Assembly (NCBI GenBank): GCA_016840025.1
Contig: JAEOTF010000221.1
Coordinates: 1 to 50,765 of the forward strand
Direction of reading: 5' to 3'
Source of the DNA: Candidatus Hodarchaeota archaeon
GTDB lineage: Archaea; Asgardarchaeota; Heimdallarchaeia; Hodarchaeales; YT1-039
DNA length: 50,765 nucleotides
The first letter of the stretch is position 1. The number at the start of each line of letters is the position of its first letter. The notes below the pieces were generated by a model. That model saw only the letters and a list, made by a program, of their open reading frames with translations. It had not been told where the DNA came from and did not search any database. Positions 1 through 50,765 of this stretch are shown here, piece by piece. The position numbers and the translations under genes are program-made.

Positions 1-1815
1 ATCACTTGAACTTTCAGGATAATCCCTGTCATCCCAAATCAAATTCATTCCATAATTTAAATTTTCTATTATTAAATTCCAGCTAATCTCACAGTTATCA
101 GAATCAGCAACACTTATTCCATAAACATTTTTTTGACATATATTCTTAGATGCAACACAGAAATGGGATTTTAGAGAGATTCCAATATCATTATTCTGAT
201 AACAGACATTATTCCTTATTTTAGACCTTTTAGAATCAATAATAGAGATTCCATTGAAAAGGTTCTGATAACAGGAATTATTTGCTATAATTGATTGGCT
301 GCACTCCCATAAGCGGATACCATCCTTCTCATTACTATAACAGGAATTATTGGTGATCATTAAGGAAGTAGACTTATATACATAGATCCCAAACTCATTA
401 TTCTGATAACAGACATTATTGGTTATTATAGTTGAATTAGATTCATCAAAAGCATCGAGACTGATACCGGTAGCAGTATTGTGACTACAAGTGTTATTCT
501 TGATCATTGTACCTCCAGAACCTTCAAGGAAGATGCCATCACCATTATTTTGGCAAATATTATTGATAATAGTTGAATTCCCCGAATTTCTAAGGGAAAT
601 GCCATTACTGTTATTTTGACAGATGTTATTCACGATATTTGAAGCGCCTGAATTTCTAAGAACGATCCCAGCCAACTTATTTTGTATACAAGTGCTATCT
701 ATAATCTTTGAGTATGGAGACGATGAAAGGAAAATTCCATAACTGTTAGATTGACAAGTAATATTCCTGAGTTGACTCTGCTCGCAATGATAAAGAGCAA
801 GTCCCGTTAAAGTGTTAAAAAAATTTAGATTTGTTAAAGTAACATTAGAGCAATTTATTAGTATAAGTTGTCCGTAGAACATTGGGATAGCTGGATTAAT
901 TTGATTTTTCACAATGACCAAGGGTAAACCATTCACCCAGTTGAATTCTATGGAATAAGAAAGCATAACTCGTAGACAATCTTCTAAACCAGTTTCAGAG
1001 AGAAATAAACCATCCTTAAAGAACGAATTATAAGCTATTCTAGAAGACTCGGAATTGTATAGAGAGATTCCCATAATATTATCTTGACAAGTATTATTTA
1101 CAACTGATGTGTTTCTAGAATTAATTAGGTTGATGCCATCACCATTATTTCTACAAGTGTTGTTTATGATTGTTGAATAATCAGAAACGAAAAGATGAAT
1201 ACCAAAGTAAACACTATTGTCGCATATATTGCTATCTACTATTACCGACTCAGACAGGAAAATATTAATGCCGATAGTGTTATTATAGCAGATATTATTG
1301 ATGATCGTTGCATTCCTAGAATGTGAAAGAGAAATACCAACACTATTATGATAAAAGGTGTTATTAAAGATCATAACTGTCCCATTAGCGACATTCTCGA
1401 CATGAATTCCATGAATATTAGGAACATCATTTGTATTTATCCAGTTATTACAGATAACGAAATGCTTTGTAGTATCACAAATAGAGATTCCATGAACTCC
1501 CTCGGTTGTGATATTCCACCCTTCTATAACATAGGGGGCAACGTTCGTTCCTGATCCACTAGCTGCTACTGAAGCAAGTTCAGTATCAGATGAAATATCA
1601 ATAGGAAGATGAGGTAAATACTTCTGTGAAGAATGGATATTTATCGATTTAATAGTTGATAGAGGAGAATTAGTTGCGATGTCTTTAAAAGACATATTAA
1701 TTTCAAGTTGGCTTGAGAAAAAGGAAGGATGGGTGTTTGTTTCTAGTGTGAGAGTTTGTAGGAAAAGAATGAGTAAAGTAATTAACCATAAGAAAGAAAA
1801 TTCCTTTTGTTTCAT
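1..1815 (-). CDS. NosD-like right-handed beta-helix surface protein (C-terminus beyond window)
   Basis: The reading frame starts at ATG 1815 and stays open to the left window edge, so about 605 N-terminal residues are visible and the C-terminus is missing. It opens with a hydrophobic signal-peptide-like stretch (FLWLITLLILFL), then a conserved block with SGSGTNVAPYVIEGWNIT and TTKHFVI. After that come dozens of short Asn-rich repeats of the type NNICYNN, typical of NosD/periplasmic copper-binding and polygalacturonase-like parallel beta-helices (pectate lyase fold). The same N-terminal block appears in the protein at 16233-18278, so the two are paralogs. The family usually binds or cleaves carbohydrate or sits at the cell surface; no catalytic residues were identified, so the substrate is unknown. 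It lies downstream of and co-oriented with the giant HEAT protein, separated by 63 bases. Confidence 0.75.
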   Translation of the reverse strand, partial: MKQKEFSFLWLITLLILFLQTLTLETNTHPSFFSSQLEINMSFKDIATNSPLSTIKSINIHSSQKYLPHLPIDISSDTELASVAASGSGTNVAPYVIEGWNITTEGVHGISICDTTKHFVICNNWINTNDVPNIHGIHVENVANGTVMIFNNTFYHNSVGISLSHSRNATIINNICYNNTIGINIFLSESVIVDSNICDNSVYFGIHLFVSDYSTIINNTCRNNGDGINLINSRNTSVVNNTCQDNIMGISLYNSESSRIAYNSFFKDGLFLSETGLEDCLRVMLSYSIEFNWVNGLPLVIVKNQINPAIPMFYGQLILINCSNVTLTNLNFFNTLTGLALYHCEQSQLRNITCQSNSYGIFLSSSPYSKIIDSTCIQNKLAGIVLRNSGASNIVNNICQNNSNGISLRNSGNSTIINNICQNNGDGIFLEGSGGTMIKNNTCSHNTATGISLDAFDESNSTIITNNVCYQNNEFGIYVYKSTSLMITNNSCYSNEKDGIRLWECSQSIIANNSCYQNLFNGISIIDSKRSKIRNNVCYQNNDIGISLKSHFCVASKNICQKNVYGISVADSDNCEISWNLIIENLNYGMNLIWDDRDYPESSSD

Positions 1816-1878
1816 AGTGATCCCTCTTTTTTGTTCAAAGATACATTAGCCTATTTAAAAAATCGTGTTTCTTCATAT

Positions 1879-4800
1879 TTAAGATATTTTATTCCCGCAT
1901 TCAAGACAGAATTTTGCACCCTTAGGGAGTTCATGCCCACATTGAGAACAGTTGATGGTTTCTGCGGGTTTTTCTTCTTTAGGAGTCCTACTTCTGCCCT
2001 GAACGAGCCCAAGGGCTGTAACTGCAGTTCCCTGAATTTGTTTGTTTTTATCAGAGAGATAAGAAGTAATTGCAGGGATGGCTCGTTCATCTGCAATTGC
2101 TCCCATTGCAGATAGGATAGCCATTTTACTCCGCTTACCCTTAAGTTCTATTGCTTCGATAAGATATGGAGTGACATCTGCGGTAGCTTTGATGGGTAAA
2201 GTTTCTGCGGTTAAAACACGTACATCTTCGTCGGAATCATTAAGGCCTTTCACAAGCGCATCCACAAGCCCTTCACCTTGGAGATCTCTGAGACTCACAA
2301 TACATTCCTTTCGAACATCTTTCTCTTTTGCTTGTAACCCTGCAATGATATGTGGAACCGAAACATCTCCTTGTAAGCGTAATGCTAGAATAGCTTCTTT
2401 TCCTATACTGGAATCCTTGTCAGAAATTAATTCAGCCAAAATAATCCGTGCTTCTTCGGTGTCAATATTAGAAAGTATTTCGGTAATTCTTTTGCGTACA
2501 TCTTTATCCTTATGTTTTGTTAAATCCTTTAAGCTTTCGATACAAGTAGCTCCAAAATTGGGTAAGCCCTTAGTAGCAGCATCCCGGAGCAAGGTAGGTT
2601 TTTCCTGAAGAAATAGGATTAATTGCGGGATAGATTCTCCATCTTTCATCTCCGATAATACTAAAGCCAAGCCAGCTCGAATTCGATCATTTGGTGACTG
2701 TAAGCCTGATCGGAAGACTGGTAACATCTCACTTCCCAACTGAGCTAATTCTTTAACTGCAGTTGTTACCTCGTCTTCTTGGTCAGTTGCTTGTACAATT
2801 GTGTTAATCAACTGGATGGCTGCTTCATAGGCGGTATTTTGGGAAAATATAGTAATTGTGTCTTGAATCATAGATTGAACGTTTGAGTCTTTCTCAACAC
2901 CTTCAAGAGCAACTAGAAATGGGATCAAGCGACTTTCATCCAATTTTTTGCCAGCATTAATTGCTGCTGATCTTACATTTCCATTTTTGTCTTCTAGACC
3001 ATTCAGAAGATAAGAAAAGGATGAGGAATCACCATATATTGCAAGGAAGGTAAAAACAGCTTCCCGAACATATGCGTCCTTGGCTGTAACATGTTCAAGG
3101 AGCAATTGTATACAAGGAGGACCAATTCTCATTATAGCATCAAGAGAAAGTCGTTTAACCTCGGGATGTTTATCGTGCAAACCTTTGACTAGAACTTCAA
3201 TAGAGGATTCATCCGAAAGACGATTAAGAGCAGTTGCGGAAGCTATACGGACATTTGCTCCTTTATCATCCATAGCTTTTTGCCAGAGGTGTAAATATTC
3301 CTTTGCGCCAAGCTCACTTTGGACTTGAATACTTAATTCCTTGATTTTAGTATTTTTAGAGTAGATGGCACCACTAAGTAGGGGAACAACACTTTGCCCA
3401 AGGGGAGCCAGATTCCTAATATGTACTTCTACATCAGCTTCTGGGTTATCAGTTAAATCGGTATAAGTAGTCAACACTTCATTGACAAATTCCATAGTCT
3501 TGAATTCTTGAAGACATATATTTGCAGCTTCGGCAACTTGGGGGACACTGAGCCGACTCATTTCAAAAATCTGATATAAGCCTTCATGACCTTTGAGTGT
3601 ACGAAGAAGATCAATAGCAATAATTCGTACCTGACTACTCGCTTTTGAAAGGATTGAAGCAACTTTAAGAACGGCAGCAGGATTATTTAGGTTTTTAAGA
3701 GCATTTAATGACGCAATTTTTACTTCATCGTCTTTGTCATCTACTAGAGCTAAAATGGAGTCAAAGTACAGCTCTGTTTTAAGTTCCCCTAACACTTGCG
3801 TAGCACCAGCTCTTACGAATTTATTTTTATCTTCCAAAAAAGAAACTATTGTTTCTGCTCCATCAGAACCGATGTTTACAAGAGCATTGATGGCTTCAGT
3901 ATGAAGTGTTTCATCCTTAGAAGACAATCCATATTCTACAATTGGATGAATGCCGTCTACATTTTTAAGGAGCCCTAAAGCATGAATGGCACTTATTTTG
4001 ACATCTTTAGAGTATCCAGTGACATATTCTAGTACTAAAGAGGTGTATTCTTTCTTTCTCCATAGTCCTATTACTTGGAGAATAAGAGCCTTAATGATGT
4101 CATCAGGAATTTTAAGCCCTTCAAGTATCCCATCTTTAAATTCAGAATCAAGTGTGGACAAAATTCTTATTCCATCTTGCCTTGTATCGTAATCTGATGA
4201 AAAAAGTTGTTCATACGCATTAAGAATAGGTACTAAGTTTTCATCTTCCCGTATTTTTTCTTTAGCGCCTTTACTAGCGTTTTGTATGAGTGGTTCAGGG
4301 GAATTCGAGATATAATTGATCCAAGGTATAGCTCGAATCGCCTTCAGCTGAGAAAGTGCTAGCACTGCACTTGCTACAACATTCGGTTTCTTATCGGATA
4401 ATACTTGAATTAACGAGTCAGTTGCATTTTCAGCTTGAAGCATACCTAAAGCTTTTGCTGCTGCAGCCCGAATTACATTTTTTGAGTCTCTAAGAAACTC
4501 AATGATTGGGGGAATGGCTTCAGTAGCATTAATCTCCCCCACAAGGAGAATAGAATGTTGGCGTATGGTGATGTCTTTGTGTTCCATTGCCTCTATCAAT
4601 ACCTCTTTAGGCTTGAGTTTTTCTAACGCTTCATGAGCAGTGAGTTGAGTTTCTATTTCTGAAGCAGCTAAAAAGGGTATTAATCGGTCAGCAATTTCAG
4701 GAACACCAAGTATTCCTAGTGCTTTCAGTGCTGTTTGGACTACGACCGTATCTGGATCTTGTAATCGGACAACTATAGAATTAACTGCTTGGTTATCGTT

Positions 4801-7800
4801 GATTTTTATAAGTGCTTCCAGTGCTGCTACTCTTACTGGTGCTTTTGAGTTTTCCAAATAGGCCTCTAATGTTTCTAGAGCTTTAGAACCTATTTTAGCA
4901 AACTCATTGATGGCTTGTTCCCTTTTCTGCGGATCAGGCGAAATAATAAGCTTGCTAGCAGCTATTAAAGGTCCGTCATCGGGGTTTGCCTGAATAATGG
5001 CTTCTAAAGCTTCATCTGAAAGATTTTTCAGACCCTCATCAATTTCAGGGGTATCCAGCAGATCAAGGAGAATAGGCGCCGAAGAAGAACTTTTAATGCT
5101 TGCTAATGCTTTAACTGCTGCCTTTTGTTCTTCTAGATCAGCAGTAGAGATCATTTTTCCAATTTCTTTAGCTGCGGTTTTTGCTTCTAATTGACCTAAT
5201 GCGTCTATTGAAGCTAAGCGCACATCACGATTTTCATCAGATAGACCTTTAAGTAGTGGTTCAGGAGGAACATCGATTTTAATTTTACCTAGCACTATTG
5301 TAGAACCTTTACGAATCCGTGAATTGGGGTTTTCTAGTCCTTTAATCGCAGACTCAATACTTTGAGACCCATGATCTACTAATCTCCCAATAGCAGCGCC
5401 AACACGTTCTGTATTGGGGTCTCCTAGAAAATTAACCAATACAGGGATAGCATTTTCTTTTTCCGTTTCTACCGCAGTAATAAAGACTAAATTCCTAATT
5501 TCTTCATTAGAATCTTGACTCATTCCCAATACAAGATCTATTGCCTCGTCAGATGCAATTTTTGAAAGGACTTTCGTGGCATTAATTCGTACATTATCAC
5601 TTGAGTCTTGAAGTGCGCCTTCTATTGGAGGAAGACATATGACTCCTACTTGAGTAAGCATTCCTATTCCTTGCTCTTGAACCTCAGATACTGATTCATT
5701 TAGTTTTTTCATCCCTTCAATAATTTCAGGATACTCCTGAGCAAGCGATTGTAATGCTTTAGACGCCATAGTTCTTATTTCTTCTGCTGGAAACTTTAAG
5801 GCATTAATTAATGGTTGAGTAGTTCTTAACACCATTTCTCTTTCGGTCTTAGTACCTAGTCTAGATACCGCCCATGCAGTTGCACATTGAACGCCTAAAT
5901 TCTCACTTTTAAGAAAAGGAAGGATGAATTTAACATGTTCTTGAGAACCTACCTCACCCAAGACTTCAATTGCACCTTTTTGGGTGAGGGGGTTATCAGA
6001 GTCTAGAATGGCTAGGACTGCGGGAACTGCATCTTTTTCGAAATTTATCAACACTTCAATAATTTTATTACGAACTGTTGCTAAATCAGAGTCTAATGCA
6101 TTTACTAAGGGAGGAATTGCCGCTTTTCCCAACTTTGAAAAAGCCTCTGTTGCTAGCTTTCTGATTTCCTCCTTTTCATCTGCTAAAAAACCTACTAACG
6201 CAGGAGCAACGGCAGGATCGGCAAATTCTATTAAAGTATGAAGAAAAACGTCTCTAATGGGCTTATTTTCTGGTCTTTCAACAGCGGAAGATAAAATCGG
6301 TATAACCGAAGAATCACCAACTTTTGTAAGAGCCTGTACTGCAGTTTTTCTAATATTTATGTCAGAATCAGCTAAGGCTTTAACGACTAATGGTTGTTTC
6401 CCTTTCAACTCGCGATTTTTAATAATTTCAAGGCTTACCAACCGAACTTGGGGATCTTTATCCTGAATAAGACTATCTAGAAGATCTATACTATCCGCTA
6501 AACTATCCGCAAGTCTTTGTGCATCTACGGGTTGACCGGTAAAAAGCTCATTGAAGATTTTTATTAACTCAGTACGCTGATTTCGTTCTCCTAGAACCAT
6601 TACAATCTGACCGATCATTTTCTGTTCGGTACTGTCCTGGCTTTCCCTATATCTCTGGTAAAGAGGGATAACTGCATCTAATTTACCTATTCGGTTTATA
6701 GAATTGATCGCAGCAAGTCTTACATCAAGCGAGGGGTCTTTTAATAGGATATAAAGGATTTTTATGGATTCTTTAGAAGAATTAAAACCTAAAGTTGTTG
6801 CTAAGGTTTCTCTAACAGGCTCAGCTGGGTATTGAGTAAACTGAACAAGTTTCTCAACTTTAAATTCAGGAAAGTTCTTTAAAATATTGAGTGCTTCGCT
6901 AATTACTCTTCCTTGTGCGGTCTCCATGAAAGAATATATCCTATCTAAGGTAGAAGGATCAGCGATTTGTCCCAGTGCAGCTAAAGCGCCTGTTACTACA
7001 AAATCGTTCTTATGATCGAGTGCAGCGAACAAAGGATCTATAGCTTTGGTTTTTGCAAGAGCAGTAACAATCTCTTGTCTTATCTTGAGGTCTTCTTCTT
7101 TAAGACCTTCAATTAGAGATGGAATGGCTTCTGGTGATGCTTGGTCTTGAAGTGCACGAGCACAATTCATTTTAACAATATCATCTTTGTCTTTTAAACC
7201 AACAATCAAAGTTTCTAAGGCAAGAGGTTCTCTAACGTGTCGTAAAGCTAAGGTAGCATTTCTTCGGACTTCTATGAATTTAGAATTTTTCAATGCATTA
7301 ATCAGGGGTTCTAAGGCGGATTTATCAGCACTAGTAGTTAGAAATTCGGACGCAAGAACAGCTATCTCTTCATTTTTATCGGTTAATAGGTTAAGAATAA
7401 CAGGGATGGCTGTAGGAACAGATTTACCTTTTAATCCCTGAAGACAACCTATCCTAACTTCAATGCTCTTATCTTCCAATGCTTGAATCAGTAATGGAAG
7501 GTCTTCTTCTTCCCCGAATTTTCCAACAACATAAATAGCTGCTTTGCGTACAGCTTCATTTTTGTCATTAATATTATTTTTCAGAAGTTCAAGTACAGCA
7601 GGGCTATCTATTCCAATTAAGGCATTAGCAGCACATGTACGTAGAGTTTGATCCTTTTCAAGGAGTAATTGGGAGATTGAAAAAGCGCTTTGGCTCCCAC
7701 CGAGCTTACCTAAAGCTATACAGGCAGCCATCTTTACATTTTTGTCCTTCTCACGGAGAGCTGTACTTATAGAGCCTATAGCGGGTTCCCATTTCATGGC

Positions 7801-8064
7801 ACCTAATGCTTCGATCGCAGCAAGTTTTACAGACGTTTCTTTGTCGCTTACTGCCATAAGTAGCCCCTGTGCAGCGCTTTCTGTGCCAATCAAGCCTAAT
7901 GCCGTGACACAAGCGATTCGTACATCGACCTGGCTTCGTGAAAGTGCGTGAGTTAGAGGCCAAATTGCGTCTTCACTTTTTGTCTCTCCTAAGGCTTTTG
8001 CTGCTTGGATTTGAGCTGCTTTATTTCCAGTTTCAAGAGTTGCGGCTAGTAATTCTATACTCAA
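1879..8064 (-). CDS. Giant HEAT-repeat protein with C-terminal zinc ribbon
   Basis: This is a 2061-residue protein made almost entirely of HEAT/PBS-lyase-type repeats of about 31 residues, with recurring patterns such as DVRIACVTALGLIG, EVRKAAIYVVGKFG and NVRSAAINAGKKL, giving an estimated 55-65 repeats. The C-terminus carries a CxxC-x10-CxxC zinc ribbon (Cys2039, 2042, 2053, 2056). HEAT solenoids are protein-protein scaffolds and no enzyme domain is visible. There is no signal peptide or membrane segment, so it is probably cytoplasmic. The start is TTG at 8064, supported by a GAGGG Shine-Dalgarno sequence about 7 bases upstream. Most archaeal HEAT proteins are a few hundred residues, so the size is exceptional. 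Repeats on this scale recall eukaryotic scaffolds, but similarity to any specific one (adaptin, importin) was not seen. Confidence 0.85.
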   Translation of the reverse strand: MSIELLAATLETGNKAAQIQAAKALGETKSEDAIWPLTHALSRSQVDVRIACVTALGLIGTESAAQGLLMAVSDKETSVKLAAIEALGAMKWEPAIGSISTALREKDKNVKMAACIALGKLGGSQSAFSISQLLLEKDQTLRTCAANALIGIDSPAVLELLKNNINDKNEAVRKAAIYVVGKFGEEEDLPLLIQALEDKSIEVRIGCLQGLKGKSVPTAIPVILNLLTDKNEEIAVLASEFLTTSADKSALEPLINALKNSKFIEVRRNATLALRHVREPLALETLIVGLKDKDDIVKMNCARALQDQASPEAIPSLIEGLKEEDLKIRQEIVTALAKTKAIDPLFAALDHKNDFVVTGALAALGQIADPSTLDRIYSFMETAQGRVISEALNILKNFPEFKVEKLVQFTQYPAEPVRETLATTLGFNSSKESIKILYILLKDPSLDVRLAAINSINRIGKLDAVIPLYQRYRESQDSTEQKMIGQIVMVLGERNQRTELIKIFNELFTGQPVDAQRLADSLADSIDLLDSLIQDKDPQVRLVSLEIIKNRELKGKQPLVVKALADSDINIRKTAVQALTKVGDSSVIPILSSAVERPENKPIRDVFLHTLIEFADPAVAPALVGFLADEKEEIRKLATEAFSKLGKAAIPPLVNALDSDLATVRNKIIEVLINFEKDAVPAVLAILDSDNPLTQKGAIEVLGEVGSQEHVKFILPFLKSENLGVQCATAWAVSRLGTKTEREMVLRTTQPLINALKFPAEEIRTMASKALQSLAQEYPEIIEGMKKLNESVSEVQEQGIGMLTQVGVICLPPIEGALQDSSDNVRINATKVLSKIASDEAIDLVLGMSQDSNEEIRNLVFITAVETEKENAIPVLVNFLGDPNTERVGAAIGRLVDHGSQSIESAIKGLENPNSRIRKGSTIVLGKIKIDVPPEPLLKGLSDENRDVRLASIDALGQLEAKTAAKEIGKMISTADLEEQKAAVKALASIKSSSSAPILLDLLDTPEIDEGLKNLSDEALEAIIQANPDDGPLIAASKLIISPDPQKREQAINEFAKIGSKALETLEAYLENSKAPVRVAALEALIKINDNQAVNSIVVRLQDPDTVVVQTALKALGILGVPEIADRLIPFLAASEIETQLTAHEALEKLKPKEVLIEAMEHKDITIRQHSILLVGEINATEAIPPIIEFLRDSKNVIRAAAAKALGMLQAENATDSLIQVLSDKKPNVVASAVLALSQLKAIRAIPWINYISNSPEPLIQNASKGAKEKIREDENLVPILNAYEQLFSSDYDTRQDGIRILSTLDSEFKDGILEGLKIPDDIIKALILQVIGLWRKKEYTSLVLEYVTGYSKDVKISAIHALGLLKNVDGIHPIVEYGLSSKDETLHTEAINALVNIGSDGAETIVSFLEDKNKFVRAGATQVLGELKTELYFDSILALVDDKDDEVKIASLNALKNLNNPAAVLKVASILSKASSQVRIIAIDLLRTLKGHEGLYQIFEMSRLSVPQVAEAANICLQEFKTMEFVNEVLTTYTDLTDNPEADVEVHIRNLAPLGQSVVPLLSGAIYSKNTKIKELSIQVQSELGAKEYLHLWQKAMDDKGANVRIASATALNRLSDESSIEVLVKGLHDKHPEVKRLSLDAIMRIGPPCIQLLLEHVTAKDAYVREAVFTFLAIYGDSSSFSYLLNGLEDKNGNVRSAAINAGKKLDESRLIPFLVALEGVEKDSNVQSMIQDTITIFSQNTAYEAAIQLINTIVQATDQEDEVTTAVKELAQLGSEMLPVFRSGLQSPNDRIRAGLALVLSEMKDGESIPQLILFLQEKPTLLRDAATKGLPNFGATCIESLKDLTKHKDKDVRKRITEILSNIDTEEARIILAELISDKDSSIGKEAILALRLQGDVSVPHIIAGLQAKEKDVRKECIVSLRDLQGEGLVDALVKGLNDSDEDVRVLTAETLPIKATADVTPYLIEAIELKGKRSKMAILSAMGAIADERAIPAITSYLSDKNKQIQGTAVTALGLVQGRSRTPKEEKPAETINCSQCGHELPKGAKFCLECGNKIS

Positions 8065-8087
8065 GTAAAACCCTCAGAAATTTTCGT

Positions 8088-8130
8088 GATTTCACCGTAA
8101 GATTTCATAGGTGAAAATCCTATAAAAATC
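8088..8130 (-). promoter_or_regulatory. Putative promoter/operator of the HEAT-repeat gene
   Basis: On the minus strand a TATA-like element (TTTTTATAGG, 8121-8130) lies about 60 bases before the TTG start. Between it and the start is an inverted repeat with arms TTTCACC (8090-8096) and GGTGAAA (8110-8116), 13 bases apart. With the usual archaeal TATA-to-start distance of about 25 bases, transcription would begin inside or next to this repeat. A repressor site is plausible but unproven. Confidence 0.35.
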
Positions 8131-8191
8131 TACCATACCTATAAATAACACCGATAAAAACCCTTATTAACAATAAGATGGTACCTATTCC

Positions 8192-8293
8192 ATATATGTC
8201 AGCATTGGAAAAGCTGCAATGCTTCGGAGGGTGTCACCCCGTACACTACACCACTGGGAACAAGATGGCAAGCGGATTCCCGCTTTTCTTTGA
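8192..8293 (+). pseudogene. IS607-type serine recombinase (TnpA) N-terminal remnant
   Basis: The plus-strand frame reads YVSIGKAAMLRRVSPRTL, then HHWEQDGKRIPAF, then stops at 8291-8293. This matches the MerR-like helix-turn-helix that opens IS607-family TnpA (pattern Y-SIGKAA-LGVS-TLRRWE-GKI). Only about 30 residues remain. The frame has no standard start codon (ATA/TAT before YVSIG) and no serine-recombinase catalytic domain follows. It is therefore a decayed insertion-sequence fragment, and its base composition is richer in GC than the flanking HEAT gene. It probably belonged to the same kind of element as the TnpB-like gene 2 kb downstream, but continuity between them cannot be shown. Confidence 0.65.
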
Positions 8294-8306
8294 GTGATTG
8301 GGTTAT

Positions 8307-8501
8307 TCATGCCCCTACTTTTTGTTCCTGTGGACGTCCTCTTCTTGTATGCTCTAGAAGTTCCAAAAATTTATCTTTAAAGCGGATTTTTGGGTTCTGC
8401 AACCTCTCTACCTTTTTTTTGAGTTGACGCAGGGCAGAGGGGCTATACAAGCGGGTAAGTGTCTCCATCCAGCATTCTTTAGGGACGTGGGTCTTGTTCA
8501 T
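8307..8501 (-). CDS. Small basic hypothetical protein (doubtful)
   Basis: This is a 64-residue frame rich in Lys/Arg, with a helical centre (ALRQLKKKVERLQ) and a basic tail (RRGRPQEQK). I do not recognise a family. It sits inside the GC-richer mobile island, just after the TnpA remnant on the opposite strand, and has no clear Shine-Dalgarno sequence. It could be a small element-borne protein or a chance frame in decayed transposon sequence. Confidence 0.25.
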   Translation of the reverse strand: MNKTHVPKECWMETLTRLYSPSALRQLKKKVERLQNPKIRFKDKFLELLEHTRRGRPQEQKVGA

Positions 8502-8558
8502 TGGCCCAATCCAGATAGTATCCGTGACAAAGGGGGTAATTGCTTTAATGAGTGGTTA

Positions 8559-8576
8559 TTCTCAGAAAGGCTATCT
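8559..8576 (+). repeat. Direct repeat copy 1 (TTCTCAGAAAGGCTATCT)
   Basis: This 18-base sequence recurs with one mismatch at 9508-9525. The two copies bracket about 930 bases holding the secreted-protein gene at 8590-9261. They may be an insertion footprint or two members of the TTCTCAG repeat family clustered at 9508-9648. Confidence 0.6.
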
Positions 8577-8589
8577 ATCTTCACAATCC

Positions 8590-9261
8590 TTATCTCCTTT
8601 TTCTCAAGAAAACTACTGTAACTAGTCCTAAACTTGAAAGAATAAGAGTGGTGGTTAAAGGGAATTCAGTGAAGGGCTCACTATTTAAATAACAATCATC
8701 GACGCAAACACTGGCACCACTAGTTGCAAGAAAAATCTGAACACATACACGGAAATACATTTCTGTTGTATCACTTTCAGTGTGTTCTACATAATACCAA
8801 GTATCTGGGGTGGGGGTAATTGGAGCAGCACTATTATCATCAATTTTAGTTTCACTACCGTATGGATCTGTAATTGAGCTATATAGTAGAAATTGTACTA
8901 CTATTTCCACTGTGCCACTTCCACTTGGCACCCAGACCCAGAATCCCAAAGAATAGGTAATTCCTGTATCCATTAGATATGTATAATCATTATAAATATC
9001 GATATAGGCATTTGGACTACTTGAAGTTACATTACATGCAGCCGCGCTTGAATCTTTAGTAGTGGTGGTTTCTGCGACCATACTCCCTTGAGCACTAACG
9101 CCAATCCACCAATCAGGATCACCACCAGAAGCAGTTCGATCATCCATATATGGATTAGTGGTAATCATCGTATTACTCATATCACCCATGGGCAACCCTG
9201 CCGCGGTTATTATTGGAAGTGGAATTAAAATTAACAAAGCGAATATTACTAATTTTTTCAT
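8590..9261 (-). CDS. Secreted protein with jelly-roll-like domain and sorting-type C-terminal tail
   Basis: The start is placed at ATG 9261, where a GGGG Shine-Dalgarno sequence lies 8 bases upstream and the protein opens directly with a signal peptide (MKKLVIFALLILIPLPIITA). This gives 223 residues; the longer frame would begin before the ribosome-binding site. The middle is Ser/Thr-rich with a beta-sandwich pattern (ITYSLGFWVWVPSGSGTVEI, WYYVEHT, MYFRVCVQIFL, CVDDCYL) like carbohydrate-binding CBM4/9-type jelly rolls. Four or more cysteines could form disulfides. The end is EFP, then a single hydrophobic segment, then RKRR, which resembles PEF-CTERM/archaeosortase-type signals that anchor archaeal surface proteins. 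No sortase gene is in this window. The substrate is unknown. Confidence 0.65.
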   Translation of the reverse strand: MKKLVIFALLILIPLPIITAAGLPMGDMSNTMITTNPYMDDRTASGGDPDWWIGVSAQGSMVAETTTTKDSSAAACNVTSSSPNAYIDIYNDYTYLMDTGITYSLGFWVWVPSGSGTVEIVVQFLLYSSITDPYGSETKIDDNSAAPITPTPDTWYYVEHTESDTTEMYFRVCVQIFLATSGASVCVDDCYLNSEPFTEFPLTTTLILSSLGLVTVVFLRKRR

Positions 9262-9291
9262 AAAATTCATCCCCTTTTTAGTGAATATCAC

Positions 9292-9480
9292 CTATCGAAG
9301 GTCTAAATGAGTGATCTCTTTACCCTCTTTCATTATTTTTAAACCTTTGCAGAAAAATTTCTTGCTTTCTGCGATCAAAAGGAGAATAAGAATAATAGAT
9401 TGGTTTTTCTTTTCCTGCTGATACAAGATACATTTACCCGACCTTGTTGTCATGTAATAATCCTCATTCTCTTCAAGCAT
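9292..9480 (-). CDS. Hypothetical small protein (doubtful)
   Basis: This 62-residue frame lies immediately upstream of the secreted-protein gene on the same strand. It contains one hydrophobic stretch (SIILILLLIAE) flanked by charged residues. No family was recognised. The tight spacing could mean a two-gene operon, but the frame may equally be the 5' leader of the downstream gene. Confidence 0.25.
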   Translation of the reverse strand: MLEENEDYYMTTRSGKCILYQQEKKNQSIILILLLIAESKKFFCKGLKIMKEGKEITHLDLR

Positions 9481-9507
9481 AAACAGTTCTAAGAAAAAGA
9501 ACGCTTT

Positions 9508-9648
9508 TTCTCAGAATGGCTATCTTACCTACATATGGTTTCAAAATGGCTGCCTACAATCTGAGAACGGGAACCCCGATTTTCAGAACGTCTCCCGAAC
9601 TCCACACCCATTCTCAGAACGGATGTCATCAATCTGAGAATGAGAACC
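9508..9648 (+). repeat. Cluster of TTCTCAG-type direct and inverted repeats
   Basis: The motif TTCTCAGAAYGG occurs at 9508-9519 and 9611-9622. Its complement occurs inside two 19-base direct repeats (CAATCTGAGAACGGGAACC at 9557-9575 and CAATCTGAGAATGAGAACC at 9630-9648, 17 of 19 identical). A weaker copy, TTTCAGAACG, is at 9581-9590. Spacing is irregular, 20-50 bases, in alternating orientation. This fits a transposon end, a protein-binding array or a regulatory region better than a CRISPR. Another copy is at 8559-8576. Confidence 0.55.
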
Positions 9649-9839
9649 ACCACTTCTCACATGCTTCCATTTCACCAACACATAACTTTTACTCAAATTT
9701 TTGATGAGACACCTCATACTAAGGGTATTTTTGAACTTTTTAAATTTTCTCCTTGATGTCCTATTCTTTGACTTCTATTCACTCAATAGAGCGCTCTCCG
9801 AACCACTTTAGCAGTTCCCAAAAACTTGGCCAAACTTGG

Positions 9840-10300
9840 ACATTACCAGGCCAAGGGCGGAGGAGAGGTCTTCTTCTTCACTTTCACCTCTCTCTTCCAA
9901 ATGATTAAAAAGTTCGAAGACTTGGAAGAAATCAGTACAGGAGCACGTTTGAAGCGGACAGAACCGCCGTTTCTCAAGGCGACCTGGGCGCTGTAGACGG
10001 GCTTACGGACTCGACGACACGGACAGCAACCGAGATTCCGATCTTGTTGCACTCACAAGATAGAGTTGGCTAGAGGCTTGAATGCACGCCAATGACAATT
10101 TGGTTAAGGCCGAAGAACCTATCTGCAAGAAGATTGGACAGATGGTAACATCTGTCATCCCCATGGGCTATATGCGTATGGGGCAGCCCCCCGAAACGGG
10201 TTCACATTAATCGTGGAAAAGTTGGGCCATGTTTTCACGCATGTCCAAGTTTTGCAAGGTTTGGAGTTTCGGTAGCACCTACTTCAGTTTGTAGGTCAAT
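9840..10300. other. GC-rich hairpin-rich noncoding segment, candidate structured RNA or element end
   Basis: No convincing gene lies between 9481 and 10440. Part of this gap is clearly richer in GC than the chromosome and contains several perfect hairpins. GACAGATG/CATCTGTC (10137-10156) closes a GTAA tetraloop of GNRA type. CCCCAT/ATGGGG is at 10159-10183, CCCG/CGGG around an AAA loop at 10190-10200, and ACCTAC/GTAGGT at 10277-10296. The order does not match RNase P or SRP RNA as I know them. A frame near 9905 reads FEDLEEISTGARLKR and loosely recalls a TnpB RuvC-II segment, so decayed transposon is an alternative. The orientation is unknown. Confidence 0.35.
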
Positions 10301-10440
10301 TCAAACCACAGCAAATTTTCTTTTGTTTCATATCTAAACTGCCCTCTCTGGCGTTTTTAATTGTTGTGCTGACGTGGAGGGGTGAATTGAGGGGTTTAAA
10401 AAGAAAATGCCCTACACATCTATAGACGCACAACGGAGTC

Positions 10441-12495
10441 TTGGCATGGATGTCGTCCGCAGCCTTCCCCTCTCTTCAAACCCCAGTCATCCGCACCTAT
10501 CAGGTGGGGTTGCGTTTTGAGGGGCAGACACGAGATGTCCGGCGCCAGCAGGAAGTACAGGCCAACCAAATCATCCGTGAGTTACAACACACCTTACATG
10601 AGAAGATCACGGCAGAACGAGCGGAGCAAGCCATTACCGTCCTCCGTAGGCATCCCGGGTGGAGTGGAACAACCGGTGCCGCAAAATTAGCGAAGGTGTT
10701 GGCAGATCGGAGTAACATTGGACAGGCGGCCTATTTAATCTTACTGAACGCTGCCAAAGGGGTAATCGACCGTGAACAGAAACTGCAGGTTTTTTTAGAG
10801 TTCTTACGAAACGACGTGGACGCCCTGGTCGAATGGCTGGTGTTCGGACGGACACCGTATCTCGAACAACGCTTGACATACCATTTCGGGCTTCATTTTG
10901 ATTATTGTCGGAACCTCGTCCTGTCAGCACGGCGCACCCTTGACCCGGTCTTACCGACTTCTCATCGCCTCACCGCGCCTCTGCCTTCTCTTTCAATCCC
11001 GGAGTGCCTTCAGGCTATTGACCACTTTACCCAGACTAAACTTCAGGAGTTAGCCCAACTTCAGGAATTGTCGGAAAACCAACAACGGTTCCAACAAAAG
11101 CTACGGAAACTCCACCACTACCGCCAGCAAGTGGCTGAACAGTTGTCCTCATGGATAGCGGAATGGAACCAGCCAACTGAAACCACACCTGCGTCCCGCT
11201 GGAAGTTCCTGAAACAATTGAGTAAGACGGTTCATGTTACCCTGGCGTCGTTGAAAAAACCCCCAACCCCCAATGCCTATGTCTATTTGTCCAGTCTACG
11301 GGGTATTCTTGTCTCCGCACTCTTACCGTATTTGCAAGCTAATGAGACTGTGAAAAAATTACACGAGACCCATAGTTACCGCGTAGAGCAGTTAGTCCCC
11401 AAACCCTTTAGAAAGAAGAACAGAAAAGCTTCCAAGTTATTACCGCTCCCCCTTGTGATGGGCTCCAAATATGTCGTAGGGCGCCCGGGCAATAATGGCG
11501 CCTTGACCGCGCTCCTACGCGAAGAAGGTGAGTTTCAGATGCAGATTTGGCGTCCGCGTCAGAAACGCCGGCACATTCAGGCCACCCTTCGTATTCATTC
11601 TAAACTACGCGACTTCCTTGCTAATGGCGCCCAGATTAGACTTGTCGTGCTCCGCAGTGGTCTCCCGCCGGCGAATAAACTGCGGGTCTCTCTGGTGTTG
11701 GAAGGGCACTATTGGATGTTTCTCAGTCGCACCGCGATAGAACAGATGCCAGTCCCTTTTTATCCCGTAGATGTTCCTGTAGATGCGCTGGGGTTGGATC
11801 TGAATCGCCCCAGTCCCTATATGCTGACCTTTTCGGAACCCATTCAGATGCCCCCGCTCCTGCTCAAGTTGTGCCAGCGATTTAAGCATCTAGGTGAAGT
11901 AATCCACCAGGTAAGTAAAGCGGTGACACGCGCGGAGAATTGGGTTCGTCATTTTCCGTCTGTATTCAGTGTGCGCTATCGTACCAAGATGCAGGGAGAA
12001 CTCAAGCGTGTGTATGATCGACGGGCGCGGCTTTTAGCCGAATTGAAGCGAGGCAGTTTTCGGTTCGTTGCGAGTGTACTAGTCCAGACTTATTGTTCCT
12101 TGTTCTGTATTGAGAACCTTCATTTGACGGCTCGAGGCACACGGGGCGCGTTAGCTAAAGCTGTTCTCGCCATGCCCGATGAGGAAGACCTGTATATGCG
12201 TGCCGTGCTCCTTGCGAGTTATATCACTGCCCGTCCAATTACCCTGCGGAAAGTTAATCCTGCCTATACCAGTCAAGGGACGCATTTGTCTTGTTCGGTG
12301 TCCCCGCCTGGGCGGTTAATCCGCCATGAGGGTACGTGGGACTATGCTAGGTGTTCGGTCTGTCAGCACCTTGTGAACACCCATCAGGAAGCAGCGCACC
12401 ATATTCGTGAGCTCGGTATTGCCATGGGTGACTTTCCCATTTATCTCATCCCTTCGCCGCTGTTCGCATACCTAGCGGCCCCTCTCTCCCTTTAG
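10441..12495 (+). CDS. TnpB-like RuvC protein with altered third catalytic motif
   Basis: This 684-residue protein has a C-terminal half with the TnpB/Cas12-type RuvC layout. RuvC-I is GLDLNR (Asp453), RuvC-II is FCIENLHL (Glu558), and the TnpB hallmark PAYTSQ is followed by a zinc-knuckle pattern His615-LS-Cys618 and Cys638-SV-Cys641. The motif that normally reads RD-NAA-NI is here NTHQEAAHHI, with His648 where the catalytic Asp is expected. The first knuckle is HxxC instead of CxxC. The roughly 440-residue N-terminal part is helical and larger than in ordinary TnpB (about 400 residues in total). The start may be TTG 10441 or ATG 10450. A TATA-like TTTAAAAAG lies at about 10397. GC content is well above that of neighbouring genes, which suggests transfer. 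Nuclease activity is doubtful; an RNA-guided binding role is possible. Confidence 0.75.
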   Translation: MAWMSSAAFPSLQTPVIRTYQVGLRFEGQTRDVRRQQEVQANQIIRELQHTLHEKITAERAEQAITVLRRHPGWSGTTGAAKLAKVLADRSNIGQAAYLILLNAAKGVIDREQKLQVFLEFLRNDVDALVEWLVFGRTPYLEQRLTYHFGLHFDYCRNLVLSARRTLDPVLPTSHRLTAPLPSLSIPECLQAIDHFTQTKLQELAQLQELSENQQRFQQKLRKLHHYRQQVAEQLSSWIAEWNQPTETTPASRWKFLKQLSKTVHVTLASLKKPPTPNAYVYLSSLRGILVSALLPYLQANETVKKLHETHSYRVEQLVPKPFRKKNRKASKLLPLPLVMGSKYVVGRPGNNGALTALLREEGEFQMQIWRPRQKRRHIQATLRIHSKLRDFLANGAQIRLVVLRSGLPPANKLRVSLVLEGHYWMFLSRTAIEQMPVPFYPVDVPVDALGLDLNRPSPYMLTFSEPIQMPPLLLKLCQRFKHLGEVIHQVSKAVTRAENWVRHFPSVFSVRYRTKMQGELKRVYDRRARLLAELKRGSFRFVASVLVQTYCSLFCIENLHLTARGTRGALAKAVLAMPDEEDLYMRAVLLASYITARPITLRKVNPAYTSQGTHLSCSVSPPGRLIRHEGTWDYARCSVCQHLVNTHQEAAHHIRELGIAMGDFPIYLIPSPLFAYLAAPLSL

Positions 12496-12688
12496 CAGAT
12501 CAATAGTAGATTTGCATAAAGTCATCGTATGCGTCTCTGCCGACATATTTGCCAATTTATGGTATAAGAAATTTTGAGGAATTTAAGGTTTTTAACAGTT
12601 AACTTAGGGGAGAATATAAAAAGAACTATCTTAAATGGATAAAAGGAAGAATATTCTAAACCCTAAGTAAATACTAATTATAAATCCA

Positions 12689-13840
12689 TTATTTGAGTTT
12701 TTCTACTGTTCCAAAGTCGCGATATAATGACAATTCCTCAAGGATCACCTTATCTTTCTCATTAATTTTATCCGCGACTAAACGGGCCAGAACCTCACCA
12801 AGACCAGGTCCAATCATATAACCTTGACCGCACATACCAACAGCATTAATATAACCATCAATTTCTTTCACTGAACCAACAATTGGGCTTGCATCTGGCG
12901 TCATAGGATAAGTACCCCGCCATGTTCGTCGGACTTTGATATTTTTCAGTCGAGGAACTAACTGAACCATTCTTTTTGCGACTTGAGGTAAAAAAACACT
13001 GGTTTCTCGTTTATCTACCCCAATAATTGGTGGAGCGGGGGTAATGCAGAAGACTATCTTCCCACTTTGGTTTTGGTAAAAATAGTAGTTCTTGCTGTCT
13101 TTTGAAGGTCTTATGTCTACAACCATGGGTGAAAAAAAGCGTCTGACAGGTTCAGTAATTCCACCTTCATGTGAATCGGGAACAACTGGAATATCTACAT
13201 GAGCCATTTTCGCAATGTCTTTTGCAAAAGAACCTGCTGCGTTTAAGACGAATCGAGAGGTATAACTGCCTTTCGTAGTCTTAACTCCTTTAATATGACC
13301 ATTTTCGCTAAGAAGATCTGTTACTTGCTCCTTGAACTTGAATTCTATGTCTAGATTCTTTGCATGACGATAAAAAGCATTAATAGCCTTTAATGGTGAA
13401 GCATTGCCATCCTCGGGAGAAAAAGTACCTCCAAGGAGACTATCTTCTGCTATACCAGGAACTAGCTCTTTAACTTTATTTGCATCTATATAATCAATGT
13501 TTAATCCATATTCCTTTTGTAATTTGACAGTATCTTTGAGGAGTTTTTCATGCTCCGAGTTATATGCGACAAAAGTATAACCACCCGAAATCCAATCAAC
13601 TGTCTCGCCATGTTTCTCTTCCCAAGTTGAGAAAATCTCAATGGACCGTTGACAGGTCCATATCTTTGCTCTTTGAGAATGTGTGGCTCTAATACCCCCA
13701 ATAGCATGTTTATTTTCCCCTTGCCCCGGAGAAGGATACATGTCAATCGTTAGAGTTTTTAACCCTTCTTCACCCATAGCCATGGCTGTAGGGGTACCAA
13801 CACTCCCAGCTCCAATAATGATGCAATCATATTGCGCCAT
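12689..13840 (-). CDS. FAD-dependent oxidoreductase, DAO family (sarcosine/proline/glycine oxidase beta-like)
   Basis: This 383-residue protein has an N-terminal dinucleotide-binding loop IIGAGSVGTPTAMAMGEEG. It carries the C-terminal DAO-family signature region with RRTWRGTYPMTPDASPIVG and GMCGQGYMIGPGLGEVLA. It resembles the beta subunit of heterotetrameric sarcosine oxidase, dye-linked L-proline dehydrogenase and HcnC/opine oxidases, which oxidise N-alkyl amino acids via FAD. The ATG overlaps the stop codon of the upstream 696-aa gene (TAATG), so the two are translationally coupled and presumably form one complex. The exact amine or imino-acid substrate cannot be read from the sequence. 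It is cytoplasmic or membrane-associated, with no signal peptide. Confidence 0.85.
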   Translation of the reverse strand: MAQYDCIIIGAGSVGTPTAMAMGEEGLKTLTIDMYPSPGQGENKHAIGGIRATHSQRAKIWTCQRSIEIFSTWEEKHGETVDWISGGYTFVAYNSEHEKLLKDTVKLQKEYGLNIDYIDANKVKELVPGIAEDSLLGGTFSPEDGNASPLKAINAFYRHAKNLDIEFKFKEQVTDLLSENGHIKGVKTTKGSYTSRFVLNAAGSFAKDIAKMAHVDIPVVPDSHEGGITEPVRRFFSPMVVDIRPSKDSKNYYFYQNQSGKIVFCITPAPPIIGVDKRETSVFLPQVAKRMVQLVPRLKNIKVRRTWRGTYPMTPDASPIVGSVKEIDGYINAVGMCGQGYMIGPGLGEVLARLVADKINEKDKVILEELSLYRDFGTVEKLK

Positions 13841-15930
13841 TATTTCTTTACCTCCTTGACACCCGCAAAGATCCCTAATGGCACTTCAACGAACAACGGA
13901 CGCTTGGTACCGGGCGTGATGTCTTCCAAAGGAATTCCTTCTTCACGAAAAAGCCGTAATATCAAAGATTCGCACGTTTTAGCCCCGCAGGCTCCCATTG
14001 CGGCGTGAGTGATTGCCTTAATTTGATTAACATCAGTCACTCCTTTTCGGATCCAGCCTCGAAGTTCACCTGCAGTAACACGTTCACAGCGACAAACGAT
14101 GGCTTCATCGGTCAATGGAGGTCTGTGATAAACTTGCATTGGTTCAATAACCTCATTGGCTTGTATTTTTATACCTATCGCCTGCTTAGCAATCTCTTTG
14201 GGCAATCTAACAACAACTAATACCGTTCGGGGATATTCTTTTAGCTTACGAGTTCTTATTACCTCAAATTGACCGAGTTCACCACTGTTACTCATAATTA
14301 TGATCTTATCGCCCTTAGCCGGTCCTTCTTTTGTAATCTCATACGGTATAGTTACTAATGGGTTTTCTGCATCTCTACGATGATCGACAAGAGTAATCGC
14401 TAAACCCGGGCATACAGCAACACATCGTCCACATCCAGTGCACGATTCTTCACCTTTATAATAAGGAAGACCAGTTATCAAATCTTCCTCTGTATTAATT
14501 TGATGCTGGGGACAAACAGTTGTACAAGGATTACAGGGGATGTCTTGAGTGCAATGAAATACAGGGAATACTCCTTCTTCATCATCTTGACATCTATATA
14601 GCTCTTCTATGGGTTCAGGAGGGTGTGCTTTCATAACAGCTGCTTTTTTATCTAGTTCAGCGACATTTTCCCCAGTCTCTATCCCCATTGACTCTAAGAT
14701 CTTTACACCTTCAATTCGGCCAGTAAAAATAGCTGCGGAAGCTTCCGCTATCTCCTGAGCATCACCTGCAACCCATACTTCCATCCCATATTCTTTCGCT
14801 TTTTCATAAAATTCATTGACTGGGTCTAATCCAACTGCGATAAGAATCGTGTCACAAAGAAAAGACTTTTCTGTCTCTGGAACGGGATTCCAGTTTTCAT
14901 CTAATTGACCAATAGTAATCGATTCAACTTTTTCATTCCCATTTGCGGATAAGATGGTATGTGAAGTATAAATTGGCACACCTAAACGTCTAAGTTTATC
15001 TTCATGGACTTTGTAACCACCACATTTGGGAAGAGCCTCAACTAAGCCAACGACATCTATCCCAGCTTGAATAGCATGATACCCAGCTATTAAACCAACA
15101 TTTCCCCCACCAATTATGAATATTCGTTCGGAGGATCTAATGAGATCTCGATTAACTAAGGTTTGGAAGGCACCTGCACCATAGACTCCTGGTAAAGTAT
15201 CGCCAGGGAAAATAAGCATTTTCTCGCGAGCACCTGTCGCTACAAGCAATTTTTTGGACTTTACAAGGATATATTCCTCATTATTCTTGAGAATACCAAT
15301 TAGACCATCACTGAAGACAGCAAGAGCGGTACTGTTAAGCCAAATATCGACATTAGAGAAAGAACGAACGACATCACCAAGAATTTCTGCAATTTCGATC
15401 CCTCTTTTCCCTGCATAAACATCCTCTTGTGATCCAAAGAATTTATGGGTTTGAAGGACTAATTTCCCACCTAATCGGTCTTTATCATCAATAATAATGA
15501 TATTAATGCCTTTTTCTGCCATCACCTTCGCAGCGGATAGTCCAGATGGACCGCCGCCAATAATCAAGACATCTATTTCAATTCTAGGAATCTCTGAAAT
15601 TTCAGGCATTTTATCATCTGCGGGTAATTCAGGTAATCCTATACACCTTTCTATTATATCTCCTTCACTTATAGCAGTCATACAGCTTTTCACAGGCGTT
15701 CCGTTCACAATAACCATACATTGCGCACATTGACCGTTGGCACAGAAAATGCCTTGTGATGAGCCATCTTTAGGATGATGACCAAAAATTTGAATACCAT
15801 TTGCAAACAACGCAGAAGAAATCATTTCACCTTGTTTTGCATAGAGTTCTTGCCCCTCAAAAGTGAATTTTACACTTTTAAAATCAGTTATTGGAAGAAT
15901 CGGATGTTCTGTGAAGCGTTTTCCTTTCAT
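13840..15930 (-). CDS. Multidomain FAD/NAD/Fe-S dehydrogenase alpha subunit (sarcosine/proline/opine dehydrogenase type)
   Basis: This 696-residue protein is a fusion. Residues 20-95 form a [2Fe-2S] ferredoxin-like domain (Cys63, 68, 71, 83). A pyridine-nucleotide disulfide oxidoreductase domain follows, with an FAD loop IIGGGPSG (about 123-130) and a second loop IIGGGNVG. Next comes a 4Fe-4S module (CNPCTTVCPQ and CTGCGRCVAVCPG), and last a BFD-like [2Fe-2S] domain (CRCERVTAGEL, then CGAKTC). The order fits HcnA-HcnB or the alpha subunit of sarcosine/proline/opine dehydrogenases with an inserted bacterial-type ferredoxin. Electrons from the DAO partner probably pass through these clusters to ferredoxin or a membrane acceptor. 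The start is ATG 15930. The two-gene operon ends at 12689. Confidence 0.85.
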   Translation of the reverse strand: MKGKRFTEHPILPITDFKSVKFTFEGQELYAKQGEMISSALFANGIQIFGHHPKDGSSQGIFCANGQCAQCMVIVNGTPVKSCMTAISEGDIIERCIGLPELPADDKMPEISEIPRIEIDVLIIGGGPSGLSAAKVMAEKGINIIIIDDKDRLGGKLVLQTHKFFGSQEDVYAGKRGIEIAEILGDVVRSFSNVDIWLNSTALAVFSDGLIGILKNNEEYILVKSKKLLVATGAREKMLIFPGDTLPGVYGAGAFQTLVNRDLIRSSERIFIIGGGNVGLIAGYHAIQAGIDVVGLVEALPKCGGYKVHEDKLRRLGVPIYTSHTILSANGNEKVESITIGQLDENWNPVPETEKSFLCDTILIAVGLDPVNEFYEKAKEYGMEVWVAGDAQEIAEASAAIFTGRIEGVKILESMGIETGENVAELDKKAAVMKAHPPEPIEELYRCQDDEEGVFPVFHCTQDIPCNPCTTVCPQHQINTEEDLITGLPYYKGEESCTGCGRCVAVCPGLAITLVDHRRDAENPLVTIPYEITKEGPAKGDKIIIMSNSGELGQFEVIRTRKLKEYPRTVLVVVRLPKEIAKQAIGIKIQANEVIEPMQVYHRPPLTDEAIVCRCERVTAGELRGWIRKGVTDVNQIKAITHAAMGACGAKTCESLILRLFREEGIPLEDITPGTKRPLFVEVPLGIFAGVKEVKK

Positions 15931-16232
15931 TATCAGTCATTTTTTTTGTTCTAATTCCTTCAGATATTATTTTCTAGGAATTTATTTTTGAAATATGAAT
16001 AGTTATGAATATTACAACCATCAGGAATGTGCTATTGTAACCATTGTGCATTCGCTATATAAAGGCGAAAGAATTGCCAATATCTCCTCGATTATGATTG
16101 AACCTATTCCTACTCTTTTCAAAGGCTCAGAAGATTGTAGATACGCGCTGCTTTAATGAACCAAGCGATTGAATCGTTCCAACAAACCCGCCTACAACGG
16201 TTAGATGCGAAATATTAGCGGAAGAAAAAGCC
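15931..16232. other. Intergenic region between divergent genes
   Basis: This 302-base gap separates the dehydrogenase operon from the second NosD-like gene. It contains a TATATAAA box at about 16054 on the plus strand, roughly 180 bases before the NosD ATG. It also holds a short coding-like tail ending at TAG 16216-16218 (AIESFQQTRLQRLDAKY), perhaps the end of a decayed gene. Nothing else is recognisable. Confidence 0.3.
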
Positions 16233-18278
16233 ATGAAATCAATATCATTATTTATCGGGTGTATCTGTCTGGTATTGTCAGTAGGAATACTGATTCAAGA
16301 CTCTGCGATTGAAGCCTCGGAACTTCCACCTCTTGATCCTTCACAAGTTGGGTCAACACATGCTGCCCTTTTAACAATTGTTTCCTCGAGTTATACCCCC
16401 CACGCACCTATTGAAGTTTCTAACGATATAGAGCTAACAGCTATCGCAGGAAGTGGAACAGGGACTAAAGCAGATCCATATTTGATAGAAGGGTGGAACA
16501 TCACCACGTCTGGAAATGGAATCTCGGTTCAGTCCACTACAAAGCATTTTATCATCCGTGATTGCTGGATAAAAACAGGAAGAAGTAGCTATACTACAGG
16601 AATTGTCATACAAAATGTAGTAGAGGGAACGGCGATAATAAGTAATAATTTCTGCCTAAATAATTATCGCGGTATCGAAATCGTGGCTTCTGCTTCTATT
16701 CTTGTGGTTAATAACACCTGTCGGTCCAACGAAGAGGTCGGTATCTCTGTGACTGGATCTAAAAATACTACGGTAATTCACAACTCGTGTAATAATAATG
16801 CACAAAGTATCACCAATAGTAATCCGGTTAAATCGCTTTCTTATATTCATCCGGTGGGTGGAGTCATTGTTAGTGGTTCTTCTGCTTCAAGGATCCTTAA
16901 TAATACGTGCAATCACAATACTGGCAGCGGTATCTTTATTCGGGGTTCGACTAATACAACTATTACCCATAATAAGTGTAGCTACAATACAGGGGCGGGG
17001 ATCGATATTGTAGACACACCGGGGTTAACTCTCCGAAGGAACAGCTGCCAAAGAAACCACATGGGCATTGAATTTTGGACTGACGCAGATCCCATCCCCT
17101 TCCTTTCGAAGAATTGCACCCTAACGGAGAATCTACTGATAGAAAATTCTGGCTATGGAATTTCGCTCTCTTCCGCGTCGGAGAACTTACTCTATCATAA
17201 TACTTTCTTAGTCAATAATAATGACGCGGTTCAAGCCCTTGACAAAGGGGTCAACAATACGTGGTTTCATTCATCTACTCAAGGGGGTAATTACTGGTTA
17301 GACTATAATGGCACGGGAGCATACTTCATCGTAGGTTCTGGGAATGCTATTGACCCTTATCCGCTTGGAGACGTCCTCGATTATGATGAGGACGGGCTGC
17401 CCAATGGTTGGGAGTACCGAATAGGGTTCAATGTTACTTTGAATGAAGCAGAGGGCGATTATGACGGAGACGGATTACCGAATCTGTGGGAGTACCAACG
17501 AGAGTTCAATGCAATTGACCCTCGAGATGCTTCGGATGACTCCGATGGAGATGGACTGACCAATTTACAGGAATATCACTTCGGAACACATCCCAAAAAT
17601 AGTGATACAGACGGAGATAAGATTCCCGATGCCTATGAATGGGAGCATCAGTTGAATGGCACCCTAAATGACGCAGCGGAAGATGCGGACAACGATGGGC
17701 TCTCTAACTTCCAAGAATACCAACATGGCTCCAATCCCCAAGATCGCGACTCCGATAATGATTTCTTCCCCGATGGCTTGGATTATAATTGGTGGGGCAA
17801 TCCACGCGTGAAATGGGATAATCCGTTAACACGGGGGTTATTCCTCGCTTTTTTACTCGGTACGGGGCTCTGGGGTGCTTTTCTCACCCGCCAATTACCC
17901 ATTCTTCATCGAATGCAGAAACAGCAACTCCAACACTTACAGCAGCAGGTAGACCGATTTCAGGCGAAGATATTAGTTTTTCACACTCTCGACAGCTTAC
18001 AGGAGTTGGAAGAAGCCGCTGACCTGATCCACCAATTATTTAAGGAATGTACCCAAACCATCCAAAGTACCCAGCACCTTATCTCCCGTAAGGGGCTGCC
18101 CCCTTTTCTCCGTCCCGATCTGACCCCCTTTGAAACTATTGCGACTTCCATGACCGAAATCCACACGGAATTTCAGCACACGCGGCTAACGCGGGTGCAA
18201 GAGTTTATGGTGCATGAAGGCTCGTTCCTCGATTCTACAGAGGAGAATTCTAACAATTCATCGCTCGATAGGCACTAA
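16233..18278 (+). CDS. Membrane-anchored NosD-like beta-helix protein with calcium-binding linker and cytoplasmic tail
   Basis: This 681-residue protein has a signal peptide at residues 1-25 (SLFIGCICLVLSVGILIQ). A NosD-type parallel beta-helix (about 65-385) follows, with SGTGTKADPYLIEGWNIT and many NNTC repeats. Next is a run of acidic DxDxDG loops (YDEDGLPNG, DYDGDGLPN, DSDGDGLTN, DTDGDKIPD, DADNDGLSN) resembling thrombospondin type-3/dockerin calcium sites. A transmembrane helix (LFLAFLLGTGLWGAFL, about 535-552) precedes a Gln/Leu-rich coiled coil of about 130 residues predicted to be cytoplasmic. It is a paralog of the partial protein at 1-1815, sharing the N-terminal block. The tail is unusual for a NosD protein and could dock an intracellular partner. 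GC is slightly higher than in its neighbours. Confidence 0.75.
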   Translation: MKSISLFIGCICLVLSVGILIQDSAIEASELPPLDPSQVGSTHAALLTIVSSSYTPHAPIEVSNDIELTAIAGSGTGTKADPYLIEGWNITTSGNGISVQSTTKHFIIRDCWIKTGRSSYTTGIVIQNVVEGTAIISNNFCLNNYRGIEIVASASILVVNNTCRSNEEVGISVTGSKNTTVIHNSCNNNAQSITNSNPVKSLSYIHPVGGVIVSGSSASRILNNTCNHNTGSGIFIRGSTNTTITHNKCSYNTGAGIDIVDTPGLTLRRNSCQRNHMGIEFWTDADPIPFLSKNCTLTENLLIENSGYGISLSSASENLLYHNTFLVNNNDAVQALDKGVNNTWFHSSTQGGNYWLDYNGTGAYFIVGSGNAIDPYPLGDVLDYDEDGLPNGWEYRIGFNVTLNEAEGDYDGDGLPNLWEYQREFNAIDPRDASDDSDGDGLTNLQEYHFGTHPKNSDTDGDKIPDAYEWEHQLNGTLNDAAEDADNDGLSNFQEYQHGSNPQDRDSDNDFFPDGLDYNWWGNPRVKWDNPLTRGLFLAFLLGTGLWGAFLTRQLPILHRMQKQQLQHLQQQVDRFQAKILVFHTLDSLQELEEAADLIHQLFKECTQTIQSTQHLISRKGLPPFLRPDLTPFETIATSMTEIHTEFQHTRLTRVQEFMVHEGSFLDSTEENSNNSSLDRH

Positions 18279-18433
18279 ATAAATAGGGTTTCAAGAGCTA
18301 TAGGGAAATCTAATACAGTCCCTTACTTAGCGGTTATTTACATAAAATCGTTTTAATTTCATAAAATAATAGTACATTCGTATATGATTACATTTTTAGG
18401 AGAGAGTAACGCCCGTTTCAGGTGTGATGTATT

Positions 18434-18808
18434 TTGTCGGAAGATAGCCCCGAGAATTGTTTTTTTACCCTATTTCAAAATTATGTGGTTGAAAAGAATT
18501 GGGAGTTCGAAAAGGTGAGTGGACACGTCTACATTGACCCTGAATTAATTTCTCATGTTATTCGAGCAGAAGAGGATGATGAGTGGTTCGCTGTAAAATT
18601 TCTTGACTGGAACCGTTCCGTTGGCACAGATCAAGCCATCCGTCTTCAACGGTTTTGTGAAATGAATTCTATGTCGGGCATTCTGGTAGTAAAAAAAATT
18701 GGCGAGAATACACTCAGTTTCTGTAATCGACACGGAATAGTGACACTAACCGAAGACGATCTTACACAAATTAACAATAACGGTATTATCAGTCCATCCT
18801 CTAGGTAA
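18434..18808 (+). CDS. Small Mrr/PD-(D/E)XK-like protein
   Basis: This 124-residue protein starts at TTG 18434, with GGTG about 9 bases upstream. The central region (DEWFAVKFLDWNRSVG, then SGILVVKKIG and NRHGIVTLTEDDL) follows the pattern of Mrr/restriction-endonuclease-like domains. There, an acidic residue, a V-K strand, SVG, a GILV strand and a GI-L strand occur in that order. The usual Q-x-K triad residue is replaced by V-K, so catalysis is uncertain. No methylase or restriction partner is adjacent. It precedes another small gene of unknown function. Confidence 0.45.
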   Translation: MSEDSPENCFFTLFQNYVVEKNWEFEKVSGHVYIDPELISHVIRAEEDDEWFAVKFLDWNRSVGTDQAIRLQRFCEMNSMSGILVVKKIGENTLSFCNRHGIVTLTEDDLTQINNNGIISPSSR

Positions 18809-18826
18809 TTAGCATTAACTTCTATA

Positions 18827-19186
18827 ATGATAGCTACGATTACAAAAAATAAACTAACAAAATTCATTCAAACTTTTCAACGATATGATCAGATTTCAGC
18901 AATTATGACTCGAAGGATTTATTCTCCGAGAACAAATAGGTATAATTGGGCTTCAACAGAAAATGTTGATTTCCAAGAGATTGCCAATCAAATACAGGTG
19001 GTGACCAATAACATTTGGAAATTGTACGACTATATTTACTCTAGTCATGAACTAGAGTGTTTAAATGAAAGTTTACATCATGGGCATACCTCGTTACGAA
19101 AACACTTATTGATCTGTGCAAATTTAATAGTGCAGGACTTTCAGAACGGAAAACTGAAAAAACTTAGCACATCAAAAGCGAGCTAG
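18827..19186 (+). CDS. Hypothetical helical protein, 119 aa
   Basis: I do not recognise a family. The protein is mostly alpha-helical and polar, with paired aromatic/His residues (YDYIYSSHELECLNESLHHG) and a basic C-terminus. It has no signal peptide or membrane segment. It begins 18 bases after the Mrr-like gene on the same strand, so the pair is probably co-transcribed. Confidence 0.5.
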   Translation: MIATITKNKLTKFIQTFQRYDQISAIMTRRIYSPRTNRYNWASTENVDFQEIANQIQVVTNNIWKLYDYIYSSHELECLNESLHHGHTSLRKHLLICANLIVQDFQNGKLKKLSTSKAS

Positions 19187-19376
19187 TGATCCGTTGTCTG
19201 GTAAATATGACTAGAAAGGGTTAATACCAGATGTCAAAGGGCTAGACGCTGAAACACTAAACTACATTCATCCGTTAAGGTGAATAGTGGTGAACCTTTA
19301 GGACAATTCATCAATTATTTATGAAAAACGTCTCTAAGGCAAATATAACTTAATTATTTAATTGAGGTGTAAAACG

Positions 19377-20606
19377 ATCGAAGCAGTTATCCTCGCAGCA
19401 GGGGAATCGCGACGACTCTACCCCTTATTAGCAAATAAACCTACATGTATGCTTCGTTTTTTGGGGCGACCTCTCCTTGAATATCAAATCGAAGCACTCG
19501 TGAAGAGAGGGGTTCGAGAGATCCACATTGTTCGATCAGAGAAAGAAGGGCATATTATTGAAGAATACTTTGGAAGTGGTAGCCAATGGCGGTGTTTCTG
19601 TGATTATGCCACACAACGTGTGCCTCGAGGGGTAGGAGATGCCATTTCCTGTGGAGCGGAGAATCTTCTTGATACAGGTCCCTTTATTGTGCTTTTCTCA
19701 GATGTCTTTTTTTATCCGGAACTGATTTCAAGGGCTTTTGAGACCTATAACACCCTATCACCCAATGTTTTGGCTGCAATTACGCTTGCTCGCGAGCCAC
19801 GAAAATTTGGTGTCGTCGAAAAGGATCCCTCGGGTAAGATTACTTCTATCACAGAAAAACCAACTTCTGTAGAAAGAAGTCACTATGTCTCGGCGGGGTT
19901 TTTCATCCTTGATAATAGCATAGTCGGATTAATCAGACAAAATAAAATGGATTATATTGCCACATTAAGCCAAACTATATCAGAAGGGCGACATGTTCAT
20001 GGAGTCCTTTGGGAAAAAGATTGGATTGATATAACTCACCCTTGGGATGCATTATTTGCCAATCGGATGATAATGAACGCCAATGTAAAAGAATCTCGCA
20101 TCTCTCCCGAGATAACCATAGAACACAAGGTCACTATCGAACACCCTGTCATTATTGAACAGAATGCACATATTAGATCGGGGGCCACTCTAATCGGACC
20201 TGTATACATTGGTGAGGGAGCTAAAGTAGGACATAATGCTTTTGTTAGAAAATACTCCTCAATGGATCGAAAATCAGCTATTGGTTTTTCATCAGAAATT
20301 AAGAACTCACTGCTAATGGAGGGGGCACGTCTTCATAGTCTGGTTTATCTTGGGGATAGCCTTCTAGACAGATACTCTGTAGTCGGACCAGGTTCTTGTT
20401 CAATGAACTATATACCGAAAGTTGAAGGACATACAACTGTTCATTCGAAAATTGAGGGGGAAATCGTCGACACGGAATTGGAGAAGTTTGGAGTCGTAGT
20501 TGGCTCTCATTCGGTGATAGCTGCAAATAACACTCTTTATCCAGGGATTAAAGTTGCTCCTAACACTCTTACGCAGCCAGGTGAGACTATTAAAGAGGAT
20601 CGATAA
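19377..20606 (+). CDS. Sugar-1-phosphate nucleotidyltransferase with left-handed beta-helix (GlmU/MJ1101-like)
   Basis: This enzyme of about 409 residues has the N-terminal nucleotidyltransferase signature AVILAAGESRRLYPL and then NKPTCMLRFLGRPLLEYQIEAL. The GTP/UTP/dTTP-sugar pocket continues to about residue 235 (VSAGFFILDN, WIDITHPWD). A hexapeptide-repeat beta-helix (about 250-390, ITIEHKVTIEHPVIIE, GPVYIGEGAKVG) follows, as in archaeal bifunctional UDP-GlcNAc pyrophosphorylase/acetyltransferases. It probably makes an NDP-sugar for surface glycans. Start choice: a GAGGTG Shine-Dalgarno sequence at 19364-19369 lies 7 bases before ATC 19377, giving a protein that opens exactly where the family does. 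TTG 19362 would lie on top of that Shine-Dalgarno sequence. No ATG or GTG is available, so ATC is proposed as the start. Confidence 0.85.
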   Translation: MEAVILAAGESRRLYPLLANKPTCMLRFLGRPLLEYQIEALVKRGVREIHIVRSEKEGHIIEEYFGSGSQWRCFCDYATQRVPRGVGDAISCGAENLLDTGPFIVLFSDVFFYPELISRAFETYNTLSPNVLAAITLAREPRKFGVVEKDPSGKITSITEKPTSVERSHYVSAGFFILDNSIVGLIRQNKMDYIATLSQTISEGRHVHGVLWEKDWIDITHPWDALFANRMIMNANVKESRISPEITIEHKVTIEHPVIIEQNAHIRSGATLIGPVYIGEGAKVGHNAFVRKYSSMDRKSAIGFSSEIKNSLLMEGARLHSLVYLGDSLLDRYSVVGPGSCSMNYIPKVEGHTTVHSKIEGEIVDTELEKFGVVVGSHSVIAANNTLYPGIKVAPNTLTQPGETIKEDR

Positions 20607-20669
20607 TGTTTTGAGAGTAATGATTAGACACGAGCAATCTGATGTAAAAAAGGCAATAGAAGAAGAGAG

Positions 20670-21335
20670 TTAACGGGCAATTTTACGTAAGAATTTCTTA
20701 AAGAGGCTTTTGTCTTCCCTAGAAAAGAAATCAACCCCTTCCATTAATCTGATCGCCTTTACAATCTTCGTGTTGTCGTTTGTTAGAGCACCCTTGAGGC
20801 CAATTTTTGCTGATTGGAAAAGAGGATGATTAACAGTAGTGGAGGAAACCTGACGTGCGTATTGAGAAAGTTTCATTGCAGCAGTTGCAGGACCTTCCGC
20901 TAAGGCTGAAGCCGCTGAGGAACAGGCAAAAAAAACTGCTGCATTTGTATAAAGTCCAGACTCCTCTTGTTTATAACCTGCTGCTTCATACTCTTCGGCA
21001 GTTTTTTGGTATTCCTTTTTTTGATCAAAGAGGGGACTTTTTTCTTCAATTTCTGCTTTGCTTAAAACACCACCAAGTCCTTTTTGTCCTATATCATCAA
21101 CTTTGGATTTCAGTTCAGACAAAAGGGAAGCATCTAACGGTATGCCTGAATCAACCTCTACGGTAGTTCTTCTAGATTCTTCGTCAGGGGGTTTTGCCCC
21201 TGTTAAAACAGATGGCTTTAGGGTTTCTTCTTCGAAAATAGCAGGTGGAGTGGGTGGGGGTGTAGGTAAATCAGGATGGGCACTAGGTGGGGATGGAAGA
21301 CCACCCTTTTTGTCCTTTTCTCTTTTCCGAGACAT
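20670..21335 (-). CDS. Proline-rich N-terminus plus helical domain, unknown function
   Basis: This 221-residue protein begins with about 60 disordered residues rich in Pro/Lys/Glu (GGLPSPPSAHPDLPTPPPTP). A helical region with Ala-rich repeats follows (KKEYQKTAEEYEAAGYKQEE, GLYTNAAVFFACSSAASALA) resembling TPR/SNAP-like alpha-hairpins. The C-terminus is basic. There is no signal peptide. Proline-rich tails followed by TPR-like hairpins suggest an adaptor, but I do not recognise the family. It is convergent with the nucleotidyltransferase gene. Confidence 0.6.
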   Translation of the reverse strand: MSRKREKDKKGGLPSPPSAHPDLPTPPPTPPAIFEEETLKPSVLTGAKPPDEESRRTTVEVDSGIPLDASLLSELKSKVDDIGQKGLGGVLSKAEIEEKSPLFDQKKEYQKTAEEYEAAGYKQEESGLYTNAAVFFACSSAASALAEGPATAAMKLSQYARQVSSTTVNHPLFQSAKIGLKGALTNDNTKIVKAIRLMEGVDFFSREDKSLFKKFLRKIAR

Positions 21336-21520
21336 TTGTTATCGTTCCTAGTTTACTTAAAACTGGTGTTCTTATATTTTTAGCGGATGGGGACTTGCTA
21401 ATTAATTTGGTATAGCAATCTAAGGTTTTAAAGTTCTAAAAAATGATGACTGCTATGATATTACTCTTCTTCTTAATAGAAACTTCTTCTCTTTTAAAGA
21501 CTGTTTTATATTAAAAAAAC

Positions 21521-22129
21521 ATGACAAAAACTCTCAATGATAACGTAATTGAGGTCGAGGCTAAAGTATACATTATAAATGAAAATGAATTCACTCATCT
21601 AAGAGCTGTGTTACTTTCTAAAGATTTTAAGGCGTTAATAGAACATCAAGAGACTGATTTTTATTATAATTCCCCAGTTCGGGATTTTAAACAAACTGAT
21701 GAAGCCCTGAGAATTCGTAAAACAAAAATAAATGGAATTAATAATGATGAAAACCTAGAAATCACTTGGAAAGGGCCAAAACTTGATCCAAAGCTTAAAA
21801 CAAGAGAAGAACTGACAGTTACCATCAAGGACACTTCTGTTTTAGCATTAAGACAGTTTTTATCTGTTTTAGGATTTTTTGATGTTCTGAAAGTGAAAAA
21901 AAGGCGGGAATCTTTTAAAAAGGGGAATGTCATAGTTTCACTTGATAGAGTAGAAAAACTGGGGCTATTCATGGAAGTAGAAATTCTATCAACAGCCTCT
22001 AAAGTAGAAAATGCACGAACAAAACTTGTCAAATTGCTTCGTGATCTAATTCCAGATTATGAACAAAGAAATATTCGAAAGAGCTATTTAGAGCTTCTGA
22101 TAGAAGAAATCACTGAAAAAGAGAGTTAG
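21521..22129 (+). CDS. CYTH domain protein (class IV adenylate cyclase / triphosphatase family)
   Basis: This 202-residue protein has the diagnostic ExExK-type motif near the N-terminus (IEVEAKVYI). Basic/acidic strands follow (LRIRKTK, ITWKGPKLDP, VIVSLDRVEKLGLFMEVEI), matching the CYTH triphosphate-tunnel fold. Family members hydrolyse or cyclise triphosphate substrates (thiamine triphosphate, inorganic triphosphate, ATP) with metal. The archaeal members are usually called CyaB-like and their substrate is generally unknown. It starts at ATG 21521, just upstream of and co-oriented with the RNA methyltransferase. Confidence 0.85.
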   Translation: MTKTLNDNVIEVEAKVYIINENEFTHLRAVLLSKDFKALIEHQETDFYYNSPVRDFKQTDEALRIRKTKINGINNDENLEITWKGPKLDPKLKTREELTVTIKDTSVLALRQFLSVLGFFDVLKVKKRRESFKKGNVIVSLDRVEKLGLFMEVEILSTASKVENARTKLVKLLRDLIPDYEQRNIRKSYLELLIEEITEKES

Positions 22130-22150
22130 ATAATCATTGTGTGAACTTAA

Positions 22151-23095
22151 ATGGTTAATCTCCTTGAAAAAGCACAAAAACTCGGTTATAGACTAAAATT
22201 GGTAGAAAGATGGATTTCTTTTTGGGGAGAAGAATTCACGGAAGCTTTACTAAAAGCCAATGAACAGGGGGTAACACGAGCAATCCGAGTCAATACCTTA
22301 AGAACTTCTAATACTACTCTCAGAGAGCAACTTGAAAAGAAGGAATTCTACTTAGAAAAGAGTAAATTTGTTCCCAATGGTCTCTTGATATACAATGAAC
22401 CATTACCTCTTGGTGCTACGACAGAATACCTCCTTGGATATTATACAATTCAAGGAATAGCATCACAATTACCAGCTCTTGTATTAGAACCCCATCAACA
22501 TGAAAAAGTTCTAGATATGACGGCAGCGCCTGGTGGAAAAGCAACACAAATAGCTGCAATAATGAAAAACCGCGGAATCCTTATATGTTTAGATTGGAGC
22601 CCTAGACGGCTTCGTGCGTTACAATTTAACATGGGACGACTGAATGTTCAAAACCAAGTGATTTTGAGGATGGACGCAAAAAAAGTTGAGCAGATAGGAA
22701 TAAAATTTGACAAAATTCTTCTTGATGCACCTTGTACGGGATCAGGAATTATTTACAAAGACTTTTCCCGTAAAAAAAGCCGTTCTGAACAAGATATCCA
22801 ACAAATGAGTAAAATACAGAAAATATTGTTAAGAGGAGGGTTAAATGTCCTCAAAAAAGGAGGTAGATTAGTATATAGCACCTGCTCTTTAGAACCTGAG
22901 GAAAATGAAGAAGTAATCGCAGCAGTGTATTCACAGGGGGAGGTAAGAATGGAAAAATTAGATTTAGGGGGAACACCGGGGTTAATTAACTACAAAGATA
23001 AAGAGTTGGATGAAAAAATCAGCTATTGCCAGCGATTTTTTCCACATACAACTAAAACGGAAGGATTTTTTATTTGCAGTCTAAGAAAAGTATGA
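22151..23095 (+). CDS. NOL1/NOP2/Sun-type RNA m5C methyltransferase
   Basis: This 314-residue protein shows all hallmark motifs of the RsmB/NSUN family. The SAM-binding loop is LDMTAAPGGKATQIAA (about 121-136), motif IV is DAPCTGSG (Cys195) and motif VI is STCSLEPEENEEVI (Cys245), the nucleophile. QGIASQLPALVLEP precedes the SAM loop, as is typical. It methylates cytosine-5 in rRNA or tRNA; which one cannot be determined here. The stop codon overlaps the ATG of the following NIP7-like gene (ATGA), so the two are translationally coupled. Confidence 0.9.
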   Translation: MVNLLEKAQKLGYRLKLVERWISFWGEEFTEALLKANEQGVTRAIRVNTLRTSNTTLREQLEKKEFYLEKSKFVPNGLLIYNEPLPLGATTEYLLGYYTIQGIASQLPALVLEPHQHEKVLDMTAAPGGKATQIAAIMKNRGILICLDWSPRRLRALQFNMGRLNVQNQVILRMDAKKVEQIGIKFDKILLDAPCTGSGIIYKDFSRKKSRSEQDIQQMSKIQKILLRGGLNVLKKGGRLVYSTCSLEPEENEEVIAAVYSQGEVRMEKLDLGGTPGLINYKDKELDEKISYCQRFFPHTTKTEGFFICSLRKV

Positions 23096-23637
23096 AAAAA
23101 ACCCCAGAATTTCTTAGTTACAACCATCCTATAGTTCAGTTGGCCAATCAAGCAATTTTAGATATAACAGGGGGAGTACCAATAGAGCAAATTCTTCCTG
23201 ATTCGGCATTCATTGAATTAGGGAGACCAACTATGCTATATTCTATTTCCGTTGAACTTAAAGAGATCATAGAGAGTCTATCATCATCATTTCGTCCTGA
23301 AAACGCAGGTTTATGCCTTGGTACCCGCAGAAAAACGCGATTTGATCTATCCCTTGAGAGTTTACCAATAATTAATTACTATACTAGACGGTTTATAGTA
23401 GTTGATAAGAAAGGTGAACAAGAGTTTCTTTATGGGCACAATTTAGAGAAAAAAAGAATCATAAAGGAATTCAATGTAATAAAACACTCTCGTTGTATAG
23501 TACGCAACGTTAACGGAGAAGCTATCGGAATAGGTATCCTTGAAAATTCATCGGAGAGTAGTCAACTAAGAAATATACAGGATTTAGGTTATTATCTTCG
23601 AAAGGAGAATATGGGTCTTAGGAAGATGAAAGACTAG
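23092..23637 (+). CDS. NIP7-like PUA-domain RNA-binding protein
   Basis: The protein has 181 residues from ATG 23092, which overlaps the previous stop as ATGA; an upstream TTG at 23074 is less likely. The C-terminal half has the PUA pattern (FLYGHNLEKKRII, then CIVRNVNGEAIGIGIL). The N-terminal half resembles the NIP7/archaeal pre-PUA domain. PUA proteins bind structured RNA in ribosome assembly or RNA modification. Coupling to an NSUN methyltransferase suggests that it helps recognise the same substrate; archaeal NSUN enzymes are often encoded beside PUA proteins. Confidence 0.8.
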   Translation: MKKTPEFLSYNHPIVQLANQAILDITGGVPIEQILPDSAFIELGRPTMLYSISVELKEIIESLSSSFRPENAGLCLGTRRKTRFDLSLESLPIINYYTRRFIVVDKKGEQEFLYGHNLEKKRIIKEFNVIKHSRCIVRNVNGEAIGIGILENSSESSQLRNIQDLGYYLRKENMGLRKMKD

Positions 23638-24009
23638 TAATATATTCAGACCAACCAACTTTTAACCATCAATGGGTGATTTATCTCCGATTATACTCAA
23701 GAATTATCGCTTGGCGAGATTTACCAAGAAATTGAACGTGAACAAGCTTCCTGAATAATGCTTCTCAACATTTCCCGATCGACCACAAATTCCCGCCTAA
23801 ACCTGCTACCTAAGGTTCTTCCTTCTCTCCTTCTTTTTTCCACTGAGCTTGGACAGTAGCCACAATAGTTGAATCAAATATCTTTTGAGGGAATGTAATA
23901 ATTAGGAAGAGGATTTCGACTTGAAAAACTTGTCTAATTCAAAAGAAAGAAAAAAAAAACAGTAATTAAATATAGTAATTATACGATCATTTTAAGGAGT
24001 GTTAAGCCA
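23638..24009. other. Intergenic region before hypC
   Basis: The 372 bases between the NIP7-like gene and hypC hold no convincing gene. A short frame (IYQEIEREQAS, ending at about 23753) could be a decayed fragment. The last 20 bases provide the hypC ribosome-binding site (AAGGAG, 23994-23999). Confidence 0.3.
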
Positions 24010-24264
24010 ATCTGCCTCGCCATCCCTGCCCAAATTATTGAAATCCTTTCTCCCGAAATGGCCCGAGTAGATCTCGGATCAGGAGTTATTCAGGAAGTTG
24101 TGACAGCATTAGTTCAACCAATAACGATAGGTGAGTGGGTTCTCATTCATACAGGCTATGCTATTGAGAAAATTGACGCAGAAGAAGCAATAAAAACACG
24201 TGAACTTTGGGAAGAGGTTTTGGGCTATATGGAAGATGATGGAAATAATATCAAAGATAATTAA
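24010..24264 (+). CDS. hypC: HypC/HupF-type hydrogenase maturation chaperone with ATC start
   Basis: Read from ATC 24010, this 84-residue protein opens with the invariant HypC N-terminus (start)-CLAIPAQIIEI. It continues with ARVDLG, VGEWVLIHTGYAI-type strands (here IGEWVLIHTGYAIEKID) and EEAIKT. In HypC the second-position cysteine binds iron and partners HypD and the hydrogenase large subunit during NiFe(CN)2CO assembly. The Shine-Dalgarno sequence AAGGAG ends 10 bases before the ATC. The first in-frame ATG (24058) would remove the essential cysteine, so ATC is proposed as the start. No hydrogenase or other hyp gene is in this window, so this is an orphan copy. Confidence 0.8.
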   Translation: MCLAIPAQIIEILSPEMARVDLGSGVIQEVVTALVQPITIGEWVLIHTGYAIEKIDAEEAIKTRELWEEVLGYMEDDGNNIKDN

Positions 24265-24395
24265 CATTTATATAAGACTATAGAGAGGAATGAATAACCA
24301 TTTTTTGAAATTACTTCACAAAAATTGACTAAAAATTTTTACTAGCCGATATTAATTAATATCTAAGAGATCAGAAACGAATAGAGTGAGGTAAA

Positions 24396-25736
24396 ATGCC
24401 TGAAGAGCCAAAAAAAGAAGAAGTTCCAACTATTGCGGGAGAGGAAATAAAAAATGAGTTAAAAACGGTTGCAGAAACATCTAAAGCAAAAATAGAAGAC
24501 AAAACGGAGAAATGGAAGGAAGATGTAGGGAAAAAATATGGAGATAAAGATAAAATAGGAACTTCTGATTGGAAAAAACCCCCAAAAAGTATTGAACAAG
24601 AACTAAAGTTTGAATGGGATGCAATCCACGCAGAAATGCATTATGTATGGAGGTCTTTTGGGAGAGAAATCATAGGCTTCTGGGATCCTGTTGAAATCAT
24701 ATTTTTGCTCATCTTGTTATCACTCTTCGCGTTCGCACTTTTAGGTCTTACAGTGGCAATTTTACCAATTATTATAGATATTTTTCTGGGGCCATCAACG
24801 AAAGACAGTTTTAATAACTCAGTAAGTAGTTTTTGGAGGGGTTCGGGGGCACGTACGTTTTTTGCCCTATGTGGTGGTGTGCTTTGGCTCATCAGACAAA
24901 TGAGAAAAAGTGAATTCGAAAAATTTACTCGAAAAGCCAACCAACTAAAGAAAGTAACCTATATATTTGGAACTACTCCATATGCAGAGCAAGTTGTTTT
25001 TCACAACATTCGACGTTTAGGACTTGAGGAACGTATTGCAATTATTGCCGATCGAGAATTCTTGTGGGTTACTGGAGCAAGAGGAAAATGCCCTGCTTAT
25101 ATCGTAACGAATAAAGAAGAATTTCGTAAAGGAAATATGTATGAAAAACTCAAATTTAAGAATGCAGAACGTATTTTCATTTTAGCTGATAATGAGGCAA
25201 TGAATCAAGATATTTTAACTGGTGTACGACAATGGACGGATGTTGAAGTAGTACTCTTATCCCAGTTCGCCCCTGGATTTTTACAGCATATTGATCTAGA
25301 AAATCAAAATATTAAAATCATCAAGGATTTGGAGGCAAATATCGAAGATCTTGTTTTCTCTCTCAGTTTGGATATGGCTATGCCATTAGGTGGAGCTGTC
25401 GAAATTCCAGCACCCCGTAGTTATATAGGTAAACCCGCAGAAATGATAAACAGTAATTCTAATCTAAGGTTACTGAGCGTGATAGGTATTCGGCGTGGAG
25501 ACGATATTTTGGACGCTTGGGAGATTCTACAGAAAGATGACTTTGTTATTTTAATTTCTGGGCATAACACTAACTTAAAACGCACTATTCGAGTTGGACG
25601 TGAATTAAAGGATAAATTTTCACCATTTGAAATAATAACACTCATTTTCTTCGGCTTGATATTCTTTTTATTGGGTTATTTCGTGTTTGGTCCTCTTTTA
25701 TCAGGTATTATATCCCTTATAACAGGATTATTTTAA
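24396..25736 (+). CDS. Membrane protein with RCK (TrkA-N/TrkA-C)-like domains
   Basis: This 446-residue protein has a charged, Lys/Glu-rich N-terminal about 85 residues, then two hydrophobic segments (IIFLLILLSLFAFALLGL and ARTFFALCGGVLWLI). An RCK_N-like Rossmann domain (about 185-325, VTYIFGTTPYAEQVV, ERIFILADNEA), an RCK_C-like domain (about 335-400) and a C-terminal hydrophobic pair (IITLIFFGLIFFLLGYFVFG) follow. The normal GxGxxG nucleotide loop is replaced by GTTPYA. No potassium-channel selectivity filter (TVGYG-like) is present. A classic channel or Trk subunit is therefore unlikely; a regulatory or scaffold membrane protein related to CASTOR/POLLUX or RCK families is more plausible. 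A GAGGT Shine-Dalgarno sequence lies before ATG 24396. The next gene is also RCK-like, 12 bases downstream. Confidence 0.7.
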   Translation: MPEEPKKEEVPTIAGEEIKNELKTVAETSKAKIEDKTEKWKEDVGKKYGDKDKIGTSDWKKPPKSIEQELKFEWDAIHAEMHYVWRSFGREIIGFWDPVEIIFLLILLSLFAFALLGLTVAILPIIIDIFLGPSTKDSFNNSVSSFWRGSGARTFFALCGGVLWLIRQMRKSEFEKFTRKANQLKKVTYIFGTTPYAEQVVFHNIRRLGLEERIAIIADREFLWVTGARGKCPAYIVTNKEEFRKGNMYEKLKFKNAERIFILADNEAMNQDILTGVRQWTDVEVVLLSQFAPGFLQHIDLENQNIKIIKDLEANIEDLVFSLSLDMAMPLGGAVEIPAPRSYIGKPAEMINSNSNLRLLSVIGIRRGDDILDAWEILQKDDFVILISGHNTNLKRTIRVGRELKDKFSPFEIITLIFFGLIFFLLGYFVFGPLLSGIISLITGLF

Positions 25737-25748
25737 GGAGACATTACA

Positions 25749-26516
25749 ATGTTCCGTGGATTCCGGCAAAGAAAAAAATTCAAAAAATTCGCAGAGGAAG
25801 TACAGGAAGCAACAGAACAAAGATCAGATGTAATATACATTATTGGATACAACATCTACGCTGAGAAATTCGTTCAAAAACTTATTGAACTAGGGGCAGA
25901 GAATCGAACCGCGATAATATCGCCAAGAGAGCTTTTATGGATGTCTGAACTCCCTGAAAGTATCAAAATCCTGATAGAAGATAAAGAAGAAGAATTTTTA
26001 AAACCTAGAATGTATGAGTCAATTGGTTTCAATAATGCAGAAAAAATTGTGGTTCTGCTCGAAGATCCAAACATACTTCAAAGTATAATTTCCCACGTAC
26101 CAACACATACTGATGCGGAAATTATTATGCTGTCCCGTTTTGCGCCTCAATTTGTGAAATACATAGCGAAAACTCAAAGAAGTGCAAAAGTACGAATTGT
26201 TGAGGATGTTCGTCCAATAGTTCGCGAAATATTAGGATTATTTGAATTCGATATGTCCTTTCCACTGGTTTATTCTATCCCTGTAGAAGAAAAGTGGGAA
26301 GGGCTTACAATAGATAAATTAGAAATTCCTGGAGCAGTTGCTCTAAAAATTGAACGTGAATTCGAGCAAGAGGGTAAAAAAGAAAAGAAAATCAGATATA
26401 TTTCACCAAAAAATGTTCCTTTACAGTTTGGGGATAAAATAATCTATTATATTACAAAGAAAGGATCCTTGAGAACTTTTGTTTCAGCTCTATCAAATTT
26501 AAGTATTGAAAAATAA
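25749..26516 (+). CDS. Soluble RCK (TrkA-N/TrkA-C)-like protein
   Basis: This 255-residue protein is similar in pattern to the RCK part of its upstream neighbour. It has a Rossmann-like start VIYIIGYNIYAEKFVQKLIE, again without a GxGxxG loop, the strands KIVVLLEDPNILQS and IIMLSRFAPQFVKYIA, and a C-terminal TrkA_C-like domain (about 175-255). There are no membrane segments. It probably forms a heteromeric gating-ring-like assembly with the membrane partner at 24396-25736. The 12-base spacing with a TAAGGAG Shine-Dalgarno sequence implies one operon. The ligand is unknown, because the usual NAD/ATP-binding signature is missing. Confidence 0.7.
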   Translation: MFRGFRQRKKFKKFAEEVQEATEQRSDVIYIIGYNIYAEKFVQKLIELGAENRTAIISPRELLWMSELPESIKILIEDKEEEFLKPRMYESIGFNNAEKIVVLLEDPNILQSIISHVPTHTDAEIIMLSRFAPQFVKYIAKTQRSAKVRIVEDVRPIVREILGLFEFDMSFPLVYSIPVEEKWEGLTIDKLEIPGAVALKIEREFEQEGKKEKKIRYISPKNVPLQFGDKIIYYITKKGSLRTFVSALSNLSIEK

Positions 26517-26652
26517 CTTTAGATATTAAAACAAGAAGAAAAAACCCATAAAAGCTTGAAAAAGCATAAAAACAGAAGAAGAGAGACTAGAGGAGAGACT
26601 TGAAAAAATTCTCTTTGAAGAAGTTATTAAATAATAAAAAGACGAAAATAGT

Positions 26653-27798
26653 CTAGGAAAAGATATCTTCGATCGGATCAAGAAGATTAAACTTCTGGGC
26701 AGGTTTTGCTTTCTGTATTGAGTTAAGAATTTGTCGCATATAGTTTGCAGCTTTTATAACATGGTCTTTAGAAAATACTGAAATATGAATTGGTGGTTCA
26801 GGCATAGTCCAGCCTGACATTCGGCCCAGTGTTCTCATATCAGATGCTACTGCCTCGATATCGTGCTCTTCAGCAAGAAGCTGATGAAGTATTATATCTT
26901 CAATCTCCTTTTCTGATATTGAGGCGTGAATGAGTGGTTCTGGACCCGCTCGCGGGTAAGTCCGTTGAAGTGATTCCCACGTTGTATCAAGTTCAAGTAA
27001 TGTTGGTCTCATGTCATTTAATAATCTCAAAAAGGCTCGATGATCACGTGATCCCTCTTCTTCATTAACAGATAAGGCAACATATGATACGAGTGCACGT
27101 GAGAATAGACGACAATTAACTAAACTGAAACCTTTTAAAAGCTTAGTACCTTCCGAAGCTCTTCCAGGCACAACCTGTGTGTAGAATTCTTTTTCTAAAG
27201 CGTTAACAACGATTTGTTCTGTTATTGAGAACGGTATTTTATCACTAGAGATTTTTACAAACCGTTCAACTATTTTATAACCTCTCGAATGGTAAGAGAT
27301 GCCACCATTGGCTAGGGCATCGCTAAATCCTTTTACGATAGCACTACTAAAATCTGAGAGGTGTTCACGGATTAAAACATTCAAATCTTGTTTTGTTACT
27401 ACTATGCCAATTGGATAATTCTCATAAGGTACAACTGGAGAAACTTCGAGGGCTTGGGAAATTGATGAGGGCCAAAATCCTTTTGTTGTAGAATCCATCA
27501 CTGTAATGATCCCTTCTGCGGTTTCACCATATGCTGTCCTTAGTGAACTCCATTTTTCCTGGCCACCAATAGGCAATAGAAGCGAAAACAATCTTCCTCC
27601 ATCATACTCTAAACGAAGGTACTCTGTTTCAATAGTACCGCCATATTCTTCTCTATATTGAACCCTACGGTCAGTTAGGGCAGCTAATTTGGTAGCAAGA
27701 GCGGTTTTTCCTCCTCCTTGACTGCCAACAACAAGGAGCCTTCCTGCGGAAAGTTTCTCGGCCTTTTCTGCTTTCATATATGTCATAATAAGACACAT
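26653..27798 (-). CDS. Atypical Arf/Ras-like small GTPase with long helical C-terminal extension
   Basis: This is a 381-residue protein. The N-terminal about 190 residues form a G domain: P-loop GSQGGGKT (25-32), G3 region PIGGQEKW (76-83) and G4 TKQD (135-138). The G3 motif matches the DxGGQ of Arf/Sar-type proteins except that the aspartate is Pro76; Gln80 is retained. G4 has Thr for Asn. The remaining about 190 residues are helical with no recognised fold. This is not a plain small GTPase of the Ras superfamily; the length and altered motifs are like divergent Asgard GTPases. The start is ambiguous among ATG 27798, 27786 and 27777. Two large unknown proteins lie directly upstream on the same strand and are its likely partners. 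Confidence 0.75.
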   Translation of the reverse strand: MCLIMTYMKAEKAEKLSAGRLLVVGSQGGGKTALATKLAALTDRRVQYREEYGGTIETEYLRLEYDGGRLFSLLLPIGGQEKWSSLRTAYGETAEGIITVMDSTTKGFWPSSISQALEVSPVVPYENYPIGIVVTKQDLNVLIREHLSDFSSAIVKGFSDALANGGISYHSRGYKIVERFVKISSDKIPFSITEQIVVNALEKEFYTQVVPGRASEGTKLLKGFSLVNCRLFSRALVSYVALSVNEEEGSRDHRAFLRLLNDMRPTLLELDTTWESLQRTYPRAGPEPLIHASISEKEIEDIILHQLLAEEHDIEAVASDMRTLGRMSGWTMPEPPIHISVFSKDHVIKAANYMRQILNSIQKAKPAQKFNLLDPIEDIFS

Positions 27799-28099
27799 TC
27801 TTACTTTTTTCCAATCTTGGTCTATTTTCTTGGTATTGTGATAAAAATATTTGTGAAATAATAGATGGAAGACAAACTCCTACATAAGTAGTCTCTGATA
27901 ATAGCCATATGTTTGTTTTTTGATAAAATCCAAGTGATTCTGAAGGTTTACTCATTGTATCATTCGTTCATCTTTGCTTAATAACGAATATAATTCTCAG
28001 GCAATTATTTCTTCTCGCTTCACTTCACTTAGATATGCCTAGTTTAGATACTTTTGTCAACTAAGAAAGCTCAACGATTTATGGAAGGATCACATCACC
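27799..28099. other. Intergenic region before the GTPase gene
   Basis: This AT-rich gap of 301 bases lies between the 656-aa gene and the GTPase gene on the minus strand. No gene or clear repeat was seen. It is long enough to hold a separate GTPase promoter. Confidence 0.3.
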
Positions 28100-30070
28100 T
28101 CATAGGTTTGAAATAACCACTTGAAGATCTTTGGGATCAGTCGCGCGAGCTTTATCTAGAAGAAGATCCAGATGATTACGTTTTGGGCCTCGTTCAAGGA
28201 ATTTTCGAGGACGAAAGATGACTTCAACAGGATTTATAGCCTCTTGTCCATCTTTACTTACAGTTCTCGTTTCTAGAAAAGAGAGAACGGACAGCCCGCT
28301 TTCAGAAGGACTGTAGAAGTTAATAAAACTATTACCACTGATATCAAACACCACTTGGCGAAGATGGACGTTACCAGCAAGAGCACTCCGCTGAGACGAA
28401 GAAACATTGAAAGAATCTTCTACCAGTTTTTCCAAGTTCCTACACACATCCCCGTACCACGGATAACCGCTGATAAGTACATGACGATATTGAAGATCAA
28501 AATCTTTAGCCGCATAGATTGTTATTTCATTTGGTGACAAGGTCCTTGGTTTATAAGAAATATCAAGCTGAAAAGCGGGTGTAAATTGCTTGGATGTTAC
28601 AAGGCCTGAGCGATCTGTTTCAGCAAAGATATTTCGAACAATTTTTTGAGCGGTTGACTCCTCATGAACTAGAGTTTCTTCAAGAATCTCTACTAACATA
28701 CGGCCAGCGTGATTCCATGTGTTACGAGGAAGCTTTTCAGTTGCAATATAATTGCCCATTCGTACATCATCACGGTCCACGCGGCCACTTAGGATAGCGC
28801 TAGACAATCGCTGACATGCTTCCAGAAGATCAAATTTGGGTTGTCTCTCAGAGATCAAAAGCATTGTCAATCGCAAAATCTCAGTCTTAATTCCTGTAAA
28901 ATCATAGATCCAAGCCTGTTCGGGTAGGCCTAAACATTCAACTGTGAATTGAGAAGTTTGCATGATAACAGCATGTTGTTTTAGTTCATGAAATGGTGCC
29001 AAAACAACCTCAAAAAGCTCAAAAGACGATTGAGGCACATTACCGAGAGTTTCATGTCTTTTGTGTTTATCCATGAAGGACAAGCCAAATAGATGGCGCT
29101 TTTTGGTGCTGTCTTTGAAGCGTGAAGAAACGATTCCTGTTTTTTGTTTTTCAGTCCCATATGAAGGCTTTTTTTCTGCCTTTACTTTCTTAGACAGCCA
29201 ATCAAGAATAATATCTGGTCTAAAACGGTCGCTTTCATACATATATGCAGAAGCAAACTCATCCTTTTCAATTAAGGTAAATCGTCTACCTAAAAACTTT
29301 TCAGCAAGATAATCGAGTTGTTTAGTAGTGAAACCGGCCTTACCCTTGTATTGTTGCGCTTTTGCTTTATCATATGCATTCTTTATCTCCCACATTTCCT
29401 GGCTATCAGGAGTAGCTAAAACTTTCTCCAATGAGGCAAAACGAAAAGTCTCTTCTGAAGCTAAGGCGAATATTAAAGCATCGGTATATTTATCCTTCCT
29501 TTTAAACTCAACATTTGGACCATAAAAAGTCTTTGCATCATCTACAGCGTCAATAAGCGCCTTCCTATAGAGATGGGGATACAGTACCAGAGCTAGCAAT
29601 GTAGTAATATCAGCACGGTTACATTTGTTTAGAAGGTTCTCTAGTTGTCCCTCAATTTCATATCGGAGAATCTTGATTTCATTAAAAAGGAGTCGAGTTT
29701 CTTCATCTTCTTGCACCTGCTGCCAAGAAGTTATCCTTTTTTGTCTAATGTTGAATGCAGCAGCAATTTGAAGTTTTCGAAGAGTTTTTTTCTTCTCATC
29801 GAGTCCAACAATTTTAAAAACATCGTTAAGTGGATTTAACCACTGTTCTATGAGGCCAAGTGACTCATAAAATTTAACTGTAGCAAATGGTTTTGTCTTT
29901 CTTATTATACCATTCATTGAATAATTGCCATCTTCTAGGTTCTTAGGAAGGTTTCTTGCTCGTCTTATAATATCTAATTGGGGAGCAAAGAACTGGATAC
30001 CTTTTACTCCAACATCCCGGCGAAGTAAAGTTTCCATATCTGTTAATTTTATACCTTTATCGTTGGCCAT
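28100..30070 (-). CDS. Large protein of unknown function (656 aa), GTPase neighbour
   Basis: I do not recognise a family. The N-terminal about 450 residues are charged and helical (LLNKCNRADITTLLALVLYP, SQEMWEIKNAYDKAKAQQYK). The last about 200 residues show alternating strands (TPAFQLDISYKPRTLSPNEI, ITIYAAKDFDLQYRHVLIS, LRQVVFDISGNSFINFYS) like a small globular beta-rich domain. It has no signal peptide, membrane segment or zinc site. A GAGGT Shine-Dalgarno sequence precedes ATG 30070. It lies 66 bases downstream of the 615-aa gene and 300 bases upstream of the GTPase. Conserved gene order with these two would be the best evidence for a complex. The operon is near topoisomerase VI, but a link to DNA topology is not shown. 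Confidence 0.6.
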   Translation of the reverse strand: MANDKGIKLTDMETLLRRDVGVKGIQFFAPQLDIIRRARNLPKNLEDGNYSMNGIIRKTKPFATVKFYESLGLIEQWLNPLNDVFKIVGLDEKKKTLRKLQIAAAFNIRQKRITSWQQVQEDEETRLLFNEIKILRYEIEGQLENLLNKCNRADITTLLALVLYPHLYRKALIDAVDDAKTFYGPNVEFKRKDKYTDALIFALASEETFRFASLEKVLATPDSQEMWEIKNAYDKAKAQQYKGKAGFTTKQLDYLAEKFLGRRFTLIEKDEFASAYMYESDRFRPDIILDWLSKKVKAEKKPSYGTEKQKTGIVSSRFKDSTKKRHLFGLSFMDKHKRHETLGNVPQSSFELFEVVLAPFHELKQHAVIMQTSQFTVECLGLPEQAWIYDFTGIKTEILRLTMLLISERQPKFDLLEACQRLSSAILSGRVDRDDVRMGNYIATEKLPRNTWNHAGRMLVEILEETLVHEESTAQKIVRNIFAETDRSGLVTSKQFTPAFQLDISYKPRTLSPNEITIYAAKDFDLQYRHVLISGYPWYGDVCRNLEKLVEDSFNVSSSQRSALAGNVHLRQVVFDISGNSFINFYSPSESGLSVLSFLETRTVSKDGQEAINPVEVIFRPRKFLERGPKRNHLDLLLDKARATDPKDLQVVISNL

Positions 30071-30136
30071 GTTGAATAAGACCTCTTCTGCATTATATTT
30101 TGTGGTAATCCCTTTTTCATTTTTAGGAGTATAATA

Positions 30137-31984
30137 TTATTCTTCTTTATCTTCGGCTTTTGGACCACCTATAGGTTTAGATTCACCTTTATCTAGTTCT
30201 GAATCAATTAATTGCCATGTATCAACTAACACTAACTCTTCTTCTGTGTCATCGATTGGTATTACTTCACTTACCATTTCAGCCTGACTTTGGAAATAAG
30301 CTTCGTATATTGAAGTTGCAATCTCCCATCTTCTGCTTTCATTTATATCAGCATCACCAAACATCAACTCAGTGCTCTTTAATGAAAGCATCCATGCATA
30401 GATTTCCACAGGACGAATAGATTCAATAGCCTTACCTCTGGTCTCAATTAAACGAACCACTTCCTTCCCGAATTGTTTAACCAGAACTTGGGGCGTATCT
30501 GTCACGTGGGCAAGTTCTCCGCTCAGTGTGTCGCCCAAAAGCGCCAATTGATCCTGAACCCGCTTTTCCATTTCTTCGAAGTATGTTTCGCCTCTACTCA
30601 CGAGTATGCCATGAGGGTATCGAAGAATCTGACTCATTTGAGCAATTCCTTCATCATCACGGGAAAGGTCTTTTATTTCGAGGAGGCGTTCTAGAAGATC
30701 ATTACGTACAGGATTTAAGACTTCCTTACGGAGATTTGCCTTTCTTCTACTCATAATAGTGCCCCGGAGCTGTTCCTGGCTTCCTACAGGAAGAGGGATT
30801 TGGGCTTCAAGTTTTTCGATGTCCGATTCTATTAAGGATAATCCAGATTCCATTAAAATATTTTTCAGCTCCAACTGAGCTTGGTCAACTGGAATAAAAA
30901 GTTTATCTAGAGCATCAATCAATTCATCTCGTCTTTGAAAAAGAAAGAAGAGACGGCTAGCATAATCATCATAAGCTGCACTTTTGGCATAATCTGTCCT
31001 AAGAGTAAGAAGTAATCTAGCATAGATGATTTTAAACTTAGCATGAAGTAGTGCACGTTGGATTAGTTGGGATAATGTTCTTGTTCTACGATCCTCATCG
31101 AGCCAAGTAGCCATTTCATGCAGTATGTCCGCATTTTTTGTGTGAAAATATTTCCTAGCTTTTCGATCATCTTTCAAAAGGGCGTAAAGCCAAAGCTGCG
31201 TGATCCTAAGCTTATAGAAGTCTACATTCCCTTGACCGATGACTTCAAGAAGTAGATTATCATGAGTTTTTAATCGAGGATGTTGTTCTCCGATGAGGGG
31301 ATAATCACCACTACTTTCTCCGACGAAACGTCTTCGTAAGTATTTATCCGCTTTTTCTGGATCCAAAACGATGTCCATTACAATCTCAATGTCATCCTCG
31401 TTGAGACTGAAGAGATGATTACTCAAGGCAACCAAGAATCCATATAGTTCAACTAAAGGTCTTCCAGTAGGAATGATAGTCCCTGCAACAAGTTTCTCTA
31501 ATTCAAACTGGTTGATTTCACCATTGGCAGTTCGAATAAGATCGATAGGTGGATCTAATACACTTAACACAGTTTTTCGTTCATTTATAAAAAGACCAGA
31601 GACAGTTTTAGTGTCGGGGTCATATTGTGACCTTCTAACAATGTAATCTAGTTCTTCTTCTAAAATACCTTTAATAAAATTCGTACCATCAGCCGCAAAA
31701 CCTAAGTGTGCATACCAAGGGCGTAATTCTCCTCTCCCCTCAGTTTCCCATGATCGGGAAATAATGGTTTGACGAATACCAGAAGCATCAAAGGCATGAA
31801 CACTATCATCACCTGCTAAGGATCTTTTAATACTAGCTGCGCTTCCACTCATCATTCCTGCTAAAAAGGGATATCTTTGGACGTACAATTCACCAAAAAT
31901 TCCAAACCATGTTCTTTCTTTACTAAGAGCTAGCCATTCTACGCGGGCTTGTTCAAAGGGATTGAGGTCATCAGGGGCAGGCAT
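30137..31984 (-). CDS. Large helical protein of unknown function (615 aa), first gene of the GTPase cluster
   Basis: I do not recognise a family. The protein is almost wholly alpha-helical and acidic. Long amphipathic and coiled-coil-like stretches fill the C-terminal half (about 380-480, IEKLEAQIPLPVGSQEQL, NDLLERLLEIKDLSRDDE), and an acidic tail ends in KAEDKEE. There is no signal peptide or membrane segment. ATG 31984 has GGAG about 11 bases upstream. Together with the 656-aa gene it forms a tight pair, 66 bases apart. The size and helicity fit a scaffold or GTPase effector/regulator, but that is inference. Confidence 0.6.
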   Translation of the reverse strand: MPAPDDLNPFEQARVEWLALSKERTWFGIFGELYVQRYPFLAGMMSGSAASIKRSLAGDDSVHAFDASGIRQTIISRSWETEGRGELRPWYAHLGFAADGTNFIKGILEEELDYIVRRSQYDPDTKTVSGLFINERKTVLSVLDPPIDLIRTANGEINQFELEKLVAGTIIPTGRPLVELYGFLVALSNHLFSLNEDDIEIVMDIVLDPEKADKYLRRRFVGESSGDYPLIGEQHPRLKTHDNLLLEVIGQGNVDFYKLRITQLWLYALLKDDRKARKYFHTKNADILHEMATWLDEDRRTRTLSQLIQRALLHAKFKIIYARLLLTLRTDYAKSAAYDDYASRLFFLFQRRDELIDALDKLFIPVDQAQLELKNILMESGLSLIESDIEKLEAQIPLPVGSQEQLRGTIMSRRKANLRKEVLNPVRNDLLERLLEIKDLSRDDEGIAQMSQILRYPHGILVSRGETYFEEMEKRVQDQLALLGDTLSGELAHVTDTPQVLVKQFGKEVVRLIETRGKAIESIRPVEIYAWMLSLKSTELMFGDADINESRRWEIATSIYEAYFQSQAEMVSEVIPIDDTEEELVLVDTWQLIDSELDKGESKPIGGPKAEDKEE

Positions 31985-32118
31985 GTATATCAGCTCTCCG
32001 GTTAAAAAAAATCAAATCGCCATGAGGTTCTTGCTATTCTTCGCTATTCATGATTACTCTATAAAATATTTACTTATTTATTTTCATTCTTTATGTAAAA
32101 AAATAAAGAAAGAAAGAC

Positions 32119-33177
32119 TCAGGAAGGTATAACTAACTTGTCGTTGAGTTTGGGAAAGAAACATTCGAAGTGATTGTCGTCCATGTAATCAATGACTCTG
32201 AGTGCTGCTTGTTTTCTGAAACGAAATATTCCATCTGAAGAGAAATTGGTATCATATTCTCTGAGCCCAAGTGCAGACGAGAATTGTGAACGAAGACACT
32301 CTCGATCTTCAGGAGGAAAGCCATTCGTATAGAGCTTAAGCGAAGATAGTCGTTTATCGACCTTTACTGTCCGCCTATATTTATAGTCGGTGACGTAATT
32401 ACCCTTGTTCATGTATCCATCCTCCACAAAATAGATCAGGACAGAGAAGGGATGAAAATAGAGATTGTGTGGGCATACTTTGATCCACTTTCTTCGAGGA
32501 TCTTTCTGAAGTTCTTCGGCAGTAGGCTTTCGATACCAAGCGTTGTGGAGTTCGAGAAGTTCTATGGATGCTTGAGTAGTAAGTCTCCAAGCTTTATATA
32601 ATCTGTCTGGATAATGATCCTTTAACCTGATTCTGACTAACCTGATTCTGACTTTATACCCTGCTTGTCTCCACAGATCAGCAACGAAGTCAATATATTC
32701 CCTACAACTCTCTTTTTGAACGAGGATGTACTGAGCAGTAACAGCAAATCGCGCAAGATGACCATCACCGAGTAGACTGCCAGTTAGAAAGAGTATTAGA
32801 CGATAGGATAGTGGTATAGACACCCTACCTCTTTCCTTCCGAAAGTCTAGGCTCTCTATATTATGATAGTCTAATACAAATTTTATTATGGGAGTCGGAA
32901 CTTGCAGATGTTTGCCGATATTAGTGGGTGACATACGTTCTTCAACATGAAGAGAGTACATCTCTTGGGGTGAGAGAAGTCGATCCAATGTGGTTCTGTG
33001 ATACGAAGTCCATAGTTCACCGAGGAGAGTGGATATTGTTTCCTCAAGTGGTTGAGGAGGAAGAGATACGAGGATTCCTTCTAATTCCGCATATCTTCCC
33101 TTCCATTTCGTCATTCCACTTATAGTGAGATTATTTGGGATTTTCTTTCTTCTGTTTATGTTTCGTATCTTTGTCAT
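32119..33177 (-). CDS. Free-standing LAGLIDADG homing endonuclease
   Basis: This 352-residue protein has an N-terminal segment with an HTH-like element (MSPTNIGKHLQVPTPIIKFV). Two LAGLIDADG-type motifs follow: LTGSLLGDG (about 130-138) and LIYFVEDG (about 248-255). After the second comes the usual KLYTNGFPPEDRECL strand/helix. The catalytic acid is the Asp of each motif. Such enzymes cut long DNA sites and spread themselves. Here it stands alone between topoisomerase VI and the unknown operon, with no intron or intein seen in either. A 15-base tandem duplication (32623-32652) lies inside the gene and yields VRIRLVRIRL. Confidence 0.8.
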   Translation of the reverse strand: MTKIRNINRRKKIPNNLTISGMTKWKGRYAELEGILVSLPPQPLEETISTLLGELWTSYHRTTLDRLLSPQEMYSLHVEERMSPTNIGKHLQVPTPIIKFVLDYHNIESLDFRKERGRVSIPLSYRLILFLTGSLLGDGHLARFAVTAQYILVQKESCREYIDFVADLWRQAGYKVRIRLVRIRLKDHYPDRLYKAWRLTTQASIELLELHNAWYRKPTAEELQKDPRRKWIKVCPHNLYFHPFSVLIYFVEDGYMNKGNYVTDYKYRRTVKVDKRLSSLKLYTNGFPPEDRECLRSQFSSALGLREYDTNFSSDGIFRFRKQAALRVIDYMDDNHFECFFPKLNDKLVIPS

Positions 33178-33281
33178 TTTATCTCAATTCAATTTTCCTC
33201 ATTCCGCTTATAAAAAGATAATAAGATATTTATTTCACTTTCATGTAGTATCCTTCCTCTTAATAAGTCTTAACTTACTCA

Positions 33282-33304
33282 AAGCCTATGGTAACATTAG
33301 GCTT
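33282..33304 (+). promoter_or_regulatory. Inverted repeat upstream of the coiled-coil gene
   Basis: Perfect 7-base arms AAGCCTA (33282-33288) and TAGGCTT (33298-33304) are separated by 9 bases. They lie 17 bases before ATG 33322 and next to its GGAGTG ribosome-binding site (33309-33314). This could be an operator or an RNA hairpin controlling translation. Confidence 0.3.
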
Positions 33305-33321
33305 ATTTGGAGTGAAGTAAC

Positions 33322-33726
33322 ATGACAAGAGAAGAACTATCGGAAAAGCTTCAAAACTTGGGAAATAAAATTGACTCTCTCACTATCTCTACTGATCAGC
33401 TGATTATATCTTCTAAAGAATTGAATGACAGCATTAATACTGCTCACAGCAGAATAAATACGCTAGAAAAAGAACTAGAGCAAAAAGCAAAACAAAATGA
33501 GCAACTAATGACAGAACAAAATGATCTGGCTTCAAAGTTAGAAGAATTAGAAGAAAAAAATTCTGATCTCGTAGGAGAAAAGAGAACGCTTGAAATTGAG
33601 TTGGAAGGAAAAACAAACGAATTAGAACGAAACCGCTCAATATTAGAGGGAGAAAAAAAGAAGGTACAAGAATTAGAAGACCAAATCCGAATACTTAGAG
33701 AAAAAAGCCAAGCTGAAGAACTCTAA
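33322..33726 (+). CDS. Small coiled-coil protein
   Basis: This 134-residue protein is almost entirely heptad-like coiled coil rich in Glu, Lys, Leu, Asn and Gln (NTLEKELEQKAKQNEQ, LEIELEGKTNELERN). There is no enzyme motif or membrane segment. The GGAGTG Shine-Dalgarno sequence before ATG is good. It is the only plus-strand gene in this stretch, convergent with top6A and divergent from the homing endonuclease. Role unknown. Confidence 0.7.
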   Translation: MTREELSEKLQNLGNKIDSLTISTDQLIISSKELNDSINTAHSRINTLEKELEQKAKQNEQLMTEQNDLASKLEELEEKNSDLVGEKRTLEIELEGKTNELERNRSILEGEKKKVQELEDQIRILREKSQAEEL

Positions 33727-33848
33727 ATGCCTACTCCGAGTTTTGTGAATCGATTGGGCAGAGATGTTCTTCGTATTTAAACAATCTCAAGAAAAGCATA
33801 GAAGCTATGGTTATTCTAACTTTTGATCATTATCTCAAAGATCCTAGA

Positions 33849-35216
33849 CTAAATCGTTACACCTAATTCACCGAAACGAGTGGGTAGAAATTCTTTAACG
33901 ACATAATCTATTTTCCCTTTTGCATTGAAGGCTTGTTGTTCCGATTTTTTCTGATGTAACCAAAAATTATAGAGTTCTTCCCGTTCCTTTTTGGCTCTAA
34001 ACGCACTGTATCGCGGATCAGGTGGCAAACGATACTTTATTTTTACCTTGGATTCATCGATATTCCTTTTTGCTCTTTTTCTCAACTTCGAAAGTAGATC
34101 AGTCTCGGGTTTGAATAGCTTCCCCGCAGGTTTCTGAGCTTTAAGAATTTTTTCTTTCTTTTCTAAGTCTTCCAGCATCGGACCAAGTATAGTACGCTGG
34201 TCCAGTGTAGATCCCTTTTTTCTACGGGCAGGGGCAGCAGACCCATATAAGAGATCACGACATCGCTTAAGATCCTGAAAATTGAATTTATCATAAGGAA
34301 GTTTGTATTCTTCGATGTCTGAGGCCCAAACACCTAACCATTGAGCATTAGGACATGCTAACCCTTCAACGTGAGCTGCTTCAGCGGATCCATAGCGAAT
34401 CACTGTATAGATGTGTTCTCCCCATGGATCACCGTCTACAAAAACATAAACTGGTAAATCAAGTCCTCCTTCCGATTTTGAATCACTAAAACGACGAAGT
34501 AAGCGACGTGCGCCTCGTGTCGCCTGACCCATCAAACCCACCAAAACTGCATTAAAATTTTCATGGACACGCTCTTCTACAAAGCGATTATACATGCCAT
34601 CGGTTTCTACAGCAATAACTCGCTCGGAGTTGCTATCCAAAAGCTCGGAACGTATGAGGCGAGAACCAATTGCTTGCCCATCAGGATTGATTCCGAGATT
34701 TAGATCTCTTACTTCACCAGTTATTGGATCAGTCATTCGAACATCCACATCTCCAAAAACTGTCCCTCGTGAAGCGGGGTTAACATGAAAATCTTCACGA
34801 GCGTATCCAAGCATAGCTTCCGTGTCGACAACGACACCATCAGATTGGTCTTGATCATCAAAGAATTTGGCGAGAAAAGACTCGCTTGAATAGTATAAAC
34901 CTCTCAGAGTCTCTGTTCGACCCGTAGTTATTAATCCATTCGCAAAAGTCATCACCCAAAGACTCTGTGCCATTTTCCGAAGATGAGCGACATTAGCAAG
35001 AGAACGACGGGTTTTTTTGTCCATTATCACATATTGACGCTTTTCTTCAGAGAATGTAATGTTTGAAGTACTTCTTGAAGCCATTTCAAGATAGGGGGTT
35101 TTTCCTTGTTCAACTAAGTCGGCAATTGATTTACCTTTTTCTTTAATAGCGACCATAACAGTCTTTTCGCGTTCATTCAAATCCAACGTTCTTACTAAAT
35201 CGCTTTCTTCCGACAT
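33849..35216 (-). CDS. top6A: DNA topoisomerase VI subunit A (Spo11 homolog)
   Basis: This 455-residue protein carries the Spo11/Top6A 5Y-CAP motif TETLRGLYYSSE, where Tyr108 or Tyr109 is the DNA-linking residue. The Toprim acidic motifs are VETDGMYNRF and FVDGDPWGEH. With Top6B it forms an A2B2 type IIB topoisomerase that relaxes and decatenates DNA in an ATP-dependent way. The length is larger than the usual 360-400 residues owing to a Lys/Glu-rich region at about 325-400. Its ATG overlaps the TAA of top6B by one base, showing coupled translation in the order B then A. Confidence 0.92.
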   Translation of the reverse strand: MSEESDLVRTLDLNEREKTVMVAIKEKGKSIADLVEQGKTPYLEMASRSTSNITFSEEKRQYVIMDKKTRRSLANVAHLRKMAQSLWVMTFANGLITTGRTETLRGLYYSSESFLAKFFDDQDQSDGVVVDTEAMLGYAREDFHVNPASRGTVFGDVDVRMTDPITGEVRDLNLGINPDGQAIGSRLIRSELLDSNSERVIAVETDGMYNRFVEERVHENFNAVLVGLMGQATRGARRLLRRFSDSKSEGGLDLPVYVFVDGDPWGEHIYTVIRYGSAEAAHVEGLACPNAQWLGVWASDIEEYKLPYDKFNFQDLKRCRDLLYGSAAPARRKKGSTLDQRTILGPMLEDLEKKEKILKAQKPAGKLFKPETDLLSKLRKRAKRNIDESKVKIKYRLPPDPRYSAFRAKKEREELYNFWLHQKKSEQQAFNAKGKIDYVVKEFLPTRFGELGVTI

Positions 35217-37372
35217 TAGAGTTCACCTTTTATTTTCAGAGATTCAAGACGCTTTTTCTCGTTTTTCAGAAGGGCATCAAATGCGGGTTTCGTATTTTTC
35301 CCGCTAAGTTGATTTGTGAGAGTAACAATATGAGGTATCCACTTCCTATATTCCCGATAACGAGCAGCTGCTTTTTCTCGTTTTTCTTCAGCCGCAATGT
35401 ATTTTCCAAGACGTCTACAAGTGATTCGATAAGCGAGGGCTAGCTCTTTCCGGATCTCTGGAATGTTAGCAACGGATTCTTTACCCAATTTACCATAAGG
35501 AATTTTAGTGGAAGCCAAATGGGCTACGAAAAGAACAGGATGATCACCACGAATCCCATATGAACTGAGATTGATATCTTCGTCTAAAGCCTTCCACATA
35601 ATACAGCCTTTGGGATCATATAAGAGGGGAATGCGATTTGCAAAACGTCTTATGTTAAGACCAGGAGGTATGCCTTCGCTTAGGTTAGATTCATCATCAT
35701 CTGCTAGGGTTGGGCCAAGAATAATTTCGGATGTTTCTCCTCCTTCGTCTGTTTCACTTTCAGCTTCTTCTTCGGTTATACGTTTTGCGCGTCGTATTTT
35801 TCTCTTCTTACTTCCATAAGCTACTCCTGATTCAATAATAAAAGCGTGGCCACCGTATGCTTGAGGAGGTCGAGATACAGTAGTGAAAAATTCTGGGTCA
35901 TATTCCTTTTGAATGCCCCTAAGGAGTAATTCTGATCCAACAGGACTTAAGACAGAACCATCAGGAGGAAGAAATCCTGCTTTCTTTGATATGGTGAACT
36001 CTAAAGTACAACGACCCAGAGAAGTTTTAAATGAATATTTTCCCGTTTCTCCAGGTTTAGGTGTACCTACGGTTCTGAGGTGCATAATCTTCTCTTCTTC
36101 AAAGTCCAAATCTTGCTGATCTTCTTGGACAGTGAAGGGCTTGAGAAATAAAGAAATAGCAACAGTAAAACCAGCGTCTACATTTTTACGCATTTTACTC
36201 AAAATACTATGGATTTTTTTCTCAAAATTATTTTCAACGGCACTAACAAGGTCATATTTCTCAACGAATTGATCAACCTGATGTAAATATCTCGCTAACT
36301 CTCGTTTCTCTTTTCGTCTAACATCAGATGTTCGTTCTCCCCAATTTTTAAATTCACGATAAAGCACTCGAATTTCATCCCCAGTTAAAGGCTTTTGTTG
36401 GATATTTCGATCGGGTAAACCGATATCTTCTAAGAATTCTTTAGCCTTGGCCTCACCGACTCGTTGGAAGTTTTCTTTCATCCAGGTTCTGATGTAACGC
36501 GCATTTGAGTCACTGATCATACGCTTAATTTCCTCTATATCAACACCGTGGGGATGTGGGAGGGTTTCTTTAGGGAGAGGAGGCATTTCTTTAGTAACGT
36601 TTTCAAAGACCAGCTCTTCTATTTCTTCCGCCTTTTCTAATGGACGAGGCGGAAGAAAGCGAAATCGGGCGTATGGAGTGATTACTGCTGTATCTTTCAA
36701 GTAGTTCATTATCTTGCGCTCTGCACCTTGCCCTTTTCCATAACCTGTTCTCCATTGCCCCTCTAATTCGAATTCTAGAAATGTAAATGATGGATAGTTA
36801 TTCCAGTCGCTAAGGATCTCATTTCCCTGTTTTTGGCTCTTTCTTTTCATTTGCTCATTTGTAAGGTCGGTTTCAAATTCTATGATAGCTTCATTTCGTT
36901 GAACATCTATACGCATAATTTTTTCGGTAATTTCTTCTGTTAATAGATTCCTACTGATTACATGAGTTGGCCTATTTGTTGTGATTTGCCCCCATAATAG
37001 GCTCATCGCCCCACCAAGTCCGAAGTGCCCCCGAGACTGGCGAATACCATATTTTGTACCTGAGAGCGCCTTTCCAAAAGCCTTATTAATTTGTTCAGCA
37101 GTCAATCCAAGTCCGTTGTCAAAAATTCGAATTCGAAAAATTTCATTGGAACGAACTTCTTCAATTTCTACCCGAATGTCTGGAGGAACACGTGTAGCCT
37201 CACAGGCATCTAAGCTGTTCTCAAATAATTCACGAAAGGAGGTATAGAGGGCTTTTCCAGGGTTATCAAAACCAGCGAGTTCAGGATTTTTGCGTAAGAA
37301 TTCAGCTGGGGAGATTTCACGAAAATCTTGCGTAACAATTTCTAATGAGCTTTCATTAAGGTCGCTTTCCAA
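35216..37372 (-). CDS. top6B: DNA topoisomerase VI subunit B (GHKL ATPase)
   Basis: This 718-residue protein has the GHKL ATP-binding motifs: N-box RELFENSLDACEA (about 47-59), G1 DNGLGL (85-90) and G2 RGHFGLGG (114-121), with KALSGTKYG nearby. A helix-two-turn-helix region and the transducer domain follow. A basic/acidic low-complexity insert (about 540-580, rich in Arg/Lys then Glu/Asp) makes it longer than typical Top6B proteins (about 530-620). The start is TTG 37372 with AGGT about 8 bases upstream. It is transcribed with top6A. Confidence 0.92.
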   Translation of the reverse strand: MESDLNESSLEIVTQDFREISPAEFLRKNPELAGFDNPGKALYTSFRELFENSLDACEATRVPPDIRVEIEEVRSNEIFRIRIFDNGLGLTAEQINKAFGKALSGTKYGIRQSRGHFGLGGAMSLLWGQITTNRPTHVISRNLLTEEITEKIMRIDVQRNEAIIEFETDLTNEQMKRKSQKQGNEILSDWNNYPSFTFLEFELEGQWRTGYGKGQGAERKIMNYLKDTAVITPYARFRFLPPRPLEKAEEIEELVFENVTKEMPPLPKETLPHPHGVDIEEIKRMISDSNARYIRTWMKENFQRVGEAKAKEFLEDIGLPDRNIQQKPLTGDEIRVLYREFKNWGERTSDVRRKEKRELARYLHQVDQFVEKYDLVSAVENNFEKKIHSILSKMRKNVDAGFTVAISLFLKPFTVQEDQQDLDFEEEKIMHLRTVGTPKPGETGKYSFKTSLGRCTLEFTISKKAGFLPPDGSVLSPVGSELLLRGIQKEYDPEFFTTVSRPPQAYGGHAFIIESGVAYGSKKRKIRRAKRITEEEAESETDEGGETSEIILGPTLADDDESNLSEGIPPGLNIRRFANRIPLLYDPKGCIMWKALDEDINLSSYGIRGDHPVLFVAHLASTKIPYGKLGKESVANIPEIRKELALAYRITCRRLGKYIAAEEKREKAAARYREYRKWIPHIVTLTNQLSGKNTKPAFDALLKNEKKRLESLKIKGEL

Positions 37373-37510
37373 AATTAGTACCTTCTATTTTTTCACTTAA
37401 CATACAGTAGTTCATCCTCTCTTAAGAATTTTTCACTTAAATATTACTATTGTACTTAAAGTGACCATGATCCTTTACAATGTAATGAGGCTATGCTATC
37501 ATTGCAAACA

Positions 37511-37543
37511 TTTTTATACATATTTACCGAAATATGGTAAATA
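37511..37543 (+). promoter_or_regulatory. TATA box and perfect palindromic operator candidate
   Basis: A TATA-like TTTTTATACA (37511-37520) is followed directly by an 8-base perfect inverted repeat, TATTTACC (37521-37528) and GGTAAATA (37536-37543), with a 7-base spacer. The repeat would cover the transcription start. It controls the small membrane protein at 37552 and probably the ABC exporter behind it. It supports start 37552 over the upstream ATG 37534, which falls inside the repeat. Confidence 0.5.
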
Positions 37544-37551
37544 GAGGAAAA

Positions 37552-37782
37552 ATGGCAAATCAGATAAAAGCTGACAAAAAACAGTTAATCAAGTTAGAAG
37601 AGTCAATTACCAATCAAAATGACACAAAGAATGTGATAGGTCTTGGGATGGCTCTTGGAATAGTTTGGGGTGTATCTCTAGGTAATATAGGCCTGGGATT
37701 AATGATAGGGATTGTGATTGGATCCGTGCTTAAACTGAAAAAAAAGCGAAAAAATGGGTTTGAGAGCTCAAGCACAAAGTAA
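37552..37782 (+). CDS. Small glycine-rich single-TM membrane protein
   Basis: The protein has 76 residues from ATG 37552, just after a GAGG Shine-Dalgarno sequence. A polar N-terminus precedes one long Gly-rich hydrophobic segment (NVIGLGMALGIVWGVSLG, then GLGLMIGIVIGSVLKL) and a strongly basic tail (KKKRK). Glycine-zipper-like spacing suggests helix packing or oligomerisation. The gene stands 14 bases before the ABC ATPase, so it is probably co-transcribed with the exporter as a small accessory or a substrate peptide. Confidence 0.55.
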   Translation: MANQIKADKKQLIKLEESITNQNDTKNVIGLGMALGIVWGVSLGNIGLGLMIGIVIGSVLKLKKKRKNGFESSSTK

Positions 37783-37796
37783 TAGGAGATAAGTGA

Positions 37797-38669
37797 ATGA
37801 CAAAGGCAATAGAATTGAAAAAACCAAGAAGTGTTATTGAAAAAGACGCAGAAAACACACAAGTTCTAGAAATTTTCAAAGAGAAGATTAAAAAAAGATC
37901 TAAGAAGGTTTTGATCAGTACCGAGGGATTATCCAAGTTTTTTGGTAAAAAAGGCAAGATTAAAGCCGTTGACGGCCTTGAACTCCAAGTTTATGAAGGA
38001 GAAACCTTTGGTTTACTTGGACCAAATGGAGCAGGTAAAACAACTATTGTTCGCTTACTAAATAGCATAATAAAACCGACTAGTGGTACAGCTACTGTGA
38101 ATGGTTATGATATTCGCAAAGATAAAACAGAAGTAAAACGTACCACAGGGATGCTTTTCGAGTCACCGGGGTTGTACGAGAAGCTTAGTACCTATGAGTT
38201 CCTTGAATTCATAGGAGCTCTTTATGATGTGCCAAAGGATATTCTAGCTGAAAGGATAGAGGATCTTTTGAAACTATTCGGTCTTTATAATAGACGTGAT
38301 GATTTACTTGAGGGATATAGTAAAGGAATGAAACAGAAAGTATTGATTGCGGCCACTTTAATCCATGATCCGCAAGTTTTGTTCTTTGATGAACCAACCT
38401 CATCGTTAGACCCCAAGGCGGCTCACATGATGAAGGATTTAATTAAGAGATTGGCAGAAAGAGCAAATAAAACCATTTTCATCTGTACGCACGCATTACC
38501 AGTGGTAGAGGAGGTTTGTGATCGGATAGGCATTCTATATCAGGGAAAACTCATAGCTGTAGGCACACCCGAAGAAATTATAGCTCAGACTGGAGCTAAG
38601 TCTTTGGAAGAAGCATTTATCGCTATAACAGGCGGTATGTTAGAAAAAGAACTATTAGCATGGAGATAA
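37797..38669 (+). CDS. ABC-2 type exporter ATP-binding protein (copy 1)
   Basis: This 290-residue ATPase has Walker A GPNGAGKTTIVRL, the signature LLEGYSKGMKQKV, Walker B VLFFDEPTSSLDP and an H-loop TH. It resembles CcmA/DrrA/Nod-type ATPases of ABC-2 exporters. An unusual N-terminal extension of about 38 charged residues precedes the first strand (VLISTEGLSKFFGKKGKI). It pairs with the permease 7 bases downstream. It is a close paralog of the ATPase at 48794-49570. The exported substrate is not evident. Confidence 0.9.
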   Translation: MTKAIELKKPRSVIEKDAENTQVLEIFKEKIKKRSKKVLISTEGLSKFFGKKGKIKAVDGLELQVYEGETFGLLGPNGAGKTTIVRLLNSIIKPTSGTATVNGYDIRKDKTEVKRTTGMLFESPGLYEKLSTYEFLEFIGALYDVPKDILAERIEDLLKLFGLYNRRDDLLEGYSKGMKQKVLIAATLIHDPQVLFFDEPTSSLDPKAAHMMKDLIKRLAERANKTIFICTHALPVVEEVCDRIGILYQGKLIAVGTPEEIIAQTGAKSLEEAFIAITGGMLEKELLAWR

Positions 38670-38676
38670 TTTTAGA

Positions 38677-40239
38677 ATGACATTTGTCACACCGAAGTGG
38701 TACAATATCGCAAAAAGCGAATATCGTGTCCGTATCAACAAAATGCCGGAAATAAAGAAAATTTTCCCATATTTAACTATTGGTGGATTAGCACTCTATA
38801 TTTTTGGGATTGCACCATTTATTGTTGATCTTTTCATGGATGCATTCATCGATGAGTTTCTTTCTATACTTATTTCTCATGCTGCTGTCGCAATGGTAGA
38901 AGTGATTCTATTTATGATTTTTGTTAACTTCTTACTATTCCCTATAAGCTTAACAATGAGAGATGTACAAACTGAACAAACTGAAATTTTTCTTGCATCC
39001 CCTACTAAGCCTAGTGATGTTCTTTTAGGAGAATTCCTTGGGAAAATACCCTTCTATGCGATTTTCATTGTATTAATTACAGGATTTTTCACTAGTATAA
39101 TAAAACCCCTAGGTTTAGATATGATTCAGATAGCAATTATTATTGGTATTTTCATAATTACTTTTCTTTCTGCTTATTGGATAGGTACAGTAATTGCCAC
39201 AGTTCTGCGAGCAAAATTGGGTAGAATGGTTGGTGGAAAGGACATAGGAAAAGCTCTAGCAATGCTGATTGTTCTACCATCTGTAGCTTTATTCTATGCG
39301 TTATTAAATGCAGATATATCTAGTCAAATTCTTGAGAAAAGCGGGACAGTGGAAATGATTTTAGGGGTGCTACCAAGCTCCTGGGGGGCAGAAATAATTG
39401 TAAACTTCGCACGTAACCCGGGCAACATCACTTCCAACTTTTATGATACAATAATTCGATTAGGATGTCTTCTAGTATTTTTTGGAGGGATATTATGGTT
39501 AGGTACAAAAGTAGCAGACCATACTTACACTCTTGAGACAATAACATTTACCACAGCGAGAGCAAAACCAGAAGGTATGATTTATAAGATGATTCGCCGC
39601 TTTGGAAGAGAACAGCCATATAGTGTCATTGTCATCTCTATTTTGAAGGATTTCGGAAGAAGATTTGAAAACATATCAAAGATAGTCTATATTTTAGGTT
39701 TGCTCTTTTGTATGAATGTTTTCCTCGCTCCTAAAGCGGGTTTTGAAGGAGGGATTATGATGACACTGATCATAACAGGACTCTTAACGTCGATGGTGTG
39801 CAGTGAAGTGACATTACGTGGAAAAGAAAGTCTATTCATCTATAAAAAAGCTCCTAATGGTATAAGAAGATTAATATGGTCTAGATTGATAATGAGTACA
39901 GTAATTGTTTTACCAATAGTTTCATTAATTACAGTAGTTTTGTCAGCCCTGAGTCCAGAAACTACCCTTGAAATTATACTAAAGAATAGTAGTATATTAT
40001 TATTATGTACTATAGCTTATGTGGTTTTTAATCTAGGGGTTTTCATTCTAAATCCTGCCTATTCGGATAAAGATGGGAACTATATGCTAAACATAATGAT
40101 TGGATCACAACTCAGTGTAGGTATTTTCATACTTTCTTTAATTGTTTTTGATAACGAACTAATAGTAATTCCAATTCTCTGGTGTTTTGCGATTGTTACT
40201 CTTTTTCTTGGAAAAATAAGACTCAATAGACTTGAATGA
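38677..40239 (+). CDS. ABC-2 type permease (copy 1)
   Basis: This 520-residue polytopic membrane protein has about 10-12 predicted helices. A conserved early segment (TEIFLASPTKPSDVLLGEFL) is typical of ABC-2 membrane subunits. It follows its ATPase by 7 bases. The partial permease at 49606 is a paralog over its whole visible length (for example AKSEYRVRINKMP versus AKAEYTVHINKIP). The pair should form an exporter for lipid, polysaccharide, peptide or drug. Confidence 0.88.
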   Translation: MTFVTPKWYNIAKSEYRVRINKMPEIKKIFPYLTIGGLALYIFGIAPFIVDLFMDAFIDEFLSILISHAAVAMVEVILFMIFVNFLLFPISLTMRDVQTEQTEIFLASPTKPSDVLLGEFLGKIPFYAIFIVLITGFFTSIIKPLGLDMIQIAIIIGIFIITFLSAYWIGTVIATVLRAKLGRMVGGKDIGKALAMLIVLPSVALFYALLNADISSQILEKSGTVEMILGVLPSSWGAEIIVNFARNPGNITSNFYDTIIRLGCLLVFFGGILWLGTKVADHTYTLETITFTTARAKPEGMIYKMIRRFGREQPYSVIVISILKDFGRRFENISKIVYILGLLFCMNVFLAPKAGFEGGIMMTLIITGLLTSMVCSEVTLRGKESLFIYKKAPNGIRRLIWSRLIMSTVIVLPIVSLITVVLSALSPETTLEIILKNSSILLLCTIAYVVFNLGVFILNPAYSDKDGNYMLNIMIGSQLSVGIFILSLIVFDNELIVIPILWCFAIVTLFLGKIRLNRLE

Positions 40240-40263
40240 TTAAAAAAGGAGAAGTAAACAAAA

Positions 40264-41580
40264 ATGAATAAACTAATAGTCCCTCAAAAAAGTGCTAGAA
40301 TTATACTATTCTTCTTAATAATTGGATTGTTGCTGCCTACCACAAATATAATGCAAGGAAAGAGTGGTAATGAGGATTCAATCTCAGTTATGATATTTAA
40401 TGCTCAGTTTGATGAACAAATTGAACAATTTATGGAAGAAGGACATATTCCATCTATAGCAGCAAGTGTAGTCTATAAAGATGAGATTGTATGGGCAAAG
40501 GGTTATGGTAATCAGTCTGACGTAGACATAGTCTATAAAATGTATTCTATCTCTAAAACTTTCACAGGTACAGCGATTTTGCAACTCTATGAACAAGGGA
40601 TAATCGATCTTGATGAAGACGTCAATAATTACCTCCCTTTTGAATTGAAAAATCCAAATTATCCTAATACATCTATTACATTCAAACATTTACTGTCCCA
40701 TAGATCAAGTCTTCGTTATTCAGCTACATACTCAAATAATCTAAATAATCTAAACCCTCCTTTTCCAGAGAACTTGGAGGAATATGCTAGTCCTGATGGT
40801 TCATCCTACAAACCTAATATTTGGATGGATGTAGAACCAGGAGAAAGAACACAATACTCCAATCTTGGCTATGATCTTCTGGCTTATCTAGTAGAACTGA
40901 TATCTCAACAACCATATGAGCAGTATGTTTCAGACCATATCTTGATTCCTTTAGATATGATAAATACACAATACAACTATAGCAATTATAACTCTACCCA
41001 ACTCGCTTATGGATACAGCTACAATTCCAACTCAGAAGAAAATGAAAAGTATGATCATTTTAATATTAACGGTTTAGGAAGTGCTGCCCTACAAGCTACA
41101 GTTACTGACCTCTCTCATTTTATGATTGCCCATATGAATGAAGGAGAATGGAACGGAACACAGATCCTTAATGAAACCACAATTAAATTGATGCACACTG
41201 ACCAAGGAAATGGGTTTGGATTGGGATGGTTGACCCCTTACTCGGTTCTCGGCTATCCTGGTCTTGAAGGACATTCTGGAGGAGGATGGGGCTTTCATAC
41301 TTATATGTTCATTAATAGCATAGAAAATATCGGTATAATCTTATTTGTCAATCAAGACTTCAGATATTTGGGTGAATTAGAAGATCTCCTTGACGTAGTT
41401 GGAAAAGAAACAGCAATATTTTCAAGAATACTACAAGCAGGTTACCTATTGGAAGAGAGCCAATTTCCAACAACTACATCAGATGATGGGTCAGTGTGGT
41501 TAGTAGTTAGCGCGATGGGTTTAGGTATTACACTGGTGGTTTTTGGATTAGTCATCCTAAGAAAAATGATGAAAGGGTGA
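40264..41580 (+). CDS. Secreted/membrane-anchored beta-lactamase-family serine hydrolase
   Basis: This 438-residue protein has an N-terminal signal/anchor (ARIILFFLIIGLLLP, about 11-25) and the class C-type motifs SISK (Ser95, Lys98), YSN in RTQYSNLGYDLL and HSGGGWG. A C-terminal transmembrane helix (about 412-432, VVSAMGLGITLVVFGLVIL) is followed by basic RKMMKG. Family members are esterases, D-amino-acid peptidases or penicillin-binding-like enzymes. Archaea lack peptidoglycan, so peptidase or esterase activity outside the cell is likelier than beta-lactam hydrolysis. It follows the ABC permease by 24 bases, probably in the same operon. Confidence 0.85.
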   Translation: MNKLIVPQKSARIILFFLIIGLLLPTTNIMQGKSGNEDSISVMIFNAQFDEQIEQFMEEGHIPSIAASVVYKDEIVWAKGYGNQSDVDIVYKMYSISKTFTGTAILQLYEQGIIDLDEDVNNYLPFELKNPNYPNTSITFKHLLSHRSSLRYSATYSNNLNNLNPPFPENLEEYASPDGSSYKPNIWMDVEPGERTQYSNLGYDLLAYLVELISQQPYEQYVSDHILIPLDMINTQYNYSNYNSTQLAYGYSYNSNSEENEKYDHFNINGLGSAALQATVTDLSHFMIAHMNEGEWNGTQILNETTIKLMHTDQGNGFGLGWLTPYSVLGYPGLEGHSGGGWGFHTYMFINSIENIGIILFVNQDFRYLGELEDLLDVVGKETAIFSRILQAGYLLEESQFPTTTSDDGSVWLVVSAMGLGITLVVFGLVILRKMMKG

Positions 41581-41696
41581 ATTAATACTTATCTTAGTTA
41601 TTATATCAAAATTTTGAGGAAACAAAGCATGAAAGCAGATAAATACTAATAATAAAAGAAATTTAATGTCTTATGTTGAACAAAGGATTGATAGAA

Positions 41697-41915
41697 ATGA
41701 AACTCGGGAAAATAATTGGAATGGCAGTTGTGTTAGCTGTAATGGTTGGTTTTATTTTATCTGCTGGGATTATGGGATCAAACGCAACTAATGCAGTTTC
41801 AAATGAGTCTACCTCAGATGAAGGAGAAGATCGCCCAATAATAATGCTCGTGATTGCAGGACTGGGTTTACTGATGCTTATCTTATTTATTGTATCAAGG
41901 TTCCTAAGGAGATAG
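41697..41915 (+). CDS. Small membrane protein with signal-like N-terminus
   Basis: The protein has 72 residues from ATG 41697, preceded by AAAGGA about 9 bases upstream; ATG 41673 is an alternative start. It has two hydrophobic segments (IIGMAVVLAVMVGFILSAGI and MLVIAGLGLLMLILFIVS) around a short acidic loop (ESTSDEGED), with a basic end RFLRR. Family not recognised. It begins a run of small membrane proteins and precedes the first bPH2 protein by 25 bases. Confidence 0.6.
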   Translation: MKLGKIIGMAVVLAVMVGFILSAGIMGSNATNAVSNESTSDEGEDRPIIMLVIAGLGLLMLILFIVSRFLRR

Positions 41916-41940
41916 ATCAAGAAAGGAGAACATAAGTAAT

Positions 41941-42660
41941 ATGAGTAAAGACAGATTTAATACAACAGTAATTCCCATTCCAGAGGATAGCACTCCGAAA
42001 GCTGAACCACGGGTATTTCGCCCCGTAAAGGCATTTAAGACAAAATTACATATATTTGTCGTTACTGGGGTTCTGATGACGGTTATTTTTTATATCGGGA
42101 TGGCAATAGTCACGTACTTCATAAGTCAAACTGCAAATGATCCAGATTCATTCTTCTGGGGCTTTCATGAACTGTTCTTCCCAATAACTTTAGGAATAAC
42201 TCTACTCTGGCTTGTTCCTGCCTTACTATTGATTCCACTTTATGTGAACGCGATAGAGTATAAAGTCCACGGTGACGAGGTTGTTGTCTTTAAGGGAATT
42301 ATCAACAAAACGGAGAAACATGTGCCCTTTAGAACAATAACAAACATTTCTAGTCGCGCAGGACCCTTAGATCGGTTTTTTGGAATAGGATGTGTGTTTA
42401 TTGAAACGGCAGGTAAAGCTGGCATGTCAGCCGAACCTGAAGAAAAAATTGAGGGTATTCGAGTTTATAAAGAAGTTCGGGACTTTATTCTAAAAGAATT
42501 AAGGAAATTCAAGGCACCGTATACAACTGGAACAGAGATTGAGGGTATACCTCAAAGGACCGAATCAGAAGGTGAAGATCCTACTCAAGCCAGATTAGAT
42601 GTTTTAATCAATGAAATCAAAGAAATCAAAGAGATTTTGCGTAATGGAATCCTAAAATAA
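41941..42660 (+). CDS. bPH2 (YdbS-like) membrane protein, copy 1
   Basis: This 239-residue protein has two transmembrane helices (about 36-58 and 75-98). A bacterial PH-2 domain follows (VVVFKGIINKTEKHVPFRTI, TNISSRAGPLDRFFGIG, FIETAGKAG). The C-terminal about 40 residues are charged. The domain also occurs in YdbS/YdbT and related envelope proteins; in Bacillus, YdbST contributes to resistance against peptide antimicrobials. A near-copy lies at 43225-43932, with an HTH protein between them. Confidence 0.8.
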   Translation: MSKDRFNTTVIPIPEDSTPKAEPRVFRPVKAFKTKLHIFVVTGVLMTVIFYIGMAIVTYFISQTANDPDSFFWGFHELFFPITLGITLLWLVPALLLIPLYVNAIEYKVHGDEVVVFKGIINKTEKHVPFRTITNISSRAGPLDRFFGIGCVFIETAGKAGMSAEPEEKIEGIRVYKEVRDFILKELRKFKAPYTTGTEIEGIPQRTESEGEDPTQARLDVLINEIKEIKEILRNGILK

Positions 42661-42755
42661 TCAAAATCACCATTAAGCGAACAAAATAATCTAAAATGAA
42701 AAAAGGCCAGCATATCGAGCGATAAAGAAAAATTAAATGTATAGGAGTTCAATAA

Positions 42756-43223
42756 ATGAGAAAAAAATTGCTTTCCCCAGCAGAAGAGGAAATTTTAGCA
42801 CTTAGCTGGCAAGGGTTGTCTTCTTCTGAAGTTGCAGAAACATTGGGGAAAAAAATTGCCTATGTCTCGAAAACCAAAGGCATCATTAGACGAAAAATTA
42901 ATGAAGGATTGGAAGAACTAGCTAGATCACTAATGATTGACTATTCTGAACTGGATACCAAGTTTGGAAAAGCAATTATTGAAGGCTATCACTTTGCAAT
43001 CGATACGAAAGTCTATTTATTTTTTAGTATAAAAGAAGGCTTTGTGGCATGGTATTGTCATGATAGATGTATTAGAAATGATAGTACGCATCAAAAATGT
43101 CAAAATATACTAAATTTAATTAAACAAGAAAGAAACATTGATGAAATTGAGAATCAAGAAAATCTGACTGAAGAATATGAGAACGTATGGAAATGGATTA
43201 ATGAACAAGGAGATATGATTTGA
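42756..43223 (+). CDS. HTH (sigma/LuxR-like) regulator with Cys-rich C-terminal region
   Basis: This 155-residue protein has an N-terminal HTH of the RNA-polymerase-sigma/LuxR type (LSPAEEEILALSWQGLSSSE, VAETLGKKIAYVSKTKGIIRR). A domain with CHDRC and a later His/Cys pair (HQKC) could bind metal. It lies between the two bPH2 genes; the downstream bPH2 gene starts 1 base after its stop, so the two are coupled. It is a likely transcriptional regulator of this local gene run. Confidence 0.7.
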   Translation: MRKKLLSPAEEEILALSWQGLSSSEVAETLGKKIAYVSKTKGIIRRKINEGLEELARSLMIDYSELDTKFGKAIIEGYHFAIDTKVYLFFSIKEGFVAWYCHDRCIRNDSTHQKCQNILNLIKQERNIDEIENQENLTEEYENVWKWINEQGDMI

Positions 43224-43224
43224 A

Positions 43225-43932
43225 ATGGTAAACCAAGTAGATGCAACTGTAATTGCTATCCCCGAGGATAGTAGGGCAAAAGCAGAACCAAGGGTCTTTC
43301 GACCGATAAGTGCATTCAAAAATAAGATTTATCTACACGAGTTAACTGTTTATGCTGTAATTGGAATTGGAATTGGGGCATTTTATGCCTTCATGACGTG
43401 GGTTTTGGGAGAAAATGAAAACAATGGAGAAGACGCACCTTTTTTCTTAAAACCTGATTTTTTACCAACCGCCTTTGTTATTTACTTAATAATAGGATTA
43501 ATAGTCGTGATTATATCTTTTATATTAGTACCTAAATACGTCGACGGAATTTTATATCAAGTACATGGCACAGAAGTTGTTGTTATCAAGGGATTATTAA
43601 ATAAAACAGAAAAACATGTACCATTTAGGACGATAACAAATATTTCGAGCCGAACAGGGATTTATGATAGATTGTTAGGTATTGGTAATGTTAATATCGA
43701 AACAGCGGGTAAGTCGGGCACTTCGAGATCACCAGAAGAAAAAATAGAAGGAATTCGGGTCTACAAAGAGGTTCGAGATTTTATTTTAAAAGAGCTAAGG
43801 AAGTTCAGAACACCATATACTACAGCGACAGAAGTTGAAGAAGAAAAAAGCTTACCAACGTCTGATTCTAGTGCTATTATTAAAGAATTACGTGAGATGA
43901 AAGAGATTTTACAAAGAATCAGCGAGAAATAG
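43225..43932 (+). CDS. bPH2 (YdbS-like) membrane protein, copy 2
   Basis: This 235-residue protein is a paralog of the protein at 41941-42660. The N-terminal phrase VIAIPEDSRAKAEPRVFRPI matches VIPIPEDSTPKAEPRVFRPV in copy 1. Two transmembrane helices and the PH-2 domain (EKHVPFRTITNISSRTGIYD, NIETAGKSG) are conserved. The C-terminus is charged and coiled-coil-like. Two bPH2 proteins commonly act together, as in YdbS/YdbT. Confidence 0.8.
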   Translation: MVNQVDATVIAIPEDSRAKAEPRVFRPISAFKNKIYLHELTVYAVIGIGIGAFYAFMTWVLGENENNGEDAPFFLKPDFLPTAFVIYLIIGLIVVIISFILVPKYVDGILYQVHGTEVVVIKGLLNKTEKHVPFRTITNISSRTGIYDRLLGIGNVNIETAGKSGTSRSPEEKIEGIRVYKEVRDFILKELRKFRTPYTTATEVEEEKSLPTSDSSAIIKELREMKEILQRISEK

Positions 43933-43960
43933 ATAACTAGTGAAATAAGATGAGAAAGAC

Positions 43961-44113
43961 ATGACCGAATTGAAATCACTAATGAGAGGTGCATTGGTTA
44001 TTCTAGGAATAATGTTATTTATTGCAGGTATTATCGTTTTTTTCATAATGCAAGGAGAGGAGGTTGGTAATGAGAGGATGATACTATTTGAAATTATGGA
44101 ATTAATGAGATAA
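43961..44113 (+). CDS. Small single-TM protein, 50 aa (paralog 1)
   Basis: The frame reads MTELKSLMRGALVILGIMLF, continues with AGIIVFFIMQGEE and ends EIMELMR. It has a short N-terminus, one transmembrane helix and an amphipathic tail. A second protein of the same architecture follows at 44172-44327, sharing the MTEL start and a helical IMIEIRKIMER-type end. It starts 28 bases after the bPH2 gene. Family unknown. Confidence 0.5.
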   Translation: MTELKSLMRGALVILGIMLFIAGIIVFFIMQGEEVGNERMILFEIMELMR

Positions 44114-44171
44114 TGAAGGAATAAGGAAGTAAACACACATAATATTTAGAAATAAAGCCTAGGTGAAGAAC

Positions 44172-44327
44172 ATGACTGAATTACCTGTACCTATAAGGAT
44201 GATGCTGGTAATAATATTGTTTTTGATAGTTATTGCACTTGTTATCTTTGCTTTTCTTGGTAAAGAGCTGGCTACCAATAATGAAGATGCTATTATGATT
44301 GAAATAAGAAAAATCATGGAGAGATAG
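44172..44327 (+). CDS. Small single-TM protein, 51 aa (paralog 2)
   Basis: The frame reads MTELPVPIRMMLVIILFLIV, continues with ALVIFAFLGKELATNNED and ends IMIEIRKIMER. It is a tandem paralog of the protein at 43961-44113: same size, same start motif, one transmembrane helix and an amphipathic C-terminal helix. An AGGTGAAG Shine-Dalgarno sequence stands 3-10 bases before ATG. Confidence 0.5.
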   Translation: MTELPVPIRMMLVIILFLIVIALVIFAFLGKELATNNEDAIMIEIRKIMER

Positions 44328-44483
44328 AAAAATTAATAGAATTCACAACTCTTTATGGGTTCAGGGATTTTAAAGTATCATGTAGGAGTTTTAGTCACTT
44401 AAAAAACTATAAAATCAAAAAATCGGCCACTTCCTCCTAGTTTGATTTTTTATTGAAATACAATAAGTTAACCAGGTGGTTAT

Positions 44484-44585
44484 ATGGGTGTCATAGTAAG
44501 TGTCATAGGTGTCGGAGCTGGTGTTAGATATTTCGGAGCCGGTGTAGAATTTTTGATAAAGATGGGGGTGGAAATGCTAATTTAG
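44484..44585 (+). CDS. Tiny hydrophobic peptide, 33 aa
   Basis: The frame reads MGVIVSVIGVGAGVRYFGAG and then VEFLIKMGVEMLI. It is preceded by a strong AGGTGG Shine-Dalgarno sequence (44474-44479) and followed 9 bases later by the next gene, so translation is plausible. It is Gly/Val-rich and amphipathic with GxxxG-like spacing, like pore-forming or leaderless bacteriocin-type peptides or small membrane subunits. Confidence 0.4.
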   Translation: MGVIVSVIGVGAGVRYFGAGVEFLIKMGVEMLI

Positions 44586-44594
44586 TGAAAGATC

Positions 44595-45071
44595 ATGAAT
44601 CAGGAACTCAAAACCTCAACAGTAACTTCTCAAACAGCTGGAGTAGAGAAATTATCTTTTTCAAGACCTAGTGGAAGGTTCCCAATAGCAGTCTATGAAG
44701 GGATTATTGGAATAATTTACACTTATGTCGGGTTTTCTATAGTCCATAGTTTTTTTGAGAACAACCCAACAGAAGAGGATATAGTGGCATATTCTATTGT
44801 TTATGCCCCCATTTTCCTATTAATCGGACTTAGTGCGCTTTCATGCGGATTATTCCTCATACTGATGAAGGAATGGGCGAGAGTCGGTTCAATGGTTGTA
44901 ACAAGCGTTAGTACTATTCTCTTATTTCCTCTTGGGATAGTACCCGCAATCCTCAGTATTTGGTATCTATATAGAGAAGAAACTATAATGGCATTTGACA
45001 AAAACTATCATAAATTCACAGTGAACAGAGATAGAACTAAAGCCCGTCACACACCCCTGAAACAAGTATAG
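44595..45071 (+). CDS. Membrane protein of unknown family, 158 aa
   Basis: About four transmembrane helices (IAVYEGIIGIIYTYVGFSIV, IVYAPIFLLIGLSALSCGLF, VVTSVSTILLFPLGIVPAIL and SIWYLYR) follow a polar N-terminus of about 30 residues. The tail is basic. Family not recognised. It closes the run of small membrane genes. Confidence 0.6.
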   Translation: MNQELKTSTVTSQTAGVEKLSFSRPSGRFPIAVYEGIIGIIYTYVGFSIVHSFFENNPTEEDIVAYSIVYAPIFLLIGLSALSCGLFLILMKEWARVGSMVVTSVSTILLFPLGIVPAILSIWYLYREETIMAFDKNYHKFTVNRDRTKARHTPLKQV

Positions 45072-45207
45072 AAAAAGCTCATAAACACTCCAAGCGGACA
45101 AAATTAGATCCATAGAAAGGGAGGGAGTGATTTCCATATATTAGGCTATAAGTGAGTGGCCTAAATTCCTGAATAAAGCTATTAGCAAAAGTAGGAAGTG
45201 AAATACG

Positions 45208-47160
45208 ATGCACCAAGAATGTCTTTTTTTAGTAGTGTTTCTCGTAGTTGGAGCTATTTTATCAGTTCTTTTCCTTGTTTTAGGATCTTCATTCATGAAA
45301 TATGGCATAATTTCTTCAATAGACAGAAATAAATACATGTCCTTAAAACCTAGGGTAAATTTTCTTCCTAACCCCCCCATCATTAATGGTGAGTTAGGAT
45401 CTTTGGATAATTTACCTCTTAGACACTTCAATGTACGAATTAGAGGTTCTCCTTTTATTCGAAAATTAAAAGGAAGCTATAGATTAGCATATGGAACTGA
45501 CTTTTTTTATATATTCATCGAGATAGATAGTGAGGATGTCATACATCGAGATAGGGGATTTCAGAATGGTGATGGCTTTCATATGCTCTTAGCTATGCCG
45601 AAACCAAAGAATAAATTAACAGATGAATTTTACGTATACGGTTTTTCACCACAGACAGATTCGGATGGTAATGAGGAGAAAGTAGTCTGGTATCATGATG
45701 TAGATGTAAAATTGATAAGGTTGGGTGAAAATGTACAATTTAAAGTAAAAAGGATGCAGAATGGAAAAACAGGTTATGAATTACTCCTACCCTGGGAAGA
45801 AGCGTATCCGTACCATTCGTGGATGGTACCAAAATCAATGGGTTTCAATCTTAGCTTTGTAAAAGCAGCGGGGTCATTCTTTGATTCTTATTCAGTAATC
45901 TTCGATTGGCGCTTCCAAGCTGAAGGCAAACTGAGAAAATATGCAATAATGACTTTTGAAGAGCCAATAATTAGTAATGGAACTCAAACACACATAACTT
46001 CTGACAGGAATTGTATAGAAGGAACTGATCTAACAATTAAGGTAGCAACACTGTCTGCACAATCACATGAAGAAGTGCTAGAAATTGAATTTCTCTCTAC
46101 AAAGAATGAACAAATTAAAAACGTAAAAAAATTCCGTTATGAGTGCCACAAGGGAGTCACTCAAAAGCAGATCAAAGTGCCAATGAATGGTTTTTCCTTG
46201 GGATCATATATTATACAATGGAAAACCCATTCGGATCAAGGCAAGATAGAAGTAACGATCTTACCTAAATTTAATTATGAAGAACTATGCATACAATTAA
46301 AGAATAGTAGGGGAGAGATATCAGAAGGAACTTTTATTACTCTGCAATTTATGCTGGACCAGATACACAAAGAAATAAAACAGATTAAAACTTATGAAAC
46401 TTATCCTGAATTAATTGATTCAATACTTGAAGTTCAAAATATGATACAAAACACAGAAAATGAAGTGAATATGCTAGAAACACAAACAGGGGGATTCAGA
46501 AGGGCGTTTCTCTCCGAAATTGATGGGTCAATGCAACCTTATTCTGTTGTCATTCCTGAATCATACGATCCAACTCAAAAATATCCCCTCATTGTATTCC
46601 TTCACGGGAGTGGAGTGGACGATAGAGGAACATTAAGATTAATAGATTTTGTAATAGGGGAATATATCAAGATTGCTCCAAGAGCCCGAGGCTATTCACA
46701 TTACTACGCCCCTAAGGAAACGCTAATTGACATTAAGGAAGCAATTGATGATATAATCAAACAATATAGCGTCGACACAGAAAGGATCATCTTAAGTGGA
46801 TTTTCTATGGGGGGTTATGGAGTTTACCGAACCTACAAGGAATATCCAAGATTTGCAGGACTGGCGGTTTTTTCGGGTCAACCAAAAGTTCCATGGTATA
46901 TTCGATTGTTTACAAAAGGTAAATTTGTCAATTTTTTGAAAAAAAAGCATGTAAAATTGTTCAGACAAATACCAATGTTTATTTATCACGGAACAGAGGA
47001 TAAAAACTGCTCATATGAAAGCACCGTAGAATTTGTAGAAAAATTGAGAAAATTAGGCGGAAATGTGGAATTTTATGACGACAACGTAGGTCATTCAAAA
47101 CTAGAGAGCCCAGAAATCATTGCTAAATACAATAACTGGTTACAAAAGACGATAGGATGA
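45208..47160 (+). CDS. CBM9-like domain fused to PHB depolymerase/feruloyl-esterase-type hydrolase, membrane anchored
   Basis: This 650-residue protein has an N-terminal anchor (LFLVVFLVVGAILSVLFLVL) and a CBM9-like sugar-binding domain (about 50-255; PPIINGELGSLDN, FFYIFIEIDSEDV, GDGFHMLLAM). A linker and helical region (about 255-430) follow. The C-terminal alpha/beta hydrolase has YPLIVFLHGSGVDDRGT, the nucleophile elbow GFSMGGYG (Ser) and a late Asp/His (HGTEDKNCS, NVGHSKLES). Such enzymes (LpqC family) hydrolyse esters on polymers. It probably faces outward and acts on external glycans or polyester. ATG 45208 follows a GGAAGTGA Shine-Dalgarno sequence. Confidence 0.82.
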   Translation: MHQECLFLVVFLVVGAILSVLFLVLGSSFMKYGIISSIDRNKYMSLKPRVNFLPNPPIINGELGSLDNLPLRHFNVRIRGSPFIRKLKGSYRLAYGTDFFYIFIEIDSEDVIHRDRGFQNGDGFHMLLAMPKPKNKLTDEFYVYGFSPQTDSDGNEEKVVWYHDVDVKLIRLGENVQFKVKRMQNGKTGYELLLPWEEAYPYHSWMVPKSMGFNLSFVKAAGSFFDSYSVIFDWRFQAEGKLRKYAIMTFEEPIISNGTQTHITSDRNCIEGTDLTIKVATLSAQSHEEVLEIEFLSTKNEQIKNVKKFRYECHKGVTQKQIKVPMNGFSLGSYIIQWKTHSDQGKIEVTILPKFNYEELCIQLKNSRGEISEGTFITLQFMLDQIHKEIKQIKTYETYPELIDSILEVQNMIQNTENEVNMLETQTGGFRRAFLSEIDGSMQPYSVVIPESYDPTQKYPLIVFLHGSGVDDRGTLRLIDFVIGEYIKIAPRARGYSHYYAPKETLIDIKEAIDDIIKQYSVDTERIILSGFSMGGYGVYRTYKEYPRFAGLAVFSGQPKVPWYIRLFTKGKFVNFLKKKHVKLFRQIPMFIYHGTEDKNCSYESTVEFVEKLRKLGGNVEFYDDNVGHSKLESPEIIAKYNNWLQKTIG

Positions 47161-47250
47161 TTCAATTAGCGTATTTTAATTAAGTTTCCAATCGTCCTTC
47201 TTTCTTTAGCTTTGTAGTGTGGCATACAAAGCATACAAAAGGATTATTTA

Positions 47251-48339
47251 TCATTCATTGGATCGAAGAACATTCCACGGATTATCTGCAATTTTAATGA
47301 AGTATAAAAATGCGGGGATTGTATTCTCTACTTCATATTGGATTTTATGGGAGGGAGGGTTAAACCTGTTAAAGGTGATAGGATCATTACGACCACTGTA
47401 AATCTCAACAGTAAAAGCAATGATACTCTGCGAGCCATATAACCAATCAGAGGCACCACCTGAGGTTATATAAAGATCACTCGAGGATTCGGGTGTGTAT
47501 TTGTAATATGGCTGCAGTTGGCTCATCTTTTCTCCAATAGCTCTAAAAAGCATATCATCAGGCGAGGTCGTGAATGTATATCCCCAAGGCCATAACCATA
47601 ACCCCGAGTAGCTATGCATGGACATGGAAACGGAGAAATTGTGATTTAAGACAAAATCACGAAGAGCTTGTGCTTCGGGCTCGGAGAATGGTGCAGAGCC
47701 TCGATAAGTTATATAAGCGGTGTTGGGGCTACTGCCTGCGCGTCCCCATTTGTAGCCGAAATTTCTATTGAGGTCTACTCCATAGGTGCCGTCCTCATTG
47801 TCCCTACGATTTTTACGCCATCTTGAGTCATTATAGGCACAATATAAGGCCCCATCGGGGTTCAGAATGGGGATAAACCAAATTTCACGATTGTCTACGA
47901 GGTCTGTAATTTCGACATCAGTACCGTAATTTTTACAGATATGGGAAATCAAGGCTAAGATATTCTCGAGAGTGATGGCTTCTCTTGCATGCATTTGAGC
48001 AAAAAATAATGCTTCTGGTTCATCCTCATCTTGAGAGGGGTTATCGGAGATTTTCAAGGCAAAAATGTCTCTACCTTCAATAGATTGCCCAATTGAGGCA
48101 TTAAAATACGTAATCTCGGGAAAAGCGGCGGTTATATTGGTCACATAATCCATTGCTTCATAATAATCATGATAGCCCGAAGTTCGTGGTAAAAACTTCC
48201 AGCCAGGATGTGGAACTGGGTTTGAAGCAGGTATCTCGGATTCATTATCAATTTGTTCTACTAATATTGCCAGTACAACAGGAAATAAAACTAACACTAG
48301 AGCGACTAAAATTATGGGAAATAACTTCTTATAATTCAT
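47251..48339 (-). CDS. Secreted M14 zinc carboxypeptidase
   Basis: This 362-residue protein has a signal peptide (KLFPIILVALVLVLFPVVLA) and the M14 signature. Zinc ligands are HxxE in QMHAREAITLE and His in SMHSYSGLWLWPWGY, the substrate-binding region is NPDGALYCAYND, then DLNRNFGYKWG, and the catalytic Glu is in FTVEIYSGRND. It removes C-terminal residues from peptides outside the cell. It is convergent with the esterase gene (90-base gap) and may have its own promoter. Confidence 0.9.
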   Translation of the reverse strand: MNYKKLFPIILVALVLVLFPVVLAILVEQIDNESEIPASNPVPHPGWKFLPRTSGYHDYYEAMDYVTNITAAFPEITYFNASIGQSIEGRDIFALKISDNPSQDEDEPEALFFAQMHAREAITLENILALISHICKNYGTDVEITDLVDNREIWFIPILNPDGALYCAYNDSRWRKNRRDNEDGTYGVDLNRNFGYKWGRAGSSPNTAYITYRGSAPFSEPEAQALRDFVLNHNFSVSMSMHSYSGLWLWPWGYTFTTSPDDMLFRAIGEKMSQLQPYYKYTPESSSDLYITSGGASDWLYGSQSIIAFTVEIYSGRNDPITFNRFNPPSHKIQYEVENTIPAFLYFIKIADNPWNVLRSNE

Positions 48340-48657
48340 TCCTTAGACCTTTATGAGACCTCTTTAATGAAGGTGAATCTTGATCATTACCATTGTTTAT
48401 CTTACTATCTAAAATATTATCATTGGAATAGAAATGTTTCTAAAAGCGTATTATTAGAATTCTTTGGGAAAGGAGCGCGCGAAAAGTAGAAAACGCACAA
48501 CAATACAGTACTGACCTATAAGTCGATTACTACGCAATTTAACTCGTTTACGAAGTTCTTTTAATTGTTAAAGATAATTAGTTACAATAACTTCTCAAAT
48601 ACCTTAATTTCTTTGAGAGCTGATATTAAATAATTTATAGAAAAGGAAATGATCTAA

Positions 48658-48777
48658 ATGAATGGACTGATACCTGCTTGGAAACATACTAGGATCTCTT
48701 CACCAAAAGCGAAACCAATGATGCTTGTGCATTTTTCTATGAAAAAAATCATAAACAAATTAAAAAAACAAAGATAA
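48658..48777 (+). CDS. Tiny basic peptide before ABC exporter copy 2 (doubtful)
   Basis: A 39-residue frame begins MNGLIPAWKHTRISSPKAKP and ends MKKIINKLKKQR, strongly basic. AGGA lies about 12 bases before ATG, and the stop lies 16 bases before the start of the ATPase. It occupies the same position relative to the exporter as the small membrane protein at 37552. The rest of the 48340-48793 gap (454 bases) shows nothing recognisable. It may not be real. Confidence 0.25.
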   Translation: MNGLIPAWKHTRISSPKAKPMMLVHFSMKKIINKLKKQR

Positions 48778-48793
48778 ATAAGGAGATAGAAGA

Positions 48794-49570
48794 CTGAAAG
48801 CAGTAATCAGAACCCATAATCTGTCTAAATATTATGGTAAGAATGGTGTGATTAAAGCTGTAGATAAGCTTGATCTTGAAGTTTATGAAGGAGAAACTTT
48901 TGGCTTATTGGGACCCAATGGTGCTGGAAAAACAACCACCGTGCGTATGTTAAATGCCATCATTAAACCCACCAATGGAACGGCTTCTGTGAATGGATTT
49001 GATATTCTTAAGAACAAAAAAGACGTAAAAAGATCAACAGGAATGTTATTTGAATCGCCTGGTTTATATGAAAAACTAAGCACTTATGAGTTTTTAGAAT
49101 TCATTGGAGCGCTCTATAGTGTCCCAAAAGATGTCCTAGATGAAAGAATTAATGACCTATTAAGCCTATTTGGCCTATATGAAAGACGAAATGAGTTATT
49201 GGAAGGTTACTCCAAAGGAATGAAACAAAAAGTCTTAATTGCTGCGACATTGATCCATGATCCGCCTATACTCTTTTTCGATGAACCTACCGCTGCATTA
49301 GACCCTACCGCAGCACATATGGTAAGGAAGCTGATTAAAAAACTTACTGAAGGCGCAAATAAGACAATATTTATCTGTACACATGCCCTTCCTGTTGTAG
49401 AAGAACTCTGTGACCGAATTGCTATCATTAACAATGGAGCTCTCATTGCATTGGGTACGGTGGAAGAAATCATTGCAAAAACAATCACAAAAACACTAGA
49501 AGATGCGTATATTTCAATTACGGGTGGACTACTCGAAAAAGATGTCCTAGCCTGGCGAAACAACGGATAA
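48794..49570 (+). CDS. ABC-2 type exporter ATP-binding protein (copy 2), CTG start
   Basis: Read from CTG 48794 this is a 258-residue ATPase beginning LKAVIRTHNLSKYYGKNGVI, matching the first strand of copy 1 (VLISTEGLSKFFGKKGKI). Walker A GPNGAGKTT, the signature LLEGYSKGMKQKV and Walker B ILFFDEPTAALDP are intact. An in-frame stop (48779-48781) and the AGGAG Shine-Dalgarno sequence (48781-48785), 8 bases before CTG, leave no ATG, GTG or TTG. The first conventional start (GTG 48848) would delete the first beta-strand and shorten the ATPase. The permease follows 35 bases later. Confidence 0.85.
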   Translation: MKAVIRTHNLSKYYGKNGVIKAVDKLDLEVYEGETFGLLGPNGAGKTTTVRMLNAIIKPTNGTASVNGFDILKNKKDVKRSTGMLFESPGLYEKLSTYEFLEFIGALYSVPKDVLDERINDLLSLFGLYERRNELLEGYSKGMKQKVLIAATLIHDPPILFFDEPTAALDPTAAHMVRKLIKKLTEGANKTIFICTHALPVVEELCDRIAIINNGALIALGTVEEIIAKTITKTLEDAYISITGGLLEKDVLAWRNNG

Positions 49571-49605
49571 TAATAATAGAAAAAGATCTATGGAGAAAGG
49601 CATCA

Positions 49606-50765
49606 ATGCCATTTACAACCCCAATGTGGCTCAATATCGCCAAAGCTGAATATACAGTCCACATTAATAAAATACCACGAATAAAGCGTATTTTTCCTTA
49701 TTTAGCAATAGGAGGAATGGCATTATATGTCTTTTTTATCGCACCAATGATGGTAGATGTTATATTAAAAAGAGCACTCGATGAGATTCATAAGAAGCTA
49801 GTTTCTTATGCTGCTCTTGCTTTAGTGGAAGTTTTTCTCTTTACCTTATTTTTAAACTTCATGCTAATTCCTTTAAGCTTTGCATTAAAGGATATCAAGG
49901 TTGGGCAAACAGAAATCTTTCTTGCTAGCCCAGTAAATCCCGGTGACGTAATTTTGGGCGAGTTTATCGGAAAATTGCCTTTCTATTCTATTTTTGCAAT
50001 ATCGGTCCTTGGTGTATTTACTGCTATTCTTAATCCGCTTGGATTGGATGCTTTTCAGACGAGTACGATTATATGCATCTTTCTCATCACTATTTTTTCT
50101 GCATATTGGATTGGCACTGTAATTGCTGCTTATCTTCGTACAAGATTAGAAAAATTCGCAAGTGGAAAAGATATTGGTAAAGCCCTTGCAACACTAGTGG
50201 TGTTACCCGCGATTGCTTTACTCTATTTTCTTATGAGTCCCAAAACTTATGAGTTGATTTTAGATAAAAGTGGTACAGTTGAATTTACTCTTGGATTTCT
50301 TCCAAGTTCTTGGGGAGCAAGAATTGTCGTTGAATTTGCAAAAAGCCCAGGGAATATTAGTGATGTCTGGGTAGAGGTATTAATAGGAGTCGGAAGTTTA
50401 GTTGTTTTTTTTGTCGTGATTTTATATGTAGGAATGAAAATAACTAACTATGCTTATTCTTTAGAACCAACTTCTTTCACTAGTTCAAATGTTAAGCAGG
50501 ATGGCATTACCTATAATGCAGTTAGAAAAATTAGTGGGCAGGGATCATTTGGAGTTCTTCTAGTTACTAATTTCAAAGATTTTTTCCGTCGATTCGAAAA
50601 CATCTCAAAATTGCTTTACTTCTTGGGCTTATATACTATTATTATGTTTATTATGACCACAGCTGAATTTCCTATTCAAGAAATAGTACTTATTTATCCA
50701 TTAGTCTTTACTGGAATCCTTGCTTCTATGATAAACGCTGAAATGACATTCCGAGGCAAAGAAAA
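49606..50765 (+). CDS. ABC-2 type permease (copy 2), C-terminus beyond window
   Basis: About 386 residues are visible from ATG 49606. The N-terminus (TTPMWLNIAKAEYTVHINKI) and the segment TEIFLASPVNPGDVILGEF match copy 1 at 38677. Multiple transmembrane helices are evident. The last visible residues align with the TLRGKE region of copy 1 (here TFRGKE), so about 125 residues lie outside the window. It pairs with the ATPase just upstream. Confidence 0.88.
   Translation, partial: MPFTTPMWLNIAKAEYTVHINKIPRIKRIFPYLAIGGMALYVFFIAPMMVDVILKRALDEIHKKLVSYAALALVEVFLFTLFLNFMLIPLSFALKDIKVGQTEIFLASPVNPGDVILGEFIGKLPFYSIFAISVLGVFTAILNPLGLDAFQTSTIICIFLITIFSAYWIGTVIAAYLRTRLEKFASGKDIGKALATLVVLPAIALLYFLMSPKTYELILDKSGTVEFTLGFLPSSWGARIVVEFAKSPGNISDVWVEVLIGVGSLVVFFVVILYVGMKITNYAYSLEPTSFTSSNVKQDGITYNAVRKISGQGSFGVLLVTNFKDFFRRFENISKLLYFLGLYTIIMFIMTTAEFPIQEIVLIYPLVFTGILASMINAEMTFRGKE

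Follow-up and report, generated by a model that had tools for sequence, protein, structure and literature searches.

The window, a stretch of 50,765 nucleotides, carries three consecutive genes on the minus strand in the order A-B-G. Gene A (30137..31984) encodes a protein of 615 aa, gene B (28100..30070) one of 656 aa, and gene G (26653..27798) a Ras-fold GTPase of 381 aa. All three have ATG starts, and the gaps are 66 bases between A and B and 301 bases between B and G. A preliminary description had reported the same three minus-strand ORFs, their lengths and the A-B gap, and all of these were recovered.

The top6A/top6B genes are present at 33849-37372. Between A and top6A lies a LAGLIDADG endonuclease-like ORF (32119-33177, minus strand; Pfam LAGLIDADG_2, 35.1 bits against a cut-off of 25), and a small coiled-coil-like ORF (33322-33726, plus strand) also separates A from the top6 genes. 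The set had been described as adjoining top6A/top6B; these genes do stand beside it, with two ORFs between, but the neighbourhood is conserved in none of the eight other genomes with the cassette. The best top6B match in each has about 35% identity; it shares a contig with the cassette only in G002, at a distance of about 0.4 Mb, and in G003, at about 0.9 Mb, and a link to top6 was rejected. The Top6B of the window has 718 aa and is only about 35% identical to a long-frame Top6B found in relatives. In G003 (L099:1796-8731, minus strand) topoisomerase VI subunit B lies inside a 2312-aa frame, and Top6B frames of 2312-2319 aa also occur in G004, G005, G006, G009, G011 and G012. The L099 frame has a RAD51D_N match and helix-hairpin-helix rows beyond the transducer domain, and the long frame adjoins ORFs that by eye resemble GyrB, GyrA and Top6A.

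Elsewhere in the window, 1879-8064 (minus strand) encodes a 2061-aa protein of which HEAT repeats make up the larger part, with a zinc ribbon at the C-terminus. Two adjacent genes of 446 and 255 aa at 24396-26516 (plus strand) are mutually similar by eye and have no Pfam family above cut-off; the 446-aa product has, by eye, a membrane-spanning look.

Large proteins A and B

A and B are orphans by sequence, as the preliminary description had supposed. Neither has a Pfam or NCBIfam match above the family cut-off, and Pfam searches with 37 family members gave scattered rows at most (best E 0.0039, in two members). Profile searches against all PDB sequences (E<=10) returned three rows for B (best E 0.21) and two for A (best E 0.49), and in PHROGs the best row for B has an E of 0.09 and A has zero rows. 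Matches to known unrelated families, which would have argued against a GTPase system, did not appear in the sequence libraries searched. An anti-phage defence system was dropped as a candidate, PADLOC models having matched none of the three proteins at E<=1. One database cluster of B (P0010) carries the source name 'Mg2+ and Co2+ transporter CorA', yet its precomputed Pfam list is empty. When an alignment of the C-terminal half of B was run against 222 genomes, eight genomes besides the eight carriers gave rows (E 0.02-4.7). Five of these loci were inspected, and the rows are taken as chance rather than as relatives of B beyond the clade, because three of the loci resemble, by eye, a single sugar-nucleotide dehydratase.

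The A-B structure was modelled on a natural fusion of the two proteins (locus L004, described below), with a mean pLDDT of 73.3; the fusion alignment has 37 rows, made up of 2 fusions, 13 A and 22 of the 42 B sequences. In this relative the model of A consists of helices alone, and its confidence is low for most of fusion residues 32-161. The N-terminal half of B (residues 1-320; 29111..30070, minus strand) is also helical in the model and has the lowest conservation in the protein. The C-terminal half is better conserved and is modelled as alpha/beta, reading as two longin-like domains. By the model, the earlier picture of two helical partners is therefore right for A and for the N-terminal half of B, but not for the C-terminal half of B.

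The first longin-like unit (residues 327-481; 28628..29092, minus strand) is placed by the model, mapping, weak structural matches and conservation, and the second (residues 495-642; 28145..28588, minus strand), with lower certainty, by the model and mapping. The first has the order beta-beta-alpha-beta-beta-beta-alpha-alpha and contains most of the invariants of B, e.g. GLxxxDxH, ELKQ, AWxxD, ILRxT and PKFDxLE. The longin fold is recognised by its order of elements together with structural matches; the order fits in the B model, and the matches are weak. The helix differences used in judging the fold are those in the available part of PMC10933270. Structural matches of the first unit are to Fuzzy-Inturned/CPLANE chains; these are weak, and they are the sole VIA rows on the C-terminal half of B. 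For the fusion, the Foldseek row with the lowest E-value is a KICSTOR chain (E 0.26, probability 0.05). Roadblock, Mon1, Ccz1 and HPS chains are absent among the 50 matches listed for the fusion, an absence that is uninformative. Roadblock/LC7 (PF03259) gave no Pfam row for pieces of B up to E 10, and hhalign of B pieces against 28 Asgard roadblock sequences gave probabilities of at most 0.2%. A Pfam Longin search of six genomes returned zero matches, controls included, and is hence uninformative. From the model, B may be a large protein with the fold that eukaryotes use to control Ras-like switches.

The GTPase G

G belongs to the Ras superfamily at the level of fold, having both a sequence match above the curated cut-off (Pfam Ras, 31.2 bits against 21.6, E 1.9e-7) and a modelled Ras fold (mean pLDDT 86.6), in agreement with its earlier description as an Arf/Ras-like GTPase. 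Database names of its homologs include 'ADP-ribosylation factor-like protein' and 'GTPase KRas precursor'. The canonical motifs G1, G2 and G4 and the Gln of G3 are present, and the Asp of the G3 DxxG is absent. An alignment of 69 sequences (that of the window and 68 of the other 84) has the G1 lysine K31 in 68 of 68, with one gap, and T55, T58, P76, G79, Q80, K136, D138 and R172 in all 69.

The G3 motif of the window (residues 74-83, LLPIGGQEKW; 27550..27579, minus strand) has Pro76 in place of Asp and contains Gln80. This substitution had been pointed out in the preliminary description, and it extends to all 84 G proteins that include G3; the motif P-x-G-G-Q occurs in 84 of 85, the exception (P0148) being a fragment without G3. 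The G4 motif, TKQD (residues 135-138; 27385..27396, minus strand), had been called atypical for its Thr, a claim that falls because TKxD lies within the usual consensus, given as [NT]KxD in the accessible text of PMC4316618. In the best-scoring GTPases outside the family (22 loci, 23 rows) the Asp is always present, mostly as DI[GA]GQ or DTVGQ, suggesting that G lost it from a Rab-like ancestor. With P-loop, switch Thr, Gln and TKxD present, G should still bind GTP, and, judged by its motifs, it has to cope with Mg2+ in the absence of the customary G3 Asp.

The G model aligns with whole Ras or Rab chains in all 50 matches listed, and these alignments run from residues 10-17 to residues 359-371. 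Because they reach so far, the last Ras helix is modelled at residues 344-361, and residues ~173-343 (26770..27282, minus strand), which are mostly helical, would be an insertion between beta6/G5 and alpha5. What had been taken for a helical tail is thus modelled as an insertion of about 170 residues ahead of the last Ras helix. Its mean conservation is 0.65, compared with 0.63 for beta4-beta6 and 0.81 for the G3 region.

Linkage and distribution of the cassette

A contig scan with G found four loci, in records titled Hodarchaeota or Heimdallarchaeota, and profile searches covered 116 genomes around one of them. A and B are each found in 8 of the 116. G has matches in 75 at E<=0.001, with a wide gap in score: the best match is 563-717 bits in eight genomes, and, apart from 194.5 bits for a decayed copy in G003, other matches are at most 42 bits. 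The carriers of A, B and G are identical (G001, G002, G003, G004, G005, G009, G011 and G012), and the genes are contiguous and in the same order in all eight, with masked bases hiding part of A in G002. Such joint presence and contiguity exceed chance. The synteny survey that the preliminary description had proposed accordingly has A, B and G as neighbours in all eight other genomes holding them. In the ORF lists of the carriers, the flanking genes vary between lineages while A-B-G persists. The intergenic spacing in six of the seven unfused relatives runs from a 21-base gap to a 4-base overlap, and in G012 the called ORFs have overlaps of 23 and 29 bases. A 23,308-aa open frame on contig C10 of G005 coincides with a stretch of N, which makes up 10,000 bases of the 20 kb there.

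A and B are fused in two cases. In L004 (genome G004) they form one ORF of 1212 aa, and a database protein, P0023, is a second fusion (1110 aa, partial). These natural fusions make it very likely that the two proteins work together as one unit. The cassette is also duplicated: G001 holds two copies of A-B-G. Its contig C382 carries A plus B to profile position 432 and then ends, and contig C2 opens with B from position 433, so the two contigs are probably adjacent, with the copies probably arranged in tandem. The decayed copy in G003 is a C-terminal piece of a second G that lies beside the cassette (L003:5678-6149).

B is found in 8 of the 227 genomes of the phylum and 8 of the 14 of the order, and G, at E<=1e-40, in 8 of the 58 of the class. 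Searches of the protein database, each scoring about 8,000 best candidates, found at least 57 B, at least 85 G and at least 6 A proteins, the window's own included in each count; the count for A is clearly too low. Source names, where present, are mostly Hodarchaeal, Heimdallarchaeal or Promethearchaeotal. Single family proteins are named Kariarchaeaceae, Odinarchaeota, Thorarchaeota and Calditrichaeota, the names being taken as given with binning unchecked, and LC_3 carries a G protein (P0124). The locus tags of B and G are consecutive in all eight assemblies that print both. Two assemblies, ACFFB3 and ACE5OZ, print two G tags each; in ACFFB3 an A tag (00960) and a G tag (00950) are two places apart, and the A tag of ACE5OZ (26010), which belongs to a contig of 4,724 bases, is distant from both G tags of that assembly. 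In 25 of the 57 B clusters the size of the longest contig agrees with that of a G cluster, which suggests that they share a contig. The A-B-G set has so far been found in one order of Heimdall/Hodarchaeal Asgard archaea.

Possible functions and comparison with known systems

The three genes may form one dedicated module, with A and B as one unit. We infer a longin fold for B, binding of G to B, and GTP cycling. With its switch regions, G would dock onto the half of B that is conserved and longin-like, its helical insertion would provide a further contact, and A would serve as a helical scaffold; the nucleotide state of G would be set or read by A-B. The reading that we favour, at about even confidence, is a clade-restricted GTPase module with A-B as the dedicated docking platform of G, be it regulator or effector. 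The suggestion of a GTPase with an effector or scaffold complex is borne out in so far as the A-B fusions make such a unit likely, but the choice between effector and regulator is undecided.

Arf recruits adaptors that are made of helical solenoids and longin subunits. By analogy, A-B could be an effector or coat-like scaffold that is recruited by GTP-bound G and reads its state without setting it. The helical A and the longin-like units of B in the model, the catalytic Gln of G and the lack in G of the switch-1 motif required for tri-longin exchange are consistent with such a role, which we consider possible but doubtful. An exchange factor using the chemistry of the tri-longin RabGEFs, in which the platform remodels switch 1 and Mg2+ is driven out by a basic residue of the substrate, would agree with the weak matches to Fuzzy-Inturned chains, and exchange by pairs of longin LD1 domains is known (PMC12383261, available part). 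According to the same source, the first longin domains of these RabGEFs form a pair, and a substrate is required to carry a Tyr-Lys/Arg motif within switch 1. On the assumption that T55 represents the G2 Thr, the basic position, which precedes the conserved Gly-Thr, is Gly in 58, Ala in 6 and Ser in 5 of the 69 G sequences, so that tri-longin chemistry would be unavailable. B also appears to have two longin-like units rather than three, and the model, which is of poor quality at the N-terminus of A, has no such unit in A. An exchange factor of this kind is therefore quite unlikely, and docking, GAP-like and effector roles remain.

The three genes could also be co-inherited neighbours in a shared operon, with loosely related tasks and no GTPase complex. 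The known carriers fall in one order, gene order can persist by descent, and in the window a 301-base gap precedes G. However, A-B-G stays together while its flanks differ, is duplicated as a unit in G001, occurs jointly in 8 of 116 genomes and has A-B fusions, and mere co-inheritance seems improbable. The most far-reaching reading would be an Asgard-specific switch that combines a Ras-fold GTPase without the G3 Asp, a large helical insertion in that GTPase and a dedicated two-subunit platform with tandem longin domains. We hold this reading only tentatively; if true, the longin platforms of eukaryotic membrane traffic would have a prokaryotic counterpart, either independent or ancestral.

A small GTPase with dedicated partners is a known kind of system, and the make-up of A-B-G is unmatched by the families tested. 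Among the titles and abstract openings listed in our literature search, none described these three genes as a set. MglA, like G, is a Ras-fold GTPase that lacks the G3 Asp and has the Gln, and the partner of each, MglB and B, may share a roadblock/longin-type fold. However, the G3 of MglA is TVPGQ or GTPGQ (PMC4316618, in the text available), compared with LLP[IV]GGQ.KW in G; MglB is a small roadblock protein, whereas B has 656 aa; and the GTPases nearest to G by profile outside its family are Rab-like, with D-x-x-G-Q. G was rejected as an MglA on its G3 motif, P-[IV]-G-G-Q across the aligned family. The invariant change of Asp to Pro with the Gln present would add to MglA a second way in which a Ras-fold switch dispenses with its usual Mg2+ ligand.

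The tri-longin (HerMon) RabGEFs Mon1-Ccz1, HPS1-HPS4 and Fuzzy-Inturned/CPLANE resemble A-B in having large paired subunits on one GTPase and, through the two units modelled in B, in longin-like element order and the weak structural matches. They differ in having three longin domains in each of two subunits, compared with two longin-like units in the model of B and none in that of A, in the absence of any sequence match, in the helical model of A and in the substrate Tyr-Lys motif that G lacks. The Rab- and Rag-like small GTPases of Asgard archaea, some of them fused to roadblock or longin domains (PMC10933270, available part), share the Ras superfamily and the Asgard origin with G, and G differs from them by the lost Asp, the insertion before the last helix and the fixed linkage to A-B. 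Asgard genomes hold many small GTPases, and according to the available part of the same source those of MK-D1 are generally encoded apart from the roadblock, longin and TRAPPC3 genes, making GTPase partners hard to assign. The cassette pairs one GTPase with its likely partners in a single unit, so that a GTPase-partner set from archaea close to eukaryotes becomes directly testable.
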